This document shows positions 1-64,000 of a stretch of DNA of 64,000 bases, one piece after another. A program made the translations under genes and the position numbers. Every line of letters starts with the position of its first letter. The first letter of the stretch is position 1. The notes under the pieces are model-generated. The model did not search any database and was not told where the DNA came from. It saw only the letters and a program-made list of their open reading frames with translations. This DNA is from Burkholderiales bacterium (GTDB lineage Bacteria; Pseudomonadota; Gammaproteobacteria; Burkholderiales; SG8-41): positions 147,307-211,306 of the forward strand of contig JAIETP010000020.1 of the NCBI GenBank assembly GCA_019744975.1, written 5' to 3'.

Positions 1-722
1 GAGGTGTAGTGCGAAATCCACGGTTACTGACCCGCGATGTCATCGCGTTCTCAATTGAATTGACGGAGCCCTGTGATTTCGATGCGGGGCAGTTCATGGT
101 CGTGCAGGTTCCGGGCGTTTCCGGCTACCGCGGTTATTCGATGGTCAACTTCGAGCGCGGCGCGAAGCGGCTGGATTTTCTGGTCAAGAAAAAACCCGGC
201 GGCGGTGCATCTGAATGGCTGTTCAAGGGCGGTATCGAAGGCCAGTCTGTCGAGTGGTTCGGCCCCCTGGGTGCGGCGACGTTTTTCCCGGCGTTGGCCA
301 AGAATCTGCTGCTGATCGCTGGTGGCAGCGGCATTGCGGGAATGATGTCCATACTTTCCCGCGCCTGTCAGGAACACTATTTTGACCAGTATCACGGGTA
401 TGTGTTTTTTGGCGTGCGCGGCATGAAAGATGCGTTTTTTCTTCAAGAGCTGGCGCAATTCCAGAGTGAATTTCCGCAAAAGCTTGCAGTGACCATTGCA
501 CTGTCCGACGAAGATGCGCCTGTCGGAGTCTCCGATTATCCGGGTTTGATGTTTGACCGCGGCTTTGTTCATGAGGTGGCGGCGCGCCACATGAAAGGCA
601 AATACCAGAACATGCGTGCCTACCTCGCCGGACCGCCGCCGGCGGTTGATGCGGCGATTCGTGTGCTGCTGCTGGAAGCCAAGTTGACGGCGGACAATAT
701 CCGCTATGACAAATTCAGTTGA
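1..722 (+). CDS. Ferredoxin-NAD(P)H reductase component of a multicomponent (diiron-type) monooxygenase, 5' partial
   Basis: The reading frame is open to the window edge, so the start lies upstream. What remains is the FAD- and NAD-binding half of a ferredoxin-NAD reductase like the toluene 4-monooxygenase reductase TmoF. The FAD motif appears as GYRGYSMVNF near the N-terminus of the visible part, the NAD-binding glycine motif as LLIAGGSGIAGMM, and a family-typical AGPPPAVDA lies near the C-terminus (most relatives have CGPP there). In the family an N-terminal plant-type 2Fe-2S domain precedes this part; here it would be outside the window. It would move electrons from NAD(P)H to the Rieske ferredoxin encoded next, whose frame overlaps or follows within 10 bases. 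The hydroxylase subunits are not in the window and may lie upstream. Confidence 0.85.
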   Translation, partial: GVVRNPRLLTRDVIAFSIELTEPCDFDAGQFMVVQVPGVSGYRGYSMVNFERGAKRLDFLVKKKPGGGASEWLFKGGIEGQSVEWFGPLGAATFFPALAKNLLLIAGGSGIAGMMSILSRACQEHYFDQYHGYVFFGVRGMKDAFFLQELAQFQSEFPQKLAVTIALSDEDAPVGVSDYPGLMFDRGFVHEVAARHMKGKYQNMRAYLAGPPPAVDAAIRVLLLEAKLTADNIRYDKFS

Positions 723-729
723 GAGCGTG

Positions 730-1461
730 ATGCCGAGAACATTGATATGCAAGCGCTCTGAAATTCCGGATAACGGATTGAAGGAGTGCGTTACTCAAAG
801 CGGCCTCAAGGTGCTGGTGGCTAACGCGGGCAACGAGTATTTTGCCTGTCAGGCGACTTGCCCACATCAGGACGTATCGCTGTGCGAAGGTCTTTTTGAC
901 GGGTCAGTGCTGACCTGTCATCAGCATCTTTGGCAATGGGATATTCGCACCGGTGCGGCAATCGGGTTGGCCGAGTCGCCGCTCGAATGCTACAAGATCG
1001 AGATTGATAGCGATTTCGTTTACATCACCGCGGGTGGCGATGCACTCGATGTGGGAGAACTTTTTTTAGGGATCGCCGGCAATACGCTGGAGAGCATCAA
1101 AGCGCTGGCACAGCGCCGGGAAATGCAAGCCGGCGGAACCCTCTATGGCATCGGCGATCCGGCGGATGATTTTTTCGTACTGGAGTCTGGACGCATTGAA
1201 TTTGTGATCGGTCGCGATGATCGTACCAGCCCCGCCGGATTTATGCTGCGCAAAGGCGAAGTGTTTGGTTGGGCGGCATTGCTCGACAGCCAACCGCAGC
1301 GCATTGCCAAGGCGACCTGTCTGGAGCCGTCAGTGCTGCTATGCATCAATGGCAAACAGGCGCTCAAGGTTCTGGAGTCTGACCCGGCGGCGGGCTATGT
1401 TGTAATGCGCAGACTGTCGTCATTGATTGCCCGTTACCTGGCGCCATCGGGCGCCAAATAG
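730..1461 (+). CDS. Rieske ferredoxin fused to a cyclic-nucleotide-binding domain
   Basis: The protein has 243 residues from the ATG at 730. A longer start at 706 overlaps the reductase gene but has no ribosome site, whereas GAGAG precedes 730. Residues 1-105 are a TmoC-type Rieske ferredoxin: C44-x-H46 and C63-x2-H66 are the 2Fe-2S ligands, separated by 16 residues. Residues about 115-235 form a CRP-like cNMP-binding fold with a phosphate-cassette-like stretch GEVFGWAALL followed by QRIAKA, whose Arg matches the phosphate-contacting Arg of the family. It presumably shuttles electrons from the reductase to an oxygenase. The fused sensor domain is unusual; it could gate electron transfer or anchor the protein to a partner. 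The gene end contains an inverted GGCGCC repeat. Confidence 0.85.
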   Translation: MPRTLICKRSEIPDNGLKECVTQSGLKVLVANAGNEYFACQATCPHQDVSLCEGLFDGSVLTCHQHLWQWDIRTGAAIGLAESPLECYKIEIDSDFVYITAGGDALDVGELFLGIAGNTLESIKALAQRREMQAGGTLYGIGDPADDFFVLESGRIEFVIGRDDRTSPAGFMLRKGEVFGWAALLDSQPQRIAKATCLEPSVLLCINGKQALKVLESDPAAGYVVMRRLSSLIARYLAPSGAK

Positions 1462-1549
1462 AGAAAGAAAGGTTTTGTTGCTGCATCACATAATAATACT
1501 AAATAACTGTTTTAATTGATTTTTGCAGTGCCTACCAAAGGAGGTTGTC

Positions 1550-2683
1550 ATGAAATCTGTAAAGCGATTAATGAAGTTCCTTGGCGCCGCAGTTGTGGGT
1601 GGAACGTTGTTCATGAATAACGTGAGTGCTGCAGATATTGATTTTGGTAAACCTGGAACGCCGATCAAGCTGGTGATCGGCTATCAGCCGTACTACACCC
1701 AGGCGTGGTCTGGCGTAATCATGCGCGGCAAGAAATTTTACGAAAAATATCTGCCCAAAGGTTCGGAGGTTGAATTCCAGATCGGTTTGCAGGGTGCGAT
1801 CATCGTCAACAATATGCTGGCCGGAAAGCAGCATATCGGTTACATGGGCGACATGCCTTCGATTGTATCGACCACCAAGCAGGAAGTAGCAGATGTCCGC
1901 ATCGTCGGCACTCTGGGCCTCGGCCACGACCAGTGCAATATCTTTCTGGTGCGCACGGATGCGCCAAAATTCAACACTCCGGTCGATGCGATCAAATGGT
2001 TGAATGGCAAGCAGGTTGCCGTACCCAAGGGCAGCTGCACAGATCGGTATGCGCAGGCCGTATACAAAAAATACAACGTGCAGCCTGCAGCCTATCTCAA
2101 CCAGAATATTGAGGTGATCACAAGCAATTTCCGCGCCGGAAAAATTGACGCGGCGGTGATCTGGGAGCCCACTGCGTCCCGTCTGGTGCAGGAGGGGCTG
2201 GCGCGCCGGGCCATCACCGGAGTTACGCCGCAGGAAAATGACGGCGGCTTTCTGGCGATGCGGGCTGATCTCATCAAGCAACGTCCGGACATCGTCAAGG
2301 CCTGGATGAATGCCGAGCTCGACGCGCAGTTGTTCATTGCCGACAGCAAAAATGCCGGGGAAGTCATCAAAATTGCCAAAGAGCAGACCACAGGTTTTAC
2401 CGACAAGGTGCTGTGGAGTTCGCTGTATGGTTTGTATGGTGCGGATCAGGACGGCAGCAAGGTGCGTAATCAATTGCATTACACGATTACGCCCCAGGCT
2501 CGTGAACTGCTCACCCGCGCCACCGCGTTCCTGTTTGAAATCAAGAGCATCAACACCGCTGTGCTGCGCCCGGAGGCAGTCATGCCTGAATTTGCCGAGG
2601 CAGTGCTCAAGGAACGCAAACTCACGGCGCCAATCGGTGTTGTGAATGCCTTGCCGGAATCAGCGTTCAAGCCGGCCAATTGA
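1550..2683 (+). CDS. ABC transporter substrate-binding protein, NitT/TauT (SsuA/NMT1-like) family
   Basis: The start at 1550 is fixed by a strong ribosome site AAAGGAGG at 1537-1544. The 377-residue product begins with a signal peptide (two basic residues, a hydrophobic run, cleavage near VSA-AD). The mature part has the features of nitrate/taurine/aliphatic sulfonate binding proteins: KLVIGYQPYY at the mature N-terminus, GLQGAIIVNNMLAGKQHIGY as the typical ligand-loop region, and GKIDAAVIWEPT later. It would capture a small anionic or methylated substrate in the periplasm for the permeases encoded downstream. It is the only binding protein for two permeases and two ATPases. An imperfect terminator follows it, which would give more binding protein than membrane components. 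Substrate unknown. Confidence 0.85.
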   Translation: MKSVKRLMKFLGAAVVGGTLFMNNVSAADIDFGKPGTPIKLVIGYQPYYTQAWSGVIMRGKKFYEKYLPKGSEVEFQIGLQGAIIVNNMLAGKQHIGYMGDMPSIVSTTKQEVADVRIVGTLGLGHDQCNIFLVRTDAPKFNTPVDAIKWLNGKQVAVPKGSCTDRYAQAVYKKYNVQPAAYLNQNIEVITSNFRAGKIDAAVIWEPTASRLVQEGLARRAITGVTPQENDGGFLAMRADLIKQRPDIVKAWMNAELDAQLFIADSKNAGEVIKIAKEQTTGFTDKVLWSSLYGLYGADQDGSKVRNQLHYTITPQARELLTRATAFLFEIKSINTAVLRPEAVMPEFAEAVLKERKLTAPIGVVNALPESAFKPAN

Positions 2684-2688
2684 CAGGC

Positions 2689-2722
2689 AAGGGCCGGCCG
2701 GCAGCAGGGCCGGCTCTTGTTT
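2689..2722 (+). terminator. Terminator-like attenuator between binding protein and permease genes
   Basis: AAGGGCCGGC at 2689-2698 pairs with GCCGGCTCTT at 2709-2718 (ten pairs, one G-U) around a 10-base loop, followed by GTTT. Such partial terminators are common behind binding-protein genes of importers. A pair of 8-bp direct repeats GCATGCGC follows at 2741-2748 and 2757-2764. Confidence 0.5.
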
Positions 2723-2793
2723 GCCCCATTGCAGTCTATGGCATGCGCGTTTACAAGCATGCGCCGAGAACTCAACGAAGAAGGTAACCGTTA

Positions 2794-4137
2794 ATGGAGC
2801 CGGACGCACAGTCGGTCGAGGTTGAGCGGATGCTGGAAATCCTCCGGAAAACGATGCCGTTTCAGATGGTGTCGGACGCCCTGCTGCGCAGGATCGCCGC
2901 GTTAGGGAGGCAGGAACGCTACGAGCGTGGAGCGGTGCTATACGATCAGGGCGACAAGGCTGGCGATATTTACATCGTCATCTCGGGCAGTGTTGAGCAC
3001 GCGCTCGAACCGGGGATCAATGCCCGGCGGCCGGTGCAGGTGCTCGGGGCAGGCGATGTTTTTGGATGGGCGGCACTGCTGGAAAAATACCCGCATCGGC
3101 TGGCAAAAGCCGTAGTGATGGATGTCGCCGTGATTGTGCGTATCAACGGTGACGAGTTGTTGCGTTTGCTGGAAGCGGATCCGGACGCAGGTGATGTAGT
3201 CATGAGCCGTTTTGCCACCATGATCACGCGCGATTACACGGTGCCGGATTTGATCGCACAAATGCGGGGGATTCATCGCAAGATGCACTCACAAGACATC
3301 CAGGGGATGAATCTCACGCTTTACCGCATCTTGCAGTGGATCAAGAGCCCGCGGCCGTATTTGATGGTGATCGGGATCGCGCTCTTCCTCGGCACTTGGT
3401 ATCTTTTTGTCGAAGTCTGGAAGCTGCCGCGGTTTCAGGAGATGCCGGGACTCACGGTTGTTCTCAAGGAGTGGTTGAACCCGAATCCGGTTTACGGACT
3501 GTCACTCTATACCGCGGAATATTACAAACATATTGGAGTCAGTATCTGGAGGGTTGCCCAGGCTTTTTTCCTGGCGACGGCGCTGGGTGTGCCGCTTGGG
3601 CTGTTTCTGGGATGGTCACGCAAGTTCAAGGAATATGTGTTCCCGGTGTTTGAAACACTGCGGCCGATTCCGATTCTGGCCTGGGTGCCGCTGGCAATCG
3701 TCATGTTTATTGCAACGGAATCCGCTGTCATTTACCTGACATTTCTTGCGTCGTTTTTTGCAACCGCGCTCAATACCATGCTCGGAGTGGAATCGATTGA
3801 AGAATCCTATGTGCGTGCTGCCTACTGCCTCGGCGCCAAGAAGTGGCAGGTTTTCAGACACGTTATTGTTCCTGGTGCATTGCCGTTCATTTTCACCGGC
3901 CTGCAGATATCCATCGGTGTGGCGTGGTTTTCCCTGGTCGCCGCAGAAATGGTTTCCGGGCAATACGGTCTGGGATATGTGATCAATACGTCCTATACCA
4001 TGGTGCGCTATCCAACCATTATTATCGGCATGATCACACTTGGAGCGGTGGGTTATGTCACCAGCGCCATGGTACGCATCTTGGGTGACTACCTTATGCA
4101 ATGGCGGGTGCGCGAACTTGCACTCGGGGGGCAGTAA
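2794..4137 (+). CDS. ABC permease with N-terminal cyclic-nucleotide-binding domain (fusion)
   Basis: This 447-residue protein joins two modules. Residues about 15-150 are a CRP-like cNMP domain with GDVFGWAALL (87-96) and the cassette Arg at 102. Residues about 185-447 are a BPD_transp_1 permease of the NitT/TauT type, beginning with the membrane segment around LMVIGIALFLGTWYLF and containing the ATPase-coupling loop AAYCLGAKKWQVFRHVIVPG. Ordinary members of the family are about 260-290 residues, so the sensor is an added domain on the cytoplasmic N-terminus. The stop codon touches the next start (TAAATG). The arrangement suggests that transport activity is gated by a nucleotide or a related ligand. 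The same domain is found on the Rieske ferredoxin upstream and alone at 10.6-11.1 kb. Confidence 0.85.
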   Translation: MEPDAQSVEVERMLEILRKTMPFQMVSDALLRRIAALGRQERYERGAVLYDQGDKAGDIYIVISGSVEHALEPGINARRPVQVLGAGDVFGWAALLEKYPHRLAKAVVMDVAVIVRINGDELLRLLEADPDAGDVVMSRFATMITRDYTVPDLIAQMRGIHRKMHSQDIQGMNLTLYRILQWIKSPRPYLMVIGIALFLGTWYLFVEVWKLPRFQEMPGLTVVLKEWLNPNPVYGLSLYTAEYYKHIGVSIWRVAQAFFLATALGVPLGLFLGWSRKFKEYVFPVFETLRPIPILAWVPLAIVMFIATESAVIYLTFLASFFATALNTMLGVESIEESYVRAAYCLGAKKWQVFRHVIVPGALPFIFTGLQISIGVAWFSLVAAEMVSGQYGLGYVINTSYTMVRYPTIIIGMITLGAVGYVTSAMVRILGDYLMQWRVRELALGGQ

Positions 4138-4998
4138 ATGGCAACCATGACCCAGAACATGTCACCAGCCGCAAAAGCGACGCGTGGCGCCATCAAGATT
4201 GATGACGTGGTCAAAATTTATGATCCTGCGGGCGCAGCGGTGATGGCTGTTGATCACTGCTCCCTGGATATTGCCGCAGGCGAAATCTGCATGATTGTCG
4301 GACCATCTGGCTGCGGCAAAACGACATTGCTCAATGCCATTGCCGGGTTTCATGAAATTACCTCCGGCCGGATCCTGCTCGACGGCGAAGTGTTATGCAG
4401 CACTGAAAAGCCCAAAGCCGAGCCTGGCTCTGACCGGATTGTCGTCTTTCAGAACGGGGCACTGCTGCCCTGGAAGACCAATCTTGAGAACGTCGCTTTT
4501 GGTCCGTTGATGCAGGGGAAACTCTCCCGGGCGGAAGCCCACGAAAAAGCGCTGTCGATGATGGCAGATGCGGGGCTGTCAGGCGTTGAGCACAATTATC
4601 CGGGGGAAATATCGTCGGGGATGCGGCGTCGCGTAGAGATCGTGCGGGCGCTGATGAACGATCCCAAGGTGCTTCTGCTCGATGAACCCTATCGCGCGCT
4701 GGATTCACTGACCAAGTCGGTGATGCATGAGGCATTGCTGGAAATTTATTATCGCAACAAAGTGACCATATTCTTCATTACCCATGATCTGGAAGAGGCG
4801 ATCTTCCTGGGCCACAAGGTGGTGATCATGACTACACGGCCATGTAAACCGAAAAAAGTGCTTGAAGTGGATATCCCGCACCCACGTGATTACAGCGTGT
4901 TGACCTCGAAACGGTTCCGCGAACTGATTGAAGAGACCAACGATGCGGTGCATGAGGAAGCGCTGAAGGCGTTTGCCGCAGGCGAAAAAGAGGGCTGA
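4138..4998 (+). CDS. ABC transporter ATPase 1 (NitT/TauT type) with degenerate signature motif
   Basis: The product has 286 residues. Walker A is GPSGCGKTT, Walker B is VLLLDEP and the switch histidine is present in FFITHDLEEA. The signature motif, normally LSGGM/Q, reads EISSGMRRR, with a Ser in place of the first Gly, and the D-loop region is YRALD rather than FGALD. An extra N-terminal stretch of about 20 residues precedes the usual start of the fold. It lies immediately behind the fused permease and 3 bases before the second permease. With ATPase 2 it is predicted to form a heterodimer in which this subunit supplies the intact Walker A, Walker B and His of the competent site. Confidence 0.85.
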   Translation: MATMTQNMSPAAKATRGAIKIDDVVKIYDPAGAAVMAVDHCSLDIAAGEICMIVGPSGCGKTTLLNAIAGFHEITSGRILLDGEVLCSTEKPKAEPGSDRIVVFQNGALLPWKTNLENVAFGPLMQGKLSRAEAHEKALSMMADAGLSGVEHNYPGEISSGMRRRVEIVRALMNDPKVLLLDEPYRALDSLTKSVMHEALLEIYYRNKVTIFFITHDLEEAIFLGHKVVIMTTRPCKPKKVLEVDIPHPRDYSVLTSKRFRELIEETNDAVHEEALKAFAAGEKEG

Positions 4999-5001
4999 GC
5001 A

Positions 5002-5871
5002 ATGGCAAGCAGAAAATGGGGCGGTACATTATTTTGGCGCGGAGTGCTGTCAATTGCGGTGTTTCTCACCTTGTGGGAAATCGGATCGCTCTCCAAGGTA
5101 TGGTTGAAGTGGGAGATGTTTGCCTGGCTGAAGGAAATGCTGATATTGACAGGCTGGACCAAGAACTACCTGCCCTGGATTGGTGCTATCCCGGCACCGA
5201 CGGAGGTGCTGGTCGCGTGGGGCAAGGTCATTGGCGATGTGGGGTACTGGCACAGCTGGTACATGAGCTGCTTCCGTGTTTTGGGCGGTTTCATCGCTGC
5301 CATGGCCATTGGTATTCCATTCGGATTGCTGCTGGCGGTTAACCGTACCGCATTCGGAATCGGATTTCCGGTGTTTGAAGTGTTGCGACCGATCCCGCCA
5401 CTGGCCTGGGTGCCGGCATCAATAATCTTCTGGCCGACACAGGAATTGTCGATCGCATTTGTGACCTTTTTGGGGGCTTTTTATACCATTGTGATCAACG
5501 TCATCGGTGGAGCACGCTCAATTGATACGCGATACTTCCAGGCTGCGCAAAGCATGGGCTCCTCATCATGGGATATTTTCCGGCGCATCATCCTTCCAGG
5601 CACCTTGCCGTCAATCGTGGTTGGATCTGCGGTGGGCATGGGCATTACCTGGGAGGTCGTGGTGGCCGCTGAAATGATCTCCGGTGGAGGCAGTCAGATC
5701 GGAGGCACCAGCGGCGGCGGACTGGGATTTTTCATCTGGAATTCATATGTAGGCGGGTCCTATGAGCAGATTGTCGTCGGCATGATCAGCATTGGTATTG
5801 CCGGATTCCTGTCCAGCGAATTGCTGCGCGCATTGGGTCATCGCGTGACACCGTGGCTACGTTTGCGTTAA
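5002..5871 (+). CDS. ABC transporter permease 2 (NitT/TauT type)
   Basis: This 289-residue inner-membrane permease has five to six hydrophobic segments and the ATPase-coupling loop AAQSMGSSSWDIFRRIILPG. Unlike permease 1 it carries no cNMP domain. Its N-terminal part holds an unusual insert between the first two membrane segments (about residues 30-65). It follows ATPase 1 by 3 bases and is followed by ATPase 2 after 13 bases, so all components are probably co-translated. A Gly-rich periplasmic loop (ISGGGSQIGGTSGGG) sits before the last segments. Together the two permeases and two ATPases could make one heteromeric importer; two separate importers sharing a binding protein is the alternative. 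Confidence 0.85.
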   Translation: MASRKWGGTLFWRGVLSIAVFLTLWEIGSLSKVWLKWEMFAWLKEMLILTGWTKNYLPWIGAIPAPTEVLVAWGKVIGDVGYWHSWYMSCFRVLGGFIAAMAIGIPFGLLLAVNRTAFGIGFPVFEVLRPIPPLAWVPASIIFWPTQELSIAFVTFLGAFYTIVINVIGGARSIDTRYFQAAQSMGSSSWDIFRRIILPGTLPSIVVGSAVGMGITWEVVVAAEMISGGGSQIGGTSGGGLGFFIWNSYVGGSYEQIVVGMISIGIAGFLSSELLRALGHRVTPWLRLR

Positions 5872-5884
5872 TTGGGAGCGGCAC

Positions 5885-6757
5885 ATGGACGAAAGCGGTG
5901 TTGTCAGGCAAAAAATAGAAGCGGGCGAGATTGCCGTCGAGAATGTGGATAAATCCTACGGCAGTCATCATTTTCGCAAAGAAGTGGTGAGGAACTGCTC
6001 ATTCAAGATTGAGCGGGCCAAGTTGACGGTGATGATCGGCCCCTCAGGTTGCGGCAAATCGACGCTGATCCGCCTGCTTGCTGGTTTCGAAAAACCAAGC
6101 GCTGGAGCGATCACCCTTGATGGCCATCCGATTGCCGGACCTGATCGCGATCGGCTGGTCTTGTTCCAGGAATCGGCATTGTTTCCGTGGATGACCACTT
6201 ACGACAATATTCTCTACGGACCGCGGGCGCGTGGTGAAGTTACCAAAGAGACACTGGAGCTTGCCGAATTCCTGCTGGCCAAGGTCGGGCTCAAGGAGTT
6301 TCGTAAAAAATACCCCACCCAGCTCTCGGGCGGGATGCAGCGGCGCGCCGAACTCGCGCGCGCCATGATCAACAATCCCCGGGTCATGATTCTTGATGAG
6401 CCGTTCCGCGGACTCGACGCGATGACCAAGGAGCTGATGTGGGAATACTATTCAGCACTGTATGAAGAGAATCGCCGTACAAATTTTTTCGTGACTACAG
6501 ACATTGATGAGGCGATTTTTCTCGCCGACCGGTTGTTAATCATGTCGAATATTCCGACCCAGGTTCGGGCGACACTGGAAGTAGACATACCGCGACCGAG
6601 AAAACTCGCGGATATCGTCGAAAATGATCGCGCCAACGAAATCAAGATGCAGGCGTTGTCGATCCTGCATGAAGAAGCGATGAAGTCGTTTTCCCGCGGC
6701 AGCAAGGCCGCCGCTGATTTTGTCGAGGCTTATTCGAAGCGTTCGGTCAAAACATGA
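5885..6757 (+). CDS. ABC transporter ATPase 2 (NitT/TauT type) lacking the switch histidine
   Basis: The product has 290 residues, preceded by GGGAGCGGCAC. Walker A GPSGCGKST, the canonical signature QLSGGMQRR and Walker B VMILDEP are intact. The switch (H-loop) histidine is replaced: the segment normally reading VTHDIDEA reads VTTDIDEA (codon ACA, near base 6498). The defect is complementary to that of ATPase 1, which has a damaged signature but an intact His, so one composite site of a heterodimer would be fully canonical and the other degenerate. The stop codon overlaps the next gene by ATGA. The C-terminal 50 residues extend beyond the minimal ATPase fold, as is usual in this family. Confidence 0.85.
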   Translation: MDESGVVRQKIEAGEIAVENVDKSYGSHHFRKEVVRNCSFKIERAKLTVMIGPSGCGKSTLIRLLAGFEKPSAGAITLDGHPIAGPDRDRLVLFQESALFPWMTTYDNILYGPRARGEVTKETLELAEFLLAKVGLKEFRKKYPTQLSGGMQRRAELARAMINNPRVMILDEPFRGLDAMTKELMWEYYSALYEENRRTNFFVTTDIDEAIFLADRLLIMSNIPTQVRATLEVDIPRPRKLADIVENDRANEIKMQALSILHEEAMKSFSRGSKAAADFVEAYSKRSVKT

Positions 6758-6948
6758 GCGCCATCGACGGTCTGCTGACACGGGAGGCAATGATCGTGCT
6801 GGCAGTGCTGGGGGCGATTGCATCTGTGGCGGCATCAGTATCACGCTCCAGATTTGGCGAGTATCGGGCACGCCAGCTTGACTATGCCGGCTACGGCTGC
6901 ATGGCCGCAAGCATGCTTATTTTCATCGTCAACGGTTTTCGCTCCTGA
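6754..6948 (+). CDS. Small membrane protein, 64 residues, unknown
   Basis: The start overlaps the stop of ATPase 2 in an ATGA arrangement, which argues for translational coupling. The sequence has two hydrophobic segments, around residues 13-28 (IVLAVLGAIASVAAS) and 46-61 (YGCMAASMLIFIVNGF), separated by a basic, polar stretch (SRSRFGEYRARQLDYAGYG). I do not recognise a family. Its place at the end of the transporter genes suggests a small accessory subunit of the importer, but this is inference. Confidence 0.6.
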   Translation: MSAIDGLLTREAMIVLAVLGAIASVAASVSRSRFGEYRARQLDYAGYGCMAASMLIFIVNGFRS

Positions 6949-6994
6949 ACCCATTGAGTTTCATCTGCGCGAATTACGGGCGTATTACCCAACC

Positions 6995-7882
6995 ATGACT
7001 GCGAAAATTATTGATGGCAACGCCGTTGCCAGACACGTCCGGCGGGAATGGGCAAAACGCGTGGATACGCTCAAGGCGGACGGTGTGATCCCGGGACTTG
7101 CCGTCATTATCATCGGCGACAATCCGGCTTCCAGAATTTACGTGCGCAACAAGATCAAGGCCTGCGCTGATGTGGGCTTGCATTCTGAAATCCACGAATT
7201 TCCGGAGATTGTTGATGCGGAAGAAGTGATTCACCGCATTCAAAAACTCAACCGGAATCAGGCCATTCACGGCATTCTGGTGCAGTTGCCGCTACCGCGG
7301 CATCTGGAGGCACGCAGGCTTCTCGGGGAAATTTCCGTTGACAAGGATGTTGACGGTTTTCATCTCTACAACGTGGGTGGTCTGGTGGTGGGGGAAAACA
7401 ATATCTTCCCACCGTGCACGCCCTATGGTGTGCAAAGTCTGCTGGAATACGAAGGTATTCCGATTGAAGGACAGAATGTGGTGGTGGTGGGGGCAAGCAA
7501 TATCGTCGGCAAGCCGATGGCGTTGATGTTGATGGCGAAAGAAGCCACGGTATCCATCTGCCATATCAAAACGCGCGATCTGGCGCAATACACCATACTT
7601 GCCGATATCCTGGTGGTCGCGGCAGGCTGTCCCAATCTGATTACAGCACCCATGGTCAAGCGCGGGGCGGTGGTGATTGATGTCGGGATCAATCGGCTGT
7701 CTGACGGACGTCTTGCCGGCGATGTTGATTTCGATCGAGTCAAGGAAAAAGCGGGCTATATCACTCCCGTTCCGGGCGGCGTGGGACCGATGACAGTCAC
7801 CATGCTGATATGTAATACTGTGGCGGCTGCCGAACGCAATGTCGCCAAAAATGCCGGAAACACAAGTCCCGTCACTGTTTAA
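6995..7882 (+). CDS. folD: Methylene-tetrahydrofolate dehydrogenase/cyclohydrolase, copy 1
   Basis: The 295-residue protein converts 5,10-methylene-THF to 10-formyl-THF with NADP. Start chosen at the ATG giving MTAKIIDGNAVARHV, which matches the FolD N-terminus; the frame is open further upstream but that part is not FolD. The catalytic Tyr and Lys are in YVRNKIKA, the substrate-site Gln in GILVQLPLP, the Asp in DKDVDGFH, and the dinucleotide loop in GASNIVGKP. The C-terminus has the family signature PVPGGVGPMT. All key residues are canonical, so it should be active. It lies 46 bases behind the small membrane protein and 16 bases before a second, divergent folD. A folD in a catabolic cluster usually serves oxidation of one-carbon units. 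Confidence 0.93.
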   Translation: MTAKIIDGNAVARHVRREWAKRVDTLKADGVIPGLAVIIIGDNPASRIYVRNKIKACADVGLHSEIHEFPEIVDAEEVIHRIQKLNRNQAIHGILVQLPLPRHLEARRLLGEISVDKDVDGFHLYNVGGLVVGENNIFPPCTPYGVQSLLEYEGIPIEGQNVVVVGASNIVGKPMALMLMAKEATVSICHIKTRDLAQYTILADILVVAAGCPNLITAPMVKRGAVVIDVGINRLSDGRLAGDVDFDRVKEKAGYITPVPGGVGPMTVTMLICNTVAAAERNVAKNAGNTSPVTV

Positions 7883-7898
7883 TCGCTTTTTCTGATTC

Positions 7899-8783
7899 AT
7901 GCCCGCCTTGATTCTCGATGGCGTGGCTATCGCCCGTCACGTCTATGCCAGTCTCAAACCGCGCATTGCCGCGCTCGTGCAATGTGGCGTGCAGCCGGGT
8001 CTTGCCGCCCTGCAAATTGGTGGCAATGCCGCATCGCGCCTCTACGTGCGCAATAAAGTCAGGGCTTGCACGGAAATCGGCATTTATTCGGAAGTACACC
8101 AACTCGATGCAGATTGCACGGAGACTGCGGCACTCACGATGCTGGAACAGCTCAATCGCAATCCGCGCCTGCATGGTGTGATCGTACAGCTGCCATTGCC
8201 ACCGGGCTTCGATGTCCGGCGGTTGCTGCAATCGGTTGCCATTGAAAAGGATGTGGACGGGTTCAACTGGAGCAATCTGGGCGGGCTGGTGGATGGGCAC
8301 GGGGGATTGAAAGGATTGACACCGTGTACGCCTTTGGGCGTGGTGACGATGCTTGACCATGCCGGTATCACGATCGAGGGCCGTCATGCCGTGGTCATCG
8401 GGCGCAGTCCCAGTGTCGGCAAATCGATGGCCTTGCTGCTGATCAATCGCGGTGCAACGGTCACGGTGTGCCACTCGAAAACCCCAGATCTGACGGCCCA
8501 CGCGTTTCGCGCCGACATTCTGATTGCGGCAGCTGGGCGTGCCGGCCTGGTGACTGCCGACATGATCAAGCCTGGCGCTGTGGTGATTGACATCGGGATC
8601 AACCGCTTGCCGGACGGCAGGCTTGCGGGCGACGTAACTTTCGCAGCCGCGTGCGAACGGGCATCGTGGATTACGCCGGTGCCGGGCGGAGTGGGGCCGA
8701 TGACGGTGGCCATGCTTATCGCCAACACGGTGACCGCGGCGGAGCGTACTGCAGGTTTGCGGGCACCATCTGCGGTCGTTTGA
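7899..8783 (+). CDS. folD: Methylene-tetrahydrofolate dehydrogenase/cyclohydrolase, divergent copy 2
   Basis: This 294-residue paralogue lies directly behind copy 1. It keeps the catalytic Tyr/Lys (YVRNKVRA), the Gln (GVIVQLPLP) and PVPGGVGPMT. Two changes stand out: the segment DKDVDGFH of typical FolD reads EKDVDGFNWSNLGG (His to Asn), and the nucleotide loop reads GRSPSVGKS, with Ser where Pro is usual. These might alter cofactor preference or the balance between dehydrogenase and cyclohydrolase activity. Sequence divergence between the copies is too great for a recent duplication. The gene converges with the GcvT-like gene, 7 bases from its stop. Confidence 0.9.
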   Translation: MPALILDGVAIARHVYASLKPRIAALVQCGVQPGLAALQIGGNAASRLYVRNKVRACTEIGIYSEVHQLDADCTETAALTMLEQLNRNPRLHGVIVQLPLPPGFDVRRLLQSVAIEKDVDGFNWSNLGGLVDGHGGLKGLTPCTPLGVVTMLDHAGITIEGRHAVVIGRSPSVGKSMALLLINRGATVTVCHSKTPDLTAHAFRADILIAAAGRAGLVTADMIKPGAVVIDIGINRLPDGRLAGDVTFAAACERASWITPVPGGVGPMTVAMLIANTVTAAERTAGLRAPSAVV

Positions 8784-8790
8784 AACGGTT

Positions 8791-9876
8791 TTAAGCCTGC
8801 CGGGGCAAATGCCGGCCGGGATCATAGAACGGCAGGTGTGCGACTCGTGCGGGAATATTTCCGGCAATCTTTACTGACACCCCAGGATGACGGTCCGCGG
8901 TCGCGACGTAACCCATTGCGAGCACGCGTTGGAATAACGGCGAGCGGCACAGGCTGGTGACTACGGCCGTTGTTTCCGTGTTGGTGGAAGGTTTCGCCAG
9001 TTCATTGAAATCCGCACCCTGCGCCATCTCCGGCAGAAGTCCGACCAGTTGCCTGGCGGGCAACTGCCAGTGCAGCCGGCGCAACTCAGATAATCCAATA
9101 AAATCAATAGGATACATATCCACGAAACGCGACAGCCCGAGTTCGAATGGCGTCACCGGGATCGCCAGTTCGCAAGTGAATAATATGTAGCCGGCTTCGA
9201 TACGCAATGAATTGGCGGCGTCGAATCCGCACTCCTGCAATCCCTGGGGCGCACCTGCCCGGCGCAGCGCCTCCCACAATGCCGGACCATCCCGCGTGCG
9301 CACGACGATTTCATAACCCAGTTCACCGCTGTAACCGATACGCGATATCCAGCACGCGGCTCGCGAAAATCGGGCAGACCAGCAATCAAAGTAGGACAAG
9401 CGGGCGGGCATGTCAGTCAGGCATGCCGCGACAATGCTGGATGAGCGAGGCCCCTGGACTGCGATGACCGCATGATCATCGGATCGGTCAGAGATGGTGA
9501 CATCGAAATTTTCAGCGATGCTGCGCACATGCTTCAGATCGGCTCGGCGCCCGATGAACAGCGCATAGCGCCCGATGCCGATTGCCCATACCGTGGCATC
9601 GTTGAGCACGGTGCCGTCCTCGCGCAGCAGCAGTGTGTAGGCGATGCGCCCGGGGCGCAGTGATGAGAGGTTGCGCGTCTGCAGTCGATGCAAAAAAGAG
9701 AGACTGTCCGGGCCAGTGATTTCTGCGCAAGCCATGAAAGAGAAATCGAACATGCCTGCCGCGCGACGCGTCGCCAGATGTTCGGTGGCAGGGTCAGTGA
9801 ATTGCCGTGGCGTACGCACGCCCGGTGTCAGCTCGAATTGATTGATCCGGCGCGCGTTGAAATATTCTTGCAGCAC
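8791..9876 (-). CDS. GcvT-like tetrahydrofolate-dependent aminomethyltransferase/demethylase
   Basis: The protein has 361 residues from a GTG start preceded by AAGGCGGG; a TTG 24 bases further upstream, overlapping the TauE gene, is the alternative. The fold is that of the glycine-cleavage T-protein family: FFHRL/LHRLQTRN-type N-terminal region (SLSFLHRLQTRN), ISRIGYSGELGYEI in the middle, and SLRIEAGY before the C-terminal domain. The segment that reads GG-(V/I)-x-D-D in true T-proteins reads GTVLNDATVWAIG, with Asn in place of the first Asp. No P, H or L proteins of glycine cleavage are nearby. Relatives of this kind include folate-dependent demethylases such as DmdA and LigM, so methyl-group transfer from a substrate to THF is a reasonable guess, not a proof. 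Confidence 0.8.
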   Translation of the reverse strand: MLQEYFNARRINQFELTPGVRTPRQFTDPATEHLATRRAAGMFDFSFMACAEITGPDSLSFLHRLQTRNLSSLRPGRIAYTLLLREDGTVLNDATVWAIGIGRYALFIGRRADLKHVRSIAENFDVTISDRSDDHAVIAVQGPRSSSIVAACLTDMPARLSYFDCWSARFSRAACWISRIGYSGELGYEIVVRTRDGPALWEALRRAGAPQGLQECGFDAANSLRIEAGYILFTCELAIPVTPFELGLSRFVDMYPIDFIGLSELRRLHWQLPARQLVGLLPEMAQGADFNELAKPSTNTETTAVVTSLCRSPLFQRVLAMGYVATADRHPGVSVKIAGNIPARVAHLPFYDPGRHLPRQA

Positions 9877-9886
9877 GGCACCCGCC

Positions 9887-10645
9887 TTAAGACCACCCAA
9901 GTGTGCGCACGATCAGGTAGGCACCGACCACGATGCACAATACGGCAACAAATTTTCGCAGTGTATCCGCGTTGATGGCATGAACGATGCGTGTGCCGAG
10001 GAACACACCGGCGATTTCCAGCACTGTCACCACGCCAGCGACGCCGAAGTTGATTGTACCGAACTGCAGATTGCCCAGCGTTCCCGAAGCGGCGGCAATG
10101 ATCTGGATGACCTGGCTGGTAGCGATGGAGGCGAGCACCGGAAAACCGAAAAGCACCATCATCGGTACTGACAGCGCGGGGCCACCGACACCGGTGAGTC
10201 CTGAGCCGAAACCTGCCGCTGCGCCTATGCCCAGAAGCAATCCCTGTTGCGCCTGCGGACGTGCCTGCAATGCAGGGCGCGGCAACCCGCGCCAGGTGGC
10301 GAGTGTATATACCCCGGCAAAAATGATGACGCTGGCAAGTATCAGTGCGAGCATGGACGGCCGGGCAAGTGAATTCATCCATGCACCAAGAAAAGCGCAG
10401 AACATGGCGCCGGCACAGACCGGCACGGTAATGCGCCAGTCGATGCTGCCATGGCGCTGAAACAGGACGGTGCCGGTGATGCCGGTGAAAATGAAGGTAA
10501 AGAGGGCGGTTGCCATGGCTTCGTGGAGACCGAGGCCGGCAAATGCCGAGAGCGCCGGAATCAACAGTACACCGCCGATACCGACCGCGCCGATCAGCAC
10601 GCCGACGACGAGGGCGGTCGGTGCGAGCAGTAGCCAGTCGGTCAA
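9887..10645 (-). CDS. TauE/SafE family (DUF81) membrane permease
   Basis: The 252-residue protein has eight or so hydrophobic segments and the two family repeats: GVLIGAVGIGGVLLIPAL near the N-terminus and GSGLTGVGGPALSVPMMV after the central polar loop. The start is TTG, 3 bases after the preceding cNMP gene, so the two genes are tightly coupled. Members of this family are proposed exporters of sulfite, sulfoacetate or other organic anions. Together with a taurine/sulfonate-type importer in the same locus, this makes a sulfur-containing substrate possible, but family members also occur in loci without sulfur chemistry. Confidence 0.85.
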   Translation of the reverse strand: MTDWLLLAPTALVVGVLIGAVGIGGVLLIPALSAFAGLGLHEAMATALFTFIFTGITGTVLFQRHGSIDWRITVPVCAGAMFCAFLGAWMNSLARPSMLALILASVIIFAGVYTLATWRGLPRPALQARPQAQQGLLLGIGAAAGFGSGLTGVGGPALSVPMMVLFGFPVLASIATSQVIQIIAAASGTLGNLQFGTINFGVAGVVTVLEIAGVFLGTRIVHAINADTLRKFVAVLCIVVGAYLIVRTLGWS

Positions 10646-10648
10646 ACG

Positions 10649-11113
10649 TTACCCGGAAGCAAAAGACGTGAGATTGCCGGTAATCAATGCATTCAACTGC
10701 TGCATGATCCGGTAACCCAGAGTGTGATCCTGATCCATGAGAACCAGCAATTGGTCGCCGTTGATGGCGATCACTGTGCAAGGGGTGATGGCGAGTGCTG
10801 CGGCAATGCGCTGTTGGGCGGTTTCCACCAATGCGGCCCAGCCAAAAAGTTCGCCGCGTTTGAGAATCTGGCCGGCGTGCGTCTGGCGATTGCCGAGACC
10901 GATGGTGAAGCGCACCATGCCGTCAACCAGCACATAAAAATCGGCGGCCTGATCCCCCAGGTCGTAGATGTGGTTATCCTGCGGGTAGTGCTCGACGCGG
11001 CCGAGCGTGGATACCTGCCGGATCTGCTGTGGAGTCAGGGCACTGAAAAACGCCGTCTGCGCGAGGATGCCCGCGCAGTCGGCGTGATCGGCAAGTGCGT
11101 CAGGCGGGCTCAT
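10649..11113 (-). CDS. Stand-alone cyclic-nucleotide-binding domain protein
   Basis: The 154-residue protein consists of one CRP-like cNMP domain and nothing else: no DNA-binding helix-turn-helix follows. The cassette reads GELFGWAALV with an Arg six residues later in QQRIAAA. FGWAAL is shared exactly with the domains fused to the Rieske ferredoxin (730-1461) and to permease 1 (2794-4137). It lies between the PanB-like and TauE-like genes, with spacings of 13 and 3 bases. Being without an effector domain, it could act as a partner for the fused domains, or regulate the TauE-like permease. Function unknown. Confidence 0.8.
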   Translation of the reverse strand: MSPPDALADHADCAGILAQTAFFSALTPQQIRQVSTLGRVEHYPQDNHIYDLGDQAADFYVLVDGMVRFTIGLGNRQTHAGQILKRGELFGWAALVETAQQRIAAALAITPCTVIAINGDQLLVLMDQDHTLGYRIMQQLNALITGNLTSFASG

Positions 11114-11126
11114 GCAGATCCCGCAG

Positions 11127-12032
11127 TTACCCGCCTGCGGGGAAACGCTGGTTCGGATTGCCTTTCCAGCCCACCAGGTCGGCGAATTTTTTCAGTTCAT
11201 CGTCCTTCATGTACACCGAATGTTCCTTGCCGGGGTAAATACGCTTGCGTACTTCGTCGCGATAATCCGTGAGGCCTTTTTCGATGATCGGCACCAGATC
11301 AACGTAAATCTTGGAGTGGCGTGGAACGTGTTTTTCATAAAGATGGAACAGGTCGGAGCCGATGATATGAACGCCATCGGCCTGGTTGCCCGCACCGAGG
11401 CTGATCACCGGTACCGGCAGCACTTCGGAAAGGTATTGGCAGACTTCGGCCGTTGTCACTTCGCACATGATCGAGAAGCAGCCGGCATTGACCATTGCCC
11501 AGGCGTCATCCACCAGTTCCTTGGCGCGATCCGCCGTCTTGCCCTGCGCGACAAAACCACCCAGTTGCGGCATGCGCATGGGAGTAATGCCGATATGGCC
11601 CTGCACCGGAATGCCGGCTTTGATGATGGCTTCGATGTACTTGGCGTGGTGTTGATTGCCTTCGCACTTCATCACTTCTGCGCCGGCCTGTGACACGTAC
11701 TTCGCTGCATTGTCCACAGCTTGCTGCGCCGACAAGTGAAAGCTCATGTAGGGCATATCGACCATGCGCAGCCCGTACTGCGATCCGCGCTTGACGGCCT
11801 GCGCCATGAACATGACTTCTTCAAACGAAACCGAAGTGGTGCTTTCGTGTCCGAAGAGCACCATGCCGCCGGTGTCGGACACACACAGGATATCAACCCC
11901 GACGCGGTCGGCGATGATCGCGGTCTCGTAGTCATACACCGCGAGTTGGACGATGGGTTCCTTGTTCTCACGCTTCTTGTTCAGTGACGGAATGGTCACT
12001 TTCTTGCGTTTTTCGGCGGCTTGTTCAGCCAT
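11127..12032 (-). CDS. Divergent PanB-like (ketopantoate hydroxymethyltransferase family) protein
   Basis: The 301-residue protein starts at an ATG with AAGGAGG seven bases upstream. It aligns along its whole length with PanB, which adds a hydroxymethyl group from methylene-THF to 2-oxoisovalerate. The metal-binding Asp residues appear in VSDTGGM and VDMPYM, the substrate-site Lys and Glu in MKCEGN, the catalytic Glu in MCEVTT, and the GAGN turn in SLGAGNQADG. It differs from housekeeping PanB by an N-terminal basic extension of about 25 residues and a C-terminal extension after GKEHSVYMKDDE. No panC or panD is near, and folD genes are. It may therefore be a catabolic or substrate-modifying homologue that exchanges a one-carbon unit with THF. 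It is preceded by a sigma-54 promoter. Confidence 0.75.
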   Translation of the reverse strand: MAEQAAEKRKKVTIPSLNKKRENKEPIVQLAVYDYETAIIADRVGVDILCVSDTGGMVLFGHESTTSVSFEEVMFMAQAVKRGSQYGLRMVDMPYMSFHLSAQQAVDNAAKYVSQAGAEVMKCEGNQHHAKYIEAIIKAGIPVQGHIGITPMRMPQLGGFVAQGKTADRAKELVDDAWAMVNAGCFSIMCEVTTAEVCQYLSEVLPVPVISLGAGNQADGVHIIGSDLFHLYEKHVPRHSKIYVDLVPIIEKGLTDYRDEVRKRIYPGKEHSVYMKDDELKKFADLVGWKGNPNQRFPAGG

Positions 12033-12076
12033 GATTGCCCTCCTTGAGCGATTGAGTTTGTAAATTCATAGACCCA

Positions 12077-12092
12077 AGCAATCCTTATGCCA
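12077..12092 (-). promoter_or_regulatory. Sigma-54 (-24/-12) promoter for the PanB-like gene
   Basis: On the minus strand the sequence reads TGGCATAAGGATTGCT. The GG of the -24 element and the GC of the -12 element are exactly 12 bases apart, as in TGGCAC-N5-TTGCW. Transcription would start near 12066, giving a leader of about 35 bases before the ATG at 12032. The gene immediately upstream on the same strand encodes a sigma-54 activator, which supports the call. The promoter would drive the panB-like, cNMP, TauE and GcvT-like genes. Confidence 0.75.
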
Positions 12093-12160
12093 ATACGTTT
12101 TTAAACCAAGTACTTAGATTTAAACAAGTATTTCTGTCCGGGCTGGATACTTGCCCATAC

Positions 12161-12184
12161 CCGTTTCTTTTTGAAACGGTTTTT
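12161..12184 (+). terminator. Hairpin between activator gene and sigma-54 promoter
   Basis: CCGTTTC (12161-12167) and GAAACGG (12173-12179) pair around TTTTT and are followed by a second T5 run when read on the plus strand. Read on the minus strand, the direction of the neighbouring genes, the hairpin has no T tail. It may block plus-strand transcripts or mark the 3' end of the activator transcript. Confidence 0.4.
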
Positions 12185-12210
12185 GGTTCGGAATGAACCC
12201 GCATGACGGC

Positions 12211-13635
12211 TCAGACTGACGCCGCGGGCGCGCGTTGCGCGCGTGATCCCGAACGTTTCAGCCCCCAGCGGTTGCGTCGCACCCAAAGCGCTTTGCGGCC
12301 GATGCCGAGCATGGTCGCCAGTTCGGAATCACTGTGCGCATGCTGGTAACGCCGCACGAACTCTTCAATGTATTTTTCGATTGACAGCGAACGGCTCAAG
12401 GCATCGCCGGAGAATTCGTCGGCTGGCTTCGCCTTCGCCTCCACGGCAGAGGTGTCGTTAAAATCCTTGCTGGTCAGTATTTCGCTGTCGGCGAGGATTA
12501 CCGCACGCTCAATCAGATTTTCCAGTTCACGCACATTGCCGGGCCAGCGGTATTTGTGGAGGAAATGCCGAAGCTCATCGCTCATGCCGGTGATGCGTTT
12601 GCCGAGACGGCGGCTGTGATGCTCAACAAAATGACGCGCGAGTATGTCCACGTCGTCACCCCGTTCGCGCAGCGGCGGTACGTTGATGTTGATGACATTC
12701 AGGCGGTAATAGAGGTCGGCACGAAAAGTGTTGTCTTCCATTGCCTGTTTCAGGTCGCGGTTGCTGGCAGCGAGAAAGCGCACGTCGGTGCGATAAACAT
12801 GTTTGGAGCCCAGCGGTCGGACCTGTTTTTCCTGGATGACACGCAGCAGCTTGACCTGCAATGCCGGCGCCAGCTCCGAGATTTCGTCGAGGAACATGGT
12901 GCCGCCGTGCGCCTCGCGCAGCAGCCCTTCGGATGCGGTTACGGCACCGGTGTAAGCGCCTTTGACATGTCCAAACAACTCTGATTCCAGCAGATCTGCG
13001 GGGATGGCGCCGCAATTGATCGGCACGAACGGCCCCTCGGCGCGCGGACTCGCATAATGTATGGCTTGCGCCACCAGTTCCTTGCCGGTACCGCTCTCGC
13101 CGTGGATCAGTATGCTGGCGTCGGAGGGGGCAACCCTGGCAATCAGTGCATGCACATGTTGCACACCGGTTGATTTGCCAATGATTTTGTTGGTACCGGT
13201 CACTTTTTTGAGGCTTCTTTTCAGCAACACGTTCTCGCGCCTGACACGGCGTTCGGCGAGCGCGCGTTCCACGGCATGGCGAAAATCGTCATTGCTGAAC
13301 GGTTTGATGATGTAGTCGATGGCGCCGCTGCGCAGTGCTTCGATGGCGGTGTCGATGGATGAAAAACTGGTCATCAGGATCATCGGCAGATCAATGCCGG
13401 CTTCACGCACGCCGCGGATGATCGACAGGCCATCCTGATCAGGCAGCCTCAGGTCGGTTACCAGAAGATCAAAGTCGCCGGAGACTGCGCGCAGCAGTCC
13501 TTCAACGCCCTGGCTTACCAGCTCGACCTGGTATGCCGCAGAAGACAGCAACAGACGCACCGTTTCGCCGACCCCGGGGTCATCCTCGATAACGAGGATA
13601 CGTTCATGGCGCTGTCCCTGTGCTGTTGTGTTCAT
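12211..13635 (-). CDS. NtrC-family sigma-54-dependent response regulator
   Basis: The 474-residue protein starts at the ATG that shares its A with the kinase stop codon (TGATG); a longer open frame upstream is not part of it. Residues about 11-125 are a receiver domain with the acidic pair ED(18-19), phospho-acceptor D61 and K111. Residues about 150-380 are the AAA+ sigma-54 interaction domain with Walker A GESGTGKE (179-186), the GAYTGA loop (226-231, a common variant of GAFTGA) that contacts sigma-54, and the GTMFLDE Walker B. A Fis-type helix-turn-helix closes the protein (SELATMLGIGRKALWVRRN). It is the obvious candidate to activate the -24/-12 promoter 120 bases downstream. Confidence 0.93.
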   Translation of the reverse strand: MNTTAQGQRHERILVIEDDPGVGETVRLLLSSAAYQVELVSQGVEGLLRAVSGDFDLLVTDLRLPDQDGLSIIRGVREAGIDLPMILMTSFSSIDTAIEALRSGAIDYIIKPFSNDDFRHAVERALAERRVRRENVLLKRSLKKVTGTNKIIGKSTGVQHVHALIARVAPSDASILIHGESGTGKELVAQAIHYASPRAEGPFVPINCGAIPADLLESELFGHVKGAYTGAVTASEGLLREAHGGTMFLDEISELAPALQVKLLRVIQEKQVRPLGSKHVYRTDVRFLAASNRDLKQAMEDNTFRADLYYRLNVININVPPLRERGDDVDILARHFVEHHSRRLGKRITGMSDELRHFLHKYRWPGNVRELENLIERAVILADSEILTSKDFNDTSAVEAKAKPADEFSGDALSRSLSIEKYIEEFVRRYQHAHSDSELATMLGIGRKALWVRRNRWGLKRSGSRAQRAPAASV

Positions 13636-14663
13636 CAGGCGCGCCGCTCGTGCGCCGGCAGCATGACGGTGAAGCAGGCACCACCTTCCGGATGATTGTC
13701 GGCGCACAGGCTGCCGCCGTGCTCGGCGACGATCTCGTTGCAGATGGCCAGTCCAAGGCCGGTGCCCTGGCCTGCGGGTTTGGTGGTGAAAAAGGGCTCC
13801 AGCAGGCGCGGCAGATGCCCCGGCGCGATGCCCGGTCCGGAATCGCGAACGCTGATTTCGACACGGGCGCCTTTTTTTGCGCATGCCGCAACCAGAATGC
13901 GGCCATTGCCGTTCATGGCCTGGGCTGCATTGAGCAGGATGTTGAAAATGACCTGTTCCAGCTGATCGGCAACCCCCATGATCCACAAATCAGGCTCGAT
14001 CGATTGTTCAACCGCGATGTTGCGAAAAAGCGCGTGTTGTTGCGTGTTTTGCAACGCTTCCGTAACGGGCTGGCCGACAGAGAGCAGCGTTTTTTGGTCG
14101 ATTCCGCTGCGCGAAAAATCGTTCAGCCTGCGGGTGATATTGAGTACACGCTGGACGTTTGCCGCAATATTGGTCAGGCCGCGTTCAAGGGTATCCGGCT
14201 GCAGAGATCCGCTTGACTGCAGCAGTTGTACCATGGAGTGGATTGCAGTGAGCGGATTGGATACCTCGTGACAAACACCGGCTACCATGAAGCCGAGTGA
14301 TGCGAGGCGCGCGGTCTGAGCGCTGCCGAGATCGAATTCCGAGCCGGTTCTTTCGGTGATCAGCATGCACGCGCCCAGCGGCAGACGACGCACACTGACG
14401 CGTTGTTGGGCGCCGGTCTGCAGATTGCGGGCGTCCACATCCTGCGGCGTGAGCCACGGCGGCGTTCCCTGCAGCGCGTTGTAGAAATGCGGGCAAACCA
14501 CAGACAGATGAGCCCCGGCCTGAATTTCCGGCAGGTGACCTTGCGCCTTCATCTGGTGGTTGATGAAGGTCACTTCCCCCGACTCGCTGACCAGCAGCGC
14601 CGGCCATGGCAGTCCGTCGATAAAGGATGCCAGTATGTCGCTGATGTCGGAAAACGCATTCAC
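13635..14663 (-). CDS. NtrB-like soluble PAS sensor histidine kinase
   Basis: The 342-residue protein has no membrane segment, so it should sense a cytoplasmic signal. A PAS-like domain covers about residues 8-105. The phosphorylation motif is CHEVSNPLTAI with H132. The ATPase part shows the N box (NILLNAAQAM), G1 (DSGPGI) and G2 (GTGLGLAICNEIV) motifs. It is the partner of the NtrC-like regulator that overlaps it by one base, and is transcribed after the MFS gene and a small membrane protein. The signal may be an intermediate of the pathway encoded here. Confidence 0.9.
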   Translation of the reverse strand: MNAFSDISDILASFIDGLPWPALLVSESGEVTFINHQMKAQGHLPEIQAGAHLSVVCPHFYNALQGTPPWLTPQDVDARNLQTGAQQRVSVRRLPLGACMLITERTGSEFDLGSAQTARLASLGFMVAGVCHEVSNPLTAIHSMVQLLQSSGSLQPDTLERGLTNIAANVQRVLNITRRLNDFSRSGIDQKTLLSVGQPVTEALQNTQQHALFRNIAVEQSIEPDLWIMGVADQLEQVIFNILLNAAQAMNGNGRILVAACAKKGARVEISVRDSGPGIAPGHLPRLLEPFFTTKPAGQGTGLGLAICNEIVAEHGGSLCADNHPEGGACFTVMLPAHERRA

Positions 14664-14668
14664 AGTAA

Positions 14669-14800
14669 TTAGCAGTACATCGAGAAGTTCACGAAAAAAT
14701 CAGGGCTGAGGTAACCACGGAATGCGAACCATGTTACCAGCGTTGCCAGCACAGCAACGGCGATCCATTTGATCAGGATGTGATTATGGGGCGAAAGCAT
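14669..14800 (-). CDS. Small single-span membrane protein, 43 residues
   Basis: A short frame begins 9 bases behind the MFS gene and ends 5 bases before the kinase gene, filling the space between them. The peptide starts MLSPHNHILIKWIAVAVLAT and has one hydrophobic segment (about residues 9-26) and an aromatic C-terminus ending in FSMYC. Close packing with both neighbours in the same orientation is the main support. Some MFS transporters of the oxalate/formate type are accompanied by a tiny membrane subunit, and this could be such a protein. Confidence 0.5.
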   Translation of the reverse strand: MLSPHNHILIKWIAVAVLATLVTWFAFRGYLSPDFFVNFSMYC

Positions 14801-14809
14801 CGGGCGAAA

Positions 14810-16018
14810 TCATGTGGCCGGCTGGCTGGCAGGAGCGGCGCTGATCCGTCGCTCGTCGATGGGCAGGCAGAGCAGGGCGGCAACAATGCTCGCGCCCAGG
14901 CAGATGAGCCACACTGCCGTGTATGAGCCGGTGATGTCGAAGGCATAGCCGCCAAACCAGACACCGAGAAAACTGCCGATCTGATGGCCAAAAAAAGTAA
15001 TACTGAACAGGGTGGCCAGATATCTGACTCCGAAAATATGCGCGACCAGGCCGTTGGTCAACGGCACCGTACCCAGCCATCCCAGGCCGATCGCCACGGC
15101 AAACAACACGACCGATCCAATCGATACCGGCAACAGCAGAAAGGCGGCAATGGCGATGGCCCGCAGGGCGTAAATGCCGCTCAGCAGATATTTTCTGACA
15201 TAACGATCTCCCAATGCGCCGCACGCATAGGAGCCGACAATGTTGAAAAACATCACCAAGGCCAGGGCCATCATGCCGGTTTGAGGGGACAGGCCTTGAT
15301 CGACCAGATAGGCTGGCAGATGGACCATCATGAAGGTAGTCTGGAATCCGCAGACCAGAAAACTCAGTGTGAGCAGCCAGAAGCCGCGATGAGCCGCCGC
15401 TTCGGTGAGTGCCTGGCGCAGGCTTTGTTCCCGGGTGTCAGTGGGCGGCCGGGTCGCCAGGCCGGCTGCCAGCGGAATAATCAGCAGTGATCCTGCGGCC
15501 AGTACCAGCAGGGCGGTGAACCAGCCGAAATCCCCGATCAGCCATTGGCCATAGGGCAACATGATGAATTGACCGAAGGATCCGCCGGCGCCGACGACGC
15601 CCAGGGCAAAACCGCGTTTTTCCGCCGGCACGGCCCGTCCCGCTGCCGCCATGATGACGCCAAAGGCACTGCCGCTCAGACCCAGACCGACGAGAACGCC
15701 GGCGGAAAATCCGAAAGCGCCGGTTGTTTCGGCATGGGCCATCAGCACCAGGCCCAGCGCATAGAGAATGCCGGCAATCGCAGTGACCCGTGTTGCGCCA
15801 TGACGATCCGCGATCATCCCGGCGAACGGCTGCAGCGCACCCCACAGCAGATTTTGCAGGGCGATGGCGAAGGCGAAGGACCCCCGAGTCCAGCCGAGAT
15901 CCATCGACATTGGTTGCAGAAACAGACCGAAGCTTTGGCGCGTACCCAGCGACAGCATCAGAATAATGCTGCAGCAGGCAAGCACTGTTGCGGGAGAGCG
16001 CCAAGTCGTACCGGTCAC
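14810..16018 (-). CDS. MFS transporter (oxalate/formate antiporter-like or monocarboxylate type)
   Basis: The GTG at 16018 follows GGAGGAAACAG and gives 402 residues beginning MTGTTWRSPATVLACC; an ATG at 16072 would add 18 residues without membrane character. Twelve hydrophobic segments are visible, with the family loop motif GMIADRHGATRV between segments 2 and 3 and GALGDRYVRKY between 8 and 9. The RQSFGLFLQPM segment after the first helix is typical of the group that includes oxalate/formate antiporters and monocarboxylate transporters. It heads the minus-strand genes of the locus and probably moves an acidic substrate or product. Confidence 0.8.
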   Translation of the reverse strand: MTGTTWRSPATVLACCSIILMLSLGTRQSFGLFLQPMSMDLGWTRGSFAFAIALQNLLWGALQPFAGMIADRHGATRVTAIAGILYALGLVLMAHAETTGAFGFSAGVLVGLGLSGSAFGVIMAAAGRAVPAEKRGFALGVVGAGGSFGQFIMLPYGQWLIGDFGWFTALLVLAAGSLLIIPLAAGLATRPPTDTREQSLRQALTEAAAHRGFWLLTLSFLVCGFQTTFMMVHLPAYLVDQGLSPQTGMMALALVMFFNIVGSYACGALGDRYVRKYLLSGIYALRAIAIAAFLLLPVSIGSVVLFAVAIGLGWLGTVPLTNGLVAHIFGVRYLATLFSITFFGHQIGSFLGVWFGGYAFDITGSYTAVWLICLGASIVAALLCLPIDERRISAAPASQPAT

Positions 16019-16151
16019 GATCCTGTTTCCTCCATCCGGTAAGAGCGGATTTTGCCCCGGATTATCGCACAAGGAATCAGAACATCCGGGCTACGCTGCC
16101 TTGGGGCATATCCATAGCACCAGCGGCCATAAGCCGCCGTTGGCCGGTTGG

Positions 16152-16157
16152 TATAAT
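16152..16157 (+). promoter_or_regulatory. Candidate -10 element for the large flavoprotein gene
   Basis: TATAAT lies 29 bases before the GTG start in the 167-base divergent region between the MFS gene and the flavoprotein gene. No good -35 hexamer is found 16-18 bases upstream, so an activator may be needed, or the call may be wrong. Confidence 0.4.
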
Positions 16158-16185
16158 TCACCGTTTTTATTTTGCTGGTGCCGCA

Positions 16186-19100
16186 GTGTCTTCCATAACC
16201 ATTCCTGTTGCCGCGTCCGGGCTCGTATTCGACGATTTATATCGGCGTACGGGCTTGTTGCGCATTGACCAGCTGTTTGTTGATCATCTGGGCAATGCGG
16301 ACGCGCCGCTGTGTGGGCAGCTCCTGAGCGCCCGGTCCGATCCGGCTGCGCTCACCGCCAGTATGGAATCTGCATTGCTGCTGGCACTCGCCCCGCATGT
16401 CGATGAATTCATCAGTTGGCTGTTCGGTATCGAAGCGGAAGTGCTCGCTCTTTCAGCGGGTCATCACAAGCTGGCGCCGCTGTACAGCGTCAAGCGCCTG
16501 TTCGTGCAGCGCAAGGCCATGCACAAGTACAAAGCGGATGCAGCGGCGGCCATCGACGGCGCGGCGGTGGGCGAAAAACTGACCGCATTGTTTGGCGAAC
16601 CGCTGACCGAGCTGGCCTTTGCAAAACATGTGACCGCCTGGCAACAGGATGAGCGGGGCAATGCCGATGCGCTGGAACTGGCGTTGCAATACGCAGCCTG
16701 GGCGGCGCATACGCCCGCGGGGCATGACCGGCACCACGCCGGCGTGTTGTTCAAGTCGCCGCACAAACTCGACGTACAGAACCTGGTGCCGGTGCAGACC
16801 AGCGCCGCGGCGGGGTATGCCGAGCACCGCTTCGACGTGTCGCGCCTGCGGCAGCGCCAGGGTTTCAAACTCACCGACAAGGGTACTGACCTGACGGGAG
16901 CGCTGGACGAAGCGAACTACTGCATCTGGTGCCATGAGCAGGGCAAGGATTCCTGCTCCAAAGGTTTGAAAGAAAAGGGCGCCAGCGGCCGCGGCGCGCA
17001 ATCCTTCAAGAAATCACCATTCGGCATCACGCTCGCGGGCTGCCCGCTCGAAGAAAAAATCTCGGAATTCCACAAAGCCAAGACCGAAGGGCTGGCGATC
17101 GGCGCAATCGCCATCATCACCGTCGATAACCCGATGGTCGCGGCCACCGGACACCGCATCTGCAACGACTGCATGAAGGCCTGCATTTACCAGAAGCAGG
17201 AGCCGGTCAACATCCCGCAGGCGGAGACGCGCACGCTGAAGGATGTGCTGGAGCTGCCCTGGGGCTTCGAGATTTACAGCCTGCTGACGCGCTGGAATCC
17301 GCTGAACCTGCGCCATCCCTATCCCGGCGCGCCCAGCGGCAAACGCGTGCTGGTGGCGGGCATGGGGCCGGCGGGATTTTCGCTGGCCCATTTCCTGATG
17401 AACGACGGCCATACCGTGGTCGGTATCGATGGTCTAAAAATCGAACCCTTGCCGGCGGAACTGTCCGGTGTCGACATCGCCGGTGGCCGCGTCGCGTTCA
17501 AGCCGATCCGCGATGTGCGTGAGCTCTATGAATCACTGGATGAACGGGCGATGGCTGGTTTTGGCGGTGTTGCCGAGTACGGCATCACCGTGCGCTGGGA
17601 CAAGAACTTCCTCAAGATCATCCGCCTGCTGCTGGAGCGCCGCTCGCAGTTTGCATTATTTGGCGGCGTGCGCTTTGGCGGCACGATCACTGCCGAGGAT
17701 GCTTTCGCGACGGGTTTTGATCATATTGCGCTGGCGATCGGTGCCGGGCGCCCGACAGTGCTCGACATGCCCAATGGCCTGGCGCGCGGTGTGCGCACCG
17801 CCTCGGATTTCCTGATGGCATTGCAGTTGACTGGTGCGGCGAAGACCGATTCCATCGCCAACATGCAATTGCGGCTGCCGGTGGTGGTGATCGGCGGCGG
17901 CCTGACTGCGGTGGATGCCGCGACCGAATCACTGGCTTATTACCCGCTGCAGGTGGAGAAATTCCTGCTCCGTTACGAGAGACTGGCGCGCGAACACGGC
18001 GAGGCCGCGGCGCGTATTGCGTGGAATCCGGAGGAGCGCGAAACCGCCGATGAATTCATTGCGCATGCGCGGGCGATTCGCGCTGAACGTGCCACCGCAG
18101 AAAAAGAGGGCCGCGAACCGCGAGTGCTGCAGCTGCTGCAATCCTGGGGCGGCGCGACCATTGCCTATCGCAAACGGCTGGTCGACAGTCCGTCATACAC
18201 GCTGAACCACGAAGAAGTGCACAAGGCGCTGGAGGAGGGCATCACTTTCGCCGAATGCCTGACGCCGCTGGCCATCGAGGTCGATGCTTACGGTCATGCC
18301 CGGGCATTAAAAGTTGTGGTACATGCCAAAGGGGAAGACGGCGAATGGCGCGAAACCGGAAAGGCGGAAATGCCGGCGCGCGCGATCCTGATCGCCGCCG
18401 GCACCCAGCCCAATACCGTGCTCGCCCGCGAAGACGCCGGACATTTTGTGCTCGACGGCCGTTATTTCCGCGCCTGCGATGTTTCGGGTCAACCCGTGGC
18501 GGCGGAGAAGGCAATTTCCAAACCCAGCGCCATCAATGTGCTGCTGTCGAAACGCGACGATGGGCGTTTCATCAGTTATTTCGGCGACGTGCATCCGTCC
18601 TTTTTCGGCAACGTGGTGAAAGCCATCGGCAGCGCCAAGCAGGGTTACCCGGTGGTCAGCGGCGTGCTGGCGCAGGTGCAGCCCGCCGTGGCAGTCGATG
18701 ACGCGACCTTCCTCGGTGCCTTGCAGCGCGACCTGCGTGCGACAGTGCATGAAGTCAAACGCCTGACGCCGCAGATCGTCGAAGTCGTGGTGCATGCGCC
18801 GCTGGCGGCGCGACGCTTCCAGCCGGGGCAGTTCTACCGCCTGCAGAATTTCGAAGCACTGGCGCCGCGCACCGAGGGCAGCACGCTGGCCATGGAAGGT
18901 CTGGCGCTGACGGGCGCCTGGGTGGATGCGGAGCAGGGGCTGCTGTCGACCATCGTGCTGGAGATGGGCGGTTCCAGTGATCTTTGTGTGGAACTCAAGC
19001 CCGGCGAACCCATTGTGCTGATGGGGCCGACCGGTACGCCGACCGAAATTCCCGGCGGTGAGACCGTGGTACTGGTCGGCGGTGGTCTCGGCAATGCGGT

Positions 19101-19716
19101 GCTGTTCTCGATCGGCCAGGCGATGCGCAAGGCCGGCTGCCGGGTGTTGTACTTCGCCGGTTACAAACACATGATCGACCGCTACCGGATCGAGGACATC
19201 GAAGCCGCCAGTGATGTTGTGGTCTGGTGTTCGGATGACGAACCGGGATTCATGCCGGCGCGTTCCGACGACCGGCGTTTTGTCGGTAACATTGTTCAAG
19301 CAATGCAAGCCTATGCCTCGGACGAGCTCGGTGAACAGGCCATACCCTTCAAGGACGCGGACCGCATCATTGCCATCGGTTCCGACAGGATGATGGCGGC
19401 CGTGGCGCGGGCGCGGCACGAAGTGCTTAAACCGTATTTGAAATCAGGTCACCATGCGATCGGCTCCATCAATTCGCCGATGCAGTGCATGATGAAAGAG
19501 GTCTGCGCGCAATGCCTGCAGCCGCAGATTGATCCGCAGACCGGCAAAACCAGTTATGTGTTTTCCTGTTTCAACCAGGACCAGCCGCTGGATTGTGTCG
19601 ACTGGAAAGCGCTGGACCAGCGTTTGAAACAGAACTCGACGCAGGAGAAGCTGACTGCCGAGTGGCTGGATCATTGCCTGGTCAAACTCGAACTGCGGGA
19701 TATCCAGCGGGTTTGA
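16186..19716 (+). CDS. Multidomain iron-sulfur flavoprotein oxidoreductase (GltD/DPD-like core with PyrK/FNR-like C-terminus), 1176 residues
   Basis: A GTG at 16186 (MSSITIPVAASG) is taken as start because the frame upstream runs through the divergent promoter region. Residues 1 to about 230 match nothing I recognise. Around residues 245-335 are Cys clusters (CIWCHEQGKDSC, AGCPLEE, CNDCMKAC) resembling the 4Fe-4S part of GltD and dihydropyrimidine dehydrogenase. Two Rossmann motifs follow: VLVAGMGPAGFSLAHFL for FAD and VVVIGGGLTAVDAATES for NAD(P). The C-terminal third is a ferredoxin-reductase-like module (RRFQPGQFYRL, VVLVGGGLGNAVLFSIGQA) ending in a PyrK-like Cys cluster (CMMKEVCAQCLQP and a later C). 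It could pass electrons between NAD(P)H and a quinone, ferredoxin or partner enzyme. Partner unknown. Confidence 0.75.
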   Translation: MSSITIPVAASGLVFDDLYRRTGLLRIDQLFVDHLGNADAPLCGQLLSARSDPAALTASMESALLLALAPHVDEFISWLFGIEAEVLALSAGHHKLAPLYSVKRLFVQRKAMHKYKADAAAAIDGAAVGEKLTALFGEPLTELAFAKHVTAWQQDERGNADALELALQYAAWAAHTPAGHDRHHAGVLFKSPHKLDVQNLVPVQTSAAAGYAEHRFDVSRLRQRQGFKLTDKGTDLTGALDEANYCIWCHEQGKDSCSKGLKEKGASGRGAQSFKKSPFGITLAGCPLEEKISEFHKAKTEGLAIGAIAIITVDNPMVAATGHRICNDCMKACIYQKQEPVNIPQAETRTLKDVLELPWGFEIYSLLTRWNPLNLRHPYPGAPSGKRVLVAGMGPAGFSLAHFLMNDGHTVVGIDGLKIEPLPAELSGVDIAGGRVAFKPIRDVRELYESLDERAMAGFGGVAEYGITVRWDKNFLKIIRLLLERRSQFALFGGVRFGGTITAEDAFATGFDHIALAIGAGRPTVLDMPNGLARGVRTASDFLMALQLTGAAKTDSIANMQLRLPVVVIGGGLTAVDAATESLAYYPLQVEKFLLRYERLAREHGEAAARIAWNPEERETADEFIAHARAIRAERATAEKEGREPRVLQLLQSWGGATIAYRKRLVDSPSYTLNHEEVHKALEEGITFAECLTPLAIEVDAYGHARALKVVVHAKGEDGEWRETGKAEMPARAILIAAGTQPNTVLAREDAGHFVLDGRYFRACDVSGQPVAAEKAISKPSAINVLLSKRDDGRFISYFGDVHPSFFGNVVKAIGSAKQGYPVVSGVLAQVQPAVAVDDATFLGALQRDLRATVHEVKRLTPQIVEVVVHAPLAARRFQPGQFYRLQNFEALAPRTEGSTLAMEGLALTGAWVDAEQGLLSTIVLEMGGSSDLCVELKPGEPIVLMGPTGTPTEIPGGETVVLVGGGLGNAVLFSIGQAMRKAGCRVLYFAGYKHMIDRYRIEDIEAASDVVVWCSDDEPGFMPARSDDRRFVGNIVQAMQAYASDELGEQAIPFKDADRIIAIGSDRMMAAVARARHEVLKPYLKSGHHAIGSINSPMQCMMKEVCAQCLQPQIDPQTGKTSYVFSCFNQDQPLDCVDWKALDQRLKQNSTQEKLTAEWLDHCLVKLELRDIQRV

Positions 19717-19796
19717 GCCTGCCTGAGGGCCTGTTTAAAAATATTACTTAAGTATTTGATTTTAAATAATATTTTATGGCCAGTATGGCGGCCGTA

Positions 19797-20357
19797 TTAA
19801 CCACCATCGGCCACGCTCCAAACACTGCGTTCAATACGCAGCGGCAGCCGGCCCAGATGATCCTGCACGTCCCGCGGCAAACCGGCTGTGCCGGTTTCGC
19901 AGAGCAGACGCGGAACATCCGCGCCGCCGGAAATAAACTCAAGCGCCTGAATGCCGCCAAGCGCGGTGCGGGCCGCCAGGATGGCGGATTCATCGCAATA
20001 CAGCCCGTAGAGCAAAAAGGTCTGCGGCGGTCCGCGATCAGGTGGTGAAGGGTTCTTGCCGAATGACGCATACAGCGGGCGTTCAAAACGCCGGTAAAGC
20101 TGGCGCATGCCTTGGCGTATGGCCTCGAATTCCGTGCTCGCGGCCCGCGCCTGCATGTCGGCATGCTGGGCGGCCATGTCGGTGAAGCCCAGGCGCCAGA
20201 TCACATCCGGAAAATCACTGCTGCCTTCAAGCTTGTTGATGGTGCACCCACGCCGCAGTCCGAGTTGCGAGCGCACATCGGAGGCCCGGATGCGTTGCTC
20301 CAATACGGCTGTTGCATTGCCGGGCCGGGGGTAATAAAAATTGTACGAGACGATCAT
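19797..20357 (-). CDS. Conserved hypothetical protein, 186 residues
   Basis: The protein begins MIVSYNFYYPRPGNATAVLE and lacks a signal peptide, membrane segments or metal motifs. Its opening resembles small alpha-beta barrel (Dabb/NIPSNAP/EthD-like) proteins, which often start with a strand and a helix of this kind, but I cannot assign it with confidence. A central proline-rich link (GKNPSPPDRGPPQ) separates two halves that may be repeated folds. It lies 27 bases behind the aminotransferase gene on the same strand and is probably co-transcribed with it. Confidence 0.6.
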   Translation of the reverse strand: MIVSYNFYYPRPGNATAVLEQRIRASDVRSQLGLRRGCTINKLEGSSDFPDVIWRLGFTDMAAQHADMQARAASTEFEAIRQGMRQLYRRFERPLYASFGKNPSPPDRGPPQTFLLYGLYCDESAILAARTALGGIQALEFISGGADVPRLLCETGTAGLPRDVQDHLGRLPLRIERSVWSVADGG

Positions 20358-20384
20358 CAGGACTGCGGGTGTTGCCCAGTCCGG

Positions 20385-21710
20385 TCAGTTACGTCCAACT
20401 TCGCGCAGCGCGTCGCCCAGTTTGCCGATCAGTTCGTCGATCTGAGTCTTGCTGATGATCAGCGGCGGTGACAATGCAATGATGTCGCCGGTGGTGCGGA
20501 TCAACACACCTTTTTCATAACACTTGAGGAAGGTTTCAAAGGCGCGCGCGGTGGGCGCGCCGGGCCGTGCTTCGAGTTCGATCCCTGCGACCAGGCCCAT
20601 GTTGCGCACGTCAATCACGTTCGGCAGTTCGCGCAGCGACTGCACGGCCTGTTCGAAATAGGGTGCGAGTTCCTGCGCGCGCTGAAACAGGCCTTCTTCC
20701 TCGAAGGTGTCGAGGCTGGCCAGCGCCGCCGCCGTGGCCAGCGGGTGTCCGGAATAGGTATAGCCGTGAAAGAGTTCGATGCCGGGTGCTGCCTTGTTGA
20801 CCACGGCATCATAAATGCCGCGGCGCGTGATCACCGCGCCCATCGGCACGGTACCGTTGGTCAGGCCCTTGGCAACGATCATCATGTCGGGCACCACGCC
20901 GACCGCATCGGCGCCGAAGCAGGGGCCGGTGCGGCCGAAGCCGGTGATGACTTCATCGAATATCAGCAGCAGGCCGTATTTGTCGCAGATCTGGCGCAAG
21001 CGCTCAAGGTAACCCTTGGGCGGGACCAGCACGCCGGTGGAACCGGCCAGCGGTTCAACGATGACGGCGGCAATGTTGCTGGCGTCATGCAACGGGATGA
21101 TGCGTTGTTCAAGTTCATCGGCGAGATGCGCACCCCAGGCCGGCTGGCCGCGGCTGAAGGCGTTTTCCTTCAGGTTGTGCGTATGCGCGAGGTGATCGAC
21201 ACGGAACAGCATGTTGCCAAAGGCCTTGCGGTTGGCGGGAATGCCGCCGACCGAGATGCCGCCGAAGCCCGCACCGTGATAACCGCGTTCGCGGCCGATG
21301 AGCACATTGCGATGGCCTTCACCGCAGGCGCGGTGGTAGGCCAACGCGATTTTGAGAGCGGTATCGACGCCTTCGGAGCCGGAATTGCAGTAAAACACAT
21401 GATCCAGGTCGCCCGGTGCCAGCGCTGCCAGGCGTTCGGCGACGCGAAATGCGTCAGGATGACCCATCTGGAAGGCGGGTGCGTAGTCCATTGTCGCCAC
21501 TTGCTTTTGAATCGCTTCGACGATGCGCGGGCGGCAGTGGCCGGCGTTGACACACCACAGGCCGGCCGTGCCGTCGAGGATCTGGCGACCCTCATCGGTG
21601 GTGTAGTGCATGTCTTTGGCGGCGACCAGCATGCGCGGCGCCTGTTTGAATGCGCGATTCGCGGTGAACGGCATCCAGAATGATTCAAGATTGGAGTCGC
21701 GTGCTGTCAT
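20385..21710 (-). CDS. Class III pyridoxal-phosphate aminotransferase (omega-amino acid:pyruvate type)
   Basis: The 441-residue length fits the family. The N-terminus SFWMPFTANRAFKQAPRML is characteristic of beta-alanine/omega-amino acid:pyruvate transaminases. The cofactor phosphate site is NSGSEGVDTALK, the pyridine-nitrogen Asp is in LLIFDEVITGFGRTG, and the Schiff-base Lys is in MMIVAKGLTNG. It would transfer the amino group from beta-alanine, taurine-like or other omega-amines to pyruvate. A betaine/choline-type transporter gene is divergent from it, and the unknown 186-residue protein follows. Exact substrate not determinable from sequence. Confidence 0.9.
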   Translation of the reverse strand: MTARDSNLESFWMPFTANRAFKQAPRMLVAAKDMHYTTDEGRQILDGTAGLWCVNAGHCRPRIVEAIQKQVATMDYAPAFQMGHPDAFRVAERLAALAPGDLDHVFYCNSGSEGVDTALKIALAYHRACGEGHRNVLIGRERGYHGAGFGGISVGGIPANRKAFGNMLFRVDHLAHTHNLKENAFSRGQPAWGAHLADELEQRIIPLHDASNIAAVIVEPLAGSTGVLVPPKGYLERLRQICDKYGLLLIFDEVITGFGRTGPCFGADAVGVVPDMMIVAKGLTNGTVPMGAVITRRGIYDAVVNKAAPGIELFHGYTYSGHPLATAAALASLDTFEEEGLFQRAQELAPYFEQAVQSLRELPNVIDVRNMGLVAGIELEARPGAPTARAFETFLKCYEKGVLIRTTGDIIALSPPLIISKTQIDELIGKLGDALREVGRN

Positions 21711-21732
21711 GGATCAAACCTTTGCTCGAAAT

Positions 21733-21781
21733 GATTGCGCTGGCCCGGGATTGCGTTGGCCCGGGATTGCGCGGGCCCCGG
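21733..21781. repeat. Three tandem 16-17-bp repeats in a divergent intergenic region
   Basis: GATTGCGCTGGCCCGG, GATTGCGTTGGCCCGG and GATTGCGCGGGCCCCGG follow each other between the divergent aminotransferase and transporter genes. Each unit contains a GGGCC or GGCCC core. It could be an operator array or a slippage product. Confidence 0.7.
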
Positions 21782-21851
21782 CACCGCGCAGTTTGCATTG
21801 CACAGCATGCTACCATCTTCGCACCATGACACGTCACACGCAGGTTCTGGT

Positions 21852-23387
21852 ATGCGCGTTTTTTACGCGATAACTCGTTGCTGCGTGCGATGGATTGCCG
21901 CGGCGCTGATGTGCGGTGCTGTACCCGTTGTTGCGGATGATGTGCTGCGGGTGGGGTCCAAACGGTTTACCGAATCCTACATCCTGGGCGAGTTGATCAC
22001 GCGCACCGCGCAAGGCGCAGCCGGCGTGCGCGTCGAACACAGGCCCGGGCTGGGCAATACGGCGATCCTGTTTGCCGCGCTGAAAAGCGGGGCCATTGAT
22101 GTTTACCCGGATTACACCGGCACCATCGCGCTGGAATTGCTGGGTCTGTCCCGGGTGCCGGTGCTGGAGGAGCTCAACCGGCGGCTCGCGCCGCATGGCC
22201 TGGAGGCGGGGATTTTTCTCGGCTTCGGCAATGCCTATGCGCTGGCGATGCGCGAGCAGCAGGCGGCGGATCGGAGCATCCGGCGCATTACGGATCTGAA
22301 GGAGTTCGGGGCGGCGCGCCTCGGTTTGTCGCCCGAATTTCTTAATCGCAAAGACGGCTGGCCTGCCTTGCGTGATACCTACGACCTGGATGGGTTGCCG
22401 GTTCGCGGGCTGGAACACGGGCTGGCTTATGAGGCGCTGGCCAGGGGCCAGGTCGACATTATTGACGTTTATACGACCGACCCGAAAATCGTCAGCAGCG
22501 GTTTGCGCGTATTGGACGACGATCAGCGGTTTTTCCCCGATTACGAGGCTTTGCTGGTGTATCGCGCCGATTTGCCCAAGCGGCATCCGGCGGCCTGGGC
22601 CCGACTGGCCACATTGCAGGGGTCGATTACCGCGGCCGACATGACGGCCATGAACGCCGCAGTGGAATTGCAGGGGCGCAGTTTTTCGGCAATCGCGGTT
22701 GAATGGCTGCAGCAGAAACGTATGTCGCCGGATACCGGGACTGCATCGGGAATGGCTGGAGCGGGAGGACTGGCAGACGTGTTGTTCGGCCCGGATCTGG
22801 CGCGACTCACGCTGGAACATCTGCTGCTGGTCTGCACTTCGTTGCTGCTCAGCGTGGCGTTTGGTGTGCCGCTGGGAATCTGGGCGCAACGTGCGCCACG
22901 GGCGGGTGCGTGGATACTGGCACTGACCGGCATGTTGCAGACGGTGCCCAGCCTCGCTTTGCTGGCATTTCTGATCACGGCGCTGGACCGGATCGGTGCC
23001 GCACCGGCGATCATCGCGTTGTTCCTGTATGCCTTGCTGCCGGTGGTGCGTGCCACCGAAACTGCATTGGCGGGAGTCGGCGGTGACATGCGTGACGCAG
23101 GACGTGCGCTGGGCCTGGACGGGAAACAGCTGATGCGGCTGATTGAATTGCCGTTGGCCATGCCCGGGGTGCTGGCAGGGATCAAGACCGCGGCAGTCAT
23201 TAACGTTGGCACGGCCACGGTTGCAGCGTTTGTCGGCGCCGGGGGCTACGGTGAGCGCATCGTGGCTGGTCTGGCTGTCAATGACCACAAGCTGCTGCTG
23301 GCCGGCGCCATTCCGGCAGCGGTGCTTGCACTTGTTCTGGAATGGGGTTTCCGCCGGCTGGACCGGAAACTGTCGGGCCGGGGCTGA
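21852..23387 (+). CDS. Glycine betaine/choline-type ABC transporter: substrate-binding protein fused to permease
   Basis: The start at 21852 gives a signal peptide (MRVFYAITRCCVRW, hydrophobic run, cleavage near VVA-DD); the frame upstream lies in the tandem repeats. Residues about 25-300 form an OpuAC/ProX-type binding protein (RVGSKRFTESYILGEL, AIDVYPDYTGTIALE, DIIDVYTTDPKI). Residues about 320-511 form the permease, with the coupling loop DAGRALGLDGKQLMRLIELP. The protein therefore runs binding domain first, permease second, the reverse of fused systems such as ProWX and GbuB-type arrangements. No ATPase gene is adjacent, so the ATPase must be encoded elsewhere. Probable role is uptake of a quaternary amine or osmoprotectant. 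Confidence 0.85.
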   Translation: MRVFYAITRCCVRWIAAALMCGAVPVVADDVLRVGSKRFTESYILGELITRTAQGAAGVRVEHRPGLGNTAILFAALKSGAIDVYPDYTGTIALELLGLSRVPVLEELNRRLAPHGLEAGIFLGFGNAYALAMREQQAADRSIRRITDLKEFGAARLGLSPEFLNRKDGWPALRDTYDLDGLPVRGLEHGLAYEALARGQVDIIDVYTTDPKIVSSGLRVLDDDQRFFPDYEALLVYRADLPKRHPAAWARLATLQGSITAADMTAMNAAVELQGRSFSAIAVEWLQQKRMSPDTGTASGMAGAGGLADVLFGPDLARLTLEHLLLVCTSLLLSVAFGVPLGIWAQRAPRAGAWILALTGMLQTVPSLALLAFLITALDRIGAAPAIIALFLYALLPVVRATETALAGVGGDMRDAGRALGLDGKQLMRLIELPLAMPGVLAGIKTAAVINVGTATVAAFVGAGGYGERIVAGLAVNDHKLLLAGAIPAAVLALVLEWGFRRLDRKLSGRG

Positions 23388-23610
23388 TATCCGCGGCCGC
23401 AATTTTTTCACATGATGGACCCGCAAGATGGATTGCAGACGTCGGTCAATATGGAGAGTGAACTAAATCGGGCGCGACCGGTCACTGCTCTATCCCTGTA
23501 CCGGTGCATTTCACGTGTCGTTACAGGCGGTTATACTGCGGCGCCTGCCTGGACATCGAGCCTGTTGATCCGGGTCAGGGCGGCAGTATCAGGGAACGGA
23601 TAATAATGAA

Positions 23611-24210
23611 ATGAGCGATCGCGAAGTCGATCAGCAGTTGGTGGAGCGCGTGCAACGTGGCGACAAACGTGCCTTCGACCTGCTGGTCACCAAGTACCAG
23701 CGCAAGCTGGGACGGCTGCTGTCGCGTTTTATCCGTGATCCGAGCGAGGTTGAGGATGTGACACAGGAGGCGTTCATCAAGGCCTACCGGGCGCTGCCGA
23801 ATTTTCGCGGCGACAGCGCCTTTTATACCTGGTTGTACCGGATTGGCATCAATACCGCCAAGAATCACTTGGTGGCGATGGGACGGCGAGCGCCGACCAG
23901 CACGGAAATGGATGCTGAGGAGGCGGAAAACCTGGAGTCCGGTGATCAACTGCGGGATTTGAATACCCCGGAAAACCAGATGATGAGCCGGCAGGTCGGG
24001 GATACGGTGAACCAAACCCTGCAGGAGTTGCCTGAAGAATTGAGAACGGCGCTGACCCTGCGTGAAATCGAGGGTTTGAGTTACGAAGAAATAGCCACCG
24101 CGATGCAGTGTCCGGTGGGAACGGTGCGGTCCAGGATATTCCGGGCCCGTGAGGCGGTGGCGGCAAAATTGAAACCCTTGCTCGACACGGGCAAGGACAG
24201 GAGATGGTGA
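23611..24210 (+). CDS. rpoE: RNA polymerase sigma-E factor (envelope stress, ECF)
   Basis: The 199-residue ECF sigma factor has region 2 (FDLLVTKYQRKLGRLL, DVTQEAFIKAYRAL, FYTWLYRIGINTAKNHL) and region 4 (ELRTALTLREIEGLSYEEIA, VGTVRSRIFRARE). It heads rpoE-mucA-mucB-mucD, the standard envelope-stress operon. The 222 bases before it contain no other gene. A regulated autogenous promoter is expected there, but I cannot point to a convincing pair of hexamers. Confidence 0.97.
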   Translation: MSDREVDQQLVERVQRGDKRAFDLLVTKYQRKLGRLLSRFIRDPSEVEDVTQEAFIKAYRALPNFRGDSAFYTWLYRIGINTAKNHLVAMGRRAPTSTEMDAEEAENLESGDQLRDLNTPENQMMSRQVGDTVNQTLQELPEELRTALTLREIEGLSYEEIATAMQCPVGTVRSRIFRAREAVAAKLKPLLDTGKDRRW

Positions 24211-24211
24211 G

Positions 24212-24742
24212 ATGGAAACCGAGATGGAAAAAATTTCAACACTGATGGATGGCGAGGCAGTCGGGCAAGAGGCGCACCAGGCCATGTTGCGACTCAAGGA
24301 TACCGGCAGTGCCCGCGAAACCTGGGCTGCATATCACCTGATCGGTGATGTGATGCGTGGCGATGCTTCGCCGGCGTTTGACGTGTCACAGCGGGTGGCG
24401 GCTGCCATCGCAGATGAGCCGACGGTCATGGCACCGCGATCGTCACGGACCGGCAAACCGATGACTTATGCACTGTCCGCGGCGGCTTCGGTTTCGGCCA
24501 TTGCCGTGGTCGGCTGGATGGCCTTTTCCACGGCCACCTTTACCAATCCGCCGGTGGATGTTGCGCGGGCTCCGGCTCCGGCAGTGGCAGTGGCACAACC
24601 GGAAGCCCAGCTGGTCAGTTCGCCCAGTGATGGCCAGATGAACGAATACCTGCTGGCGCATCAGGGTGTGTCGCCCAGCACCAGCCTGCAGGGCGTTGCA
24701 CCGTACATCCGCACCATTTCCACGGCATCTGCGGGTCGCTGA
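24212..24742 (+). CDS. rseA: Anti-sigma-E factor RseA/MucA
   Basis: The 176-residue protein starts one base after rpoE ends. The N-terminal cytoplasmic part (EKISTLMDGEAV, WAAYHLIGDVMRG) is the sigma-binding RseA domain, then comes one membrane segment (about residues 88-108, YALSAAASVSAIAVVGWMAF), and a periplasmic tail rich in Ala, Pro and Val. In this family the protein holds sigma-E at the membrane until DegS-type cleavage releases it. Confidence 0.93.
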   Translation: METEMEKISTLMDGEAVGQEAHQAMLRLKDTGSARETWAAYHLIGDVMRGDASPAFDVSQRVAAAIADEPTVMAPRSSRTGKPMTYALSAAASVSAIAVVGWMAFSTATFTNPPVDVARAPAPAVAVAQPEAQLVSSPSDGQMNEYLLAHQGVSPSTSLQGVAPYIRTISTASAGR

Positions 24743-24748
24743 AACAAC

Positions 24749-25732
24749 ATGAAATTCTGCTGGATGCTTGTACTCATATTGCTGCCGGGTGTCGCGGTGG
24801 CGGAGGAGAATTCACGGGAAGCGCTGGCCATGCTGGAAAAGATGGCGGAGGCCAGCCGCAAGGTCAATTATTCCGGCACCTTCATGTTCCAGCACGGCGG
24901 GCAGTCCGAAACATCAAGCATTGCACATTTCGTCAATCCGGCTGGTGGTGTGCTGGAACGACTGGAAACCCTGGATGGCCCGGCCCGCGAAGTGATCCGC
25001 ACCAACGACCAGGTGACCTGTTATTTGCCCGGCAGCAAGGTGGTGCTGGTTGATCCACGGGGTTCCCGGCAGTTCCCGGTACGCGTCGAGCAAATCCAGG
25101 AAATCGTGCAGCATTACCGCGTGGTCAAAGGCGAGATGGATCGCGTGGCGGGTCATGAATGCCAGTGGGTGGCGTTGTTGCCCAGGGATGCCTTGCGTTA
25201 CACCCGGCGTTTCTGCGCCGAGGTTGGCACCGGATTACCCTTGCGGGCACGTACATTGAACGAAAAAAACGAGATTCTGGAGTCATTCGCCTTTGCCACG
25301 CTGACCCTCGGCGGGTCTTTCCGGCGTGAACTGGTGCAATCGAAATATGCCTTGGTCAGTACCAAGCAGAATTGGCGGGTGGATCGTTCGGCGTTGACGG
25401 CCGGTGACAGCGGTGACTCGGGCTGGATTGTGGGCAATCAACCCGCAGGATTTCGCAAACTGATGGAACTGCGGCGTTCGATGGTCGGCAAGAAGGGCAC
25501 CGTTTCACACCTGGTGTATTCGGACGGCTTGGCCGCAGTCTCCATATTCATCGAACCCGGCGCTGCCCCCGATGGCAAGCAGGTGCTGCGGCATCAGGGC
25601 GCGGTACATATCTACAGCCGCGTGATTTCCGGCCACACGGTCACCGTGCTGGGCGAAACCCCGGCGGAAACCGTGATGCGCTTTGCGCGTGCGCTGGAGC
25701 CCAGGACCACGACTGCAGTCCAGCAGCGCTGA
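24749..25732 (+). CDS. rseB: Sigma-E regulatory protein RseB/MucB
   Basis: The 327-residue protein has a signal peptide (MKFCWMLVLILLPGVAVAEE). The mature part starts with EALAMLEKMAEASRKVNYSG, the hallmark of the MucB/RseB N-terminal domain, a lipoprotein-carrier-like fold that binds RseA and misplaced lipoproteins or LPS. The C-terminal domain includes HLVYSDGLAAVSIFIEPG and the terminal helix with VLGETPAETVMRFARALEP. It lies 6 bases behind rseA. Confidence 0.95.
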   Translation: MKFCWMLVLILLPGVAVAEENSREALAMLEKMAEASRKVNYSGTFMFQHGGQSETSSIAHFVNPAGGVLERLETLDGPAREVIRTNDQVTCYLPGSKVVLVDPRGSRQFPVRVEQIQEIVQHYRVVKGEMDRVAGHECQWVALLPRDALRYTRRFCAEVGTGLPLRARTLNEKNEILESFAFATLTLGGSFRRELVQSKYALVSTKQNWRVDRSALTAGDSGDSGWIVGNQPAGFRKLMELRRSMVGKKGTVSHLVYSDGLAAVSIFIEPGAAPDGKQVLRHQGAVHIYSRVISGHTVTVLGETPAETVMRFARALEPRTTTAVQQR

Positions 25733-25801
25733 TCGTATTCGCCGTATTTTCCGTAGTCCAAATCCCGGTTACCATCCATGCACTTCCAGGAAAGGCTGAA
25801 C

Positions 25802-27235
25802 ATGTTCAGATCTCTCGTGCAGATGTTGTGCCTGTCGTTTTGCCTGCTTGCGCCTCTGCAATCCGCCGCGCAACTTCCCGATTTCACCGATCTGGTGGAA
25901 AAACAGGGCCCTGCGGTGGTCAACATCAGCACCACCCAGGCGGCGAGCCGCAACGCGTTGTCGCCGCAAATGCCGCAACTGGACGAGAACGACCCCCTGT
26001 ACGAATTTTTCCGCCGATTCATGCCGAACCAGCCGGGGCCTGGCCAGTCCCCCGGGCAGCCGAATCCGGGGCCGCGCGGATTTCAGACGCAGTCACTGGG
26101 CTCGGGGTTCATCATCAGCGCCGACGGTTACATCCTGACCAATGCACATGTCATCGATTCCGCGGAAGAAGTCACGGTGCGCTTGACCGACAAGCGTGAA
26201 TTCAAGGCCAAGGTCATCGGCGCCGATCGGCGGACGGACGTGGCGCTGATCAAGATCGAAGCAAGCGCGCTGCCGATGGTGCGTTTCGGCGATCCGGCAA
26301 AACTCAAGGTGGGTGAATGGGTGGTTGCCATCGGTTCACCATTCGGTTTTGACAACACGGTGACGGCGGGCATCGTCAGCGCCAAGGGCCGCTCGCTGCC
26401 GCAGGAAAATTTTGTGCCCTTTATCCAGACCGATGTTGCGGTGAACCCCGGCAATTCGGGCGGTCCCTTGTTCAACCTCAGGGGCGAGGTGGTCGGCATC
26501 AATTCGCAGATTTACAGCCGCACCGGCGGCTTCATGGGCTTGTCCTTCGCGATCCCGATCGACGTGGCCAATAACATTGCCCAGCAGTTGCGCACCACGG
26601 GCAAGGTGACACGTGGCCGCATTGGTGTGGTCATTCAACCGGTGACCAAGGAACTGGCTGATGGTTTCGGGCTGGCTAAAGCACAGGGCGCGCTGGTCAA
26701 CTCGGTCGAGAAAGGTGGTCCGGCGGACAAGGCCGGCATCGAGGCCGGCGACGTGATCCTCCGTTTCGACGGCAAACCGGTGGAGGCTTCCGAGGATCTG
26801 CCGCGTATTGTCGGCGGCACCAAGCCAGGCAGCAAAATCGCGATCCAGGTATGGCGCAACAAAGCCGCCCGGGATTTGCAGGTGGTCGTGGCCGAATTGT
26901 CCGACGAACGTCCGGGCCGGCAGGCGCGCGGCAGCAAACCGCAGCCGCCTGCAGCAACCCAGTTCGGCATGGGTCTGGCCGAACTGAGTGATGCGCAAAA
27001 GAAGGAACTGAAGGTCGAGGGCGGCGTTTTTGTCGACAGCGTGCAGGGTGCTGCGGCCCAGGCCGGAATACGGCGTGGTGATGTCATTCTCGGCGTCAAC
27101 AACCAGGACGTGAAGTCGGTCGAGCAGTTCCGTCAACTGATGGCAGGCATGGACAAGGGGCGGATTGTTGCACTGCTGGTCCGGCGCGGGGCCAATTCGC
27201 TGTATATCCCGTTCCGCATCGACGGGAATGGCTGA
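25802..27235 (+). CDS. mucD: Periplasmic serine protease DegP/MucD (DegQ family)
   Basis: The start at 25802 follows GGAAAGG at a good distance; an in-frame ATG at 25778 would place that site inside the gene. The 477-residue protein has a signal peptide ending at AQ-LPD, a trypsin-like domain with His in TNAHVID, Asp in RTDVALIKIE and Ser in GNSGGPLF, and two PDZ domains (GRIGVVIQPV and about residue 365 on, QFGMGLAELSDAQK). A proline/glutamine-rich loop (PNQPGPGQSPGQPNPGP) precedes the His strand. It degrades or refolds damaged envelope proteins and is under sigma-E control in relatives. Confidence 0.95.
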   Translation: MFRSLVQMLCLSFCLLAPLQSAAQLPDFTDLVEKQGPAVVNISTTQAASRNALSPQMPQLDENDPLYEFFRRFMPNQPGPGQSPGQPNPGPRGFQTQSLGSGFIISADGYILTNAHVIDSAEEVTVRLTDKREFKAKVIGADRRTDVALIKIEASALPMVRFGDPAKLKVGEWVVAIGSPFGFDNTVTAGIVSAKGRSLPQENFVPFIQTDVAVNPGNSGGPLFNLRGEVVGINSQIYSRTGGFMGLSFAIPIDVANNIAQQLRTTGKVTRGRIGVVIQPVTKELADGFGLAKAQGALVNSVEKGGPADKAGIEAGDVILRFDGKPVEASEDLPRIVGGTKPGSKIAIQVWRNKAARDLQVVVAELSDERPGRQARGSKPQPPAATQFGMGLAELSDAQKKELKVEGGVFVDSVQGAAAQAGIRRGDVILGVNNQDVKSVEQFRQLMAGMDKGRIVALLVRRGANSLYIPFRIDGNG

Positions 27236-27485
27236 TTCCGGTGGTGTAACCCTGACCTTGTATAGCAGGACCTGGTGCCATCTTTGTGACGACATGCTGG
27301 CGGGTCTGCGGATTTTGCAGGCCCGCCAGCCGTTTGCGCTGAACATTGTCGATGTCGACAGCCAGCCCGCGCTTGAGCAACGGTTTGGGGAGTTTGTGCC
27401 GGTGCTGATGCACGGCGAACGGGAGCTCTGCCATTACCACCTTGATGTAGCGGTTGTTACTGATTACTTGCGGGATTTCCGCTAA
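27228..27485 (+). CDS. Glutaredoxin-like thioredoxin-fold protein (DUF836)
   Basis: The ATG at 27228 overlaps the mucD stop by 8 bases. The 85-residue product begins with [16 protein letters not shown], a CxxC active site in a thioredoxin fold, and contains the cis-proline in [11 protein letters not shown]836/glutaredoxin-like proteins occur at this place, between mucD and lepA, in many betaproteobacteria. It probably acts in thiol-disulfide exchange in the cytoplasm; a specific partner is not known. Confidence 0.85.
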
Positions 27486-27510
27486 AATACGCGGCCTTAC
27501 GAACGGAACG

Positions 27511-27542
27511 GGGCACTCCGGGAGACCTTGAGTGCCCTTTTT
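27511..27542 (+). terminator. Rho-independent terminator before lepA
   Basis: GGGCACTC (27511-27518) pairs perfectly with GAGTGCCC (27530-27537), followed by TTTTTGTT. It separates the rpoE operon from lepA. As lepA begins 39 bases later, any lepA promoter is upstream of the hairpin or overlaps it, in which case the hairpin lies in the leader. Confidence 0.8.
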
Positions 27543-27580
27543 GTTGGCTTCTGCCGGACCTTGTTGGACCGCACACCGCA

Positions 27581-29371
27581 ATGCAGCACATCCGCAATTT
27601 TTCCATCATCGCGCATATCGACCACGGCAAATCGACGCTGGCGGATCGTTTTATCCAGCATTGCGGCGGTTTGTCCGACCGCGAGATGGAATCCCAGGTG
27701 CTCGATTCCATGGATCTGGAGCGGGAGCGGGGCATCACCATCAAGGCCCAGACCGCATCACTGGCCTATCTCGCCCGCGACGGGCAAACCTACCAGTTGA
27801 ACCTGATCGACACACCCGGACACGTCGACTTTTCCTACGAAGTGTCACGCTCGCTGGCGGCCTGTGAGGGTGCGCTGCTGGTGGTGGATGCCTCGCAGGG
27901 CGTCGAAGCGCAGACGGTAGCCAACTGCTACACGGCCATTGAGCTGGGCGTCGAAGTGGTGCCGGTGCTGAACAAGATGGATCTGCCGCAGGTCGAGCCT
28001 GAACGCGTGGCGCTGGAAATTGAAGACATCATCGGTATTCCGGCGAAAGACGCGGTCAGGGTCAGCGCCAAGAGCGGAGAAGGGATTGCCGATGTTCTCG
28101 AAGCGGTGGTGCACCAGATGCCGCCGCCCAAGGGTGACCCCGCGGCGCCGCTGAAAGCGTTGATCATTGACTCATGGTTCGACAACTACGTCGGCGTGGT
28201 GATGCTGGTGCGGGTGGTTGATGGTGAACTGAAACCCAAGGATCGCATCCTGCTGATGGCCGGCGGTGGTAATTTCCTCTGCGAACAGGTTGGCAAGTTC
28301 ACGCCGAAATCGCAATCCATGGAACGTCTGGCTGCCGGTGAAGTGGGATTTGTCATCGCCGGCATCAAGGAGCTGCAGGCGGCCAAGGTGGGCGATACGC
28401 TGACGCTGGTGAACAATCCGGCCGTGGCGGCGTTGCCCGGTTTCAAGGAAATCAAGCCCCAGGTGTTCGCCGGATTGTATCCGGTGGAATCCAATGAGTA
28501 TGAGGCGCTGCGCGACGCACTGGAAAAGCTGCATCTGAACGACTCCTCGCTGCGTTTTGAACCGGAATCGTCGCAGGCGCTGGGTTTCGGTTTCCGCTGC
28601 GGCTTCCTCGGACTGCTGCACATGGACATTGTGCAGGAGCGCCTCGAGCGCGAATACAACATGTCGCTGATCACCACCGCGCCCACGGTGGTCTACCAGG
28701 TGGCGACACGCGACGGCAATGTGGTCGAAATCGAGAACCCGTCGCGGCTGCCCGAGGTCACGCAGATTCTGGAAATCCGTGAACCAATCATCACCGCTTC
28801 GATACTGGTGCCTAGTGATTATGTCGGTCCGGTAATGACGCTGTGCACCGAAAAACGCGGTGCGCAGCGCAACATGCAATACCTGGGTCGGCAGGTGATG
28901 CTGACTTACGAATTGCCGCTGAACGAGGTGGTGATGGACTTTTTTGACCGCCTGAAATCAGTATCGCGCGGTTATGCCTCCCTGGACTATGATTTCCTCG
29001 AATATCGCGCCGGTGATTTGGTGCGACTCGACATACTGATCAACAGTGAGCGGGTGGACGCGTTGTCACTGATCGTACACCGCGCCAATGCGCTGTATCG
29101 CGGACGCGACGTGGCGGCGCGGATGCGCAAGCTGATTCCGCGCCAGATGTTCGATATCGCAATACAGGCGGCGATCGGCGCCCATATCATCGCCCGCGAA
29201 ACCGTCAAAGCCATGCGCAAAAACGTGCTTGCCAAGTGTTACGGTGGTGATATCTCGCGCAAGAAAAAACTGCTTGAAAAGCAGAAGGCCGGCAAGAAGC
29301 GCATGAAGCAGGTTGGTACCGTCGAAATACCGCAGGAGGCTTTCCTCGCCATCCTGCAGGTCGACAAATAA
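27581..29371 (+). CDS. lepA: Translation elongation factor 4 (LepA), back-translocating GTPase
   Basis: The 596-residue length is standard. GTPase motifs are [10 protein letters not shown] (G1), [11 protein letters not shown] (G3) and NKMDLP (G4), and the effector region includes [12 protein letters not shown]. The family-specific C-terminal region has [18 protein letters not shown] and the basic tail [18 protein letters not shown]. It binds ribosomes and is thought to aid initiation or retranslocation under stress. lepB follows after 12 bases. Confidence 0.98.
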
Positions 29372-29383
29372 CGGAGGGGCGCC

Positions 29384-30187
29384 TTGAATTTTGCTTTGAT
29401 CATGCTGGTCCTGCTGCTGCTTACCGGCGTCGTGTGGCTGGCCGAGGCGCTGTATTTTCGCAAACATCGCGTCGACGGCGAGCAGCAGCCGTGGTGGATC
29501 GAGTATCCGGCCAGTTTTTTCCCGGTAATCCTGGTGGTATTTGTGCTGCGTTCATTCCTGGTCGAACCGTTCAAGATTCCCTCGGGTTCGATGCTGCCCA
29601 CCCTGCTGGTGGGGGATTTCATCCTGGTCAACAAATTCACCTACGGCATTCGTCTGCCGGTGGTTAATACACGGCTGATTGCGGTCAATGAGCCGCAGCG
29701 CGGCGAAGTCATGGTGTTCCGCTACCCGGAAAACCCGGCGCTGGATTACATCAAGCGGGTGGTTGGCGTGCCCGGCGATGACCTTGTCTACAGCAACAAA
29801 CGCCTGACCATCAACGGCCGCGAAGTGCCGCTGAAGGCGGACGGTGAATTCAATTATCTTGAGGGCGGACTCAATTTTATCGCCACCAGCCGGTTCCAGG
29901 AACGCCTGGGTGAACACCCGCACTCGGTGCTGGTGCAGGCCGCCGTACCACCAGTGCAACTGAGCGGGGTGCAGCGCTTTCCCTTCCGCGACAATTGTGC
30001 ATACAATGAGTCGGGTTTCCGGTGCAAAGTGCCCGAGCAGCATTACTTCCTGATGGGCGATAATCGGGACAGCAGCAGCGACAGCCGTTACTGGGGTTTT
30101 GTGCCGGAGAAGAATATTGTTGGCAGGGCATTTCTGATTTGGTGGAACTTCGACGACCTGAGGCGCATAGGGAACTCGATTAACTGA
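29384..30187 (+). CDS. lepB: Signal peptidase I
   Basis: The start is a TTG preceded by GGAGGGG at 29373-29379, giving a first membrane segment FALIMLVLLLLTGVVWLA. A second hydrophobic segment (FFPVILVVFVLRSF) precedes the active site. The catalytic Ser is S69 in IPSGSMLPTLLVGD, the general-base Lys is in LDYIKRVVGVPGDD, and the third box is LMGDNRDSSSDSRYWGFV. The enzyme removes signal peptides of exported proteins such as those in this window. Length 267 residues. Confidence 0.97.
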   Translation: MNFALIMLVLLLLTGVVWLAEALYFRKHRVDGEQQPWWIEYPASFFPVILVVFVLRSFLVEPFKIPSGSMLPTLLVGDFILVNKFTYGIRLPVVNTRLIAVNEPQRGEVMVFRYPENPALDYIKRVVGVPGDDLVYSNKRLTINGREVPLKADGEFNYLEGGLNFIATSRFQERLGEHPHSVLVQAAVPPVQLSGVQRFPFRDNCAYNESGFRCKVPEQHYFLMGDNRDSSSDSRYWGFVPEKNIVGRAFLIWWNFDDLRRIGNSIN

Positions 30188-30206
30188 CATGGATGGGGAG
30201 GTCACG

Positions 30207-30563
30207 ATGCACAAGCAGCGCGGAATTACGCTCACTGGATTTCTGGTTTTTGCGGGGCTTGCGATCGCAGCCCTGTTGCTCGGTTTCAAGATCGGGCCGG
30301 CTTACATGGAGTACGCGACCATCCAGAAAACAATGCGTGCCCTGGCAGCGGAGCCTTCAATGAAAACGGCGTCGCGTGGCGAATTCAACAGCGCCTGGAA
30401 TGCCCGTGCCGGCATTGACAACATCAAGGCCATTGGTTACGACGACATCCAGATTGAGAAAGACGGTTCGGGCATCGTGCTCAGTGCCGAGTATTCCGTA
30501 CGTGTGCCGCTGTTCTACAACCTCAGCGCGCTGATGGAATTCAAACCCCGGTCCGATCAGTAG
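30207..30563 (+). CDS. DUF4845 membrane protein between lepB and rnc
   Basis: The start at 30207 is preceded by GGGGAGG and gives 118 residues. A prepilin-like N-terminus (MHKQRGITLTGFLVFAGLAI) includes one membrane segment, followed by a periplasmic alpha/beta domain with KIGPAYMEYATIQKTM and VRVPLFYNLSALMEF. DUF4845 proteins are found at exactly this place in many betaproteobacteria; their function is not established. The resemblance of the N-terminus to type IV pilins is noted but the processing-site Gly-Phe arrangement is not convincing. Confidence 0.9.
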   Translation: MHKQRGITLTGFLVFAGLAIAALLLGFKIGPAYMEYATIQKTMRALAAEPSMKTASRGEFNSAWNARAGIDNIKAIGYDDIQIEKDGSGIVLSAEYSVRVPLFYNLSALMEFKPRSDQ

Positions 30564-30570
30564 CCGGCGG

Positions 30571-31260
30571 TTGAACGCATCGCCGGCTGTGGACCCGGAC
30601 ACCGTCAGCGGGAATATCGGGCATCAATTCCGGGATCCGGGCCTGCTGCGGCGGGCGCTGACCCATCGCTCCTACGGCGCCGATCACAACGAACGCCTGG
30701 AATATCTGGGCGACAGCATCGTCAATTGCGTCATCGCGCTGGAGCTTTATGAACGTTTTCCCGGTTTGAGTGAAGGCGAACTCTCCCGTCTGCGCGCCAA
30801 TCTGGTCAACCAGCAATCCCTGCATGGCATCGCGCAGCAGCTGCGTATCGGCGAATACCTGCTGCTTGGCGAGGGGGAACTCAAAAGCGGCGGCGCGCAG
30901 CGCCCGTCGATACTCGCCGACAGCGTGGAGGCAATTCTCGGCGCTGTCATGCTGGATGGCGGATTCACAGCAGCCCAAGACGTCGTGCGCCGGCTTTTTG
31001 CCGGCAGCCTCGCCGGGATCAATCCCAATGTCAGTGGCAAGGACGCCAAAACCATGTTGCAGGAATTTACCCAGGGCCGTGGCATCGCCCTGCCGGTGTA
31101 TACGCTGCTCGGCACCCAAGGGCATGCCCATGCCCAGACTTTCCAGGTGCAATGCGCGATTGACGAACTGAAGATCCGTACCGAAGGTCAGGGGGCCAGC
31201 CGGCGCGCCGCGGAGCAGGATGCGGCGGGCAAGGCCTGCGCGCTGGTGCTGCGGACATGA
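30571..31260 (+). CDS. rnc: Ribonuclease III
   Basis: A TTG at 30571 gives 229 residues; a GTG at 30589 is the alternative start. The RNase III signature ERLEYLGDSIVN carries the catalytic Glu and Asp, and the second acidic cluster is DSVEAILGAVMLDGG. The C-terminal double-stranded-RNA-binding domain runs from about residue 155 (DAKTMLQEFTQ) to the end (SRRAAEQDAAGKAC). It processes rRNA precursors and regulatory duplex RNA. The stop overlaps era by ATGA. Confidence 0.97.
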   Translation: MNASPAVDPDTVSGNIGHQFRDPGLLRRALTHRSYGADHNERLEYLGDSIVNCVIALELYERFPGLSEGELSRLRANLVNQQSLHGIAQQLRIGEYLLLGEGELKSGGAQRPSILADSVEAILGAVMLDGGFTAAQDVVRRLFAGSLAGINPNVSGKDAKTMLQEFTQGRGIALPVYTLLGTQGHAHAQTFQVQCAIDELKIRTEGQGASRRAAEQDAAGKACALVLRT

Positions 31261-32141
31261 CCGGCCACAGGTCGGGTTATGTGGCCATCATCGGCCGGCC
31301 GAACGTCGGCAAATCGACTCTGCTCAACCGTCTGGTTGGGCAGAAAATCAGCATTACTTCGCGGCGCCCCCAGACCACACGCCAGCGCATCATCGGCATC
31401 GTGACACGGCCTGCCGCCCAGTACGTTTTTGTTGATACCCCCGGTTTCCAGAATCGCCACGGCAGTGCGATGAATCGCCTGATGAACCGCAGCGTGTCGC
31501 GCAGCATTGCCGACGTCAATGTCATCGTCTGGGTGGTCGAGTCGCGGCATCTGACTGCGGAAGACAAAGTGGTGCTGGGCTTGCTGCAGGATTGCGCGCC
31601 GGTGGTGATTGCCGTCAACAAGATCGACGAACTGTCCAACAAGAACGAACTGCTGCCGTTCATGCAGGAACTGGAGGCGCTGGCACATCCGGCGGCGATT
31701 GTTCCTGTTTCCGCCAAAAACGGCGTCGGCGCCGACAACCTGCTGGAGGCTATCGCCGGTTTGCTGCCGGAGCAGGAGCGCCTGTATGCGGAAGATGAAA
31801 TCACCACCGCCAGCGAACGCACCCTGGCCGCCGAGCTGGTGCGCGAAAAACTGTTCCGGCTGCTCGGTGAGGAACTGCCGTATTCGACGGCCGTGGAAAT
31901 CGAAAAATTCGAAGTTGTCGATGGCCTGCGGCGCATCAATGCCGCCATCCTGGTCGACAAGTCCGGGCAAAAAGGTATTGTCATCGGCAAGGGCGGTGAA
32001 AAACTGAAGCAGATCGGGACCCAGGCGCGGCTGGACATGGAACGTTTGTTCGGCGGCAAGGTGTTCCTCGAGGTTTGGGTCAAGGTGAAATCAGGTTGGG
32101 CGGATGATGATGCCGTGTTGAAGCGCACGGGCATTGAATAA
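31257..32141 (+). CDS. era: GTPase Era, ribosome assembly
   Basis: The 294-residue protein has G1 GRPNVGKSTLLN, the switch I/II region with TTRQRIIGI and DTPGFQ, and NKIDEL as G4. The C-terminal KH domain contains GIVIGKGGEKLKQIG, the GxxG loop that binds the 3' end of 16S rRNA. The rnc-era-recO order is standard. An AT-rich 74-base spacer separates it from recO. Confidence 0.98.
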   Translation: MTGHRSGYVAIIGRPNVGKSTLLNRLVGQKISITSRRPQTTRQRIIGIVTRPAAQYVFVDTPGFQNRHGSAMNRLMNRSVSRSIADVNVIVWVVESRHLTAEDKVVLGLLQDCAPVVIAVNKIDELSNKNELLPFMQELEALAHPAAIVPVSAKNGVGADNLLEAIAGLLPEQERLYAEDEITTASERTLAAELVREKLFRLLGEELPYSTAVEIEKFEVVDGLRRINAAILVDKSGQKGIVIGKGGEKLKQIGTQARLDMERLFGGKVFLEVWVKVKSGWADDDAVLKRTGIE

Positions 32142-32215
32142 AATATATAATAAAATCATATACTTATATATGACTATTAAAGCCAGGCTGGAATTGGCGA
32201 CACCACAGCGCGACC
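32142..32215. other. AT-rich spacer between era and recO
   Basis: The first 40 bases are almost entirely A and T (AATATATAATAAAATCATA and an approximate palindrome CATATACTTATATATG), very unlike the flanking genes. TATAAT at 32146-32151 could be a -10 element for recO, without a clear -35. Related in composition to the AT-rich repeats described at 39.7, 47.9 and 57.0 kb. Confidence 0.4.
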
Positions 32216-32941
32216 ATGGCTGAGCGTGCCCGCCGCGACGGCCAGCCGGCGTATCTGCTGCATACCTACCCATACCGGGAAACCAGCCTGGTTGCCGAAA
32301 TCTATACCCGGGACACCGGGCGGGTGGCGCTGATCGCGCGCGGTGCGCGGCGGCCGCGATCGGCGCTGCGCGGCGTACTGATGGCTTTCCAGCCGCTGCT
32401 GCTTGCCTGGTCGGGCAAATCCGAACTCAAAACGTTGCACAAGGCCGAATGGCAGGGTGGTTACGTGCCGTTGCGCGGCCTCAGCCTGATCTGCGGCTTC
32501 TACCTGAATGAATTGCTGCTGAAACTGCTGCCGCGGGAGGATCCGCACGAGGCTTTGTTCGAGGCCTATGCCGCGGCACTCGCGCAATTGCCGACCGCGC
32601 AGGACCACGCCGCGGTGCTGCGCCGTTTCGAGCGCGTACTGCTGCGCGAACTGGGTTACGGCCTGGTGCTCGACCGCGAAGTCGCCGGTGGCCATCCGAT
32701 CGAGCCGGCGGCGCGTTATCGTTATGTGCCCGAGCGCGGGCCGCTGCCGGCACGTGAAGGCGGCGAACAAAGCGGCGTAGAATTGGCGGGGCAGACCTTG
32801 ATCGACATGGCCGTCGATCACTACGCGGATCCCCGGACGGTGCAGCAGAGCAAGGCGCTGATGCGCGCCCTGATCAATCATTGCCTGGGCCAGCAGACCT
32901 TGCACACACGGCAGTTGTTGCGCGATCTGCAGCAGTTGTAG
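32216..32941 (+). CDS. recO: DNA repair protein RecO
   Basis: The 241-residue protein begins with a typical OB-fold region (AYLLHTYPYRETSLVAEIYT, GRVALIARGARRPRSAL), then the helical zinc-less domain with LKTLHKAEW and ICGFYLNELLLKLLP. It assists RecF/RecR in loading RecA at gaps. The gene end contains a 9-base tandem duplication that repeats the stop codon (CAGTTGTAG twice). It is part of the rnc-era-recO-pdxJ-acpS group. Confidence 0.93.
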   Translation: MAERARRDGQPAYLLHTYPYRETSLVAEIYTRDTGRVALIARGARRPRSALRGVLMAFQPLLLAWSGKSELKTLHKAEWQGGYVPLRGLSLICGFYLNELLLKLLPREDPHEALFEAYAAALAQLPTAQDHAAVLRRFERVLLRELGYGLVLDREVAGGHPIEPAARYRYVPERGPLPAREGGEQSGVELAGQTLIDMAVDHYADPRTVQQSKALMRALINHCLGQQTLHTRQLLRDLQQL

Positions 32942-32994
32942 CAGTTGTAGTGTGGTAGCAATTCCGGCGTTCAAAATTATTTGCAACCGATGTC

Positions 32995-33756
32995 ATGACC
33001 AGGCTCAGCGTCAACCTCAACAAAGTCGCACTGCTGCGCAATTCGCGCAGCCTCGGCATCCCCGGCGTCACCCGCGCCGCACGCATCGTGCTGGAAGCGG
33101 GCGCCCATGGCATTACCGTGCATCCGCGCCCCGACGCACGGCACATCCGCAGTGCCGATGTGCATGATCTGGCGCAGCTGCTCAAATCCTCGCCGGCGGC
33201 TGAATTCAATATTGAAGGCAATCCTTTCGAGCCGCCGCTGCTCGAACTGGCGCGCGCAGTCCGGCCGCAGCAATGCACGCTGGTGCCGGATACCCCCGGC
33301 GCGTTTACCTCGGACCACGGCTGGAATATTGAACGTGATGCGTCACGGCTGCGACCGGTGGTGGACGAGCTGCATCAACTGGGCATCCGGGTCAGCCTGT
33401 TCATGGATCCGCTGCCGGAGATGATGGCCGCAGCAGCAGCAACCGGCGCGCAGCGCGTGGAACTGTATACCGAGCCTTATGCCCGCGCCTTTGGCACTGC
33501 CGGTGAGGCAGCCATGGTTCAAAAGTATGCGGCAGCAGCGCGCAGCGCACTGGCCGCCGGCCTGGGCGTCAACGCCGGTCACGACCTCAATCGCGACAAT
33601 TTGCCCCGTTTTCTGTCGGCAGTGCCGGGCGTGGATGAGGTTTCAATCGGCCACGCGCTGATTGCCGATGCGCTGGAACTGGGACTGGCGGCGACGGTCA
33701 GGGATTATTTACGGGTTATGGAGACAAAAGCGGGGGGAAGGGGGGCGGCAGGATGA
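32995..33756 (+). CDS. pdxJ: Pyridoxine 5'-phosphate synthase
   Basis: The 253-residue TIM-barrel protein joins 1-deoxyxylulose 5-phosphate and 3-amino-2-oxopropyl phosphate in vitamin B6 synthesis. Family motifs are LSVNLNKVALLRNSR at the start, GITVHPRPDARHI, FNIEGNP, VTLVPD-like QCTLVPDTPGAFTSDHGW, and AGLGVNAGHDLN near the end, where the active-site His lies. Its stop overlaps acpS by ATGA. Confidence 0.97.
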   Translation: MTRLSVNLNKVALLRNSRSLGIPGVTRAARIVLEAGAHGITVHPRPDARHIRSADVHDLAQLLKSSPAAEFNIEGNPFEPPLLELARAVRPQQCTLVPDTPGAFTSDHGWNIERDASRLRPVVDELHQLGIRVSLFMDPLPEMMAAAAATGAQRVELYTEPYARAFGTAGEAAMVQKYAAAARSALAAGLGVNAGHDLNRDNLPRFLSAVPGVDEVSIGHALIADALELGLAATVRDYLRVMETKAGGRGAAG

Positions 33757-34130
33757 TTTACGGCATTGGCATCGACGTCATCCAGCCGCATCGCGTGGCG
33801 CGGCTGCTGGAAAAATACGGCGACCGTTTTGTGCAACGGGTGCTGACCCCGGTGGAGCGCCCCCGTTATGAAAAGACCAAGCAGCCTGTGTTGTTCCTCG
33901 CCAACCGCTTTGCCGCCAAGGAGGCTTTTTCCAAGGCCATGGGCACCGGTTTTCGTTATCCGGTAACCCTGCAATGCATCAGCGTGGTTCAGAACAGCGC
34001 CGGCAAACCGAGCCTTGCCTTCAACGAGGCGTTGACGGAGTTGGTGAAAAACCGAGGCATCAACGGCCATCACCTGACCATCAGTGACGAATCCAACCTG
34101 GCCTGCGCCTGCGTGGTGCTTGAAACATGA
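33753..34130 (+). CDS. acpS: Holo-[acyl-carrier-protein] synthase
   Basis: The 125-residue protein starts [10 protein letters not shown], where the Asp binds magnesium, and contains [14 protein letters not shown], with the second metal ligand Glu. It transfers phosphopantetheine from CoA to acyl carrier protein. It overlaps pdxJ upstream and nagZ downstream by 4 bases each, so the three are translated as a unit. Confidence 0.97.
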
Positions 34131-35188
34131 ATAAATCGATACCCCTGGGACCGGTGATGCTGGATGTGGCGGGCACGACATTGACCGGGGAAGACCGGCA
34201 ACGGCTGCAGCATCCGCTGGTCGGCGGCGTGATCCTGTTTGCGCGCAATTTCGAGTCCTGCGCACAACTGGCTCGGCTGACTGCCGAAATTCATGCGCTG
34301 CGCAGCCCGCCGCTGATCATTGCAGTCGACCATGAAGGCGGGCGGGTGCAGCGTTTCCGTGAGGGTTTCACGCAATTGCCGCCGATGCGCGAACTCGGCC
34401 TGGTGTGGGATCGCGATCGTCGCAAGGCGGTGGCACTGGCCCAGTCGCTGGGTTTTGTGCTGGCCGCGGAACTCAGGGTGCACGGCGTCGATCTGTCGTT
34501 TACGCCGGTACTTGATGTCGATTACGGCAACAGCAGTGTGATCGGCGACCGCGCTTTCCATGCCAGCCCCGAGGCGATCGCCGAACTGGCGATCGGCCTG
34601 ATGCACGGCTTGCGTGACGGCGGCATGGCGGCGGTGGGTAAACATTTCCCGGGCCACGGCCATGTGCGCGCGGATTCCCACCACGAGGTGCCGGTGGATG
34701 AGCGCGCGCTGGAGGATATCGAAAACGAGGATCTGATCCCGTTCCGCCGGATGATTGATGCCGGCATGGGCGGCATCATGCCGGCGCACGTGATTTATCC
34801 GAAGGTGGATGCCGCGCCGGCAGGTTTTTCTGAAATCTGGATCAAACGCATCCTGCGCGGCGAGCTCGGTTTCAACGGCGTGATTTTCAGCGATGACCTG
34901 AGCATGGAGGGCGCCAGTGTCGCCGGCGGGGTGGTGGATCGCGCCATGGCGGCGCTGCAGGCGGGCTGCGACATGGTGCTGGTCTGCAACAATCCGCAAT
35001 CGGCTGATGAATTGCTCGCTGGCCTGCACTACACCATGCCCGCTGTTGCACTCGCGCGCATGGCACGCATCCATGGCCGTGCGCATGCGGTAGACACGGT
35101 CAAACTGCGCGAGGATGCGCGTTATGTGGCGGCCTTGCATGCGATCAACGGGCTGGGCGCGCACAATCGTGAATTGCCGCTGGCCTGA
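34127..35188 (+). CDS. nagZ: Beta-N-acetylhexosaminidase (cell-wall recycling)
   Basis: The 353-residue glycoside hydrolase family 3 enzyme removes N-acetylglucosamine from muropeptides in the cytoplasm. Motifs: [26 protein letters not shown], the active-site loop [18 protein letters not shown] with its general-acid His, and the nucleophile Asp in [10 protein letters not shown]. No signal peptide, as expected. The pdxJ-acpS-nagZ arrangement is common in relatives. Confidence 0.96.
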
Positions 35189-35241
35189 GCGGGCTGCATC
35201 GGTGTGACTTCGTGAGCAGGTCGCGTATTGAGGTAACAACA

Positions 35242-35892
35242 GTGGCTACAACAGCGTCGCAGCCGTTTTCATTGGACTGTACGCGTTGTTCGCGTCTGGC
35301 TGCACACCTGGCGGGCGTGCGTGCGGAACACCCGGATTACCACGCGCGCCCGGTGGCGCCTTTCGGCGACAGCAAGCCCGGTTTGCTGATCGTCGGCCTG
35401 GCACCCGGCATGCACGGCGCCAATCGTACCGGGCGGCCTTTTACCGGCGACCATGCCGGCATCCTGCTCTACGAGACCCTGCACCGTTACGGGTTCGGCA
35501 GCCGGGCGATCGCGATTGATCCTGGTGACGGGTTGGTGCTGCAGGGCTGCCGCATCACCAATGCGGTCAAATGCCTGCCGCCGGAAAACAAACCCTTGCC
35601 GGCGGAAATCCGTGAATGCAACGGTTACCTGCGTACCGAACTGGAGACTCTGGCGCCGGCCGCGATACTGGTGCTGGGTACGGTTGCGCATCAGGCGGTG
35701 TTGCGTGCACTGAACCATCGATTGGCCAATTTTCCATTTGCACATGGCGCCCGGCACAAACTCGACAGCCGCACCCAGCTGTTCGACAGTTATCACTGCA
35801 GCCGTTACAACACCAACACGCGGCGGTTGACCCCGGAAATGTTCCGCGAGGTTTTTGCCGATATCAGGAAATATCTGGACCAGCGCAGATGA
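35242..35892 (+). CDS. Family 5 uracil-DNA glycosylase (UDGb-like)
   Basis: The GTG at 35242 is preceded by GAGGT; a GTG at 35212 is possible but has no ribosome site. The 216-residue protein has an N-terminal DCTRCSRL, whose Cys pair with later Cys residues holds a 4Fe-4S cluster in this family. The catalytic region is GLAPGMHGANRTGRPFTGD, the UDGb motif lacking the polar water-activating Asp/Asn of families 1 and 4. The second motif is FDSYHCSRYNTNTRRL. It removes uracil and other deaminated bases. The stop overlaps uvrC by ATGA. Confidence 0.88.
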   Translation: MATTASQPFSLDCTRCSRLAAHLAGVRAEHPDYHARPVAPFGDSKPGLLIVGLAPGMHGANRTGRPFTGDHAGILLYETLHRYGFGSRAIAIDPGDGLVLQGCRITNAVKCLPPENKPLPAEIRECNGYLRTELETLAPAAILVLGTVAHQAVLRALNHRLANFPFAHGARHKLDSRTQLFDSYHCSRYNTNTRRLTPEMFREVFADIRKYLDQRR

Positions 35893-37691
35893 GCGAGCCC
35901 GCGGAAATCGCTGCCGGATTGCCCCACCTGCCGGGTGTGTACCGGATGCTCGACAAGGACGGGGTGGTGCTCTACGTCGGCAAGGCGCTGGATCTGCGGA
36001 AACGCGTCAGTTCCTACTTCCAGCGCAGCGAAACTCTGTCGCCGCGGATCCGGCTGATGGTGGCGCAGATCATGAGCATTGAAACCACGGTCACACGTTC
36101 CGAAGCGGAAGCGCTGCTGCTCGAAAACAACCTGATCAAGTCGCTGGCGCCGCGTTACAACATCCTGTTCCGTGATGACAAGTCCTACCCCTACCTGATG
36201 CTGACCGGACATCGTTATCCGCGCCTGGGCTTTTTCCGCGGCAACCCGGACAAGCGCCATCGTTATTTTGGTCCATTCCCGGATTCCGGCGCGGTGCGCG
36301 CAAGCATGCAGTTGCTGCAGAAGGTGTTCCGGCTGCGCACCTGCGAGGACAGCGTGTTCACGCACCGTTCGCGGCCTTGTCTGCTGCACCAGATCCACCG
36401 CTGCACGGCGCCCTGCGTGGGTTTGATCAGCGACACCGATTACGCGGAAGACGTGCACAGCGCCGAACTGTTTCTCAGCGGCCAGGAGGATGCCGTGTCG
36501 GAACGGCTGGATGCGCGCATGATCGCCGCTGCCGAGGGCCTGCGTTACGAGGAGGCGGCGGTGTACCGCGACCAGATCGGCGCCTTGCGCAAAGTGCGCG
36601 AGCGGCAGTATGTCAGCGATGAATCGGGGCGGGACGCGGACGTCATCGCCTGCGGCATTGCCGCCGGCATCTGCTGCGTCAACCTGGTGATGATCCGCGG
36701 CGGCCGCCATCTCGGCGACAAGAATTTTTTCCCGCAGAATGCCGATGACATGGAGCCCGCGCAGATCATCGAAGCCTTCATTGCCCAGCATTACCTGTTG
36801 CATCCGGTGCCGCCGCAACTGGTGGTCGGAGAGGCGATACCGGTGGAACTGCTGCAGGACACGCTGTCGGAACGCGCGGGACGCCGTATCCAGATCAGCG
36901 CCAATCCGATCGGCAGCCGCCGCGCCTGGCTGCAAATGGCGACCAAAAATGCCGAACTCGGCGCCGCGCAGCGCAAGGTGCAGAACATGGGCGATGCCGC
37001 CAGGCTGATTGCCCTGCAGCAGGGGCTGGGATTACCGGAGACCGTGCAGCGTATTGAATGTTTTGACATCAGCCATACCCAGGGTGAGGCCACGGTCGCG
37101 TCCTGCGTGGTCTACGACCGCGGCGCGATGCAGAACGGCGAATACCGCCACTTCAACATGCAGGATGTGGCGCCGGGTGACGATTACGGCGCGATGCGTG
37201 AGGTGCTGACCCGGCGTTATCGCAGGGCGGTCGCCGGGGAGGGTAAGATGCCTGATCTGGTGATGATTGACGGCGGGCAGGGGCAACTGGGCGTGGCGAT
37301 CGAAGTGCTGACGGAACTGGGGCTGAGCGATGTGCCGCTGCTTGGCGTGGCGAAAGGTGAGGCGCGCAAACCGGGCATGGAGCAGTTGCTGATGCCCGGA
37401 CGTGAATCAGCATTCCGGCTCGGGGCCGATGATCCCGGCCTGCACCTGATCCAGCAGATTCGTGACGAAGCCCACCGTTTTGCCATCGAAGGGCACAGGG
37501 CGCGGCGGGCACGCACCCGCAATACATCACCGCTGGAGGGTATTTCCGGCGTGGGCGCCAAACGCCGGCAGCGCCTGTTGACCCGGTTCGGTGGATTGCG
37601 CGGGCTGGTCGCGGCAAGCGTTGATGAACTGGCACAGGTGGACGGCATCAGCCGGGCACTCGCGGAACGAATTTATGATGAACTGCACTAG
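35889..37691 (+). CDS. uvrC: Excinuclease ABC subunit C
   Basis: The start at 35889 overlaps the glycosylase stop and gives 600 residues. Domains in order: GIY-YIG nuclease (LPGVYRMLDKDGVVLYVGKA), the Cys-rich UvrC middle region (CLLHQIHRCTAPCVGLI), the UVR motif (ERLDARMIAAAEGLRYEEAA), the RNase-H-like C-terminal nuclease (ECFDISHTQGEATVAS, DLVMIDGGQGQL, GVAKGEAR) and tandem helix-hairpin-helix motifs (ISGVGAKRRQRLL, VDGISRALAERI). It makes both incisions in nucleotide excision repair. The last base of its TAG stop is the first base of a repeat element. Confidence 0.98.
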   Translation: MSEPAEIAAGLPHLPGVYRMLDKDGVVLYVGKALDLRKRVSSYFQRSETLSPRIRLMVAQIMSIETTVTRSEAEALLLENNLIKSLAPRYNILFRDDKSYPYLMLTGHRYPRLGFFRGNPDKRHRYFGPFPDSGAVRASMQLLQKVFRLRTCEDSVFTHRSRPCLLHQIHRCTAPCVGLISDTDYAEDVHSAELFLSGQEDAVSERLDARMIAAAEGLRYEEAAVYRDQIGALRKVRERQYVSDESGRDADVIACGIAAGICCVNLVMIRGGRHLGDKNFFPQNADDMEPAQIIEAFIAQHYLLHPVPPQLVVGEAIPVELLQDTLSERAGRRIQISANPIGSRRAWLQMATKNAELGAAQRKVQNMGDAARLIALQQGLGLPETVQRIECFDISHTQGEATVASCVVYDRGAMQNGEYRHFNMQDVAPGDDYGAMREVLTRRYRRAVAGEGKMPDLVMIDGGQGQLGVAIEVLTELGLSDVPLLGVAKGEARKPGMEQLLMPGRESAFRLGADDPGLHLIQQIRDEAHRFAIEGHRARRARTRNTSPLEGISGVGAKRRQRLLTRFGGLRGLVAASVDELAQVDGISRALAERIYDELH

Positions 37692-37957
37692 GGCCTGTTA
37701 ACCATTATTTCGTGAGATGCGTTGTGACCAAAATCGTCAGTGGCAAGGCGTTTGCCGCGGCCCATATCGAGAATATGGGCAAGGCAAACAACGCCGCCAG
37801 TGGCGATTTTGGTCACAACCCGGAGGGACGGGACGATTTGGCCCCAGTGCGTTGTCGCGCCTTCGCTTGTTTGCCAACGGGCAAACCGCGCTCGACGCTC
37901 CTAGCCCTGAGGCCAAATCGTCGCCGTCGCACTCATGAAATAATGGTTAACAGGCCC
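37691..37957. repeat. Palindromic repeat element, copy 1, with nested 130-bp insertion
   Basis: The ends are near-perfect inverted repeats of about 30 bases, starting GGGCCTGTTAACCATTATTT and ending with its complement. Compared with copy 2 at 50483-50613, this copy has 130 extra bases (37726-37855), bounded by TGCGTTGT at 37718-37725 and again at 37848-37855. The insertion holds a 16-bp perfect inverted repeat, GTTGTGACCAAAATCG (37721-37736) and its complement (37804-37819), around a second hairpin GCCCATAT/ATATGGGC (37760-37780). The remaining 137 bases align without gaps to copy 2 in the opposite orientation. No open frame of interest. The element fills the uvrC-pgsA gap. Confidence 0.9.
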
Positions 37958-38020
37958 TAAACTGAATACACCGGCGTGGTTAAACTTGCCTGGTTGGCAG
38001 AACAGACGCACAGAACACAC

Positions 38021-38590
38021 ATGAAATTCAACTGGCCCAATCTGCTGACCTGGCTGCGGATCGTGATGATTCCGCTGTTTGTCGGCATTTTCTACTTTGA
38101 GCAGCACTGGGTTTCGCATGCCACTCAGAACCTGATTGCGATGGCCATTTTCACCGCGGCGGCGATCACCGACTGGCTGGATGGCTGGCTGGCGCGGCGG
38201 CTGAACCAGACCTCGGCTTTCGGCGCCTTTCTCGATCCGGTTGCGGACAAGCTGATGGTCGCGGCGGCGCTGATCATCCTGGTGCAACTGGGGCGGATTG
38301 ATGCAGTCATTGCGCTGGTGATCATCGGCCGCGAGATCACCATTTCAGCGCTGCGGGAGTGGATGGCCTCGATCGGACAGGGTAAAAGCGTCGCGGTATC
38401 CATGGTCGGCAAAATCAAGACGGCCGCGCAGATGATCGCCATTCCCATGCTGTTGTATCACGACATGATCGGTGCCTTTGACCCCCAGTACTGGGGTACC
38501 CGGCTGATCTGGGCCGCAGCGGTGCTGACCCTGGTTTCAATGGGGTATTACCTGAAAATGGCCTGGGGTGCCGCCAAAGCCAATAGTTAG
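38021..38590 (+). CDS. pgsA: CDP-diacylglycerol-glycerol-3-phosphate 3-phosphatidyltransferase
   Basis: The start at 38021 gives MKFNWPNLLTWLRIVMIPLF, the usual PgsA N-terminus, and 189 residues. The CDP-alcohol phosphotransferase motif D-G-x2-A-R-x8-G-x3-D-x3-D is visible in DGWLARRLNQTSAFGAFLDP plus VADK. Four to five membrane segments. It makes phosphatidylglycerol phosphate in the inner membrane. uvrC-pgsA-tRNA is a familiar order in Beta- and Gammaproteobacteria. Confidence 0.97.
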   Translation: MKFNWPNLLTWLRIVMIPLFVGIFYFEQHWVSHATQNLIAMAIFTAAAITDWLDGWLARRLNQTSAFGAFLDPVADKLMVAAALIILVQLGRIDAVIALVIIGREITISALREWMASIGQGKSVAVSMVGKIKTAAQMIAIPMLLYHDMIGAFDPQYWGTRLIWAAAVLTLVSMGYYLKMAWGAAKANS

Positions 38591-38609
38591 CAGGCTGCGG
38601 GGCGGCGGG

Positions 38610-38639
38610 TTGCAGGGCGGAGAGGGGTTGAATTATAAT
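38610..38639 (+). promoter_or_regulatory. Sigma-70 promoter for the tRNA cluster
   Basis: TTGCAG (38610-38615) and a perfect TATAAT (38634-38639) are 18 bases apart. Transcription would start near 38646, about 77 bases before the first tRNA. The leader contains the heptamer-like unit CAGTAAAA three times between 38660 and 38710. Confidence 0.7.
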
Positions 38640-38722
38640 TCGCGACTGATGTGTGGCAGAAAGCAGTAAAAACTGGCGTTAAAAGTAGCAGTAAAAGAAA
38701 CAGTAAAAATACGTACAGCAAT

Positions 38723-38798
38723 GCGGGAATAGCTCAGCTGGTAGAGCGCAACCTTGCCAAGGTTGAGGTCGGGAGTTCGAACCTCCTTTCCCGCTCCA
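38723..38798 (+). tRNA. tRNA-Gly (anticodon GCC)
   Basis: The 76-base gene includes its encoded CCA. The acceptor arms GCGGGAA and TTCCCGC pair fully. The D-arm region is AGCTCAGCTGGTAGAGC, the anticodon loop CTTGCCAAG carries GCC, and the T arm contains GGTTCGA-like GAGTTCGAACC. Confidence 0.97.
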
Positions 38799-38805
38799 GA
38801 TCCCC

Positions 38806-38845
38806 GGGGAAAACGGTTGAGAGTAACCAGCCGTTTTCCCCTTTT
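38806..38845 (+). terminator. Strong terminator between tRNA-Gly and tRNA-Cys
   Basis: GGGGAAAACGG (38806-38816) pairs with CCGTTTTCCCC (38831-38841) over 11 base pairs and is followed by TTTTAG. Its position between two tRNA genes would make the downstream two dependent on readthrough or on another promoter; alternatively it serves as a processing stem. Confidence 0.7.
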
Positions 38846-38854
38846 AGTTACAAT

Positions 38855-38928
38855 GGCGCGGTAGCAAAGCGGTTATGCAGAGGACTGCAAATCCTTGTAG
38901 GGCGGTTCGACTCCGCCCCGCGCCTCCA
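38855..38928 (+). tRNA. tRNA-Cys (anticodon GCA)
   Basis: The gene is 74 bases with CCA. The acceptor arms GGCGCGG and CCGCGCC pair. The anticodon loop ACTGCAAAT carries GCA, and the T loop is GGTTCGACTCC. Confidence 0.97.
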
Positions 38929-38996
38929 GTATCTGGCACCCAAGCAAGCAGCAAGCAGGTGGCGAGGCCCGGTCCCGGAAGCATTAAAGACTTACT

Positions 38997-39081
38997 GGGC
39001 GAGTGGTGGAATTGGTATACACAAGGGACTTAAAATCCCTCGGCGCAAGCCATGCCGGTTCAAGTCCGGCCTCGCCCACCA
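38997..39081 (+). tRNA. tRNA-Leu (anticodon TAA)
   Basis: The gene is 85 bases with CCA and has the long variable arm of a class II tRNA (CGGCGCAAGCCATG). The acceptor arms GGGCGAG and CTCGCCC pair. The anticodon stem-loop GGGACTTAAAATCCC carries TAA. Confidence 0.96.
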
Positions 39082-39168
39082 TCAGGGCTGTTTTTGACTG
39101 CTTCCCTTATTTGTTTCCCTTATCTTCTGCCTTGTCTGTTTCTCTTACGTAGTGTCCCCGGCATATCC

Positions 39169-39621
39169 ATGATTGTTTTTGATCTCGGTTGCGACAACGA
39201 CCATCGGTTTGAGGGTTGGTTTGCCTCCAGCGAGGATTTCGAGCGTCAGCAGCTGGAAAAAAAGCTGAGTTGTCCGCTGTGCGGCAGCACCCAGATCAAC
39301 CGGCTGGTCACCGCAGCCCGGCTCAATACCGGCCGTGCCGAGGCGCCGGCGCGCGAACAACCCGAAGCGGTTGCGGATGCTGCGCAATATGCCAATTTTG
39401 ATGCCGCACGCATGCTGAAGCTGATTTCGCACATCGTCGAAAATACCGAAGATGTCGGCAAGGCCTTTCCGGAGGAGGCACGCAAAATCCATTACCGTGA
39501 ATCGCCGGAACGCCATATTCGCGGCACGGCATCAGCGCAGGAAGTTGATGCCTTGCGCGATGAAGGCATCGATATCGTCGCATTGCCGGTGCCCGCGCAC
39601 CTCGCTAATAAGCCGCACTAA
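39169..39621 (+). CDS. DUF1178 family protein
   Basis: The start at 39169 gives MIVFDLGCDNDHRFEGWFAS, the typical opening of DUF1178, and 150 residues. A possible metal-binding site is made by CDNDH and CPLCGSTQI. The C-terminal half has HIVENTEDVGKAFPEEARKI and RGTASAQEVDALRDEGI. Members are widespread small cytosolic proteins without assigned function. The gene end shows a short direct repeat (GCCGCAC twice). Confidence 0.92.
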   Translation: MIVFDLGCDNDHRFEGWFASSEDFERQQLEKKLSCPLCGSTQINRLVTAARLNTGRAEAPAREQPEAVADAAQYANFDAARMLKLISHIVENTEDVGKAFPEEARKIHYRESPERHIRGTASAQEVDALRDEGIDIVALPVPAHLANKPH

Positions 39622-39999
39622 AAAGCCGCACCTCGTGCCGGGATGGCATCACGCGCTTGCTGGTTCGTGCTTCTGGCACGGTGAAATTCATAAGTTATTG
39701 ATTTTATTGAAATAATTTAATACGAGCAGTGCAGTGTTGCGAGATGCCTGCTTGATCCCGCTCAAAGCCGGGTTTTGGCTGCGTGATAATCTCAAGCTGA
39801 AGTGCCGGATGTAATGCGCAGGAACACAAAGCGCTGAAATACCAGGCACTGAAAAGCTGGCACGTATCCCAAGCCCGTGATTTCGGCGTGAATCACGATG
39901 TTGTCCGGAGAGAGTCGCATGTTCCACCGTATTCTGCCGCTCGTTACCGGCTTCGACTTGTCTCGACACACCATCGTGGGCTGAGCGCCGGACTGCGCA
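39622..39999. other. Non-coding stretch of 378 bases
   Basis: No convincing gene on either strand. CGTGCC...GGCACG (about 39633-39680) could form a long stem after DUF1178. An AT-rich copy of the TTATTGATTTTATTGAA sequence lies at 39689-39722. GATAAT at 39785-39790 is a possible -10 element for the DUF294 gene, which has a GTG start at 40000. Confidence 0.6.
39689..39722. repeat. AT-rich short repeat, copy a
   Basis: Contains TTATTGATTTTATTGAAA followed by TAATTTAA. The 17-base core TTATTGATTTTATTGAA is identical, in the opposite orientation, to the copy inside the gene at 43922-43942 and differs at one base from the copy at 56985-57016. Confidence 0.6.
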
Positions 40000-41907
40000 G
40001 TGGCCAATTCTCCAGCCAGCAGTGCCACGATGATTGCCGACGGGGTCACGCGCTTCCTGCGGCAATACCCGCCGTTCGCGCAGATGGAGCAGGAGGCGCT
40101 GGAATTTTTCGTCGCCCATCTCGACCTCGGTTATTACCCGGCCGGCACCGCCATCCTGGATCCGGCGCGGGCCGGGCCCGGACTGCTCTACATTATCCAG
40201 CGCGGCACCGTGCAGGTCATGACCTTTGCCGCCACGCAGAGCGGCGATGCGCAGCCGGTCAGCCTCGGCGCGGGAGAATGTTTTTCGGTCGGCGCATTGC
40301 TTGAGCAGCGGCAGGTGCTGGCGCCGTACACCGCGGTCACCGATACGTTCTGCTACGAGTTTCCGGCAACGCGATTTGCGGAGCTGCTGAACCGGAGTCC
40401 GGTATTCCGTGAATTCGCGACCGCTTATCTGACGGCCATGCTGCGCGAATCGCGGCGGCTGATCAAAATGAATTTCACCTCGGCCACGGGTGAGCAGCAG
40501 GCGATGGGCCGGACACTGCGTTCACTGGTGACGCGCCCTGCCGTCACCTGTGCGCCGCAGACCCCGGTGGAGGAGGTGCTGCGCACCATGCAGAGCCTGA
40601 AGGTCGGCTCAATCCTGGTGATTGACGAAGCAGGGCGCCCGGCCGGAATTTTCACCCGGCACGACGTGCTGGACCGGGTGGCGCTGGCGCAATGCGGCCT
40701 GTCGCGGCCGATCAGCACGGTGATGACGCCGGATCCGCTGACGCTGCCGGCGGAAGCCACCGCTTACGAGGCCGCGCTGCTGATTGCCCACCGCGGCATC
40801 CGCCATATTCCCGTTTGTGACGGCGGCCGGCTGATCGGCGTCGTCACCGAACGTGACCTGTTTGCATTGCAACGGGTCAGTGTGCGCGCCATCAATCACA
40901 ACATCGCTGATGCGGATTCCATCGGCCAACTGCAGTTCGCGGCGTCGGATATCCGCCGGCTTGCCCGCAGCATGTTCGGCCAGGGCGTGGCGGCAGAACA
41001 ATTGACGCTGATCATTTCGACGCTGAACGACGCACTGGTACGGCGCATACTGGAAATCGAAGCAGGGAAATTTCCGGTTGCCGGCATCAACTGGTGCTGG
41101 CTGGCATTCGGCAGCGAAGGTCGTTACGAGCAGACCATCAGCACCGATCAGGACAATGGCCTGATTTTTGATGCCGGCACTGCCGATCCGGGGCCGCTGC
41201 GCGAACGCCTGCTGCCTTTTGCGCAGGCGGTCAATCGTGATCTCGACGCCTGTGGTTTTCCCCTGTGCAAGGGCAACATCATGGCGGGCAATCCGCAGTG
41301 GTGCATGAGCCTGGACGAATGGCGCGAACAGTTTGAATCCTGGATTGCCGATACCGATCCGCAGGCGCTGCTCAATGCGGCGATTTTTTTCGATTTCCGG
41401 CCATTACATGGTGACGATGCGCCGGCAGCCGAGTTGCGCAGACATCTGGCCGGACTGGCGCAGGGTAACTCCCGGTTCCAGCGCCAGCTGGCGCAATACG
41501 CACTCGAATCGTGGCCGCCGCTGGGCAGGATCAGCGATTTTGTCACGGATGACGGTGAGTTCAAGGGCACCATAGACTTGAAAAAATCCGGTGCCCGCTT
41601 GTTCATTGACGGCGCGCGCGTGCTCGCACTGGCGACCGGTGTGCCGCATACCAATACCGCGCAGCGTCTGCGCCAGGCCGGCTCGCGGCTGAACATGCCG
41701 CCGGAGGAAATCGCATCCATCAGTGACGGATTTTTTTTCCTGCAGGCGCTGCGCCTGCGCGTGCAGATGGCCGCGAATGGAACTCTTGCGGCGGCAAACC
41801 GGATCAACCCGGCGGACCTGAATGAAGTGGACCGGCGCATCCTCAAGGAAAGTCTGCGCCAGGCGCGCAAACTGCAGAGCCGGATCGCGCTCGATTACCA
41901 GTTATGA
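40000..41907 (+). CDS. DUF294 nucleotidyltransferase with cNMP-like and CBS domains
   Basis: The protein has 635 residues from a GTG; an ATG 30 bases later is the alternative. Order: cNMP-like domain (about 10-140), two CBS domains (VTRPAVTCAPQTPVEEVL and IRHIPVCDGGRLIGVVTERD), then the DUF294 nucleotidyltransferase (AFGSEGRYEQTISTDQDNGL, with the metal-binding Asp pair) and its C-terminal helical domain (TDPQALLNAAIFFDFR). The cNMP cassette (GAGECFSVGALLEQRQVLAPY) lacks the phosphate-binding Arg, unlike the three accessory cNMP domains at 0.7-11 kb. The stop overlaps the exonuclease gene. Such pairs are often beside acetate/acyl-CoA genes and are thought to be signalling proteins. Confidence 0.9.
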   Translation: MANSPASSATMIADGVTRFLRQYPPFAQMEQEALEFFVAHLDLGYYPAGTAILDPARAGPGLLYIIQRGTVQVMTFAATQSGDAQPVSLGAGECFSVGALLEQRQVLAPYTAVTDTFCYEFPATRFAELLNRSPVFREFATAYLTAMLRESRRLIKMNFTSATGEQQAMGRTLRSLVTRPAVTCAPQTPVEEVLRTMQSLKVGSILVIDEAGRPAGIFTRHDVLDRVALAQCGLSRPISTVMTPDPLTLPAEATAYEAALLIAHRGIRHIPVCDGGRLIGVVTERDLFALQRVSVRAINHNIADADSIGQLQFAASDIRRLARSMFGQGVAAEQLTLIISTLNDALVRRILEIEAGKFPVAGINWCWLAFGSEGRYEQTISTDQDNGLIFDAGTADPGPLRERLLPFAQAVNRDLDACGFPLCKGNIMAGNPQWCMSLDEWREQFESWIADTDPQALLNAAIFFDFRPLHGDDAPAAELRRHLAGLAQGNSRFQRQLAQYALESWPPLGRISDFVTDDGEFKGTIDLKKSGARLFIDGARVLALATGVPHTNTAQRLRQAGSRLNMPPEEIASISDGFFFLQALRLRVQMAANGTLAAANRINPADLNEVDRRILKESLRQARKLQSRIALDYQL

Positions 41908-42623
41908 GCGGGCGGGCCATGAGCTGGCTGCGCCGGCTGTTTGGGGCCGGGCCCCGTCTGACCATGGAGCAGTCGCTCGCGCTGGCAGCGTACCACGCGC
42001 GTCCGGAGATTCCCGCCGCCACACCGCTGGCCACGCTGCGCTGCGTGGTGGTTGATGTCGAAGCCACCGGCCTTGATCCCTTTACTGACCGCCTGATTTC
42101 CATCGGTGCGGTCAGCGTTGAAGACCGCACCGTACGCCTCGGCAGTGGTTTCGAGGTTGTGCTGTGCCAACCGCAGGCCAGCAGTCGCGCGAATATCCTG
42201 ATTCATGGCATTGACGGCACTTCCCAGCTGGCCGGGCTCGATCCTGCGACGGCGCTGATCAGTTTTCTTGATTATGCAGAACGTGCACCGCTGGTCGGAT
42301 TTCATGCTGATTTCGACCGGGCGCTGATCGATCGTGCCGCAACGAATGCACTGGGGCGTGCGCCATCCCTGGTCTGGCTGGACCTGGCGTACCTGGCGCC
42401 GGCGCTGCTCGCCAAACCCGGCATGGCGGTGCCGCAGGGACTGGATGCATGGTCGCAGCAGTTCGGCATCACAAATCATGCGCGGCATAACGCACTGGCT
42501 GATGCGCTGGCAACAGCGCAACTGCTGCAGGTCGTACTGGCGCGGGCGATCGCGGCAGGTTTCACAACGCTGGCTGACCTGCAGCGCATCGAAAAAGATC
42601 AGCGCTGGCTCGGTCGGCACTGA
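41904..42623 (+). CDS. DnaQ-like 3'-5' exonuclease (DEDDh)
   Basis: The 239-residue protein has the exonuclease I motif VVVDVEATGLDPF (Asp, Glu), motif II GFHADFDRALID (Asp) and motif III HNALADALATAQLL (His and Asp), so a complete DEDDh site. It overlaps the DUF294 gene by ATGA, the usual partner arrangement of these two genes. It is smaller than DNA polymerase III epsilon and lacks the C-terminal alpha-binding tail. Substrate unknown. Confidence 0.9.
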   Translation: MSGRAMSWLRRLFGAGPRLTMEQSLALAAYHARPEIPAATPLATLRCVVVDVEATGLDPFTDRLISIGAVSVEDRTVRLGSGFEVVLCQPQASSRANILIHGIDGTSQLAGLDPATALISFLDYAERAPLVGFHADFDRALIDRAATNALGRAPSLVWLDLAYLAPALLAKPGMAVPQGLDAWSQQFGITNHARHNALADALATAQLLQVVLARAIAAGFTTLADLQRIEKDQRWLGRH

Positions 42624-42724
42624 ACAGGGTTCGGGCTCCTCAGTTTCCTCCGATGTGTTGCAATTCATCTCGGCTGTGAGATAGTGGCGCACAGCCTGCA
42701 GCCCGCAATTTCACAATACGAACA

Positions 42725-44812
42725 ATGAACGAATTACAGGCGCTACTCAGTCCCCGCACGATTGCCATCCTTGGTGCTTCTGCTGACCTGAACAAAGTCA
42801 ATGGACGCACACTGCGTTTCCTGCAGGAAAAGGGATACGCGGGGCGTATTTATCCGGTCAATCCCAAATACGAATCGATTGCCGGCTTGCGCTGTTACCC
42901 CGATCTGGCGGCATTGCCCGAGGCGCCGGATCTTGCGGTGATCGCGGTGCCGGCGGCACAGGTGCTGGATTGCGTGCGTGAGCTGGTGCAGCGCGGCGGG
43001 CGTAGCGCGGTCATTTTCAGTTCCGGATTTGCCGAGATGGGCGAAGCCGGGCGCAAGCTGGAGCGCGAAGTGGCCGAGGCGGCACATGCCGGCGGCCTGC
43101 GCCTCTGCGGTCCCAACTGCCTGGGATTGATCAACGCATTTGACATTGTCATCGCCACCTTCGGCCAGTTTGCCGAAGGTGCAACACCACCGGGACCGGT
43201 GGGTTTTGTCACCCAGTCCGGCGCATTTGGCACGGCGATTGCCGCGCTGGCACGGCGGCGCGCGCTGGGGCTGGGTTATTTCATCAACACCGGCAACGAA
43301 TGTGATGTCGATTTTGTACAGATGATGCACGCAGTGCTCAACGATGCACGCATCCGCGTCGGCGCCGGATATCTGGAAGGTGTGCGCGACGGCGCGGGAC
43401 TGCGTGCACTGGCGGAACACGCTCTGGCGCTGGGTAAACCGCTGACACTGACCAAGGTCGGACGCACTGCCGCGGGCGCCAAAGCTGCCGCGTCGCATAC
43501 CGGTGCACTGGCGGGAGCCGATGCGGTGTTCGACGGCGTCATCCGCGGGCTGGGCATCACCCGGGCGCGTAACGAAGAACACATGCTCGACATCGTCGAA
43601 GTGCTGGGTGCCTGCAAAATGCCGTTGGGTCGCGGTATCGGCATCGTCACCCAGTCCGGCGGTGCCGGTGTGCTGATGGCGGATCGCGCCGAAGAGATGG
43701 GACTGCAGCTCGCCGATCTCGCAGCGCAGACGCGCGATGCCTTGAGCAAAGTCATTCCGGGATTCGGCACTACCGGCAATCCGGTCGATGTGACCGGGCA
43801 GTTTGTCGCCGATCCCCGGCTGCTGCTCGACAGCGTACGCATCGTGATGGATGACCCGAATGTGCATGTCGGTATCGTCTGGTTGCAGTTGATGGATGCT
43901 CATGTTGAGCGTCTTGCAGAAATATTCAATAAAATCAATAAGGTAGTAACAAAGCCCTGGGTGGTGTGCTGGGTCGCAGCGCCCGATGCGGCGCTGATGA
44001 AATTGCGCGCAGCAGGCATCGCGGTATTACGCGGCGCAGAACCCGCGGTGGATGCCGTGGCAGCACTGGTGCGTTATGCGGAAGCGCGGCGCAACTGGTT
44101 GAACGACGCAGCTGCGCGTGCGGCATTGCAATTGCCCAAACCCGCATTGCCCGCGGCTAAAGGGGCGGTGGGCAGCATCGAAGGACAGGCCTTGCTGCAA
44201 TCCTTCGGCGTAGCGACGGCTGTGGCCAGGCTGGCAAAAAATGCAGATGAAGCCGTGCTTATGGCCAGGGCGCTGGGTTATCCAGTGGTGCTGAAAATCG
44301 AATCCCCGGACATCCTGCACAAGACTGAAGCGAAAGGTGTCGCACTCAATCTGGCAGATGATGGCGCGGTGCGCAGCGCGTTCACCGCCTTGGTTGCCAA
44401 TGCCAAAAGTTACAAAGCCGAGGCCCGCATCGCCGGGGTACTGGTGCAGGCCATGGCCAAAGGCGATGTCGAACTGGTGATTGGCCTCAAACGCGATCCG
44501 ACTTTCGGCCCGGTGGTGATGGTCGGCTTGGGCGGGGTGCTGATCGAAGTGTTCAAGGACGTGGTGTTCCGCGCAGCACCAGTCAGCGAAGCCGAAGCCC
44601 TGCGCATGCTCGATGAACTCAAAAGCCGGGTGATCCTTGACGGCGTGCGCGGCAAACCGGCGGTCAGTAAAAAAGCGCTGGCGCAGATGATCGGCGCGGT
44701 ATCGCGTTTTGGTGCCGCGGCGGGGCCACGGCTGGCCGAGCTTGATCTCAACCCGGTGCTGGCCGGGCCGCAGGGTGTTACCGCGGTCGACTGGCTGATG
44801 GTGCTGGATTGA
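42725..44812 (+). CDS. ADP-forming acyl-CoA (acetate-CoA ligase-like) synthetase, alpha-beta fusion
   Basis: The 695-residue protein has the CoA-binding Rossmann domain (IAILGASADLNKVNG, YPVNPKYESI), the ligase-CoA domains with the phospho-histidine in AAASHTGALAGAD, and a C-terminal ATP-grasp domain (GYPVVLKIESPDILHKTEAKG). It would convert an acyl-CoA, ADP and phosphate to acid, ATP and CoA or the reverse. An AT-rich patch at 43922-43950 encodes EIFNKINKVVTK in the linker before the third domain. This patch is nearly identical to intergenic sequences elsewhere in the window. Confidence 0.92.
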   Translation: MNELQALLSPRTIAILGASADLNKVNGRTLRFLQEKGYAGRIYPVNPKYESIAGLRCYPDLAALPEAPDLAVIAVPAAQVLDCVRELVQRGGRSAVIFSSGFAEMGEAGRKLEREVAEAAHAGGLRLCGPNCLGLINAFDIVIATFGQFAEGATPPGPVGFVTQSGAFGTAIAALARRRALGLGYFINTGNECDVDFVQMMHAVLNDARIRVGAGYLEGVRDGAGLRALAEHALALGKPLTLTKVGRTAAGAKAAASHTGALAGADAVFDGVIRGLGITRARNEEHMLDIVEVLGACKMPLGRGIGIVTQSGGAGVLMADRAEEMGLQLADLAAQTRDALSKVIPGFGTTGNPVDVTGQFVADPRLLLDSVRIVMDDPNVHVGIVWLQLMDAHVERLAEIFNKINKVVTKPWVVCWVAAPDAALMKLRAAGIAVLRGAEPAVDAVAALVRYAEARRNWLNDAAARAALQLPKPALPAAKGAVGSIEGQALLQSFGVATAVARLAKNADEAVLMARALGYPVVLKIESPDILHKTEAKGVALNLADDGAVRSAFTALVANAKSYKAEARIAGVLVQAMAKGDVELVIGLKRDPTFGPVVMVGLGGVLIEVFKDVVFRAAPVSEAEALRMLDELKSRVILDGVRGKPAVSKKALAQMIGAVSRFGAAAGPRLAELDLNPVLAGPQGVTAVDWLMVLD
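43922..43950. repeat. AT-rich short repeat, copy b, inside a coding sequence
   Basis: TTCAATAAAATCAATAA plus AGGTAGTAAC lies in frame within the acyl-CoA synthetase gene. The first 17 bases are the exact complement of the core in copy a (39.7 kb). The surrounding gene is GC-rich, so the patch stands out. Confidence 0.55.
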
Positions 44813-44816
44813 CCTC

Positions 44817-46088
44817 ATGAGTTCGTCTGTACGGATTTCCGCGTTCGCACCGTTCCGCGTCCGCAGTTTCCGTTTCCAGTGGCCCGCCGATCTGGCGACG
44901 TCATGGGCCTTCGAAATGGAAACACTGATCCTCGGCTGGTACGTGCTGGTCGAAACCCAATCGGTGCTGATGCTGACCATCTATGCGTCGCTGCAGTATG
45001 TCGGCACGCTGCTGGCGCCGATGTTCGGTGTCATGGGCGACAGGGTGGGCCACCGCAATGTGCTGTGTGCCATGCGCGCAATGTATGCGGTGCTGGCCAC
45101 GTTGCTGATGTCACTGGCGTTCATGGATGCCGTGACCCCGATGATCGTACTCGCCATTGCCGCCATGCTCGGCCTGATGCGGCCGTCGGACATTGGCATG
45201 CGCACTGCACTGGTCGGTGAAACCATGCCGCCATCGCAGCTGATGGGGGCCATGAGCATCCAGCGCACCACCCAGGACACGGCGCGGATCGCCGGCGCGC
45301 TGACCGGAGCGAGTTTGGTCGCGATGCTGGGTATGGGATCGGCATATGTCGCAGTGGTGTGTTTTTATGTGATCAGCCTGGTGTTGACCTGGCAAGCCGG
45401 CAATAAGCAGGCTGGTGGTGAGCATCCGCCGTCTGCAGTGAAGGCGAGTGGTGTGCAACGCGCTTCACCATGGCGTGAACTGCGGGAAGGTCTGACTTAT
45501 GTCTGGCATGCGCCGCAACTGCGCGCGACCATGTTGTTCGCATTCCTGCTCAACCTCACGGCGTTTCCGCTGTTCACCGGCTTGATGCCGTACGTGGCCA
45601 AGGTGGTTTACGGCGCCGACCAGACCACTTTGGGCACGATGGTGGCATCGGCAGCGACGGGTGCGCTGATTGGTTCGGTCATCATGACCCGTTTTGGCGG
45701 CCTGTTCCGGCCGGCGCGCGCGATGATCGTGTTCGGCATCGCGTGGCTGGCGATGCTGCTGCTGTTCGTGCAGACACAGAGTCCCGCAACCGGCATCCCG
45801 ATGTTGATGGTCGCAGGCTGTATGCAGACTATGTGTTTGATTCCGAATAATGCGCTGTTGCTGCGCAATTCCGATGAGCGTTATCGCGGACGCATCATGG
45901 GCATCCGGATGATGGCGATTTACGGCAATCTGCCGGGACTGCTGCTGGCCGGACCGCTGATCGCCGGTTTTGGCTACACGGCAACGGCCACGGGTTATTG
46001 CCTGTTCGGCATTGTATTTGCCGTGCTGATTGCGCTGACCTGGCGCAGGCATCTCTGGCAAAGCGGGGCAGCGGCGAATCTTCGGTAA
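44817..46088 (+). CDS. MFS exporter (EntS/MFS_3-like)
   Basis: The 423-residue protein has twelve hydrophobic segments. The loop after segment 2 reads GVMGDRVGHRNVLCAMR, and segment 6 is followed by a long basic linker. The start FRSFRFQWPADLATSWAFEM is typical of the MFS_3 group, which includes the enterobactin exporter EntS and macrolide exporters. It follows the acyl-CoA synthetase after 4 bases, so the two may be co-transcribed. Substrate unknown. Confidence 0.85.
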   Translation: MSSSVRISAFAPFRVRSFRFQWPADLATSWAFEMETLILGWYVLVETQSVLMLTIYASLQYVGTLLAPMFGVMGDRVGHRNVLCAMRAMYAVLATLLMSLAFMDAVTPMIVLAIAAMLGLMRPSDIGMRTALVGETMPPSQLMGAMSIQRTTQDTARIAGALTGASLVAMLGMGSAYVAVVCFYVISLVLTWQAGNKQAGGEHPPSAVKASGVQRASPWRELREGLTYVWHAPQLRATMLFAFLLNLTAFPLFTGLMPYVAKVVYGADQTTLGTMVASAATGALIGSVIMTRFGGLFRPARAMIVFGIAWLAMLLLFVQTQSPATGIPMLMVAGCMQTMCLIPNNALLLRNSDERYRGRIMGIRMMAIYGNLPGLLLAGPLIAGFGYTATATGYCLFGIVFAVLIALTWRRHLWQSGAAANLR

Positions 46089-46161
46089 TTCGCCGGGGTG
46101 CAGGTATTTTGTCATGGATATTCCCGATAAAATAGCGCCTGTTTACCCAGGAGGCATGGCC

Positions 46162-47718
46162 ATGGACGACGGCGTCATTACCATCAAGGACAAACCGGCA
46201 TCCGGACTCGCAATCCGGCTGCATGAAATAGACAACGTGCTGATCGCGCGCAGCGACATCGCGATCGGTGCAAAAATCGAAGACGGCCTGACTTCAAAAA
46301 GCCAGATCCCGGCCGGGCACAAGATTGCCTCGCGCGCGATCAAAAAAGGCGAACCCATACTCAAATACGCGGTGACCATCGGGTTTGCTTCAGCAGACAT
46401 TCCCGCCGGTACTTATGTGCACTCGCATAACCTGGAGTTCCGCGAGTTCGACCGCGATTACGCGTACGCCCGCGATTACAAACCGGTGGTGATGATTCCG
46501 GAGGCCGAACGCGCCTCATTCATGGGCATCGTCCGCCCCAACGGCCAGGTCGCGACGCGCAATTACCTGGGCATTCTGGCGACGGTGAACTGCTCGGCCA
46601 CGGTGGCGCACAAGATCGCCGAATACTTCACGCCGGAACGACTGGCGGATTATCCGAATATCGATGGCGTCTGCGCCTTCGCCCACGGCACCGGCTGCGG
46701 CATGGAAATGACCGGTGAACCGATGGACTTGCTGCGGCGGACCATGGCGGGCTACGCGCGCCATGCCAACCTGGCCGGCGCGCTGATCGTCGGCCTCGGT
46801 TGCGAACGCAACCAGATCAAGGGACTGATGAAGGAGGAAGGCCTCGACGTCAGTTCGCGCCTGAAGACTTTTGTGATGCAGGAATCCGGCGGTACCCGCA
46901 AGACCATCGAAGCCGGCATTGCTGCTTTGAAGGAAATGCTGCCAGAAGCCAACAATGTGGTGCGCCAGCGCGTGCCGGCCAGCCATTTGATGATGGGCCT
47001 GCAGTGTGGCGGTTCGGACGGGTTTTCATCGATCACTGCCAACCCGGCGCTGGGCGCGGCAATGGACCTGCTGGCGCGCCACGGCGGCACTTTCATCCTG
47101 TCGGAGACGCCGGAAATCTACGGCGTCGAACACACGCTGACGCGCCGCGCGCGCAGCCGCGAAGTCGGCGAGAAACTGATTGAGCGCATCCGCTGGTGGA
47201 AGGATGTCTACACCGTCGGCCGCGACACCCAGATCAACGGCGTGGTCAGCCCGGGCAACCAGCACGGCGGCCTGGCGAACATTTTCGAAAAATCACTGGG
47301 TTCATCGATGAAGGGCGGCACCGGACCGCTGAATGCGGTCTATCGTTATGCCGAACCGGTGACGGAAAAGGGTTTTGTGTTCATGGATACCCCCGGCTTT
47401 GATCCGACCTCGGCGACCGGGCAGATCGCCGGCGGCGCCAACATGATCATGTTCACCACCGGCCGCGGTTCGATGTTCGGCGCCAAACCGGTGCCGTCGA
47501 TCAAGCTCGCCACCAACACGCCGATGTATAACAAGCTGAGCGAGGACATGGACATCAATTGCGGCGAAATTCTCGAAGGCACGGCAACCTTGACCGATGT
47601 TGCGCAGAAAATTTTTGATCTGATGCTGCGCACCGCCTCCGGTGAAAAAACCAAGAGCGAACTGCTGGGCCTGGGTGACCACGAGTACGTGCCCTGGAAT
47701 ATCGGCGTTACCGGTTGA
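46162..47718 (+). CDS. UxaA-family hydro-lyase (altronate/galactarate dehydratase or sulfolactate lyase-like)
   Basis: The ATG at 46162 is 7 bases behind AGGAGG; an ATG at 46156 is too close to it. The 518 residues contain an N-terminal SAF domain (about 10-95, ALRLHEIDNVLIARSDI-like IRLHEIDNVLIARSDI) and the C-terminal UxaA region (about 125 onward: VRPNGQVATRNYLGIL, CAFAHGTGCGM, LGCERNQI, LQCGGSDGFSSITANPALG). Conserved Cys residues suit an iron-dependent dehydratase. Altronate, galactarate and related sugar acids are usual substrates. 3-Sulfolactate sulfo-lyase (SuyA plus SuyB) shares the same two domains, and a sulfite-dehydrogenase-like gene pair follows, so that reaction is a possibility. 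Confidence 0.8.
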   Translation: MDDGVITIKDKPASGLAIRLHEIDNVLIARSDIAIGAKIEDGLTSKSQIPAGHKIASRAIKKGEPILKYAVTIGFASADIPAGTYVHSHNLEFREFDRDYAYARDYKPVVMIPEAERASFMGIVRPNGQVATRNYLGILATVNCSATVAHKIAEYFTPERLADYPNIDGVCAFAHGTGCGMEMTGEPMDLLRRTMAGYARHANLAGALIVGLGCERNQIKGLMKEEGLDVSSRLKTFVMQESGGTRKTIEAGIAALKEMLPEANNVVRQRVPASHLMMGLQCGGSDGFSSITANPALGAAMDLLARHGGTFILSETPEIYGVEHTLTRRARSREVGEKLIERIRWWKDVYTVGRDTQINGVVSPGNQHGGLANIFEKSLGSSMKGGTGPLNAVYRYAEPVTEKGFVFMDTPGFDPTSATGQIAGGANMIMFTTGRGSMFGAKPVPSIKLATNTPMYNKLSEDMDINCGEILEGTATLTDVAQKIFDLMLRTASGEKTKSELLGLGDHEYVPWNIGVTG

Positions 47719-47840
47719 TGAATGATTCTGGCCGGTAGTTCGTTGAAAATCGCCCCAGGACATACTTCAAGTGGGCCAGCCCCTTGCGCGCTGTTGGCTT
47801 TTGCCGGTTGACGAAACCTTGATTACCGCAAGTTTCAATT

Positions 47841-47864
47841 GGAAACGGGCGTTTCCAGTGGAAA
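47841..47864. other. Overlapping palindromes upstream of the sulfite dehydrogenase-like genes
   Basis: In the 292-base gap, GGAAACGGGCGTTTCC (47841-47856) and TTTCCAGTGGAAA (47852-47864) overlap, giving TTTCC/GGAAA half-sites with different spacing. They could be regulator sites or a hairpin. The rest of the gap has no gene. An AT-rich patch with TCAATAAAAACAAATAATTA follows at about 47900-47925. Confidence 0.45.
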
Positions 47865-47899
47865 CTGGAAGTGATGCTTCGGCGGAGAAATTGGCATTT

Positions 47900-47928
47900 A
47901 AATCAATAAAAACAAATAATTAATATTA
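47900..47928. repeat. AT-rich short repeat, copy c
   Basis: AAATCAATAAAAACAAATAA and following bases share the TCAATAAAAWCAA core with copies a, b and d. It lies 83 bases before the start of the sulfite dehydrogenase-like gene. Confidence 0.45.
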
Positions 47929-48010
47929 GGCACGGCCCTTGCTTCGATGATCAGAACGGGATCAGCCGACGATTTCAAAGCGGATGTCCCGCAACCATCA
48001 GGAGGGGCAC

Positions 48011-49345
48011 ATGACAGAAAAGCCGGTCGCCAGTACCACTGCTGCACCCCGCAAGAGCCGTAAACATCTCCCTGCAGAAACCGAGGCGCAGCTGGAATCG
48101 CGGGATCGCCGCCGATTTTTGCGCGGCAGCGCAGCGATGGCTGGAGGGGCGGTAGCTGCTGGTGCCGCAGGTGTTGCCGCTGCACAGGCGCTGTCAATCC
48201 CGGACTCGAACAAATCCATGGGCAAGGCGATGCCGGCCACCGAGTACGGGACGCCCTCGCAGTTCGAGAAACATGTCGTGCGCCGCCGCACGGATGTTTT
48301 TGTAAACCGCCAGAACTGGTCGGACTGGAGCATGACGCCGTTGCAGCATCAGCCCGGCATCATCACGCCCAACGGACTTATTTTTGAACGGCACCACGCC
48401 GGCACACCGGATATCGATCCGGCCAAACATCGGCTGGTGATACACGGCATGGTGAAACAGCCCCTGATGTTCAGTATGGATGATCTGGTGCGTTATCCGT
48501 CGGTATCGCGCTTTCATTTTCATGAATGCTCAGGCAACGGACTCACCGACTGGCTGAAACCCGCGTCGAAAACAGTACAGCAGACGCACGGCCTGCTCTC
48601 CGGCTGCCTGTGGACCGGTGTGCTGTTGTCCACGCTGCTGGAGGAAGCGGGCGTTGATCCGGCGGGCAAGTGGGTGATCTTCGAGGGCGCCGACGGTTCC
48701 GCGCACACGCGCTCGTTGCCGATGGAAAAGTGCATGGACGACACCATGATCGTCTACGGCATGAATGGTGAGCGGTTGCGCCCGGAGAACGGCTACCCGG
48801 TGCGTGCGGTGATGCCGGGCTGGGAGGGCAACGTCAGCGTGAAGTGGCTGCGCCGCATCAAAGTCACCGATCAACCGGCGCATTTTCGCAGTGAAACCGC
48901 GCGTTATACCGATCCGATGCCGGAAGGCAAATGGCGGCAATTCAGCATGGTAATGGAATGCAAATCTGTCATAACCAATCCCTCGGGTGGCATGGTCATT
49001 AAAGGACCGGGTTTCCATGAAATCACCGGGCTGGCGTGGTCCGGTGCCGGAAAAGTCCGTCATGTCGATGTATCGGTCGATGGCGGCGCGAACTGGCGGG
49101 AGGCAACCCTGGAAGAACCGATCATGGACAAGTCACTGACACGCTTCAAATTCGGCTGGAACTGGAACGGCGGTCCCGCAACACTGATGAGCCGCGCGGT
49201 GGACAGCACGGGTTATGTACAGCCTTCCGTGGCGGAGATCCGCAAAGTGCGCGCCATCGTCGGTTTCGTGCAACACCACAATGCGATTCAGCCGTGGTCC
49301 GTCAATGCCAAAGGGGAGGTGAGCAATGTCATCGGCCAAATTTAA
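48011..49345 (+). CDS. Sulfite dehydrogenase-like molybdenum enzyme (SoxC/SorA family)
   Basis: The start at 48011 is behind AGGAGGGG and gives 444 residues. A twin-arginine signal (RRRFLRGSAAMAGGAVAAG) sends the folded enzyme to the periplasm. The molybdenum-ligating Cys is in FHFHECSGNGLTDW, followed by the family's SGCLWTGVLLSTLLEEAGV, GYPVRAVMPGWEGNVSVKWL and the Mo-co dimerisation domain with DVSVDGGANWREATL. It would oxidise sulfite or a related sulfur compound and pass electrons to the overlapping cytochrome gene. The overlap is 20 bases. Whether it is SorA, SoxC or a paralogue needs a tree. Confidence 0.88.
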   Translation: MTEKPVASTTAAPRKSRKHLPAETEAQLESRDRRRFLRGSAAMAGGAVAAGAAGVAAAQALSIPDSNKSMGKAMPATEYGTPSQFEKHVVRRRTDVFVNRQNWSDWSMTPLQHQPGIITPNGLIFERHHAGTPDIDPAKHRLVIHGMVKQPLMFSMDDLVRYPSVSRFHFHECSGNGLTDWLKPASKTVQQTHGLLSGCLWTGVLLSTLLEEAGVDPAGKWVIFEGADGSAHTRSLPMEKCMDDTMIVYGMNGERLRPENGYPVRAVMPGWEGNVSVKWLRRIKVTDQPAHFRSETARYTDPMPEGKWRQFSMVMECKSVITNPSGGMVIKGPGFHEITGLAWSGAGKVRHVDVSVDGGANWREATLEEPIMDKSLTRFKFGWNWNGGPATLMSRAVDSTGYVQPSVAEIRKVRAIVGFVQHHNAIQPWSVNAKGEVSNVIGQI

Positions 49346-49976
49346 GCTGTTTGCAGTCTCGGTTGTCGGTGCACTGGTTCTCGCCGCCTGTGCCTCACCT
49401 GGCGGCAGCGGCGGCGGAAAAACCAAGGAAGGCATCCCCCTGGGCGCGACCGGGCCGCATCCGGTGCAGCCGTTGCCGGACAAGCCGCGCTTTGGCCAAC
49501 CGGTGACCGAGGCGCAGCTTGCGGCGTGGGATATTGATATCCGCACACCTGACGGCAAAGGATTGCCAGCGGGTCGCGGCTCGGTGGCCGAAGGTCAAAA
49601 GATTTACGTGGCCAAATGCCTCGCCTGTCACGGCGAAAATGCCAAAGGCGGCTCGGTGTTCGGCGCCATGGTTGGTGGTATCGGTTCATTCAAAACGGGC
49701 GCGCGGGTGCTGACGCCGGGGAGTATGTACCCTTATGCGCCGATTCTGTTTGATTACATCCGCCGCTCCATGCCGATGGACAGTCCGCAATCACTGTCGG
49801 CGAATGATGTCTATGCGCTGTCGGCGTACATTCTCAATCTGAACGGCCTGATCGCGGCAAATGCGGTGATGGACCAGAACTCGTTGCCTAAAGTACAGAT
49901 GCCCAATCGCGATGGTTTCATCGTCGATACCCGGCCGGACGTGCAGGCAGTGCGCTGCATGAGTAATTGCAAGTAG
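49326..49976 (+). CDS. Cytochrome c subunit of the sulfite dehydrogenase-like enzyme (SoxD/SorB-like)
   Basis: The 216-residue protein has a lipoprotein-like signal: VVGALVLAAC with a Gly/Ser-rich linker after the Cys. A single haem c site CLACHG occurs near residue 98, and a possible Met ligand is in IRRSMPMDSP. The arrangement with the molybdenum subunit resembles SoxCD/SorAB. It would receive electrons one at a time and hand them to another cytochrome or an oxidase. A terminator follows 23 bases after the stop. Confidence 0.88.
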   Translation: MSSAKFKLFAVSVVGALVLAACASPGGSGGGKTKEGIPLGATGPHPVQPLPDKPRFGQPVTEAQLAAWDIDIRTPDGKGLPAGRGSVAEGQKIYVAKCLACHGENAKGGSVFGAMVGGIGSFKTGARVLTPGSMYPYAPILFDYIRRSMPMDSPQSLSANDVYALSAYILNLNGLIAANAVMDQNSLPKVQMPNRDGFIVDTRPDVQAVRCMSNCK

Positions 49977-49998
49977 CGCTGGTTCATCCCCGATTTGA

Positions 49999-50022
49999 GC
50001 GGGCCTGCGGGCCCGCTTTTTT
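49999..50022 (+). terminator. Rho-independent terminator after the cytochrome gene
   Basis: GCGGGCC (49999-50005) pairs with GGCCCGC (50010-50016) around a TGCG loop and is followed by six T. It ends the sulfite dehydrogenase-like operon. Confidence 0.85.
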
Positions 50023-50099
50023 ATTCCGATTTTTGCGTATTTCGGGAGTGACGGCATTATTCCGGCTTGTTATGCTGGCCGCATGAAAAAGGGCGGAAC

Positions 50100-50483
50100 A
50101 TGAATGCGACGGGATTGATTGCGGTCGGCGCCGGCGGCGCGATCGGCTGCTGGCTGCGCTGGTGGCTGGGACTGAAGCTGAACGCCGTGGCGCCGTCGCT
50201 GCCGCTGGGTACGCTGGCGGCCAATCTTGCCGGCGGTTATTGCATCGGTCTGGCGGTTGGCTGGTTTCTGCAGCATCCGACATTGCCGCCGGAGTACCGT
50301 TTGTTCCTGATCACCGGATTGCTGGGCGGACTCACGACATTTTCGACGTTCTCGGCAGAAGCCGTAGACCTGCTGATGACGGAGCAATACGGCTGGGCAG
50401 CGCTGCACGTCACCACGCATCTGGCCGGTTCGCTGCTGCTTACCGCCCTGGGAATCGTCACCGTGCGCTGGCTGACTGCCTAG
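50100..50483 (+). CDS. crcB: Fluoride channel protein CrcB/Fluc
   Basis: The 127-residue protein has four membrane segments and the Fluc motifs [13 protein letters not shown] (start), [15 protein letters not shown], and [15 protein letters not shown], where the phenylalanine and Thr track lies. It exports fluoride as an inverted dimer. The last base of its TAG stop is the first base of repeat copy 2, so the element abuts the gene. No fluoride riboswitch is evident in the 77 bases upstream. Confidence 0.93.
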
Positions 50484-50613
50484 GGCCTGTTAACCATCAT
50501 TTCATGAATGCGGCGGCGACGATTTGGCCTCAGGGCCAGGAGCGTCGAGCGCGGTTTGCCCGTTGGCAAACAAGCGAAAGCGCGACAACGCATCTCACGA
50601 AATGATGGTTAAC
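50483..50613. repeat. Palindromic repeat element, copy 2
   Basis: The 131 bases start GGGCCTGTTAACCATCATTT and end with GATGGTTAAC; the outer AGGCCC of the right end is missing. Inside are a hairpin GTTTGCCCGTTGGCAAAC and GGCCTCAGGGCC. It matches copy 1 (37691-37957) in the opposite orientation, without that copy's 130-base insertion. Its right end lies one base before the stop codon of the DUF2059 gene. Confidence 0.9.
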
Positions 50614-51501
50614 TCACCGGGCGGCGAGCGCTTGCCACTGCGCAGTCAGTTTCCCCAGCTTCGCGTAGAACTCCGTTTCCTTTTCCATTGCCATGACCGG
50701 GTCTTCCGGGGCGGGCAGGATAACCGGCGTGGTGCGGGCGAGAAAAACACGCTCCTTGCCGCCCGGTGCGGAAGCGAGGAAGTTTTCAATGGCCGTGCGT
50801 TGTGCGGGCGGCAATAACTCTCGCAGGGCATCGATCCGGTCTGCAACGATGGCGATGGCGGCCTGTTGCACGGCGGGATAACTGGCTTCGGCATAGGCGC
50901 CGCCGGCGCGAAAACTTTCTTCACGGATGATTATTTCGGTTTCAAACAGCCGCACGAAATCGCGGCGGGTGCGGCTGAGCGGCGAATTGAACAGTTCGCT
51001 TTCCCGACTGGACAGTGTGTCGGTGCCGGCCATTGACAGCGCGAACGCCCGCACCATGCCCGCCGGATAGAAATTGAGCAGGCTGCGTTCAAGATACAGC
51101 AGCGTTCGCCCTGCGGCGGAACGGTAAAATCCGGCCAGTTGCCGCAATTCGTTCCCGGTGAAAGCCCGTGCGTAATCGCGAGCGAGCGCGTTATCGAACC
51201 AGTCGTAAGTCGGATCGCGGCCCAGGCTGCGCTGGTATTCCGCGTTAAGTTGCATCCAGTCGCTGGTGATGCGGCCTTCGACGGACTTCCATTCTGGATG
51301 TGATGGTTTCCAGTCCTGGCTTTTGCCGACAGCTTTCAGCAGAATGGGCACATAAGCCTTCAGGCGCGCGTCTTCGAGGAGGCGTTTTTTCTCGACATAG
51401 CCGCCTTTCAAATCGATCAGCTCGCGCGCAAGAACGAGATTGTCCTGGGCGGACGCGGCCACCGGCCACGTGATCAGCAATATTGCGAGCAGCGTGCGCA
51501 T
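50614..51501 (-). CDS. DUF2059 exported protein
   Basis: The ATG at 51501 shares its A with the nnrD stop (TGATG) and gives 295 residues. A signal peptide is present ([20 protein letters not shown]). Two-part helical DUF2059 regions follow: FTGNELRQLAGFYRSAAGRTLLY-like (ELRQLAGFYRSAAGRTLLYL) and a repeat of weaker similarity in the N-terminal half. The family has no firm function. The C-terminal part (EDPVMAMEKETEFYAKLGKL) may be a helix used for dimer contacts. Confidence 0.8.
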   Translation of the reverse strand: MRTLLAILLITWPVAASAQDNLVLARELIDLKGGYVEKKRLLEDARLKAYVPILLKAVGKSQDWKPSHPEWKSVEGRITSDWMQLNAEYQRSLGRDPTYDWFDNALARDYARAFTGNELRQLAGFYRSAAGRTLLYLERSLLNFYPAGMVRAFALSMAGTDTLSSRESELFNSPLSRTRRDFVRLFETEIIIREESFRAGGAYAEASYPAVQQAAIAIVADRIDALRELLPPAQRTAIENFLASAPGGKERVFLARTTPVILPAPEDPVMAMEKETEFYAKLGKLTAQWQALAAR

Positions 51502-52994
51502 CACGCGTGGCGGTTGTTGAGCAACACGCGCGCGGCGTCGATGACTTCGCTTGCAGTGAGGCCGGCAGGGCCGTTTCCGGCGGCAACCAAGATGTCAGCA
51601 GCCGCACCGTGCAGGTAAACACCGGCGGTCAGTGCGTGCCGTTCATCCACCCCCTGAACCAGCAATGCCGTGATGATCCCGGTCAACACATCGCCCATGC
51701 CGGCCGTCGCCATGCCGGGATTACCTGAAGTATTGATGGCCCAATGACCATCGGGCCAGGCACTGATGCTGCCGGCTCCCTTCAGCACGACGCCGGCCTT
51801 GTATTCCCGTGCCAGTCGCAAGGCCGCGGTGACACGATCCTGCTGCACTTCATCGGTCGTGCAGGCCAGCAGTCGCGCTGCTTCCGCCGGATGCGGCGTC
51901 AGAATGGATGGTGCAACTCTTTGTTTTAATTTATTTTTTAGATCGGCAGTCGCGGCGATTTGATTGAGCGCGTCGGCATCAAGCACCAGTGGCAAAGTGC
52001 TTTCCAGCGCCCAATCCAGGTATTCGGCGCCATCGGGTGAATCGCCGAGGCCGGGACCGATGGCCAGCGCGGTGAGATGGTCGAGGCGTAATACCGCATC
52101 GGCCGGTCGCAGCATCAGTTCCGGTTGCAGCATATCGATGAGCGGCGCATCACCGGCAAGCAATCCTGCATAGACACGACCGGCGCCGCATTTGAGCGCG
52201 GCGCGCCCCGCAAGCAATGCCGCGCCGGCCATGCCCTGCGTGCCACCGACAATGCCGGCGCTGCCGTAAGTGCCTTTGTGCGAATTGCGCGGTCGCGGCG
52301 GCAGGAGATGGGTCAACACACCGGCGCCAATCAGCACGCCATGCGGAGTGGCATTGACCTCGGTGGTCAGTCCCAGATCGGCGACATGTAAAACGCCGCA
52401 GTGATCAGGGCCGTCCAGCGTCAGCAGGCCGGGTTTCAGCGCGATAAACGTGATGGTGTGATCAGCCTCTACCGCACAGCTCCGAACGCGGCCGCTGTCG
52501 GCATCGAGTCCGCTGGGAATATCCAGCGCCAGCACCGGTGCATCCAGCGCGTTGAGCTGTTCGACCAATGCAGCGTAAGCACCGTCGAGTTCACGCTTTA
52601 GTCCGATGCCAAAGAGGCCGTCGATGACCAACGCCCAGTCCTGCGCCGGTGGAATTTCCGTGATGAGTTCTCCGCCGGCTTTGCGCCAGGCCTGAAATGC
52701 CAGGGCCGCGTCACCGGAATACTGCTCTGGGTTGGTCAAACAAATCACATTGACCTTGAACCACCATTGTTTGAGATGGCGGGCGACGACCAGTGCGTCG
52801 CCGCCGTTGTTGCCGGGGCCGGCGAGAATCAGCACCGGCTTGCCGCTGTCACCAGCCAGTGTGCGGGCGAGTTCGGCGGCGGTCAGGCCGGCGCGCTCCA
52901 TCAGCGGGGCGGGATTACGGTCGCCGAGAGCGGCCTGTTCAACCCGGCGCAGGTCGGCGGTCAGCAATATCGGTGCGGTGTGCGGCATATTCAT
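51501..52994 (-). CDS. nnrD: Bifunctional NAD(P)HX epimerase/ADP-dependent dehydratase
   Basis: The ATG at 52994 ([17 protein letters not shown]) is taken because the frame upstream crosses the purL promoter region. The 497-residue protein joins a YjeF N-terminal epimerase ([41 protein letters not shown]) and a C-terminal carbohydrate-kinase-like dehydratase ([48 protein letters not shown]). It repairs hydrated NAD(P)H. An A-rich patch encoding KNKLKQ lies near 51930 in an otherwise GC-rich gene. Confidence 0.96.
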
Positions 52995-53064
52995 GGTGGC
53001 GGCAAGTTTAACGCAGGCCCTCTTGGGTTCGGGTAAAATTACGCTTTCCGAACAGCCATTCATC

Positions 53065-56000
53065 ATGCCGCATTTCCTCCGCCTGAGAGGGCGCGACGCA
53101 CTCTCTGCTTTTCGCAGGAAAAAACTCCTCCAGGCCACTGCCACAGACATTTCCGGCCTGCAGATCGCCGCCGAATACTGGCATTTCATCAGCCTGAACC
53201 GTGAACTGGACGCAGCGGAGCGGCAACAACTCGATCGTGTATTGAATTATGGTCCGGCCACGGCGCCGGTAGCCCAGGACGGCGCACTGCTGCTGGCAAC
53301 ACCGCGCCTGGGTACGATTTCCCCCTGGTCTTCCAAAGCCACGGATATTGCCAGGCATTGTGGCCTGCCTGCCGTGGAACGCATCGAACGTGGTGTGGCC
53401 TGGTGGTGTTCGGCCGGCGGCAAACCTTTGAATACCGCACAACGCGCGGCGCTGCTGCCACATGTGCATGACCGGATGACCGAATCGGTGCTGGACAGCC
53501 TGGATCAAGCCGAAGCGCTGTTCCGGCACATCGCGCCAAAACCAATGGCCACGGTCGATATGCTGGGCGGCGGCCGTGATGCGCTTGCAGAGGCCAATGT
53601 CGCGATGGGTCTGGCCTTGTCGCCGGACGAGATTGATTACCTGTATGACAATTTCAAACGCATGGGCCGCAACCCGACCGATGTTGAGTTGATGATGTTC
53701 GCGCAGGCGAACTCCGAACATTGCCGGCACAAGATTTTCAACGCCGACTGGGTGATCGACGGCGAGAAGCAGAATCGTTCACTGTTCGGCATGATCCGCA
53801 CCACGCACCAAAAACATCCGCAGGGTACGGTGGTGGCCTACTCCGACAATTCCTCGGTGATCGAGGGGGCGACGGTGCAGCGCTTTTATCCGGGTGCTGC
53901 GCAGAACTACGGTTACAGCCAGGAGCTCACGCACATCCTGATGAAGGTCGAGACCCACAACCATCCGACGGCGATTTCGCCTTTTCCCGGCGCATCCACC
54001 GGATCCGGCGGCGAAATTCGTGACGAAGGCGCGACCGGGCGCGGCGCGAAACCCAAGGCCGGGCTCAGCGGATTTTCGGTGTCCAATCTGCGTATCCCCG
54101 GTTTTGAGCAGCCCTGGGAAGCCAATCCCATAGGCAAACCCGGGCGCATTGCATCGGCCCTGCAGATCATGCTCGAGGGCCCGATCGGCGGCGCGTCGTT
54201 CAACAATGAATTCGGCCGGCCGAACCTGGCGGGTTATTTCCGCAGTTACGAAATGCGTGTCGGGGCCGAGGTGCGCGGTTATCACAAGCCGATCATGATC
54301 GCCGGCGGACTGGGCAATATCGCCGCGCAGCACACGGCAAAAAATGCGTTGCCGGAAGGCGCCTTGCTGATCCAGCTCGGCGGCCCGGGCATGCTGATCG
54401 GCCTGGGCGGCGGTGCTGCGTCGAGCATGGATACCGGATCCAACCAGGAAGACCTCGATTTTGATTCCGTGCAGCGCGGCAACCCGGAAATCGAGCGCCG
54501 CGCGCAGGAAGTCATCGACCGTTGCTGGGGACTGGGAAAGCTTAATCCGATCCTGTCGATTCACGATGTCGGCGCCGGCGGCCTGTCGAATGCGCTGCCG
54601 GAACTGGTGCATGGCGCACAGCGCGGCGGGCATTTCCAGTTGCGCGACGTGCCCAGCGAAGAGCCGGGCATGTCGCCGATGCAAATCTGGTGCAACGAGG
54701 CACAGGAGCGTTATGTGCTGGCGATTGAGTCGCGCGATCTGGCGCGGTTCCAGGCGCTTTGCGAACGCGAGCGTTGTCCCTACGCCGTGGTCGGCACCGC
54801 GACGGCCGACGGCCGGTTGAAGGTCGGCGACACCGTGTTCAACAACAATCCGGTGGACATGGAACTTGCGGTACTGCTCGGCAAGCCGCCGAAAATGACC
54901 CGCGACGTCAAACGCCTGGTCCGTGAAGGGCAGGTGTTCGATGCTGGCGGCATCGACATCCGCGAAGCCTTGTACCGCGTATTGCATCTGCCGACAGTGG
55001 CGGACAAGACTTTTCTGATCAGCATCGGCGACCGCACGGTCGGCGGCATGACCGCGCGCGACCAGATGGTCGGGCCGTGGCAGGTGCCGGTGGCGGATGT
55101 GGCGGTGACCCTGATGGGATTCAACACACATCATGGTGAGGCGATGGCGATGGGTGAACGCACACCCTTGGCGGTGCTGAATCCCGAAGCTTCGGGGCGC
55201 ATGGCGCTGGGCGAGGCGATTACCAATATTGCGGCTGCAAGTATCGCGAAGCTCGGCGATGTAAAACTGTCGGCGAACTGGATGGCTGCGGCCGGACATC
55301 CTGGTGAAGATGCGGCGTTGTTTGATACCGTGCATGCAGTTGCAATGGAACTCTGTCCGCAACTTGGCATCAGCATTCCGGTGGGCAAGGATTCCTTGTC
55401 GATGAAGACCGCATGGACTGATGGGAAGACCCGCAAAGAGGTGGTCGCGCCGCTGTCGCTGATTGTTTCCGCGTTTGCGCCGGTGAGCGATGCGCGCAGG
55501 ACGCTGACGCCGCAACTGCGCACCGATTGCGGTGATAGCGACCTGCTGCTGATCGACCTTGGCTGCGGGAAAAACCGCCTGGGTGCTTCGGCGCTGGCGC
55601 AGGTTTATGACGCGACCGGTGATGTGACGCCGGATGTGGTTGATGCCGTTGACCTGAAACATTTTTTCGAAGCCATTCAGCAATTGAATCGGGATGACCG
55701 CGTGCTGGCCTATCACGACCGTTCCGATGGCGGCCTGCTGGTGACCCTGTGTGAAATGCTGTTTGCCGCGCGTTGCGGCGCGCAGCTTGAACTGCAGGGG
55801 GATGCCGCGGCTGTGCTGTTCAACGAGGAACTGGGTGCGCTGCTGCAGATCAGGCGCAGCGACCGTGATGCGGTTATGGCGGTGCTGGGGATAAACGGCC
55901 TTGCGCAGCACTGCGCGGTGATCGGCAGCGTCAATACCGGATCACGGCTGGTGGTCAAGGCCGGCGGCGGCACCGTGCTCGATGAGTCACGCATCGATCT

Positions 56001-56946
56001 GCATCGCGCCTGGTCGGAAACCACATACCGGATGCAGCTGCTGCGCGACAACCCGGATTGCGCGCAGCAGGAATATGACCGCTTGCTGGATGCCGCTGAT
56101 CCCGGTATTTCGCCAAAACTGACCTTTGATCCGCAGGAAGACATTGCCGCGCCATTCATCAATCGCGGCGCGAAACCGCGGGTGGCGATCCTGCGCGAGC
56201 AGGGCGTCAATGGCCAGATCGAAATGGCGGCGGCTTTTGACCGAGCCGGTTTTGCCGCGGTCGATATACACATGAGCGATATCATCGCCGGCCGCAGCAG
56301 CCTCGCGGACTTCAAGGGATTTGCCGCCTGTGGCGGATTTTCCTACGGTGACGTGCTGGGGGCGGGCGAGGGTTGGGCCAAGTCCATCCTGTTCAATGCC
56401 CGCGCCCGTGACGAATTCGAGGCCTTTTTCAAACGCAGTAACAGTTTTGCACTGGGCGTCTGCAACGGCTGCCAGATGATGAGCAACCTGCATGAGTTGA
56501 TCCCCGGCGCCGAACGCTGGCCGCATTTCGTGCGCAACAAATCGGAGCAGTTCGAGGCGCGCTTCGTGACTCTGGAAGTGCAGCAATCGCCATCACTGTT
56601 TTTCAAAGGCATGGCGGGCAGCCGCATTCCGGTGGCGGTGGCCCATGGCGAGGGTTATGCCGAATTCGCCGATGCCGCCGCATTGGCCGCGGCACAACCG
56701 CTGGTGGCCTTGCGTTTTGTCGATAACCACGGTGCGGTCACTGAACAATATCCGCTGAATTCCAACGGATCGCCGCAGGGCATCACCGGGATGACCACCC
56801 CCGATGGGCGATTCACCATCCTGATGCCGCATCCCGAGCGCGTGTTTCGCAGCGCGCAGAATTCCTGGTTGCCGACGGCGTGGCGTGAACAGGAAGACGG
56901 CCCGTGGCTGCGCATGTTCCGCAATGCGCGGAAGGCTCTAGGCTGA
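53065..56946 (+). CDS. purL: Phosphoribosylformylglycinamidine synthase (large type)
   Basis: The ATG at 53065 ([14 protein letters not shown]) gives 1293 residues, close to the 1295 of E. coli. The frame upstream is antisense to nnrD and is not coding. Domains: PurS-like N-terminus, linker, two AIR synthase-like halves ([49 protein letters not shown]) and a C-terminal glutaminase ([17 protein letters not shown], Cys in [11 protein letters not shown], His and Glu in MPHPERVFR). It makes FGAM from FGAR in purine synthesis. An AT-rich patch follows. Confidence 0.98.
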
Positions 56947-56984
56947 TGTTGCCAGGGCGTTCGCCTGGGTCTTCCTGTGCTTGA

Positions 56985-57016
56985 CTAAATAATTCAATAA
57001 AAACAATAAGTTACTT
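56985..57016. repeat. AT-rich short repeat, copy d
   Basis: TTCAATAAAAACAATAAG with flanking TAAATAA and TTACTTG lies between the convergent purL and transglutaminase genes. The last codons and stop of the transglutaminase gene (TNNK-stop) are made from this patch. Confidence 0.55.
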
Positions 57017-60000
57017 GTTATTCGTGGCCGGCTGCCAGCGCAAATCCAGGGTTGCCGGAAACGCGGGATTGGGCGGCTCAGTCACGATATTCATCGGACC
57101 CGGCGTATGGCCATGGTCCCAGAAACGCGCGACGCGCCGCGCTTCGGCTTCGTTGGCGTTGACCGGGAAAGTGCTGTAGTTGCGTCCGCCCGGATGCGAC
57201 ACGTGATAGGTGCAGCCACCGATGGCCCGTTTGCTCCAGGTATCCACCACATCGAATACCAGCGGGGCATGCACACCGATGGTCGGATGCAGCGCTGACG
57301 GCGGATTCCATGCGCAATAACGCAGGCCGGCGACAAACTCGCCGGGCCTGCCGGTGGGCGTCAGCGGCATTGCGCGGCCGTTGCAGGCGATGATGTGGCG
57401 TGATTCAGTCAGTCCGCGGGCGCGCACCTGCAACCGTTCCACCGATGAATCGACATAACGCGCCGTGGCATTGAGGCCCATTTCCTCGCCCAGCACATTC
57501 CACGGTTCGATCGCCTGCCGCAATTCGAGTTCGATACCGTTGTAGACCACGGTGCCGTAACGCGGAAAACGGAATTCATGGAAGGGCGCGTACCAGACAT
57601 CATCGAATTCATAACCGGCGCGGCGCAGGTCGGCCAGCACGTCATGGAAATCGCCGGCAATGAAATGCGGCAGCATGAAACGGTCGTGCAGCTGCGAACC
57701 CCAGCGCACCAGCTTGGCCTGATACGGTTTTTCCCAGAACCATGCCACCAATCCGCGCAGCAGCAGCATCTGCGCCAGGCTCATCTGCGGATGCGGCGGC
57801 ATTTCAAAACCGCGGAATTCAAGCAGGCCGAGGCGGCCGGTGCCGCCATGCCCGGCATAAAGCTTGTCGATGCAGAATTCGGCGCGGTGGGTGTTGCCGG
57901 TCAGATCGACGAGGAAATTGCGCAGCAGCCTATTGGTGGTTTCCGGGGGCAGTGCGGCACCGTGTTTTTCCTGCAGCGCCGCCATCTGCTGGAACGCGAT
58001 TTCCAGTTCATACAGATTGTCGTCTCGCGCTTCGTCGACGCGCGGCGCCTGGCTGGTCGGGCCGATGAACATGCCGGAAAACAGGTACGACAGGGAGGGG
58101 TGGTTCTGCCAATAGGTGATCAGGCTGCGCAACAGGTCGGGCCGGCGCAGCAGCGGGCTGTTGGCGGGTTTTGCACCACCCAGCGTGATGTGGTTGCCGC
58201 CGCCGCTGCCGGTATGGCGTCCGTCGAGCATGAATTTTTCGGTGCCCAGCCGCGTCATGCGCGCCTCTTCATACAGGGCGTTGGTATTGACGACGAGTTG
58301 TTTCCAGCTGGCTGCCGGATGGATGTTGACTTCGATCACGCCGGGATCCGGTGTCACGTTGAGCATGGTGATCAGCGGATCGTGCGGCGGACCGTAACCT
58401 TCGAGCCGGATGCGCAGATTGAGTTGCGCGGCTGTGCGCTCAATGGCGGCAAGCAGCTCGACATAAGGTTTGATGGTTTCAAACGGCGGCAGGAAAACAT
58501 GCAGCCGGCCATTCCGCACTTCGACGCAGAGGGCGGTGCGCACGAGTTTGCCGCCGGCGGGCAGGGTTTCCGGCAATGCTGACAGCGGCAGGCGGTAACC
58601 GATGGACGAGTCACCGTTGATTACGATCAATTGATTATCCGGCAAGGGCCAGAGCGAGTTGAGCCAGCCCGCGCCGTCATTGCCCAGCGACAGCACATAA
58701 CCCGCGGGATATTCACCGCCCGGCGTGTGCCGTTTTTTTTCCGGCGACAGGTGCGTCAGCGGATCCTCCCAGGCCGGCATCAGCCGTTCCGGCGCCAGGC
58801 CCAGTCCGGCTGTCAACGCAACGGCAAAACGCTGCGCATCCGCGGGGCGGGCATCCGCCGGTGTTGCCGCGGCGGCAATCAGCGCCGGATTGCGCCACAG
58901 CAGCTGGCCGTCATTGCGCCACTGGATGCCCAGCGCCCAACGCGGCAGCGGTTCGCCCGGATACCATTTGCCCTGGCCGTAAAACACCACGCCGCCCTGG
59001 GCAAAACGGTCCTTCAGCCGCCAAGCCAGTTGTTCGGCAAGCAGCCATTTTTTTTCCGACAGCGCGGCGGTATTCCATTCCGCGCCTTCCATATCGTCGA
59101 TCGACACAAAGGTCGGTTCGCCGCCCTGGGTCAGCCGCACGTCCTGCGCGGCGAGGATGGTGTCGATTTTCTGGCCCAGCGCATCGATGGCCTGCCACTG
59201 CGCTTCGGCATAGGGTTTGGTGACACGCGGATCTTCATGGATACGCGTCACGGTCATCGCGAATTCGAATTGTGTCTCGCAGGGATCGACGCCGCCGATG
59301 ACCGGAGCCGCACTCGCCGGCGATGGGGTGCAGGCGAGGGGGATATGGCCTTCACCGGCGAGCAGCCCGGAGGTGGGGTCGAGTCCCACCCAGCCGGCGC
59401 CCGGAATGTAGGCCTCAGCCCAGGCATGGAGATCGGTGAAATCGACTTCGGTGCCTGAAGGACCATCGAGTGATTTCTGGTCGGCCTTCAACTGGATCAG
59501 GTAGCCGGAGACAAAACGCGCGGCAAGTCCGCAATGGCGCAGGATCTGCACCATCAGCCAGCCGCTGTCACGGCAGGATCCGCTTTTATGCTGCAGGGTG
59601 TGTTCGCAGGTCTGCACGCCGGGTTCCATGCGCACCAGGTAGCGGATATCGCGTTGCAACTGCTGGTTGACCGCAATCAGGAAGTCGATGGTGGCCGCAG
59701 GGCCGGGATGTGCCGCGTGGAAATCCGCCAGCCATTTTTTCAGCAACCCGCCCTGTTCGTCGATCGCCAGATACGGCGCCAGGTCGCGCATCAGTTCAGG
59801 GCGGTAGGTGAAGGGGAATTTTTCAGCGTGGGACTCGATGAAAAAATCGAAAGGATTGATCACCGTCATGTCGGCGACGAGGTCGACGGTAATGTCCAGT
59901 TCCCGCGTTTTCTCCGGGAACACAAAACGGCCGATGTAATTGCCGAAGATGTCCTGCTGCCAGTTGATGAAGTGCTGTTCCGGCTTGACGTTCAACGAAT

Positions 60001-60121
60001 AGGACAGGATGGGGGTGCGGCAATGCGGGGCCGGGCGCAGGCGTACTTCATGCGGCGACAGACTGACATCGCGATCGTAGCGGTAACGCGTCTGGTGATG
60101 CAGCGCGACGCGGATGCTCAT
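57011..60121 (-). CDS. Transglutaminase-like protein with DUF2126 domain
   Basis: The 1036-residue protein has a bacterial transglutaminase N-terminal domain (HHQTRYRYDRDVSLSPHEV), the papain-like core with Cys in KSGSCRDSGWLMV, His in DLHAWAEAYIPG and Asp in LDPTSGL, then the long DUF2126 region (about 300 to the end) with GGGNHITLGGAKPANSPLL and RGFEMPPHPQM. This gene, Anbu, alpha-E and the circularly permuted ATP-grasp protein are a known conserved set. It may make or break amide links in a peptide or polymer that the others handle; the product is not established. Confidence 0.92.
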   Translation of the reverse strand: MSIRVALHHQTRYRYDRDVSLSPHEVRLRPAPHCRTPILSYSLNVKPEQHFINWQQDIFGNYIGRFVFPEKTRELDITVDLVADMTVINPFDFFIESHAEKFPFTYRPELMRDLAPYLAIDEQGGLLKKWLADFHAAHPGPAATIDFLIAVNQQLQRDIRYLVRMEPGVQTCEHTLQHKSGSCRDSGWLMVQILRHCGLAARFVSGYLIQLKADQKSLDGPSGTEVDFTDLHAWAEAYIPGAGWVGLDPTSGLLAGEGHIPLACTPSPASAAPVIGGVDPCETQFEFAMTVTRIHEDPRVTKPYAEAQWQAIDALGQKIDTILAAQDVRLTQGGEPTFVSIDDMEGAEWNTAALSEKKWLLAEQLAWRLKDRFAQGGVVFYGQGKWYPGEPLPRWALGIQWRNDGQLLWRNPALIAAAATPADARPADAQRFAVALTAGLGLAPERLMPAWEDPLTHLSPEKKRHTPGGEYPAGYVLSLGNDGAGWLNSLWPLPDNQLIVINGDSSIGYRLPLSALPETLPAGGKLVRTALCVEVRNGRLHVFLPPFETIKPYVELLAAIERTAAQLNLRIRLEGYGPPHDPLITMLNVTPDPGVIEVNIHPAASWKQLVVNTNALYEEARMTRLGTEKFMLDGRHTGSGGGNHITLGGAKPANSPLLRRPDLLRSLITYWQNHPSLSYLFSGMFIGPTSQAPRVDEARDDNLYELEIAFQQMAALQEKHGAALPPETTNRLLRNFLVDLTGNTHRAEFCIDKLYAGHGGTGRLGLLEFRGFEMPPHPQMSLAQMLLLRGLVAWFWEKPYQAKLVRWGSQLHDRFMLPHFIAGDFHDVLADLRRAGYEFDDVWYAPFHEFRFPRYGTVVYNGIELELRQAIEPWNVLGEEMGLNATARYVDSSVERLQVRARGLTESRHIIACNGRAMPLTPTGRPGEFVAGLRYCAWNPPSALHPTIGVHAPLVFDVVDTWSKRAIGGCTYHVSHPGGRNYSTFPVNANEAEARRVARFWDHGHTPGPMNIVTEPPNPAFPATLDLRWQPATNNK

Positions 60122-60151
60122 CGGACAGGCTCTGCAGGGTGCGGAACGGCC

Positions 60152-60898
60152 TTATTGCTCGAAGCCGACATTCCAATCCGGGTTGGGCAACTCGGTAAAG
60201 ACCTTGCGCAGGCCCTCGCCCCAGCGCTGATGCACCATGTTGAAGTAGGCGTCGCTTTCATTGATCTGGTGCTGGAAGGCGACGCGCAGGGTGTCTGCGC
60301 GGTAAATGAGCAGGTCGATCGGCAGGCCGACGGAGATGTTGCTGCGCATGGTCGAGTCGAACGAGACCAGCAGGCACTTGGTTGCCTCGAGCAGGCTGGT
60401 ATCCGGCGTGACGACGCGGTCGATGACCGGTTTGCCGTATTTGCTTTCGCCGATCTGGAAGTAGGTGGTTTCCGCGGTGGACTCGATGAAGTTGCCTTCA
60501 CTGTAAACATGAAACAACCGCTGCCGTCCGCCGGCGATCTGGCCGCCGACAATGAAGGATGCACCGGCATCAACATTGGCCTGCAGCAGGTAGGGAGCGT
60601 CGCGTTTGCGTACTTCGCGCAGCGCCTGACCGACCATTTCCGCCACTTCGTACATGGAGCGTGCGTCGAACAGCGTGCGCCTCTTGCCGTCTTCGCGGGT
60701 GTCTTCCTGCAGCAGATTGATCGCGCTCTGGGTGATCGACAGGTTGCCCGAGCTCAGAATGACGATGACACGGTCGCCCTCGCGGCTGAATACCCGCATC
60801 TTGCGGTAGCTGGCGACATGATCCACGCCGGCGTTGGTGCGTGAATCGGAGGCGAATACCATGCCGGCTTTGAGAGTGATGGCAGCGCAATACGTCAT
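60152..60898 (-). CDS. Anbu, bacterial proteasome homologue (Ntn hydrolase)
   Basis: The 248-residue protein begins MTYCAAITLKAGMVFASDSR, the Anbu signature, in which Thr2 would become the N-terminal nucleophile after removal of Met. The Lys/Asp pair of the active site lies in SDSRTNAGVDHV and SYRKMRVFS. The remainder follows the Ntn sandwich fold (IVGGQIAGGRQRLFHVYSEGN). It forms a proteasome-like, lock-washer assembly in relatives. It sits between the transglutaminase (30 bases) and alpha-E (117 bases) genes on the same strand. Confidence 0.95.
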   Translation of the reverse strand: MTYCAAITLKAGMVFASDSRTNAGVDHVASYRKMRVFSREGDRVIVILSSGNLSITQSAINLLQEDTREDGKRRTLFDARSMYEVAEMVGQALREVRKRDAPYLLQANVDAGASFIVGGQIAGGRQRLFHVYSEGNFIESTAETTYFQIGESKYGKPVIDRVVTPDTSLLEATKCLLVSFDSTMRSNISVGLPIDLLIYRADTLRVAFQHQINESDAYFNMVHQRWGEGLRKVFTELPNPDWNVGFEQ

Positions 60899-61015
60899 GT
60901 TGATTGTGTGTGGACAACGGAGAAATGATGGGGCGAAGCATAGGGGAAGCAGGGTGGGCTGACAAGCAAGGTTTGATGCCGGCAGTGCATTGACAGTTTG
61001 CGGCGATTCTGCGCA

Positions 61016-62017
61016 TCACTCGCCCTGGGATTGGCCGGCCGTGGTGGTCGTTTCAGGCCCGTAGACCGGTGCGAGGAAATGATGGTTCAGTTCGTCGTTC
61101 AACATGTGCAGTTTTTCCAGGAATTCCATCAGATGTTCATGCAGGCCGACTTCCATGATCTGCTCTACGCGGCCGTAATGCAGCTGTGCGTGTAATTCGC
61201 CGGCCAGGCGTTCCGGTTCCATGGATTCGTGTTTGCACAGGTCGCGCAGGATTTCGTAGATTTCGTTCATGCAGGCATGCAGTGAGCGCGGCAGGTCGTC
61301 GCGCAGCACCAGCAGTTCGGCAACGCGGCGCGGCGTGATGACGTCACGGTAAATGCGCCGGTAGGAGCTGAGGGCGCTGACTGAACGCAGCAACGCGCTC
61401 CACTGGTAGTAATCCACGGCGCCGCCGACTTCTGCGGCGCTGGGCAGCAGGGTGTGGTATTTCACGTCGAGCAGGCGGGCCGTGTTGTCGGCGCGCTCCA
61501 TGAAGGTGCCGAGGCGGATGAACTGGTAGGCCTCGTCGCGCAGCATGGTGCCGAAGGTCACGCCGCGGAACTGGTGTGACTGGGTTTTCACCCATTCGAA
61601 AAATTCGTTGATGCCGCCATTGTTCAGCGCGTTTTCGCTGCGGACGCGTAATTCCAGCCACATCGAATTCAGGTCTTCGTACATCTCGCTGGTCATCACG
61701 CCGCGCATGCTGCGTCCGTTCTCGCGGGCGGCATGCATCAGCGAATAAATGCTCGACGGATTGGCGCTGTCGAGGACCATGAAACGCAATACCCTGTCCG
61801 AGGCCACCGGTCCGGGATAACGCTTGTAATAAGTGCTGGCCAGGCCGTTAATGACCAGCGGCAGCGCCCAGGGTTCTGCCCAGGATTGCGCGGCGTCGGT
61901 GATGCGGTAGGGCAGCAGCGACATCTGGTAGGTCACGTCGAGCAGGCGTGCGGTGTTTTCGGCGCGTTCGATCTGCCGCGACATCCAGTACAGGTTGTTG
62001 GCGTGGCGGCTCAACAT
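61016..62017 (-). CDS. Alpha-E domain protein (DUF403)
   Basis: The ATG at 62017 gives MLSRHANNLYWMSRQIERAE, the standard opening of the family, and 333 residues of predominantly helical sequence. Repeated patterns RLGTFMERADNTARLLDVKY and RQIERAENTARLLDVTY show an internal duplication of the ERA(D/E)NTARLLDV motif. It is always found beside the circularly permuted ATP-grasp gene, whose end lies 13 bases upstream. Confidence 0.95.
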   Translation of the reverse strand: MLSRHANNLYWMSRQIERAENTARLLDVTYQMSLLPYRITDAAQSWAEPWALPLVINGLASTYYKRYPGPVASDRVLRFMVLDSANPSSIYSLMHAARENGRSMRGVMTSEMYEDLNSMWLELRVRSENALNNGGINEFFEWVKTQSHQFRGVTFGTMLRDEAYQFIRLGTFMERADNTARLLDVKYHTLLPSAAEVGGAVDYYQWSALLRSVSALSSYRRIYRDVITPRRVAELLVLRDDLPRSLHACMNEIYEILRDLCKHESMEPERLAGELHAQLHYGRVEQIMEVGLHEHLMEFLEKLHMLNDELNHHFLAPVYGPETTTTAGQSQGE

Positions 62018-62030
62018 TCCAGGTTCTCCC

Positions 62031-63458
62031 TCAGCACTGCAGATCCTCCAGTACCCAGGTGTCCTTGGTGCCGCCGCCCTGGGATGAATTGACCACCAGC
62101 GAACCTTCGGTGAGCGCAACCCGGGTCAGGCCACCCGGCACCAGCGTAACTTCCTTGCCTGAAAGTACATAGGGGCGCAGATCGACGTGTCGCGGCACGA
62201 TGTCCGAATCGCGGAAGGTCGGGCAGGTTGACAGCGCCAGCGTCGGCTGGGCGATGTAATTCGCGGGATTCAGTTCGATGCGTTTGCGGAATTCCGCGAT
62301 CTGTTCCCTGGTCGAGGTTGGGCCGACCAGCATGCCGTAACCACCGGAGCCCTGGACTTCCTTGACCACCAGTTCCGCCAGGTGCGCCAGCGTGTAGGCG
62401 AGATCATCCGCATTGCCGAGCCGATAGGTGGGCACATTGGAGATGATCGGTTTTTCACCGAGGTAAAAATCGATCATCTGCGGCACGTAGAGATAGGTTG
62501 ATTTGTCATCGGCAACACCGGTGCCGATGGCGTTGGCCAGGGTGACGTTGCCGGCGCGATAGGCGGCGAAGATGCCCGGCACGCCGAGCGTGGAATCCGC
62601 TCGGAAGGCCAGTGGGTCGATGTAATCATCATCAATGCGGCGATAAATCACGTCGACGCGCTGCGGCCCGCTGGTGGTGCGCATGTAGACATAATTATTG
62701 GCAACGAAGAGATCCTGACCCTCAACCAATTCAACGCCCATCTGCTGGGCGAGGAAGGCATGCTCGAAGTAGGCGCTGTTGTAGGAGCCGGGGGTCATCA
62801 CCACCACGGTGGGCTGACTGACATGTTCGGGAGCGACGGCGCGCAGGTTGTCGAGCAGCACATCGGTGTAGTGATCGACCGGGGCGACGGGGATGCGGCC
62901 GAACAGGTCGGGGAACAGGCGCATCATCATCTTGCGGTTTTCCAGCATGTATGACACGCCGGAGGGTGTGCGCAGATTGTCTTCGAGCACGTAGAATTCG
63001 TCGGTGCCGGTTTTGACGATATCCACGCCGGCGATATGTACGTAAACATCACCCGCCACATGGATGCCGCGCATTTCCGGCCGGTAGGCCGGATTGTTCA
63101 GCACCTGCTCGGCGGGTATGACGCCGGCCTTGAGGATTTCCTGGTCGTGGTAGATGTCTTTCAGAAACGCATTGAGGGCGCGTACGCGCTGGCAGGCGCC
63201 GTCGCTGATCATTTTCCACGCTTTCGGACGGATGATGCGCGGAATGATGTCGAAAGGGATCGAGCGCTCAGTGCCGGATTCGTCGCCGTAAACCGCGAAG
63301 GTGATGCCCAGCCGGGTGTACAGCGCATTGGCTTCGCGCTGTTTTTGCGGCAGGAAGTCAGCCGGTTTGTCGGCCAGCCATTCGGTGTGCTCGCGATAAT
63401 GGGGGCGAATGGTGCCGTCCGCCGCGCGCATTTCGTCGTAGGGGCGCGTAGTACTCAT
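62031..63458 (-). CDS. Circularly permuted ATP-grasp protein (DUF404/DUF407)
   Basis: The ATG at 63458 (MSTTRPYDEMRAADGTIRPH) is taken as start; the frame upstream contains the 12-base direct repeats. The 475 residues include FPLDLIPRII-like PFDIIPRII, EFYVLEDNLRTPSGVSYMLENR, the ATP-binding GGYGMLVGPTS and AQPTLALSTCPTF. These are typical of the ligase-like family linked to alpha-E and Anbu, which may make peptide-type bonds. It is first of the four minus-strand genes. Confidence 0.95.
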   Translation of the reverse strand: MSTTRPYDEMRAADGTIRPHYREHTEWLADKPADFLPQKQREANALYTRLGITFAVYGDESGTERSIPFDIIPRIIRPKAWKMISDGACQRVRALNAFLKDIYHDQEILKAGVIPAEQVLNNPAYRPEMRGIHVAGDVYVHIAGVDIVKTGTDEFYVLEDNLRTPSGVSYMLENRKMMMRLFPDLFGRIPVAPVDHYTDVLLDNLRAVAPEHVSQPTVVVMTPGSYNSAYFEHAFLAQQMGVELVEGQDLFVANNYVYMRTTSGPQRVDVIYRRIDDDYIDPLAFRADSTLGVPGIFAAYRAGNVTLANAIGTGVADDKSTYLYVPQMIDFYLGEKPIISNVPTYRLGNADDLAYTLAHLAELVVKEVQGSGGYGMLVGPTSTREQIAEFRKRIELNPANYIAQPTLALSTCPTFRDSDIVPRHVDLRPYVLSGKEVTLVPGGLTRVALTEGSLVVNSSQGGGTKDTWVLEDLQC

Positions 63459-63469
63459 GGATTTTTTCT

Positions 63470-63532
63470 GTGTACCACCGTTGACCTGCTTTGAGTTGTA
63501 ACACAACCGTTAAGCAACCGGTGTACCACCGT
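63470..63532. promoter_or_regulatory. Direct-repeat pair upstream of the Anbu operon and relA
   Basis: GTGTACCACCGT occurs twice, at 63470-63481 and 63521-63532, 51 bases apart (about five helical turns), in the 228-base divergent region. Such spacing suits a dimeric regulator or DNA loop. CAACCGTTAAGCAACCGGTG between them adds a shorter CAACCG pair. Confidence 0.5.
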
Positions 63533-63686
63533 AATTTCACCGCGGATGTATGTGGGTGGGGTTGGAGTTGGAGCATTTTGCGCCGGGTGCGGACGCACCA
63601 ATTTGGGGCGGACTGGCGGCTCTGGTGCAGGCGGGGTACAGTGCAATGGTTTTATTGGGATTTACGAAATACGGAAGCGTCTGGAA

Positions 63687-64000
63687 ATGATCAGGAAAAA
63701 CCCATTACATCTGGTCGCAGTGACGCCCCCGGCTTCCGGGGGCGCAGCCTGGCTGGATGGCGTGGTGGCGAGTTTTGACGAACCCGCCGCCACATTGCTG
63801 CGCAGGGTCCATGCCCATGCGGCCCCCTCCCTGGAAAAGATCAAGCTGCACACCGGCGAGACGGCATTGGACCATGCCTGCGCCATGACCGATATCCTGC
63901 TGGCGCTGGATCTTGACCATGAATCGGCGGCTGCCGCGCTGCTGGTGCCGCTGCTGCGCACCAAACCGGAAGTTGCGCGGGAAATCCGCGACACCTTCGG
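63687..64000 (+). CDS. relA: GTP pyrophosphokinase RelA, 3' partial
   Basis: The frame begins at 63687 (MIRKNPLHLVAVTPPASGGA) and runs off the window after about 104 residues. The visible part is the degenerate hydrolase domain of RelA: LEKIKLHTGETALDHACAM and LDHESAAAALLVPLLRTKPEV. Where a hydrolase-competent SpoT has the HD dipeptide, this protein reads VP, as is usual for synthetase-only RelA. It makes (p)ppGpp on starved ribosomes. Confidence 0.88.
   Translation, partial: MIRKNPLHLVAVTPPASGGAAWLDGVVASFDEPAATLLRRVHAHAAPSLEKIKLHTGETALDHACAMTDILLALDLDHESAAAALLVPLLRTKPEVAREIRDTF

Follow-up and report, generated by a model that had tools for sequence, protein, structure and literature searches.

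A putative CRP-type sensor domain carried by a Rieske ferredoxin, by an importer permease and alone in a methanesulfonate-monooxygenase-like locus

Why should a single locus carry the same small sensor-type domain on an electron-transfer protein, on a transporter subunit and as a protein of its own? The question arises from a 64,000-nucleotide stretch of Burkholderiales DNA (hereafter the window), in which a cNMP cassette had been predicted on a Rieske ferredoxin (R), on an ABC permease (P) and in a lone protein (L). Pfam searches bore this out for all three proteins: R matched cNMP_binding (1.3e-14) and Rieske (5.9e-12), P matched cNMP_binding (2.7e-14) and BPD_transp_1 (7.5e-27), and L matched cNMP_binding (2.3e-14). 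Against PF00027, the R, P and L domains scored 54.4, 53.3 and 53.5 bits, above the gathering cut-off of 27.5. The features of the locus are collected in Table 1; the oxygenase alpha and beta subunit genes lie just upstream of the window. The start of R at 730 is backed by M9 of the ORF at 706, which is at least 90% conserved (38 sequences), and the CXH...CXXH ligands of PF00355 are present, C52, H54, C71 and H74 being invariant in 38/38 R sequences. The genes for the PanB, L, TSUP and GcvT proteins are closely spaced.

Table 1. Coordinates of the features in the window.
Feature	Position	Strand	Remark
MsmD-like reductase (2Fe-2S/FAD/NAD), C-terminal part	9..722	+	whole gene L070:11685-12722, start upstream of window
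Rieske ferredoxin with C-terminal cNMP domain (R)	730..1461	+	cNMP part ~1042-1455
Substrate-binding protein (SBP), SsuA/TauA type (MsmE-like)	1550..2683	+	
NitT/TauT-type permease with N-terminal cNMP domain (P, MsmF-like)	2794..4137	+	cNMP part ~2824-3252
ABC transporter ATPase 1	4138..4998	+	
Second ABC permease, without cNMP domain	5002..5871	+	
ABC transporter ATPase 2	5885..6757	+	
FolD (methylene-THF dehydrogenase/cyclohydrolase)	7004..7882	+	
Second FolD-like protein	7899..8783	+	
GcvT-like folate-binding protein	8791..9900	-	
TauE/SafE (TSUP) family protein	9887..10645	-	
Lone cNMP protein (L), 154 aa	10649..11113	-	
Ketopantoate hydroxymethyltransferase (PanB) family protein	11127..12032	-	
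Sigma-54-type -24/-12 element TGGCAT-N5-TTGC	12078..12092	-	46 nt upstream of panB-like start
NtrC-type response regulator (Response_reg + Sigma54_activat)	12211..13632	-	start approximate
Histidine kinase	13635..14663	-	

The locus is methanesulfonate-monooxygenase-like (msm-like). It holds the gene set of an MSAMO: the genes for alpha, beta, ferredoxin and reductase are accompanied by those of an ABC transporter of the methanesulfonate (MSA) type, the MSA specificity of which is putative. The Rieske spacer of its alpha subunit counts 17 residues (X17) rather than the CXH-X26-CXXH of MSAMO and, as proven enzymes have 26, we do not class the oxygenase as an MSAMO. The authors of a PLoS One article doubt the MSAMO annotation of X17 types, for which MSA growth or oxidation data were unknown to them (PMC4433239). 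The X26 spacer is present in MsmA of six of the collected loci (L042, L047, L060, L062, L071 and L072). In L042 and L047, R and the transporter module lie downstream of X26 MsmA, MsmB and a bare MsmC, R being retained beside this separate ferredoxin; identities with the window are 63-64% for the SBP, 62% for P and 80-81% for the ATPase. The best NCBIfam match of the SBP of the window is TIGR01728 (aliphatic sulfonate), at 91.6 bits below the cut-off of 163.5. An ordinary aromatic dioxygenase was rejected: the NCBIfam matches are all below cut-off (the best, HcaE, reaching 113 of 830 bits) and the neighbouring genes belong to the TauE family and to folate metabolism. We infer that methanesulfonate is the substrate.

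The three domains are closely related. Among the ORFs of the 18 loci around PF00027 matches of the genome, they are mutual best blastp matches (88.6-95.5 bits), the next-best scores being 51.2 (P), 40.4 (L) and 38.1 bits (R). A profile built on the trio matched in 13 of these loci and in none of the other 5, and the FGW motif occurred only in the three proteins of this locus. In a tree computed without one R domain cut at a contig end (L055), the 38 R rows form one clade (97/97), as do the 13 L rows (99/96) and the 36 P rows taken together with two P-like lone proteins (100/99); the 90 FGW rows separate from 16 generic rows, though the support for this split is uneven (100/70). As judged from the sequences, this is one CRP-type sensor domain duplicated onto the ferredoxin, onto one importer permease and as a lone copy. 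One permease lineage (L025, the same as genome G196) has two tandem cNMP domains. FGW domains are not limited to msm loci, since one with the Arg (L065, titled Dehalococcoidia) adjoins tryptophan-synthesis genes. A P-like lone copy in L038 is flanked by the genes for 5-formyl-THF cyclo-ligase and formate-THF ligase, a setting that hints at a signal from folate-C1 metabolism.

The fusions are conserved in relatives. R and P both carry the domain in 33 of 47 loci (the window and the 46 loci L019-L064), a set in which R-positive loci are over-represented because L019-L069 were gathered with R as query, and from which L065-L069, matching the cNMP part alone, were left out. R and P are both bare in 3/47 loci, R is bare with P fused in 2/47, and P is bare with R fused in 1/47. 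The co-occurrence of the two fusions, which the original prediction had proposed to look for, was found: among the best 10 candidates scored in each of 399 genomes of the order, the domain is on R in 11 genomes and on P in the same 11, the own genome included. Within the same candidates L was found in 8 of these 11, although an L or a P could be missed in draft genomes; the Rieske, permease and lone identities were checked in the own genome and the 10 others. This sample overlaps the loci (G014=L019, G196=L025, G379=L034, G458=L038, G043=L024, G071=L058, G004=L057), and plasmid relatives served as comparison rows only. The permease is patchy, occurring in 10 of 74 family genomes. Named strains with these proteins include Thiobacillus thioparus DSM 505, Methylibium sp. 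Root1272 and Glaciimonas immobilis DSM 23240.

Mosaic states were also observed. G004 has L with R and P both bare, G043 has fused R and L with a bare P, and G071 has fused P and L with a bare R; in G151, G379 and G438, R and P carry the domain and L was not found among the best 10 candidates per genome. G004 and the three latter genomes rule out an obligatory partnership of the three domains. As the bare Rieske proteins of L057-L059 nest among fused ones, domain losses are probable, and these mosaic losses indicate that each of the three domains is dispensable in some relatives.

What the pocket might hold was approached through its residues. In an alignment of 32 rows across the three paralogue classes, Y35, G50, G76, W77, R87, A89 and M122 are invariant. 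The Arg said to contact the nucleotide phosphate in all three domains is indeed there, and the PBC Arg is present in 84 of 86 R, P and L domains, the exceptions being P of L059 (His) and R of L055, cut by the contig end. The fourth domain of the window, at 40000, belongs to a cNMP-CBS-DUF294 protein and lacks the Arg as claimed: it reads GECFSVGALLEQRQVLAPYT, with no FG and no Arg in register. A feature missed by the original prediction is a Trp that stands in place of the Glu of cAMP binders. All 86 domains have Trp at this position, where the PBC Glu is the residue for the ribose 2'-OH of a cyclic nucleotide, and this substitution weakens the case for a cyclic nucleotide as ligand. The residue after the PBC Arg, Ser in CRP, is Ile, Val, Leu, Met or Phe. 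The Arg and Gly of NtcA-like acid sensors are retained (G76 and R87 in all 32 rows, the register being set by counting) and, with this acid clamp in place and Trp for Glu, the domains look closer to acid sensors of the NtcA type than to cAMP binders. The residue pattern thus suggests that the pocket fits an acidic metabolite better than cAMP.

We therefore favour, at about even confidence, a shared acidic-metabolite sensor that tunes uptake and electron supply post-translationally, beside a sigma-54 two-component system. The locus would support C1-sulfonate oxidation of the msm type, combining ABC uptake and a Rieske oxygenase with the export of sulfite and a folate-linked handling of C1 units. 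The R, P and L copies would all sense one acidic cytosolic metabolite, which might be the substrate, sulfite, a folate or some nucleotide that is not cAMP. On P, binding would adjust transport, in the manner of the regulatory domains in MetNI or ModABC; on R, it would adjust electron delivery to the oxygenase; and L would act on a third target, possibly the linked two-component system. Of the joint tuning proposed earlier, the reuse of a conserved module in one metabolic locus keeps the idea plausible, and it is the cyclic nucleotide that loses ground. A further step, in which FGW-type cNMP domains form a new class of receptors for a sulfonate, sulfite or a folate-C1 acid, with a dedicated cassette for uptake, electron supply and a third target, is conceivable but doubtful. 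As for sigma-54, exact -24/-12 matches in the window (5, against 3.5 by chance) are not above chance. A stricter pattern occurs upstream of the alpha gene in 10 of 42 loci (in 3 of these 42 the contig begins within the gene, so that no usable upstream stretch is left); a looser one occurs in 20/39 loci against 39/5000 random 160-mers, a comparison that is not blind, as the pattern was loosened after the stricter result. The sigma-54 case rests on these 20/39 matches and not on the window-wide count.

Could the domains act without a ligand? They might dimerise through a CRP-type C-helix and hold importer, ferredoxin and oxygenase near the membrane, with L as a cap or adaptor and the pocket filled by Trp. 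A Trp that let nothing bind could count against the sensor reading, and family members with a cavity filled by salt bridges do exist. Three paralogous domains with an invariant M122 in the C-helix region, the tandem permease and the helices modelled at residues 227-245 of R and 130-146 of P would agree with such a tether (the P model has a pTM of 0.43 and its membrane part was not used). The Arg-Gly pair would, however, be needless in a filled pocket, and the mosaic genomes, with those in which L was not found among the best 10 candidates, show the domains lost independently. We hence consider the tether unlikely, and the complex of transporter and oxygenase envisaged in the original prediction is weakened as an obligatory one. 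That the domain is a stabilising appendage with no regulatory role, spread by operon duplication and horizontal transfer, would account for the bare relatives, the nesting of bare Rieske proteins and the patchy permease; we hold it improbable in view of the seven invariant residues across three paralogue classes, the 33/47 loci that keep both fusions and the R kept beside a bare MsmC.

Ordinary sensing of cAMP or cGMP appears quite improbable, despite the PF00027 fold and the PBC Arg in register. The AF2 model of R has two folded domains; for the second, GlxR-cAMP and Clr-cAMP are among the nearest PDB folds, along with NtcA-2OG and the lone 3mdp. PF00211 cyclases were found in 13/13 genomes searched, so that the absence of adenylate cyclase is uninformative as a test and metabolism gives no reason to reject cAMP. 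Against it stand the Trp at the Glu position and the residues that follow the Arg in place of Ser. The cNMP domain of the ABC protein HetC also argues against it: this domain is reported to be stabilised by ppGpp and GTP and not significantly by cAMP or 2-oxoglutarate. Should the shared acidic-metabolite sensor be right, one pathway would wire its importer and the electron donor of its oxygenase to the same sensor at the protein level. The hosts are possible degraders of methanesulfonate, which is quantitatively important in the sulfur cycle. The named strains offer a small protein set in which to seek what an atypical cNMP domain binds, and relatives that have naturally lost the domain could serve as controls.

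The fusions had been thought undescribed, and the open-licence literature searched yielded no description of a Rieske+cNMP or cNMP+importer-permease protein. cNMP domains on ABC (HetC) and MFS transporters are already known, so that the novelty lies in the fusions to an importer permease and to a ferredoxin. Outside transcription factors, channels and kinases, cNMP domains likewise occur in the Family 2B encapsulin shell protein and in the lone 3mdp; their partners are unrelated to those found here, and 3mdp has neither Trp nor Arg in the alignment. HetC, a cyanobacterial exporter that includes both a peptidase and an ATPase, has an N-terminal cNMP domain that is required for function and whose ligand is apparently no cyclic nucleotide, whereas P is a separate importer permease subunit that shares its module with a ferredoxin. 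MetNI and ModABC are importers with an extra cytosolic domain under small-molecule control, as predicted here, but that domain is on the ATPase, and the CRP-type domain here is on the permease. In NtcA, a 2-oxoglutarate-sensing CRP-family regulator, the PBC Arg and Gly hold the acidic group of the ligand; according to PMC12937710, they contact that of cAMP and of 2-oxoglutarate. R, P and L differ from NtcA in the Trp after the Gly, in having no DNA-binding domain and in the ferredoxin and permease that carry the module. Another close counterpart is the methanesulfonate monooxygenase cluster msmABCD/msmEFGH of Methylosulfonomonas and Filomicrobium. It has in common with the present locus both oxygenase subunits, the Rieske ferredoxin and the reductase, as well as the SBP, permeases and ATPase of the transporter and, in Filomicrobium, the TauE, GcvT and PanB neighbours; it differs in the alpha spacer (26 there, 17 here). 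The Filomicrobium coordinates give an MsmC of 125 aa and an MsmF of 295 aa, with no space for a cNMP domain, whereas here both the ferredoxin and the permease are fused to one and a lone copy is added.

The original prediction that one cNMP module (PF00027) is used three times in a single locus was borne out by Pfam, which identified the domain with its partner domains on the Rieske ferredoxin (R) and the permease (P), and alone in the 154-residue protein L. For R, position 730 is the likelier start, M9 of the longer ORF being at least 90% conserved. The genome holds 18 PF00027 matches; compared with the ORFs of these 18 loci, the R, P and L domains were mutual best matches (88.6–95.5 bits), the next best reaching at most 51.2 bits. 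The trio is also conserved, and its setting is an msm-like locus.

Conservation was assessed from loci and from genomes. R as query found 51 loci, 46 of which (L019–L064) were counted with the window, giving a set of 47 that is biased to R. R and P were both fused in 33 of these 47; R was fused with P uncovered or present only as a fragment in five, and with P bare in one (L024). R was bare with P fused in two (L058, L059), with P bare in three (L057, L061, L064) and with no P seen in three (L060, L062, L063). P as query matched in 10/74 family genomes, the match spanning the cNMP part in eight. A domain profile run on 399 genomes of the order (best 10 candidates per genome) showed a clear gap in score: 31 domains, all within 11 genomes, reached at least 155 bits, one further domain from these 11 genomes scored 99 bits, and no other exceeded 84.5 bits. 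In 11/11 the domain was on a Rieske protein and on a permease, and L was found in eight. Of 397 genomes sampled across the phylum, just two had the set, the window's own and one that the order sample also contains; a third genome had one match, at 72.9 bits. As several sampled genomes are the same records as R-query loci, locus and genome counts are not independent. The fusions are thus kept in relatives and co-occur (33/47 loci; the same 11/399 genomes). L031, L033, L057 and L058, whose record titles name Anaerolineales, Rhizobium and Bordetella parapertussis, are probably mislabelled or contaminated MAG contigs; their rows are Thiobacillus-type (L031, L033) or window-type (L057, L058).

Features of the window, its upstream DNA and related loci (L plus number, locus; G plus number, sampled genome; FGW, motif of the trio domains; SBP, substrate-binding protein)
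Feature	Location	Observation
Oxygenase alpha, 404 aa	L070:9954-11165	Rieske; upstream of window (own genome); Pfam
Oxygenase beta, 152 aa		upstream of window; Pfam
Reductase N-terminus		upstream of window
R	730-1461	Rieske ferredoxin, C-terminal cNMP
P	2794-4137	permease, N-terminal cNMP
Downstream genes		sulfonate-type SBP, P, two ATPases, second permease, two FolD
Tandem FolD genes	7004-8783	second matched only in L019, L022, L057 among compared loci
L	10649-11113 (-)	lone cNMP protein
Opposite-strand genes		GcvT-, TauE-, PanB-family, L, sigma-54 activator, kinase
cNMP-CBS-DUF294 protein	40000-41907	pocket without FG or Arg
Bare Rieske and Rieske-cNMP genes	L054:5806-7032	in tandem
Second X17 oxygenase alpha	L028:3422-4816 (-); L023:1969-3288	same locus; 56-57% identical to window's
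Permease bearing a tandem pair of FGW cNMP domains	L025:12031-13956 (= G196:C33, L082:616-2541)	one 642-aa ORF
Extra P-like lone cNMP protein	L038:4332-4994 (= G458:C265)	flanked by genes for 5-formyl-THF cyclo-ligase and formate-THF ligase
Extra P-like lone cNMP protein	L055:3913-4872	
Lone FGWAAL + Arg cNMP protein	L065:5813-6493	contig titled Dehalococcoidia; beside tryptophan-synthesis genes
Two SBP genes between R and P	G438:C1:2537215-2539610 (L139:1916-4311)	67% and 47% identical to window's
Two SBP matches each	L032, L035	

In the tree, R, L and P formed separate clades, that of P including two P-like lone proteins, which suggests that the copies were probably duplicated before these lineages split and not remade in each locus. 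The bare Rieske proteins of L057, L058 and L059 nest among fused ones, so the fused state is probably the older for these loci, several forks being weakly supported. Losses are mosaic: L occurs with bare R and bare P (G004), R and L with bare P (G043), P and L with bare R (G071), and R and P without L (G151, G379, G438). Such independent losses accord better with copies that each read a common signal than with a hetero-complex that needs all three. They weaken the obligatory version of the proposed complex, while pairing as such may still occur.

Across the loci, 84 of 86 R, P and L domains carry the phosphate-type Arg; of the other two, one is cut by its contig end (L055 R) and one has His (L059 P). 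The fourth domain of the window does lack it. Trp is present in 86/86, and seven columns, including Gly76, Trp77 and Arg87, are invariant across 32 R, P and L domains. With the pocket register counted from the FG motif, we take the Arg to be the phosphate Arg of CRP and the Trp to stand at its ribose-holding Glu; several other cNMP domains of the genome have Glu there. The PBC Arg and Gly are described as contacting the ligand's acidic group both in CRP, where the ligand is cAMP, and in NtcA, where it is 2-oxoglutarate (PMC12937710). Judged from these residues, the acid clamp is retained and the ribose determinant lost in R, P and L. An AF2 model of R (pLDDT 83.5, pTM 0.60) predicts both domains and a C-helix, and in Foldseek the modelled second domain groups with GlxR, Clr, CRP, NtcA and the lone protein 3mdp.

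The ligand and function of the trio we infer. MetNI and ModABC are importers known to carry a fused regulatory domain, and the review that covers them also mentions MFS transporters with cNMP domains (PMC10710835); the cNMP domain of HetC is required for function and, in the results reported, ppGpp and GTP stabilised it, whereas neither cAMP nor 2-OG did so significantly (PMC10986499). By analogy with these proteins, P would let a cytosolic acid tune uptake, and electron delivery would be adjusted or localised through R. The Rieske ligands are invariant in 38/38 R. Among solved Rieske sequences T4moC is the closest (1.5e-25); 8jng, which bears the name methanesulfonate monooxygenase ferredoxin subunit, also matches (1.6e-5). 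No bare Rieske ferredoxin was seen in 36 of 39 R-bearing loci, the other three being L042, L047 and L054, and R is therefore probably the working electron donor. L is separated by 13 nt from the PanB-like gene that precedes it and by 3 nt from the TauE-like gene that follows, and adjoins two-component genes in some relatives. Sigma-54-type elements were found upstream of the alpha gene in 20/39 loci, and one also upstream of the panB-like gene. As had been suggested, the fusions appear undescribed: among the matches listed from the open-licence PMC literature, none pointed to a Rieske–cNMP protein or to an ABC importer whose permease bears a cNMP domain. The novelty is one of architecture, the component parts being already known.

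The own genome's upstream DNA showed that the operon extends beyond the window's edge. The spacer between the two Rieske ligand pairs of alpha (MsmA) has 17 residues (X17) in the window and 26 (X26) in proven methanesulfonate monooxygenases. Two loci whose titles name gammaproteobacterial MAGs, L042 and L047, have X26 MsmA, MsmB and bare MsmC in front of window-type genes (identities to the window: reductase 61–62, R 54–56, SBP 63–64, P 62 and ATPase 80–81%). Their bare MsmC clusters (100/99) with its counterpart on a Methylobacterium nodulans plasmid, which also bears an X26 alpha. Since this transporter type serves X26 and X17 enzymes in different genomes, it probably carries the same substrate for both.

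The X26 spacer is, in one report, the authors' mark of proven methanesulfonate monooxygenases; the X17 proteins named there are from Methylibium, Methyloversatilis, Ralstonia, a Rhodocyclaceae strain and Thiobacillus, and the authors state that they are aware of no hard data for X17 proteins acting on methanesulfonate (PMC4433239). In Methyloversatilis universalis FAM5, methanesulfonate genes are listed among those silent under the tested conditions (PMC5023235). For these reasons the locus is named only msm-like. In gene content it resembles the methanesulfonate (msm) clusters, and the resemblance extends to the TauE, GcvT and PanB neighbours reported for the Filomicrobium msm cluster (PMC4433239).
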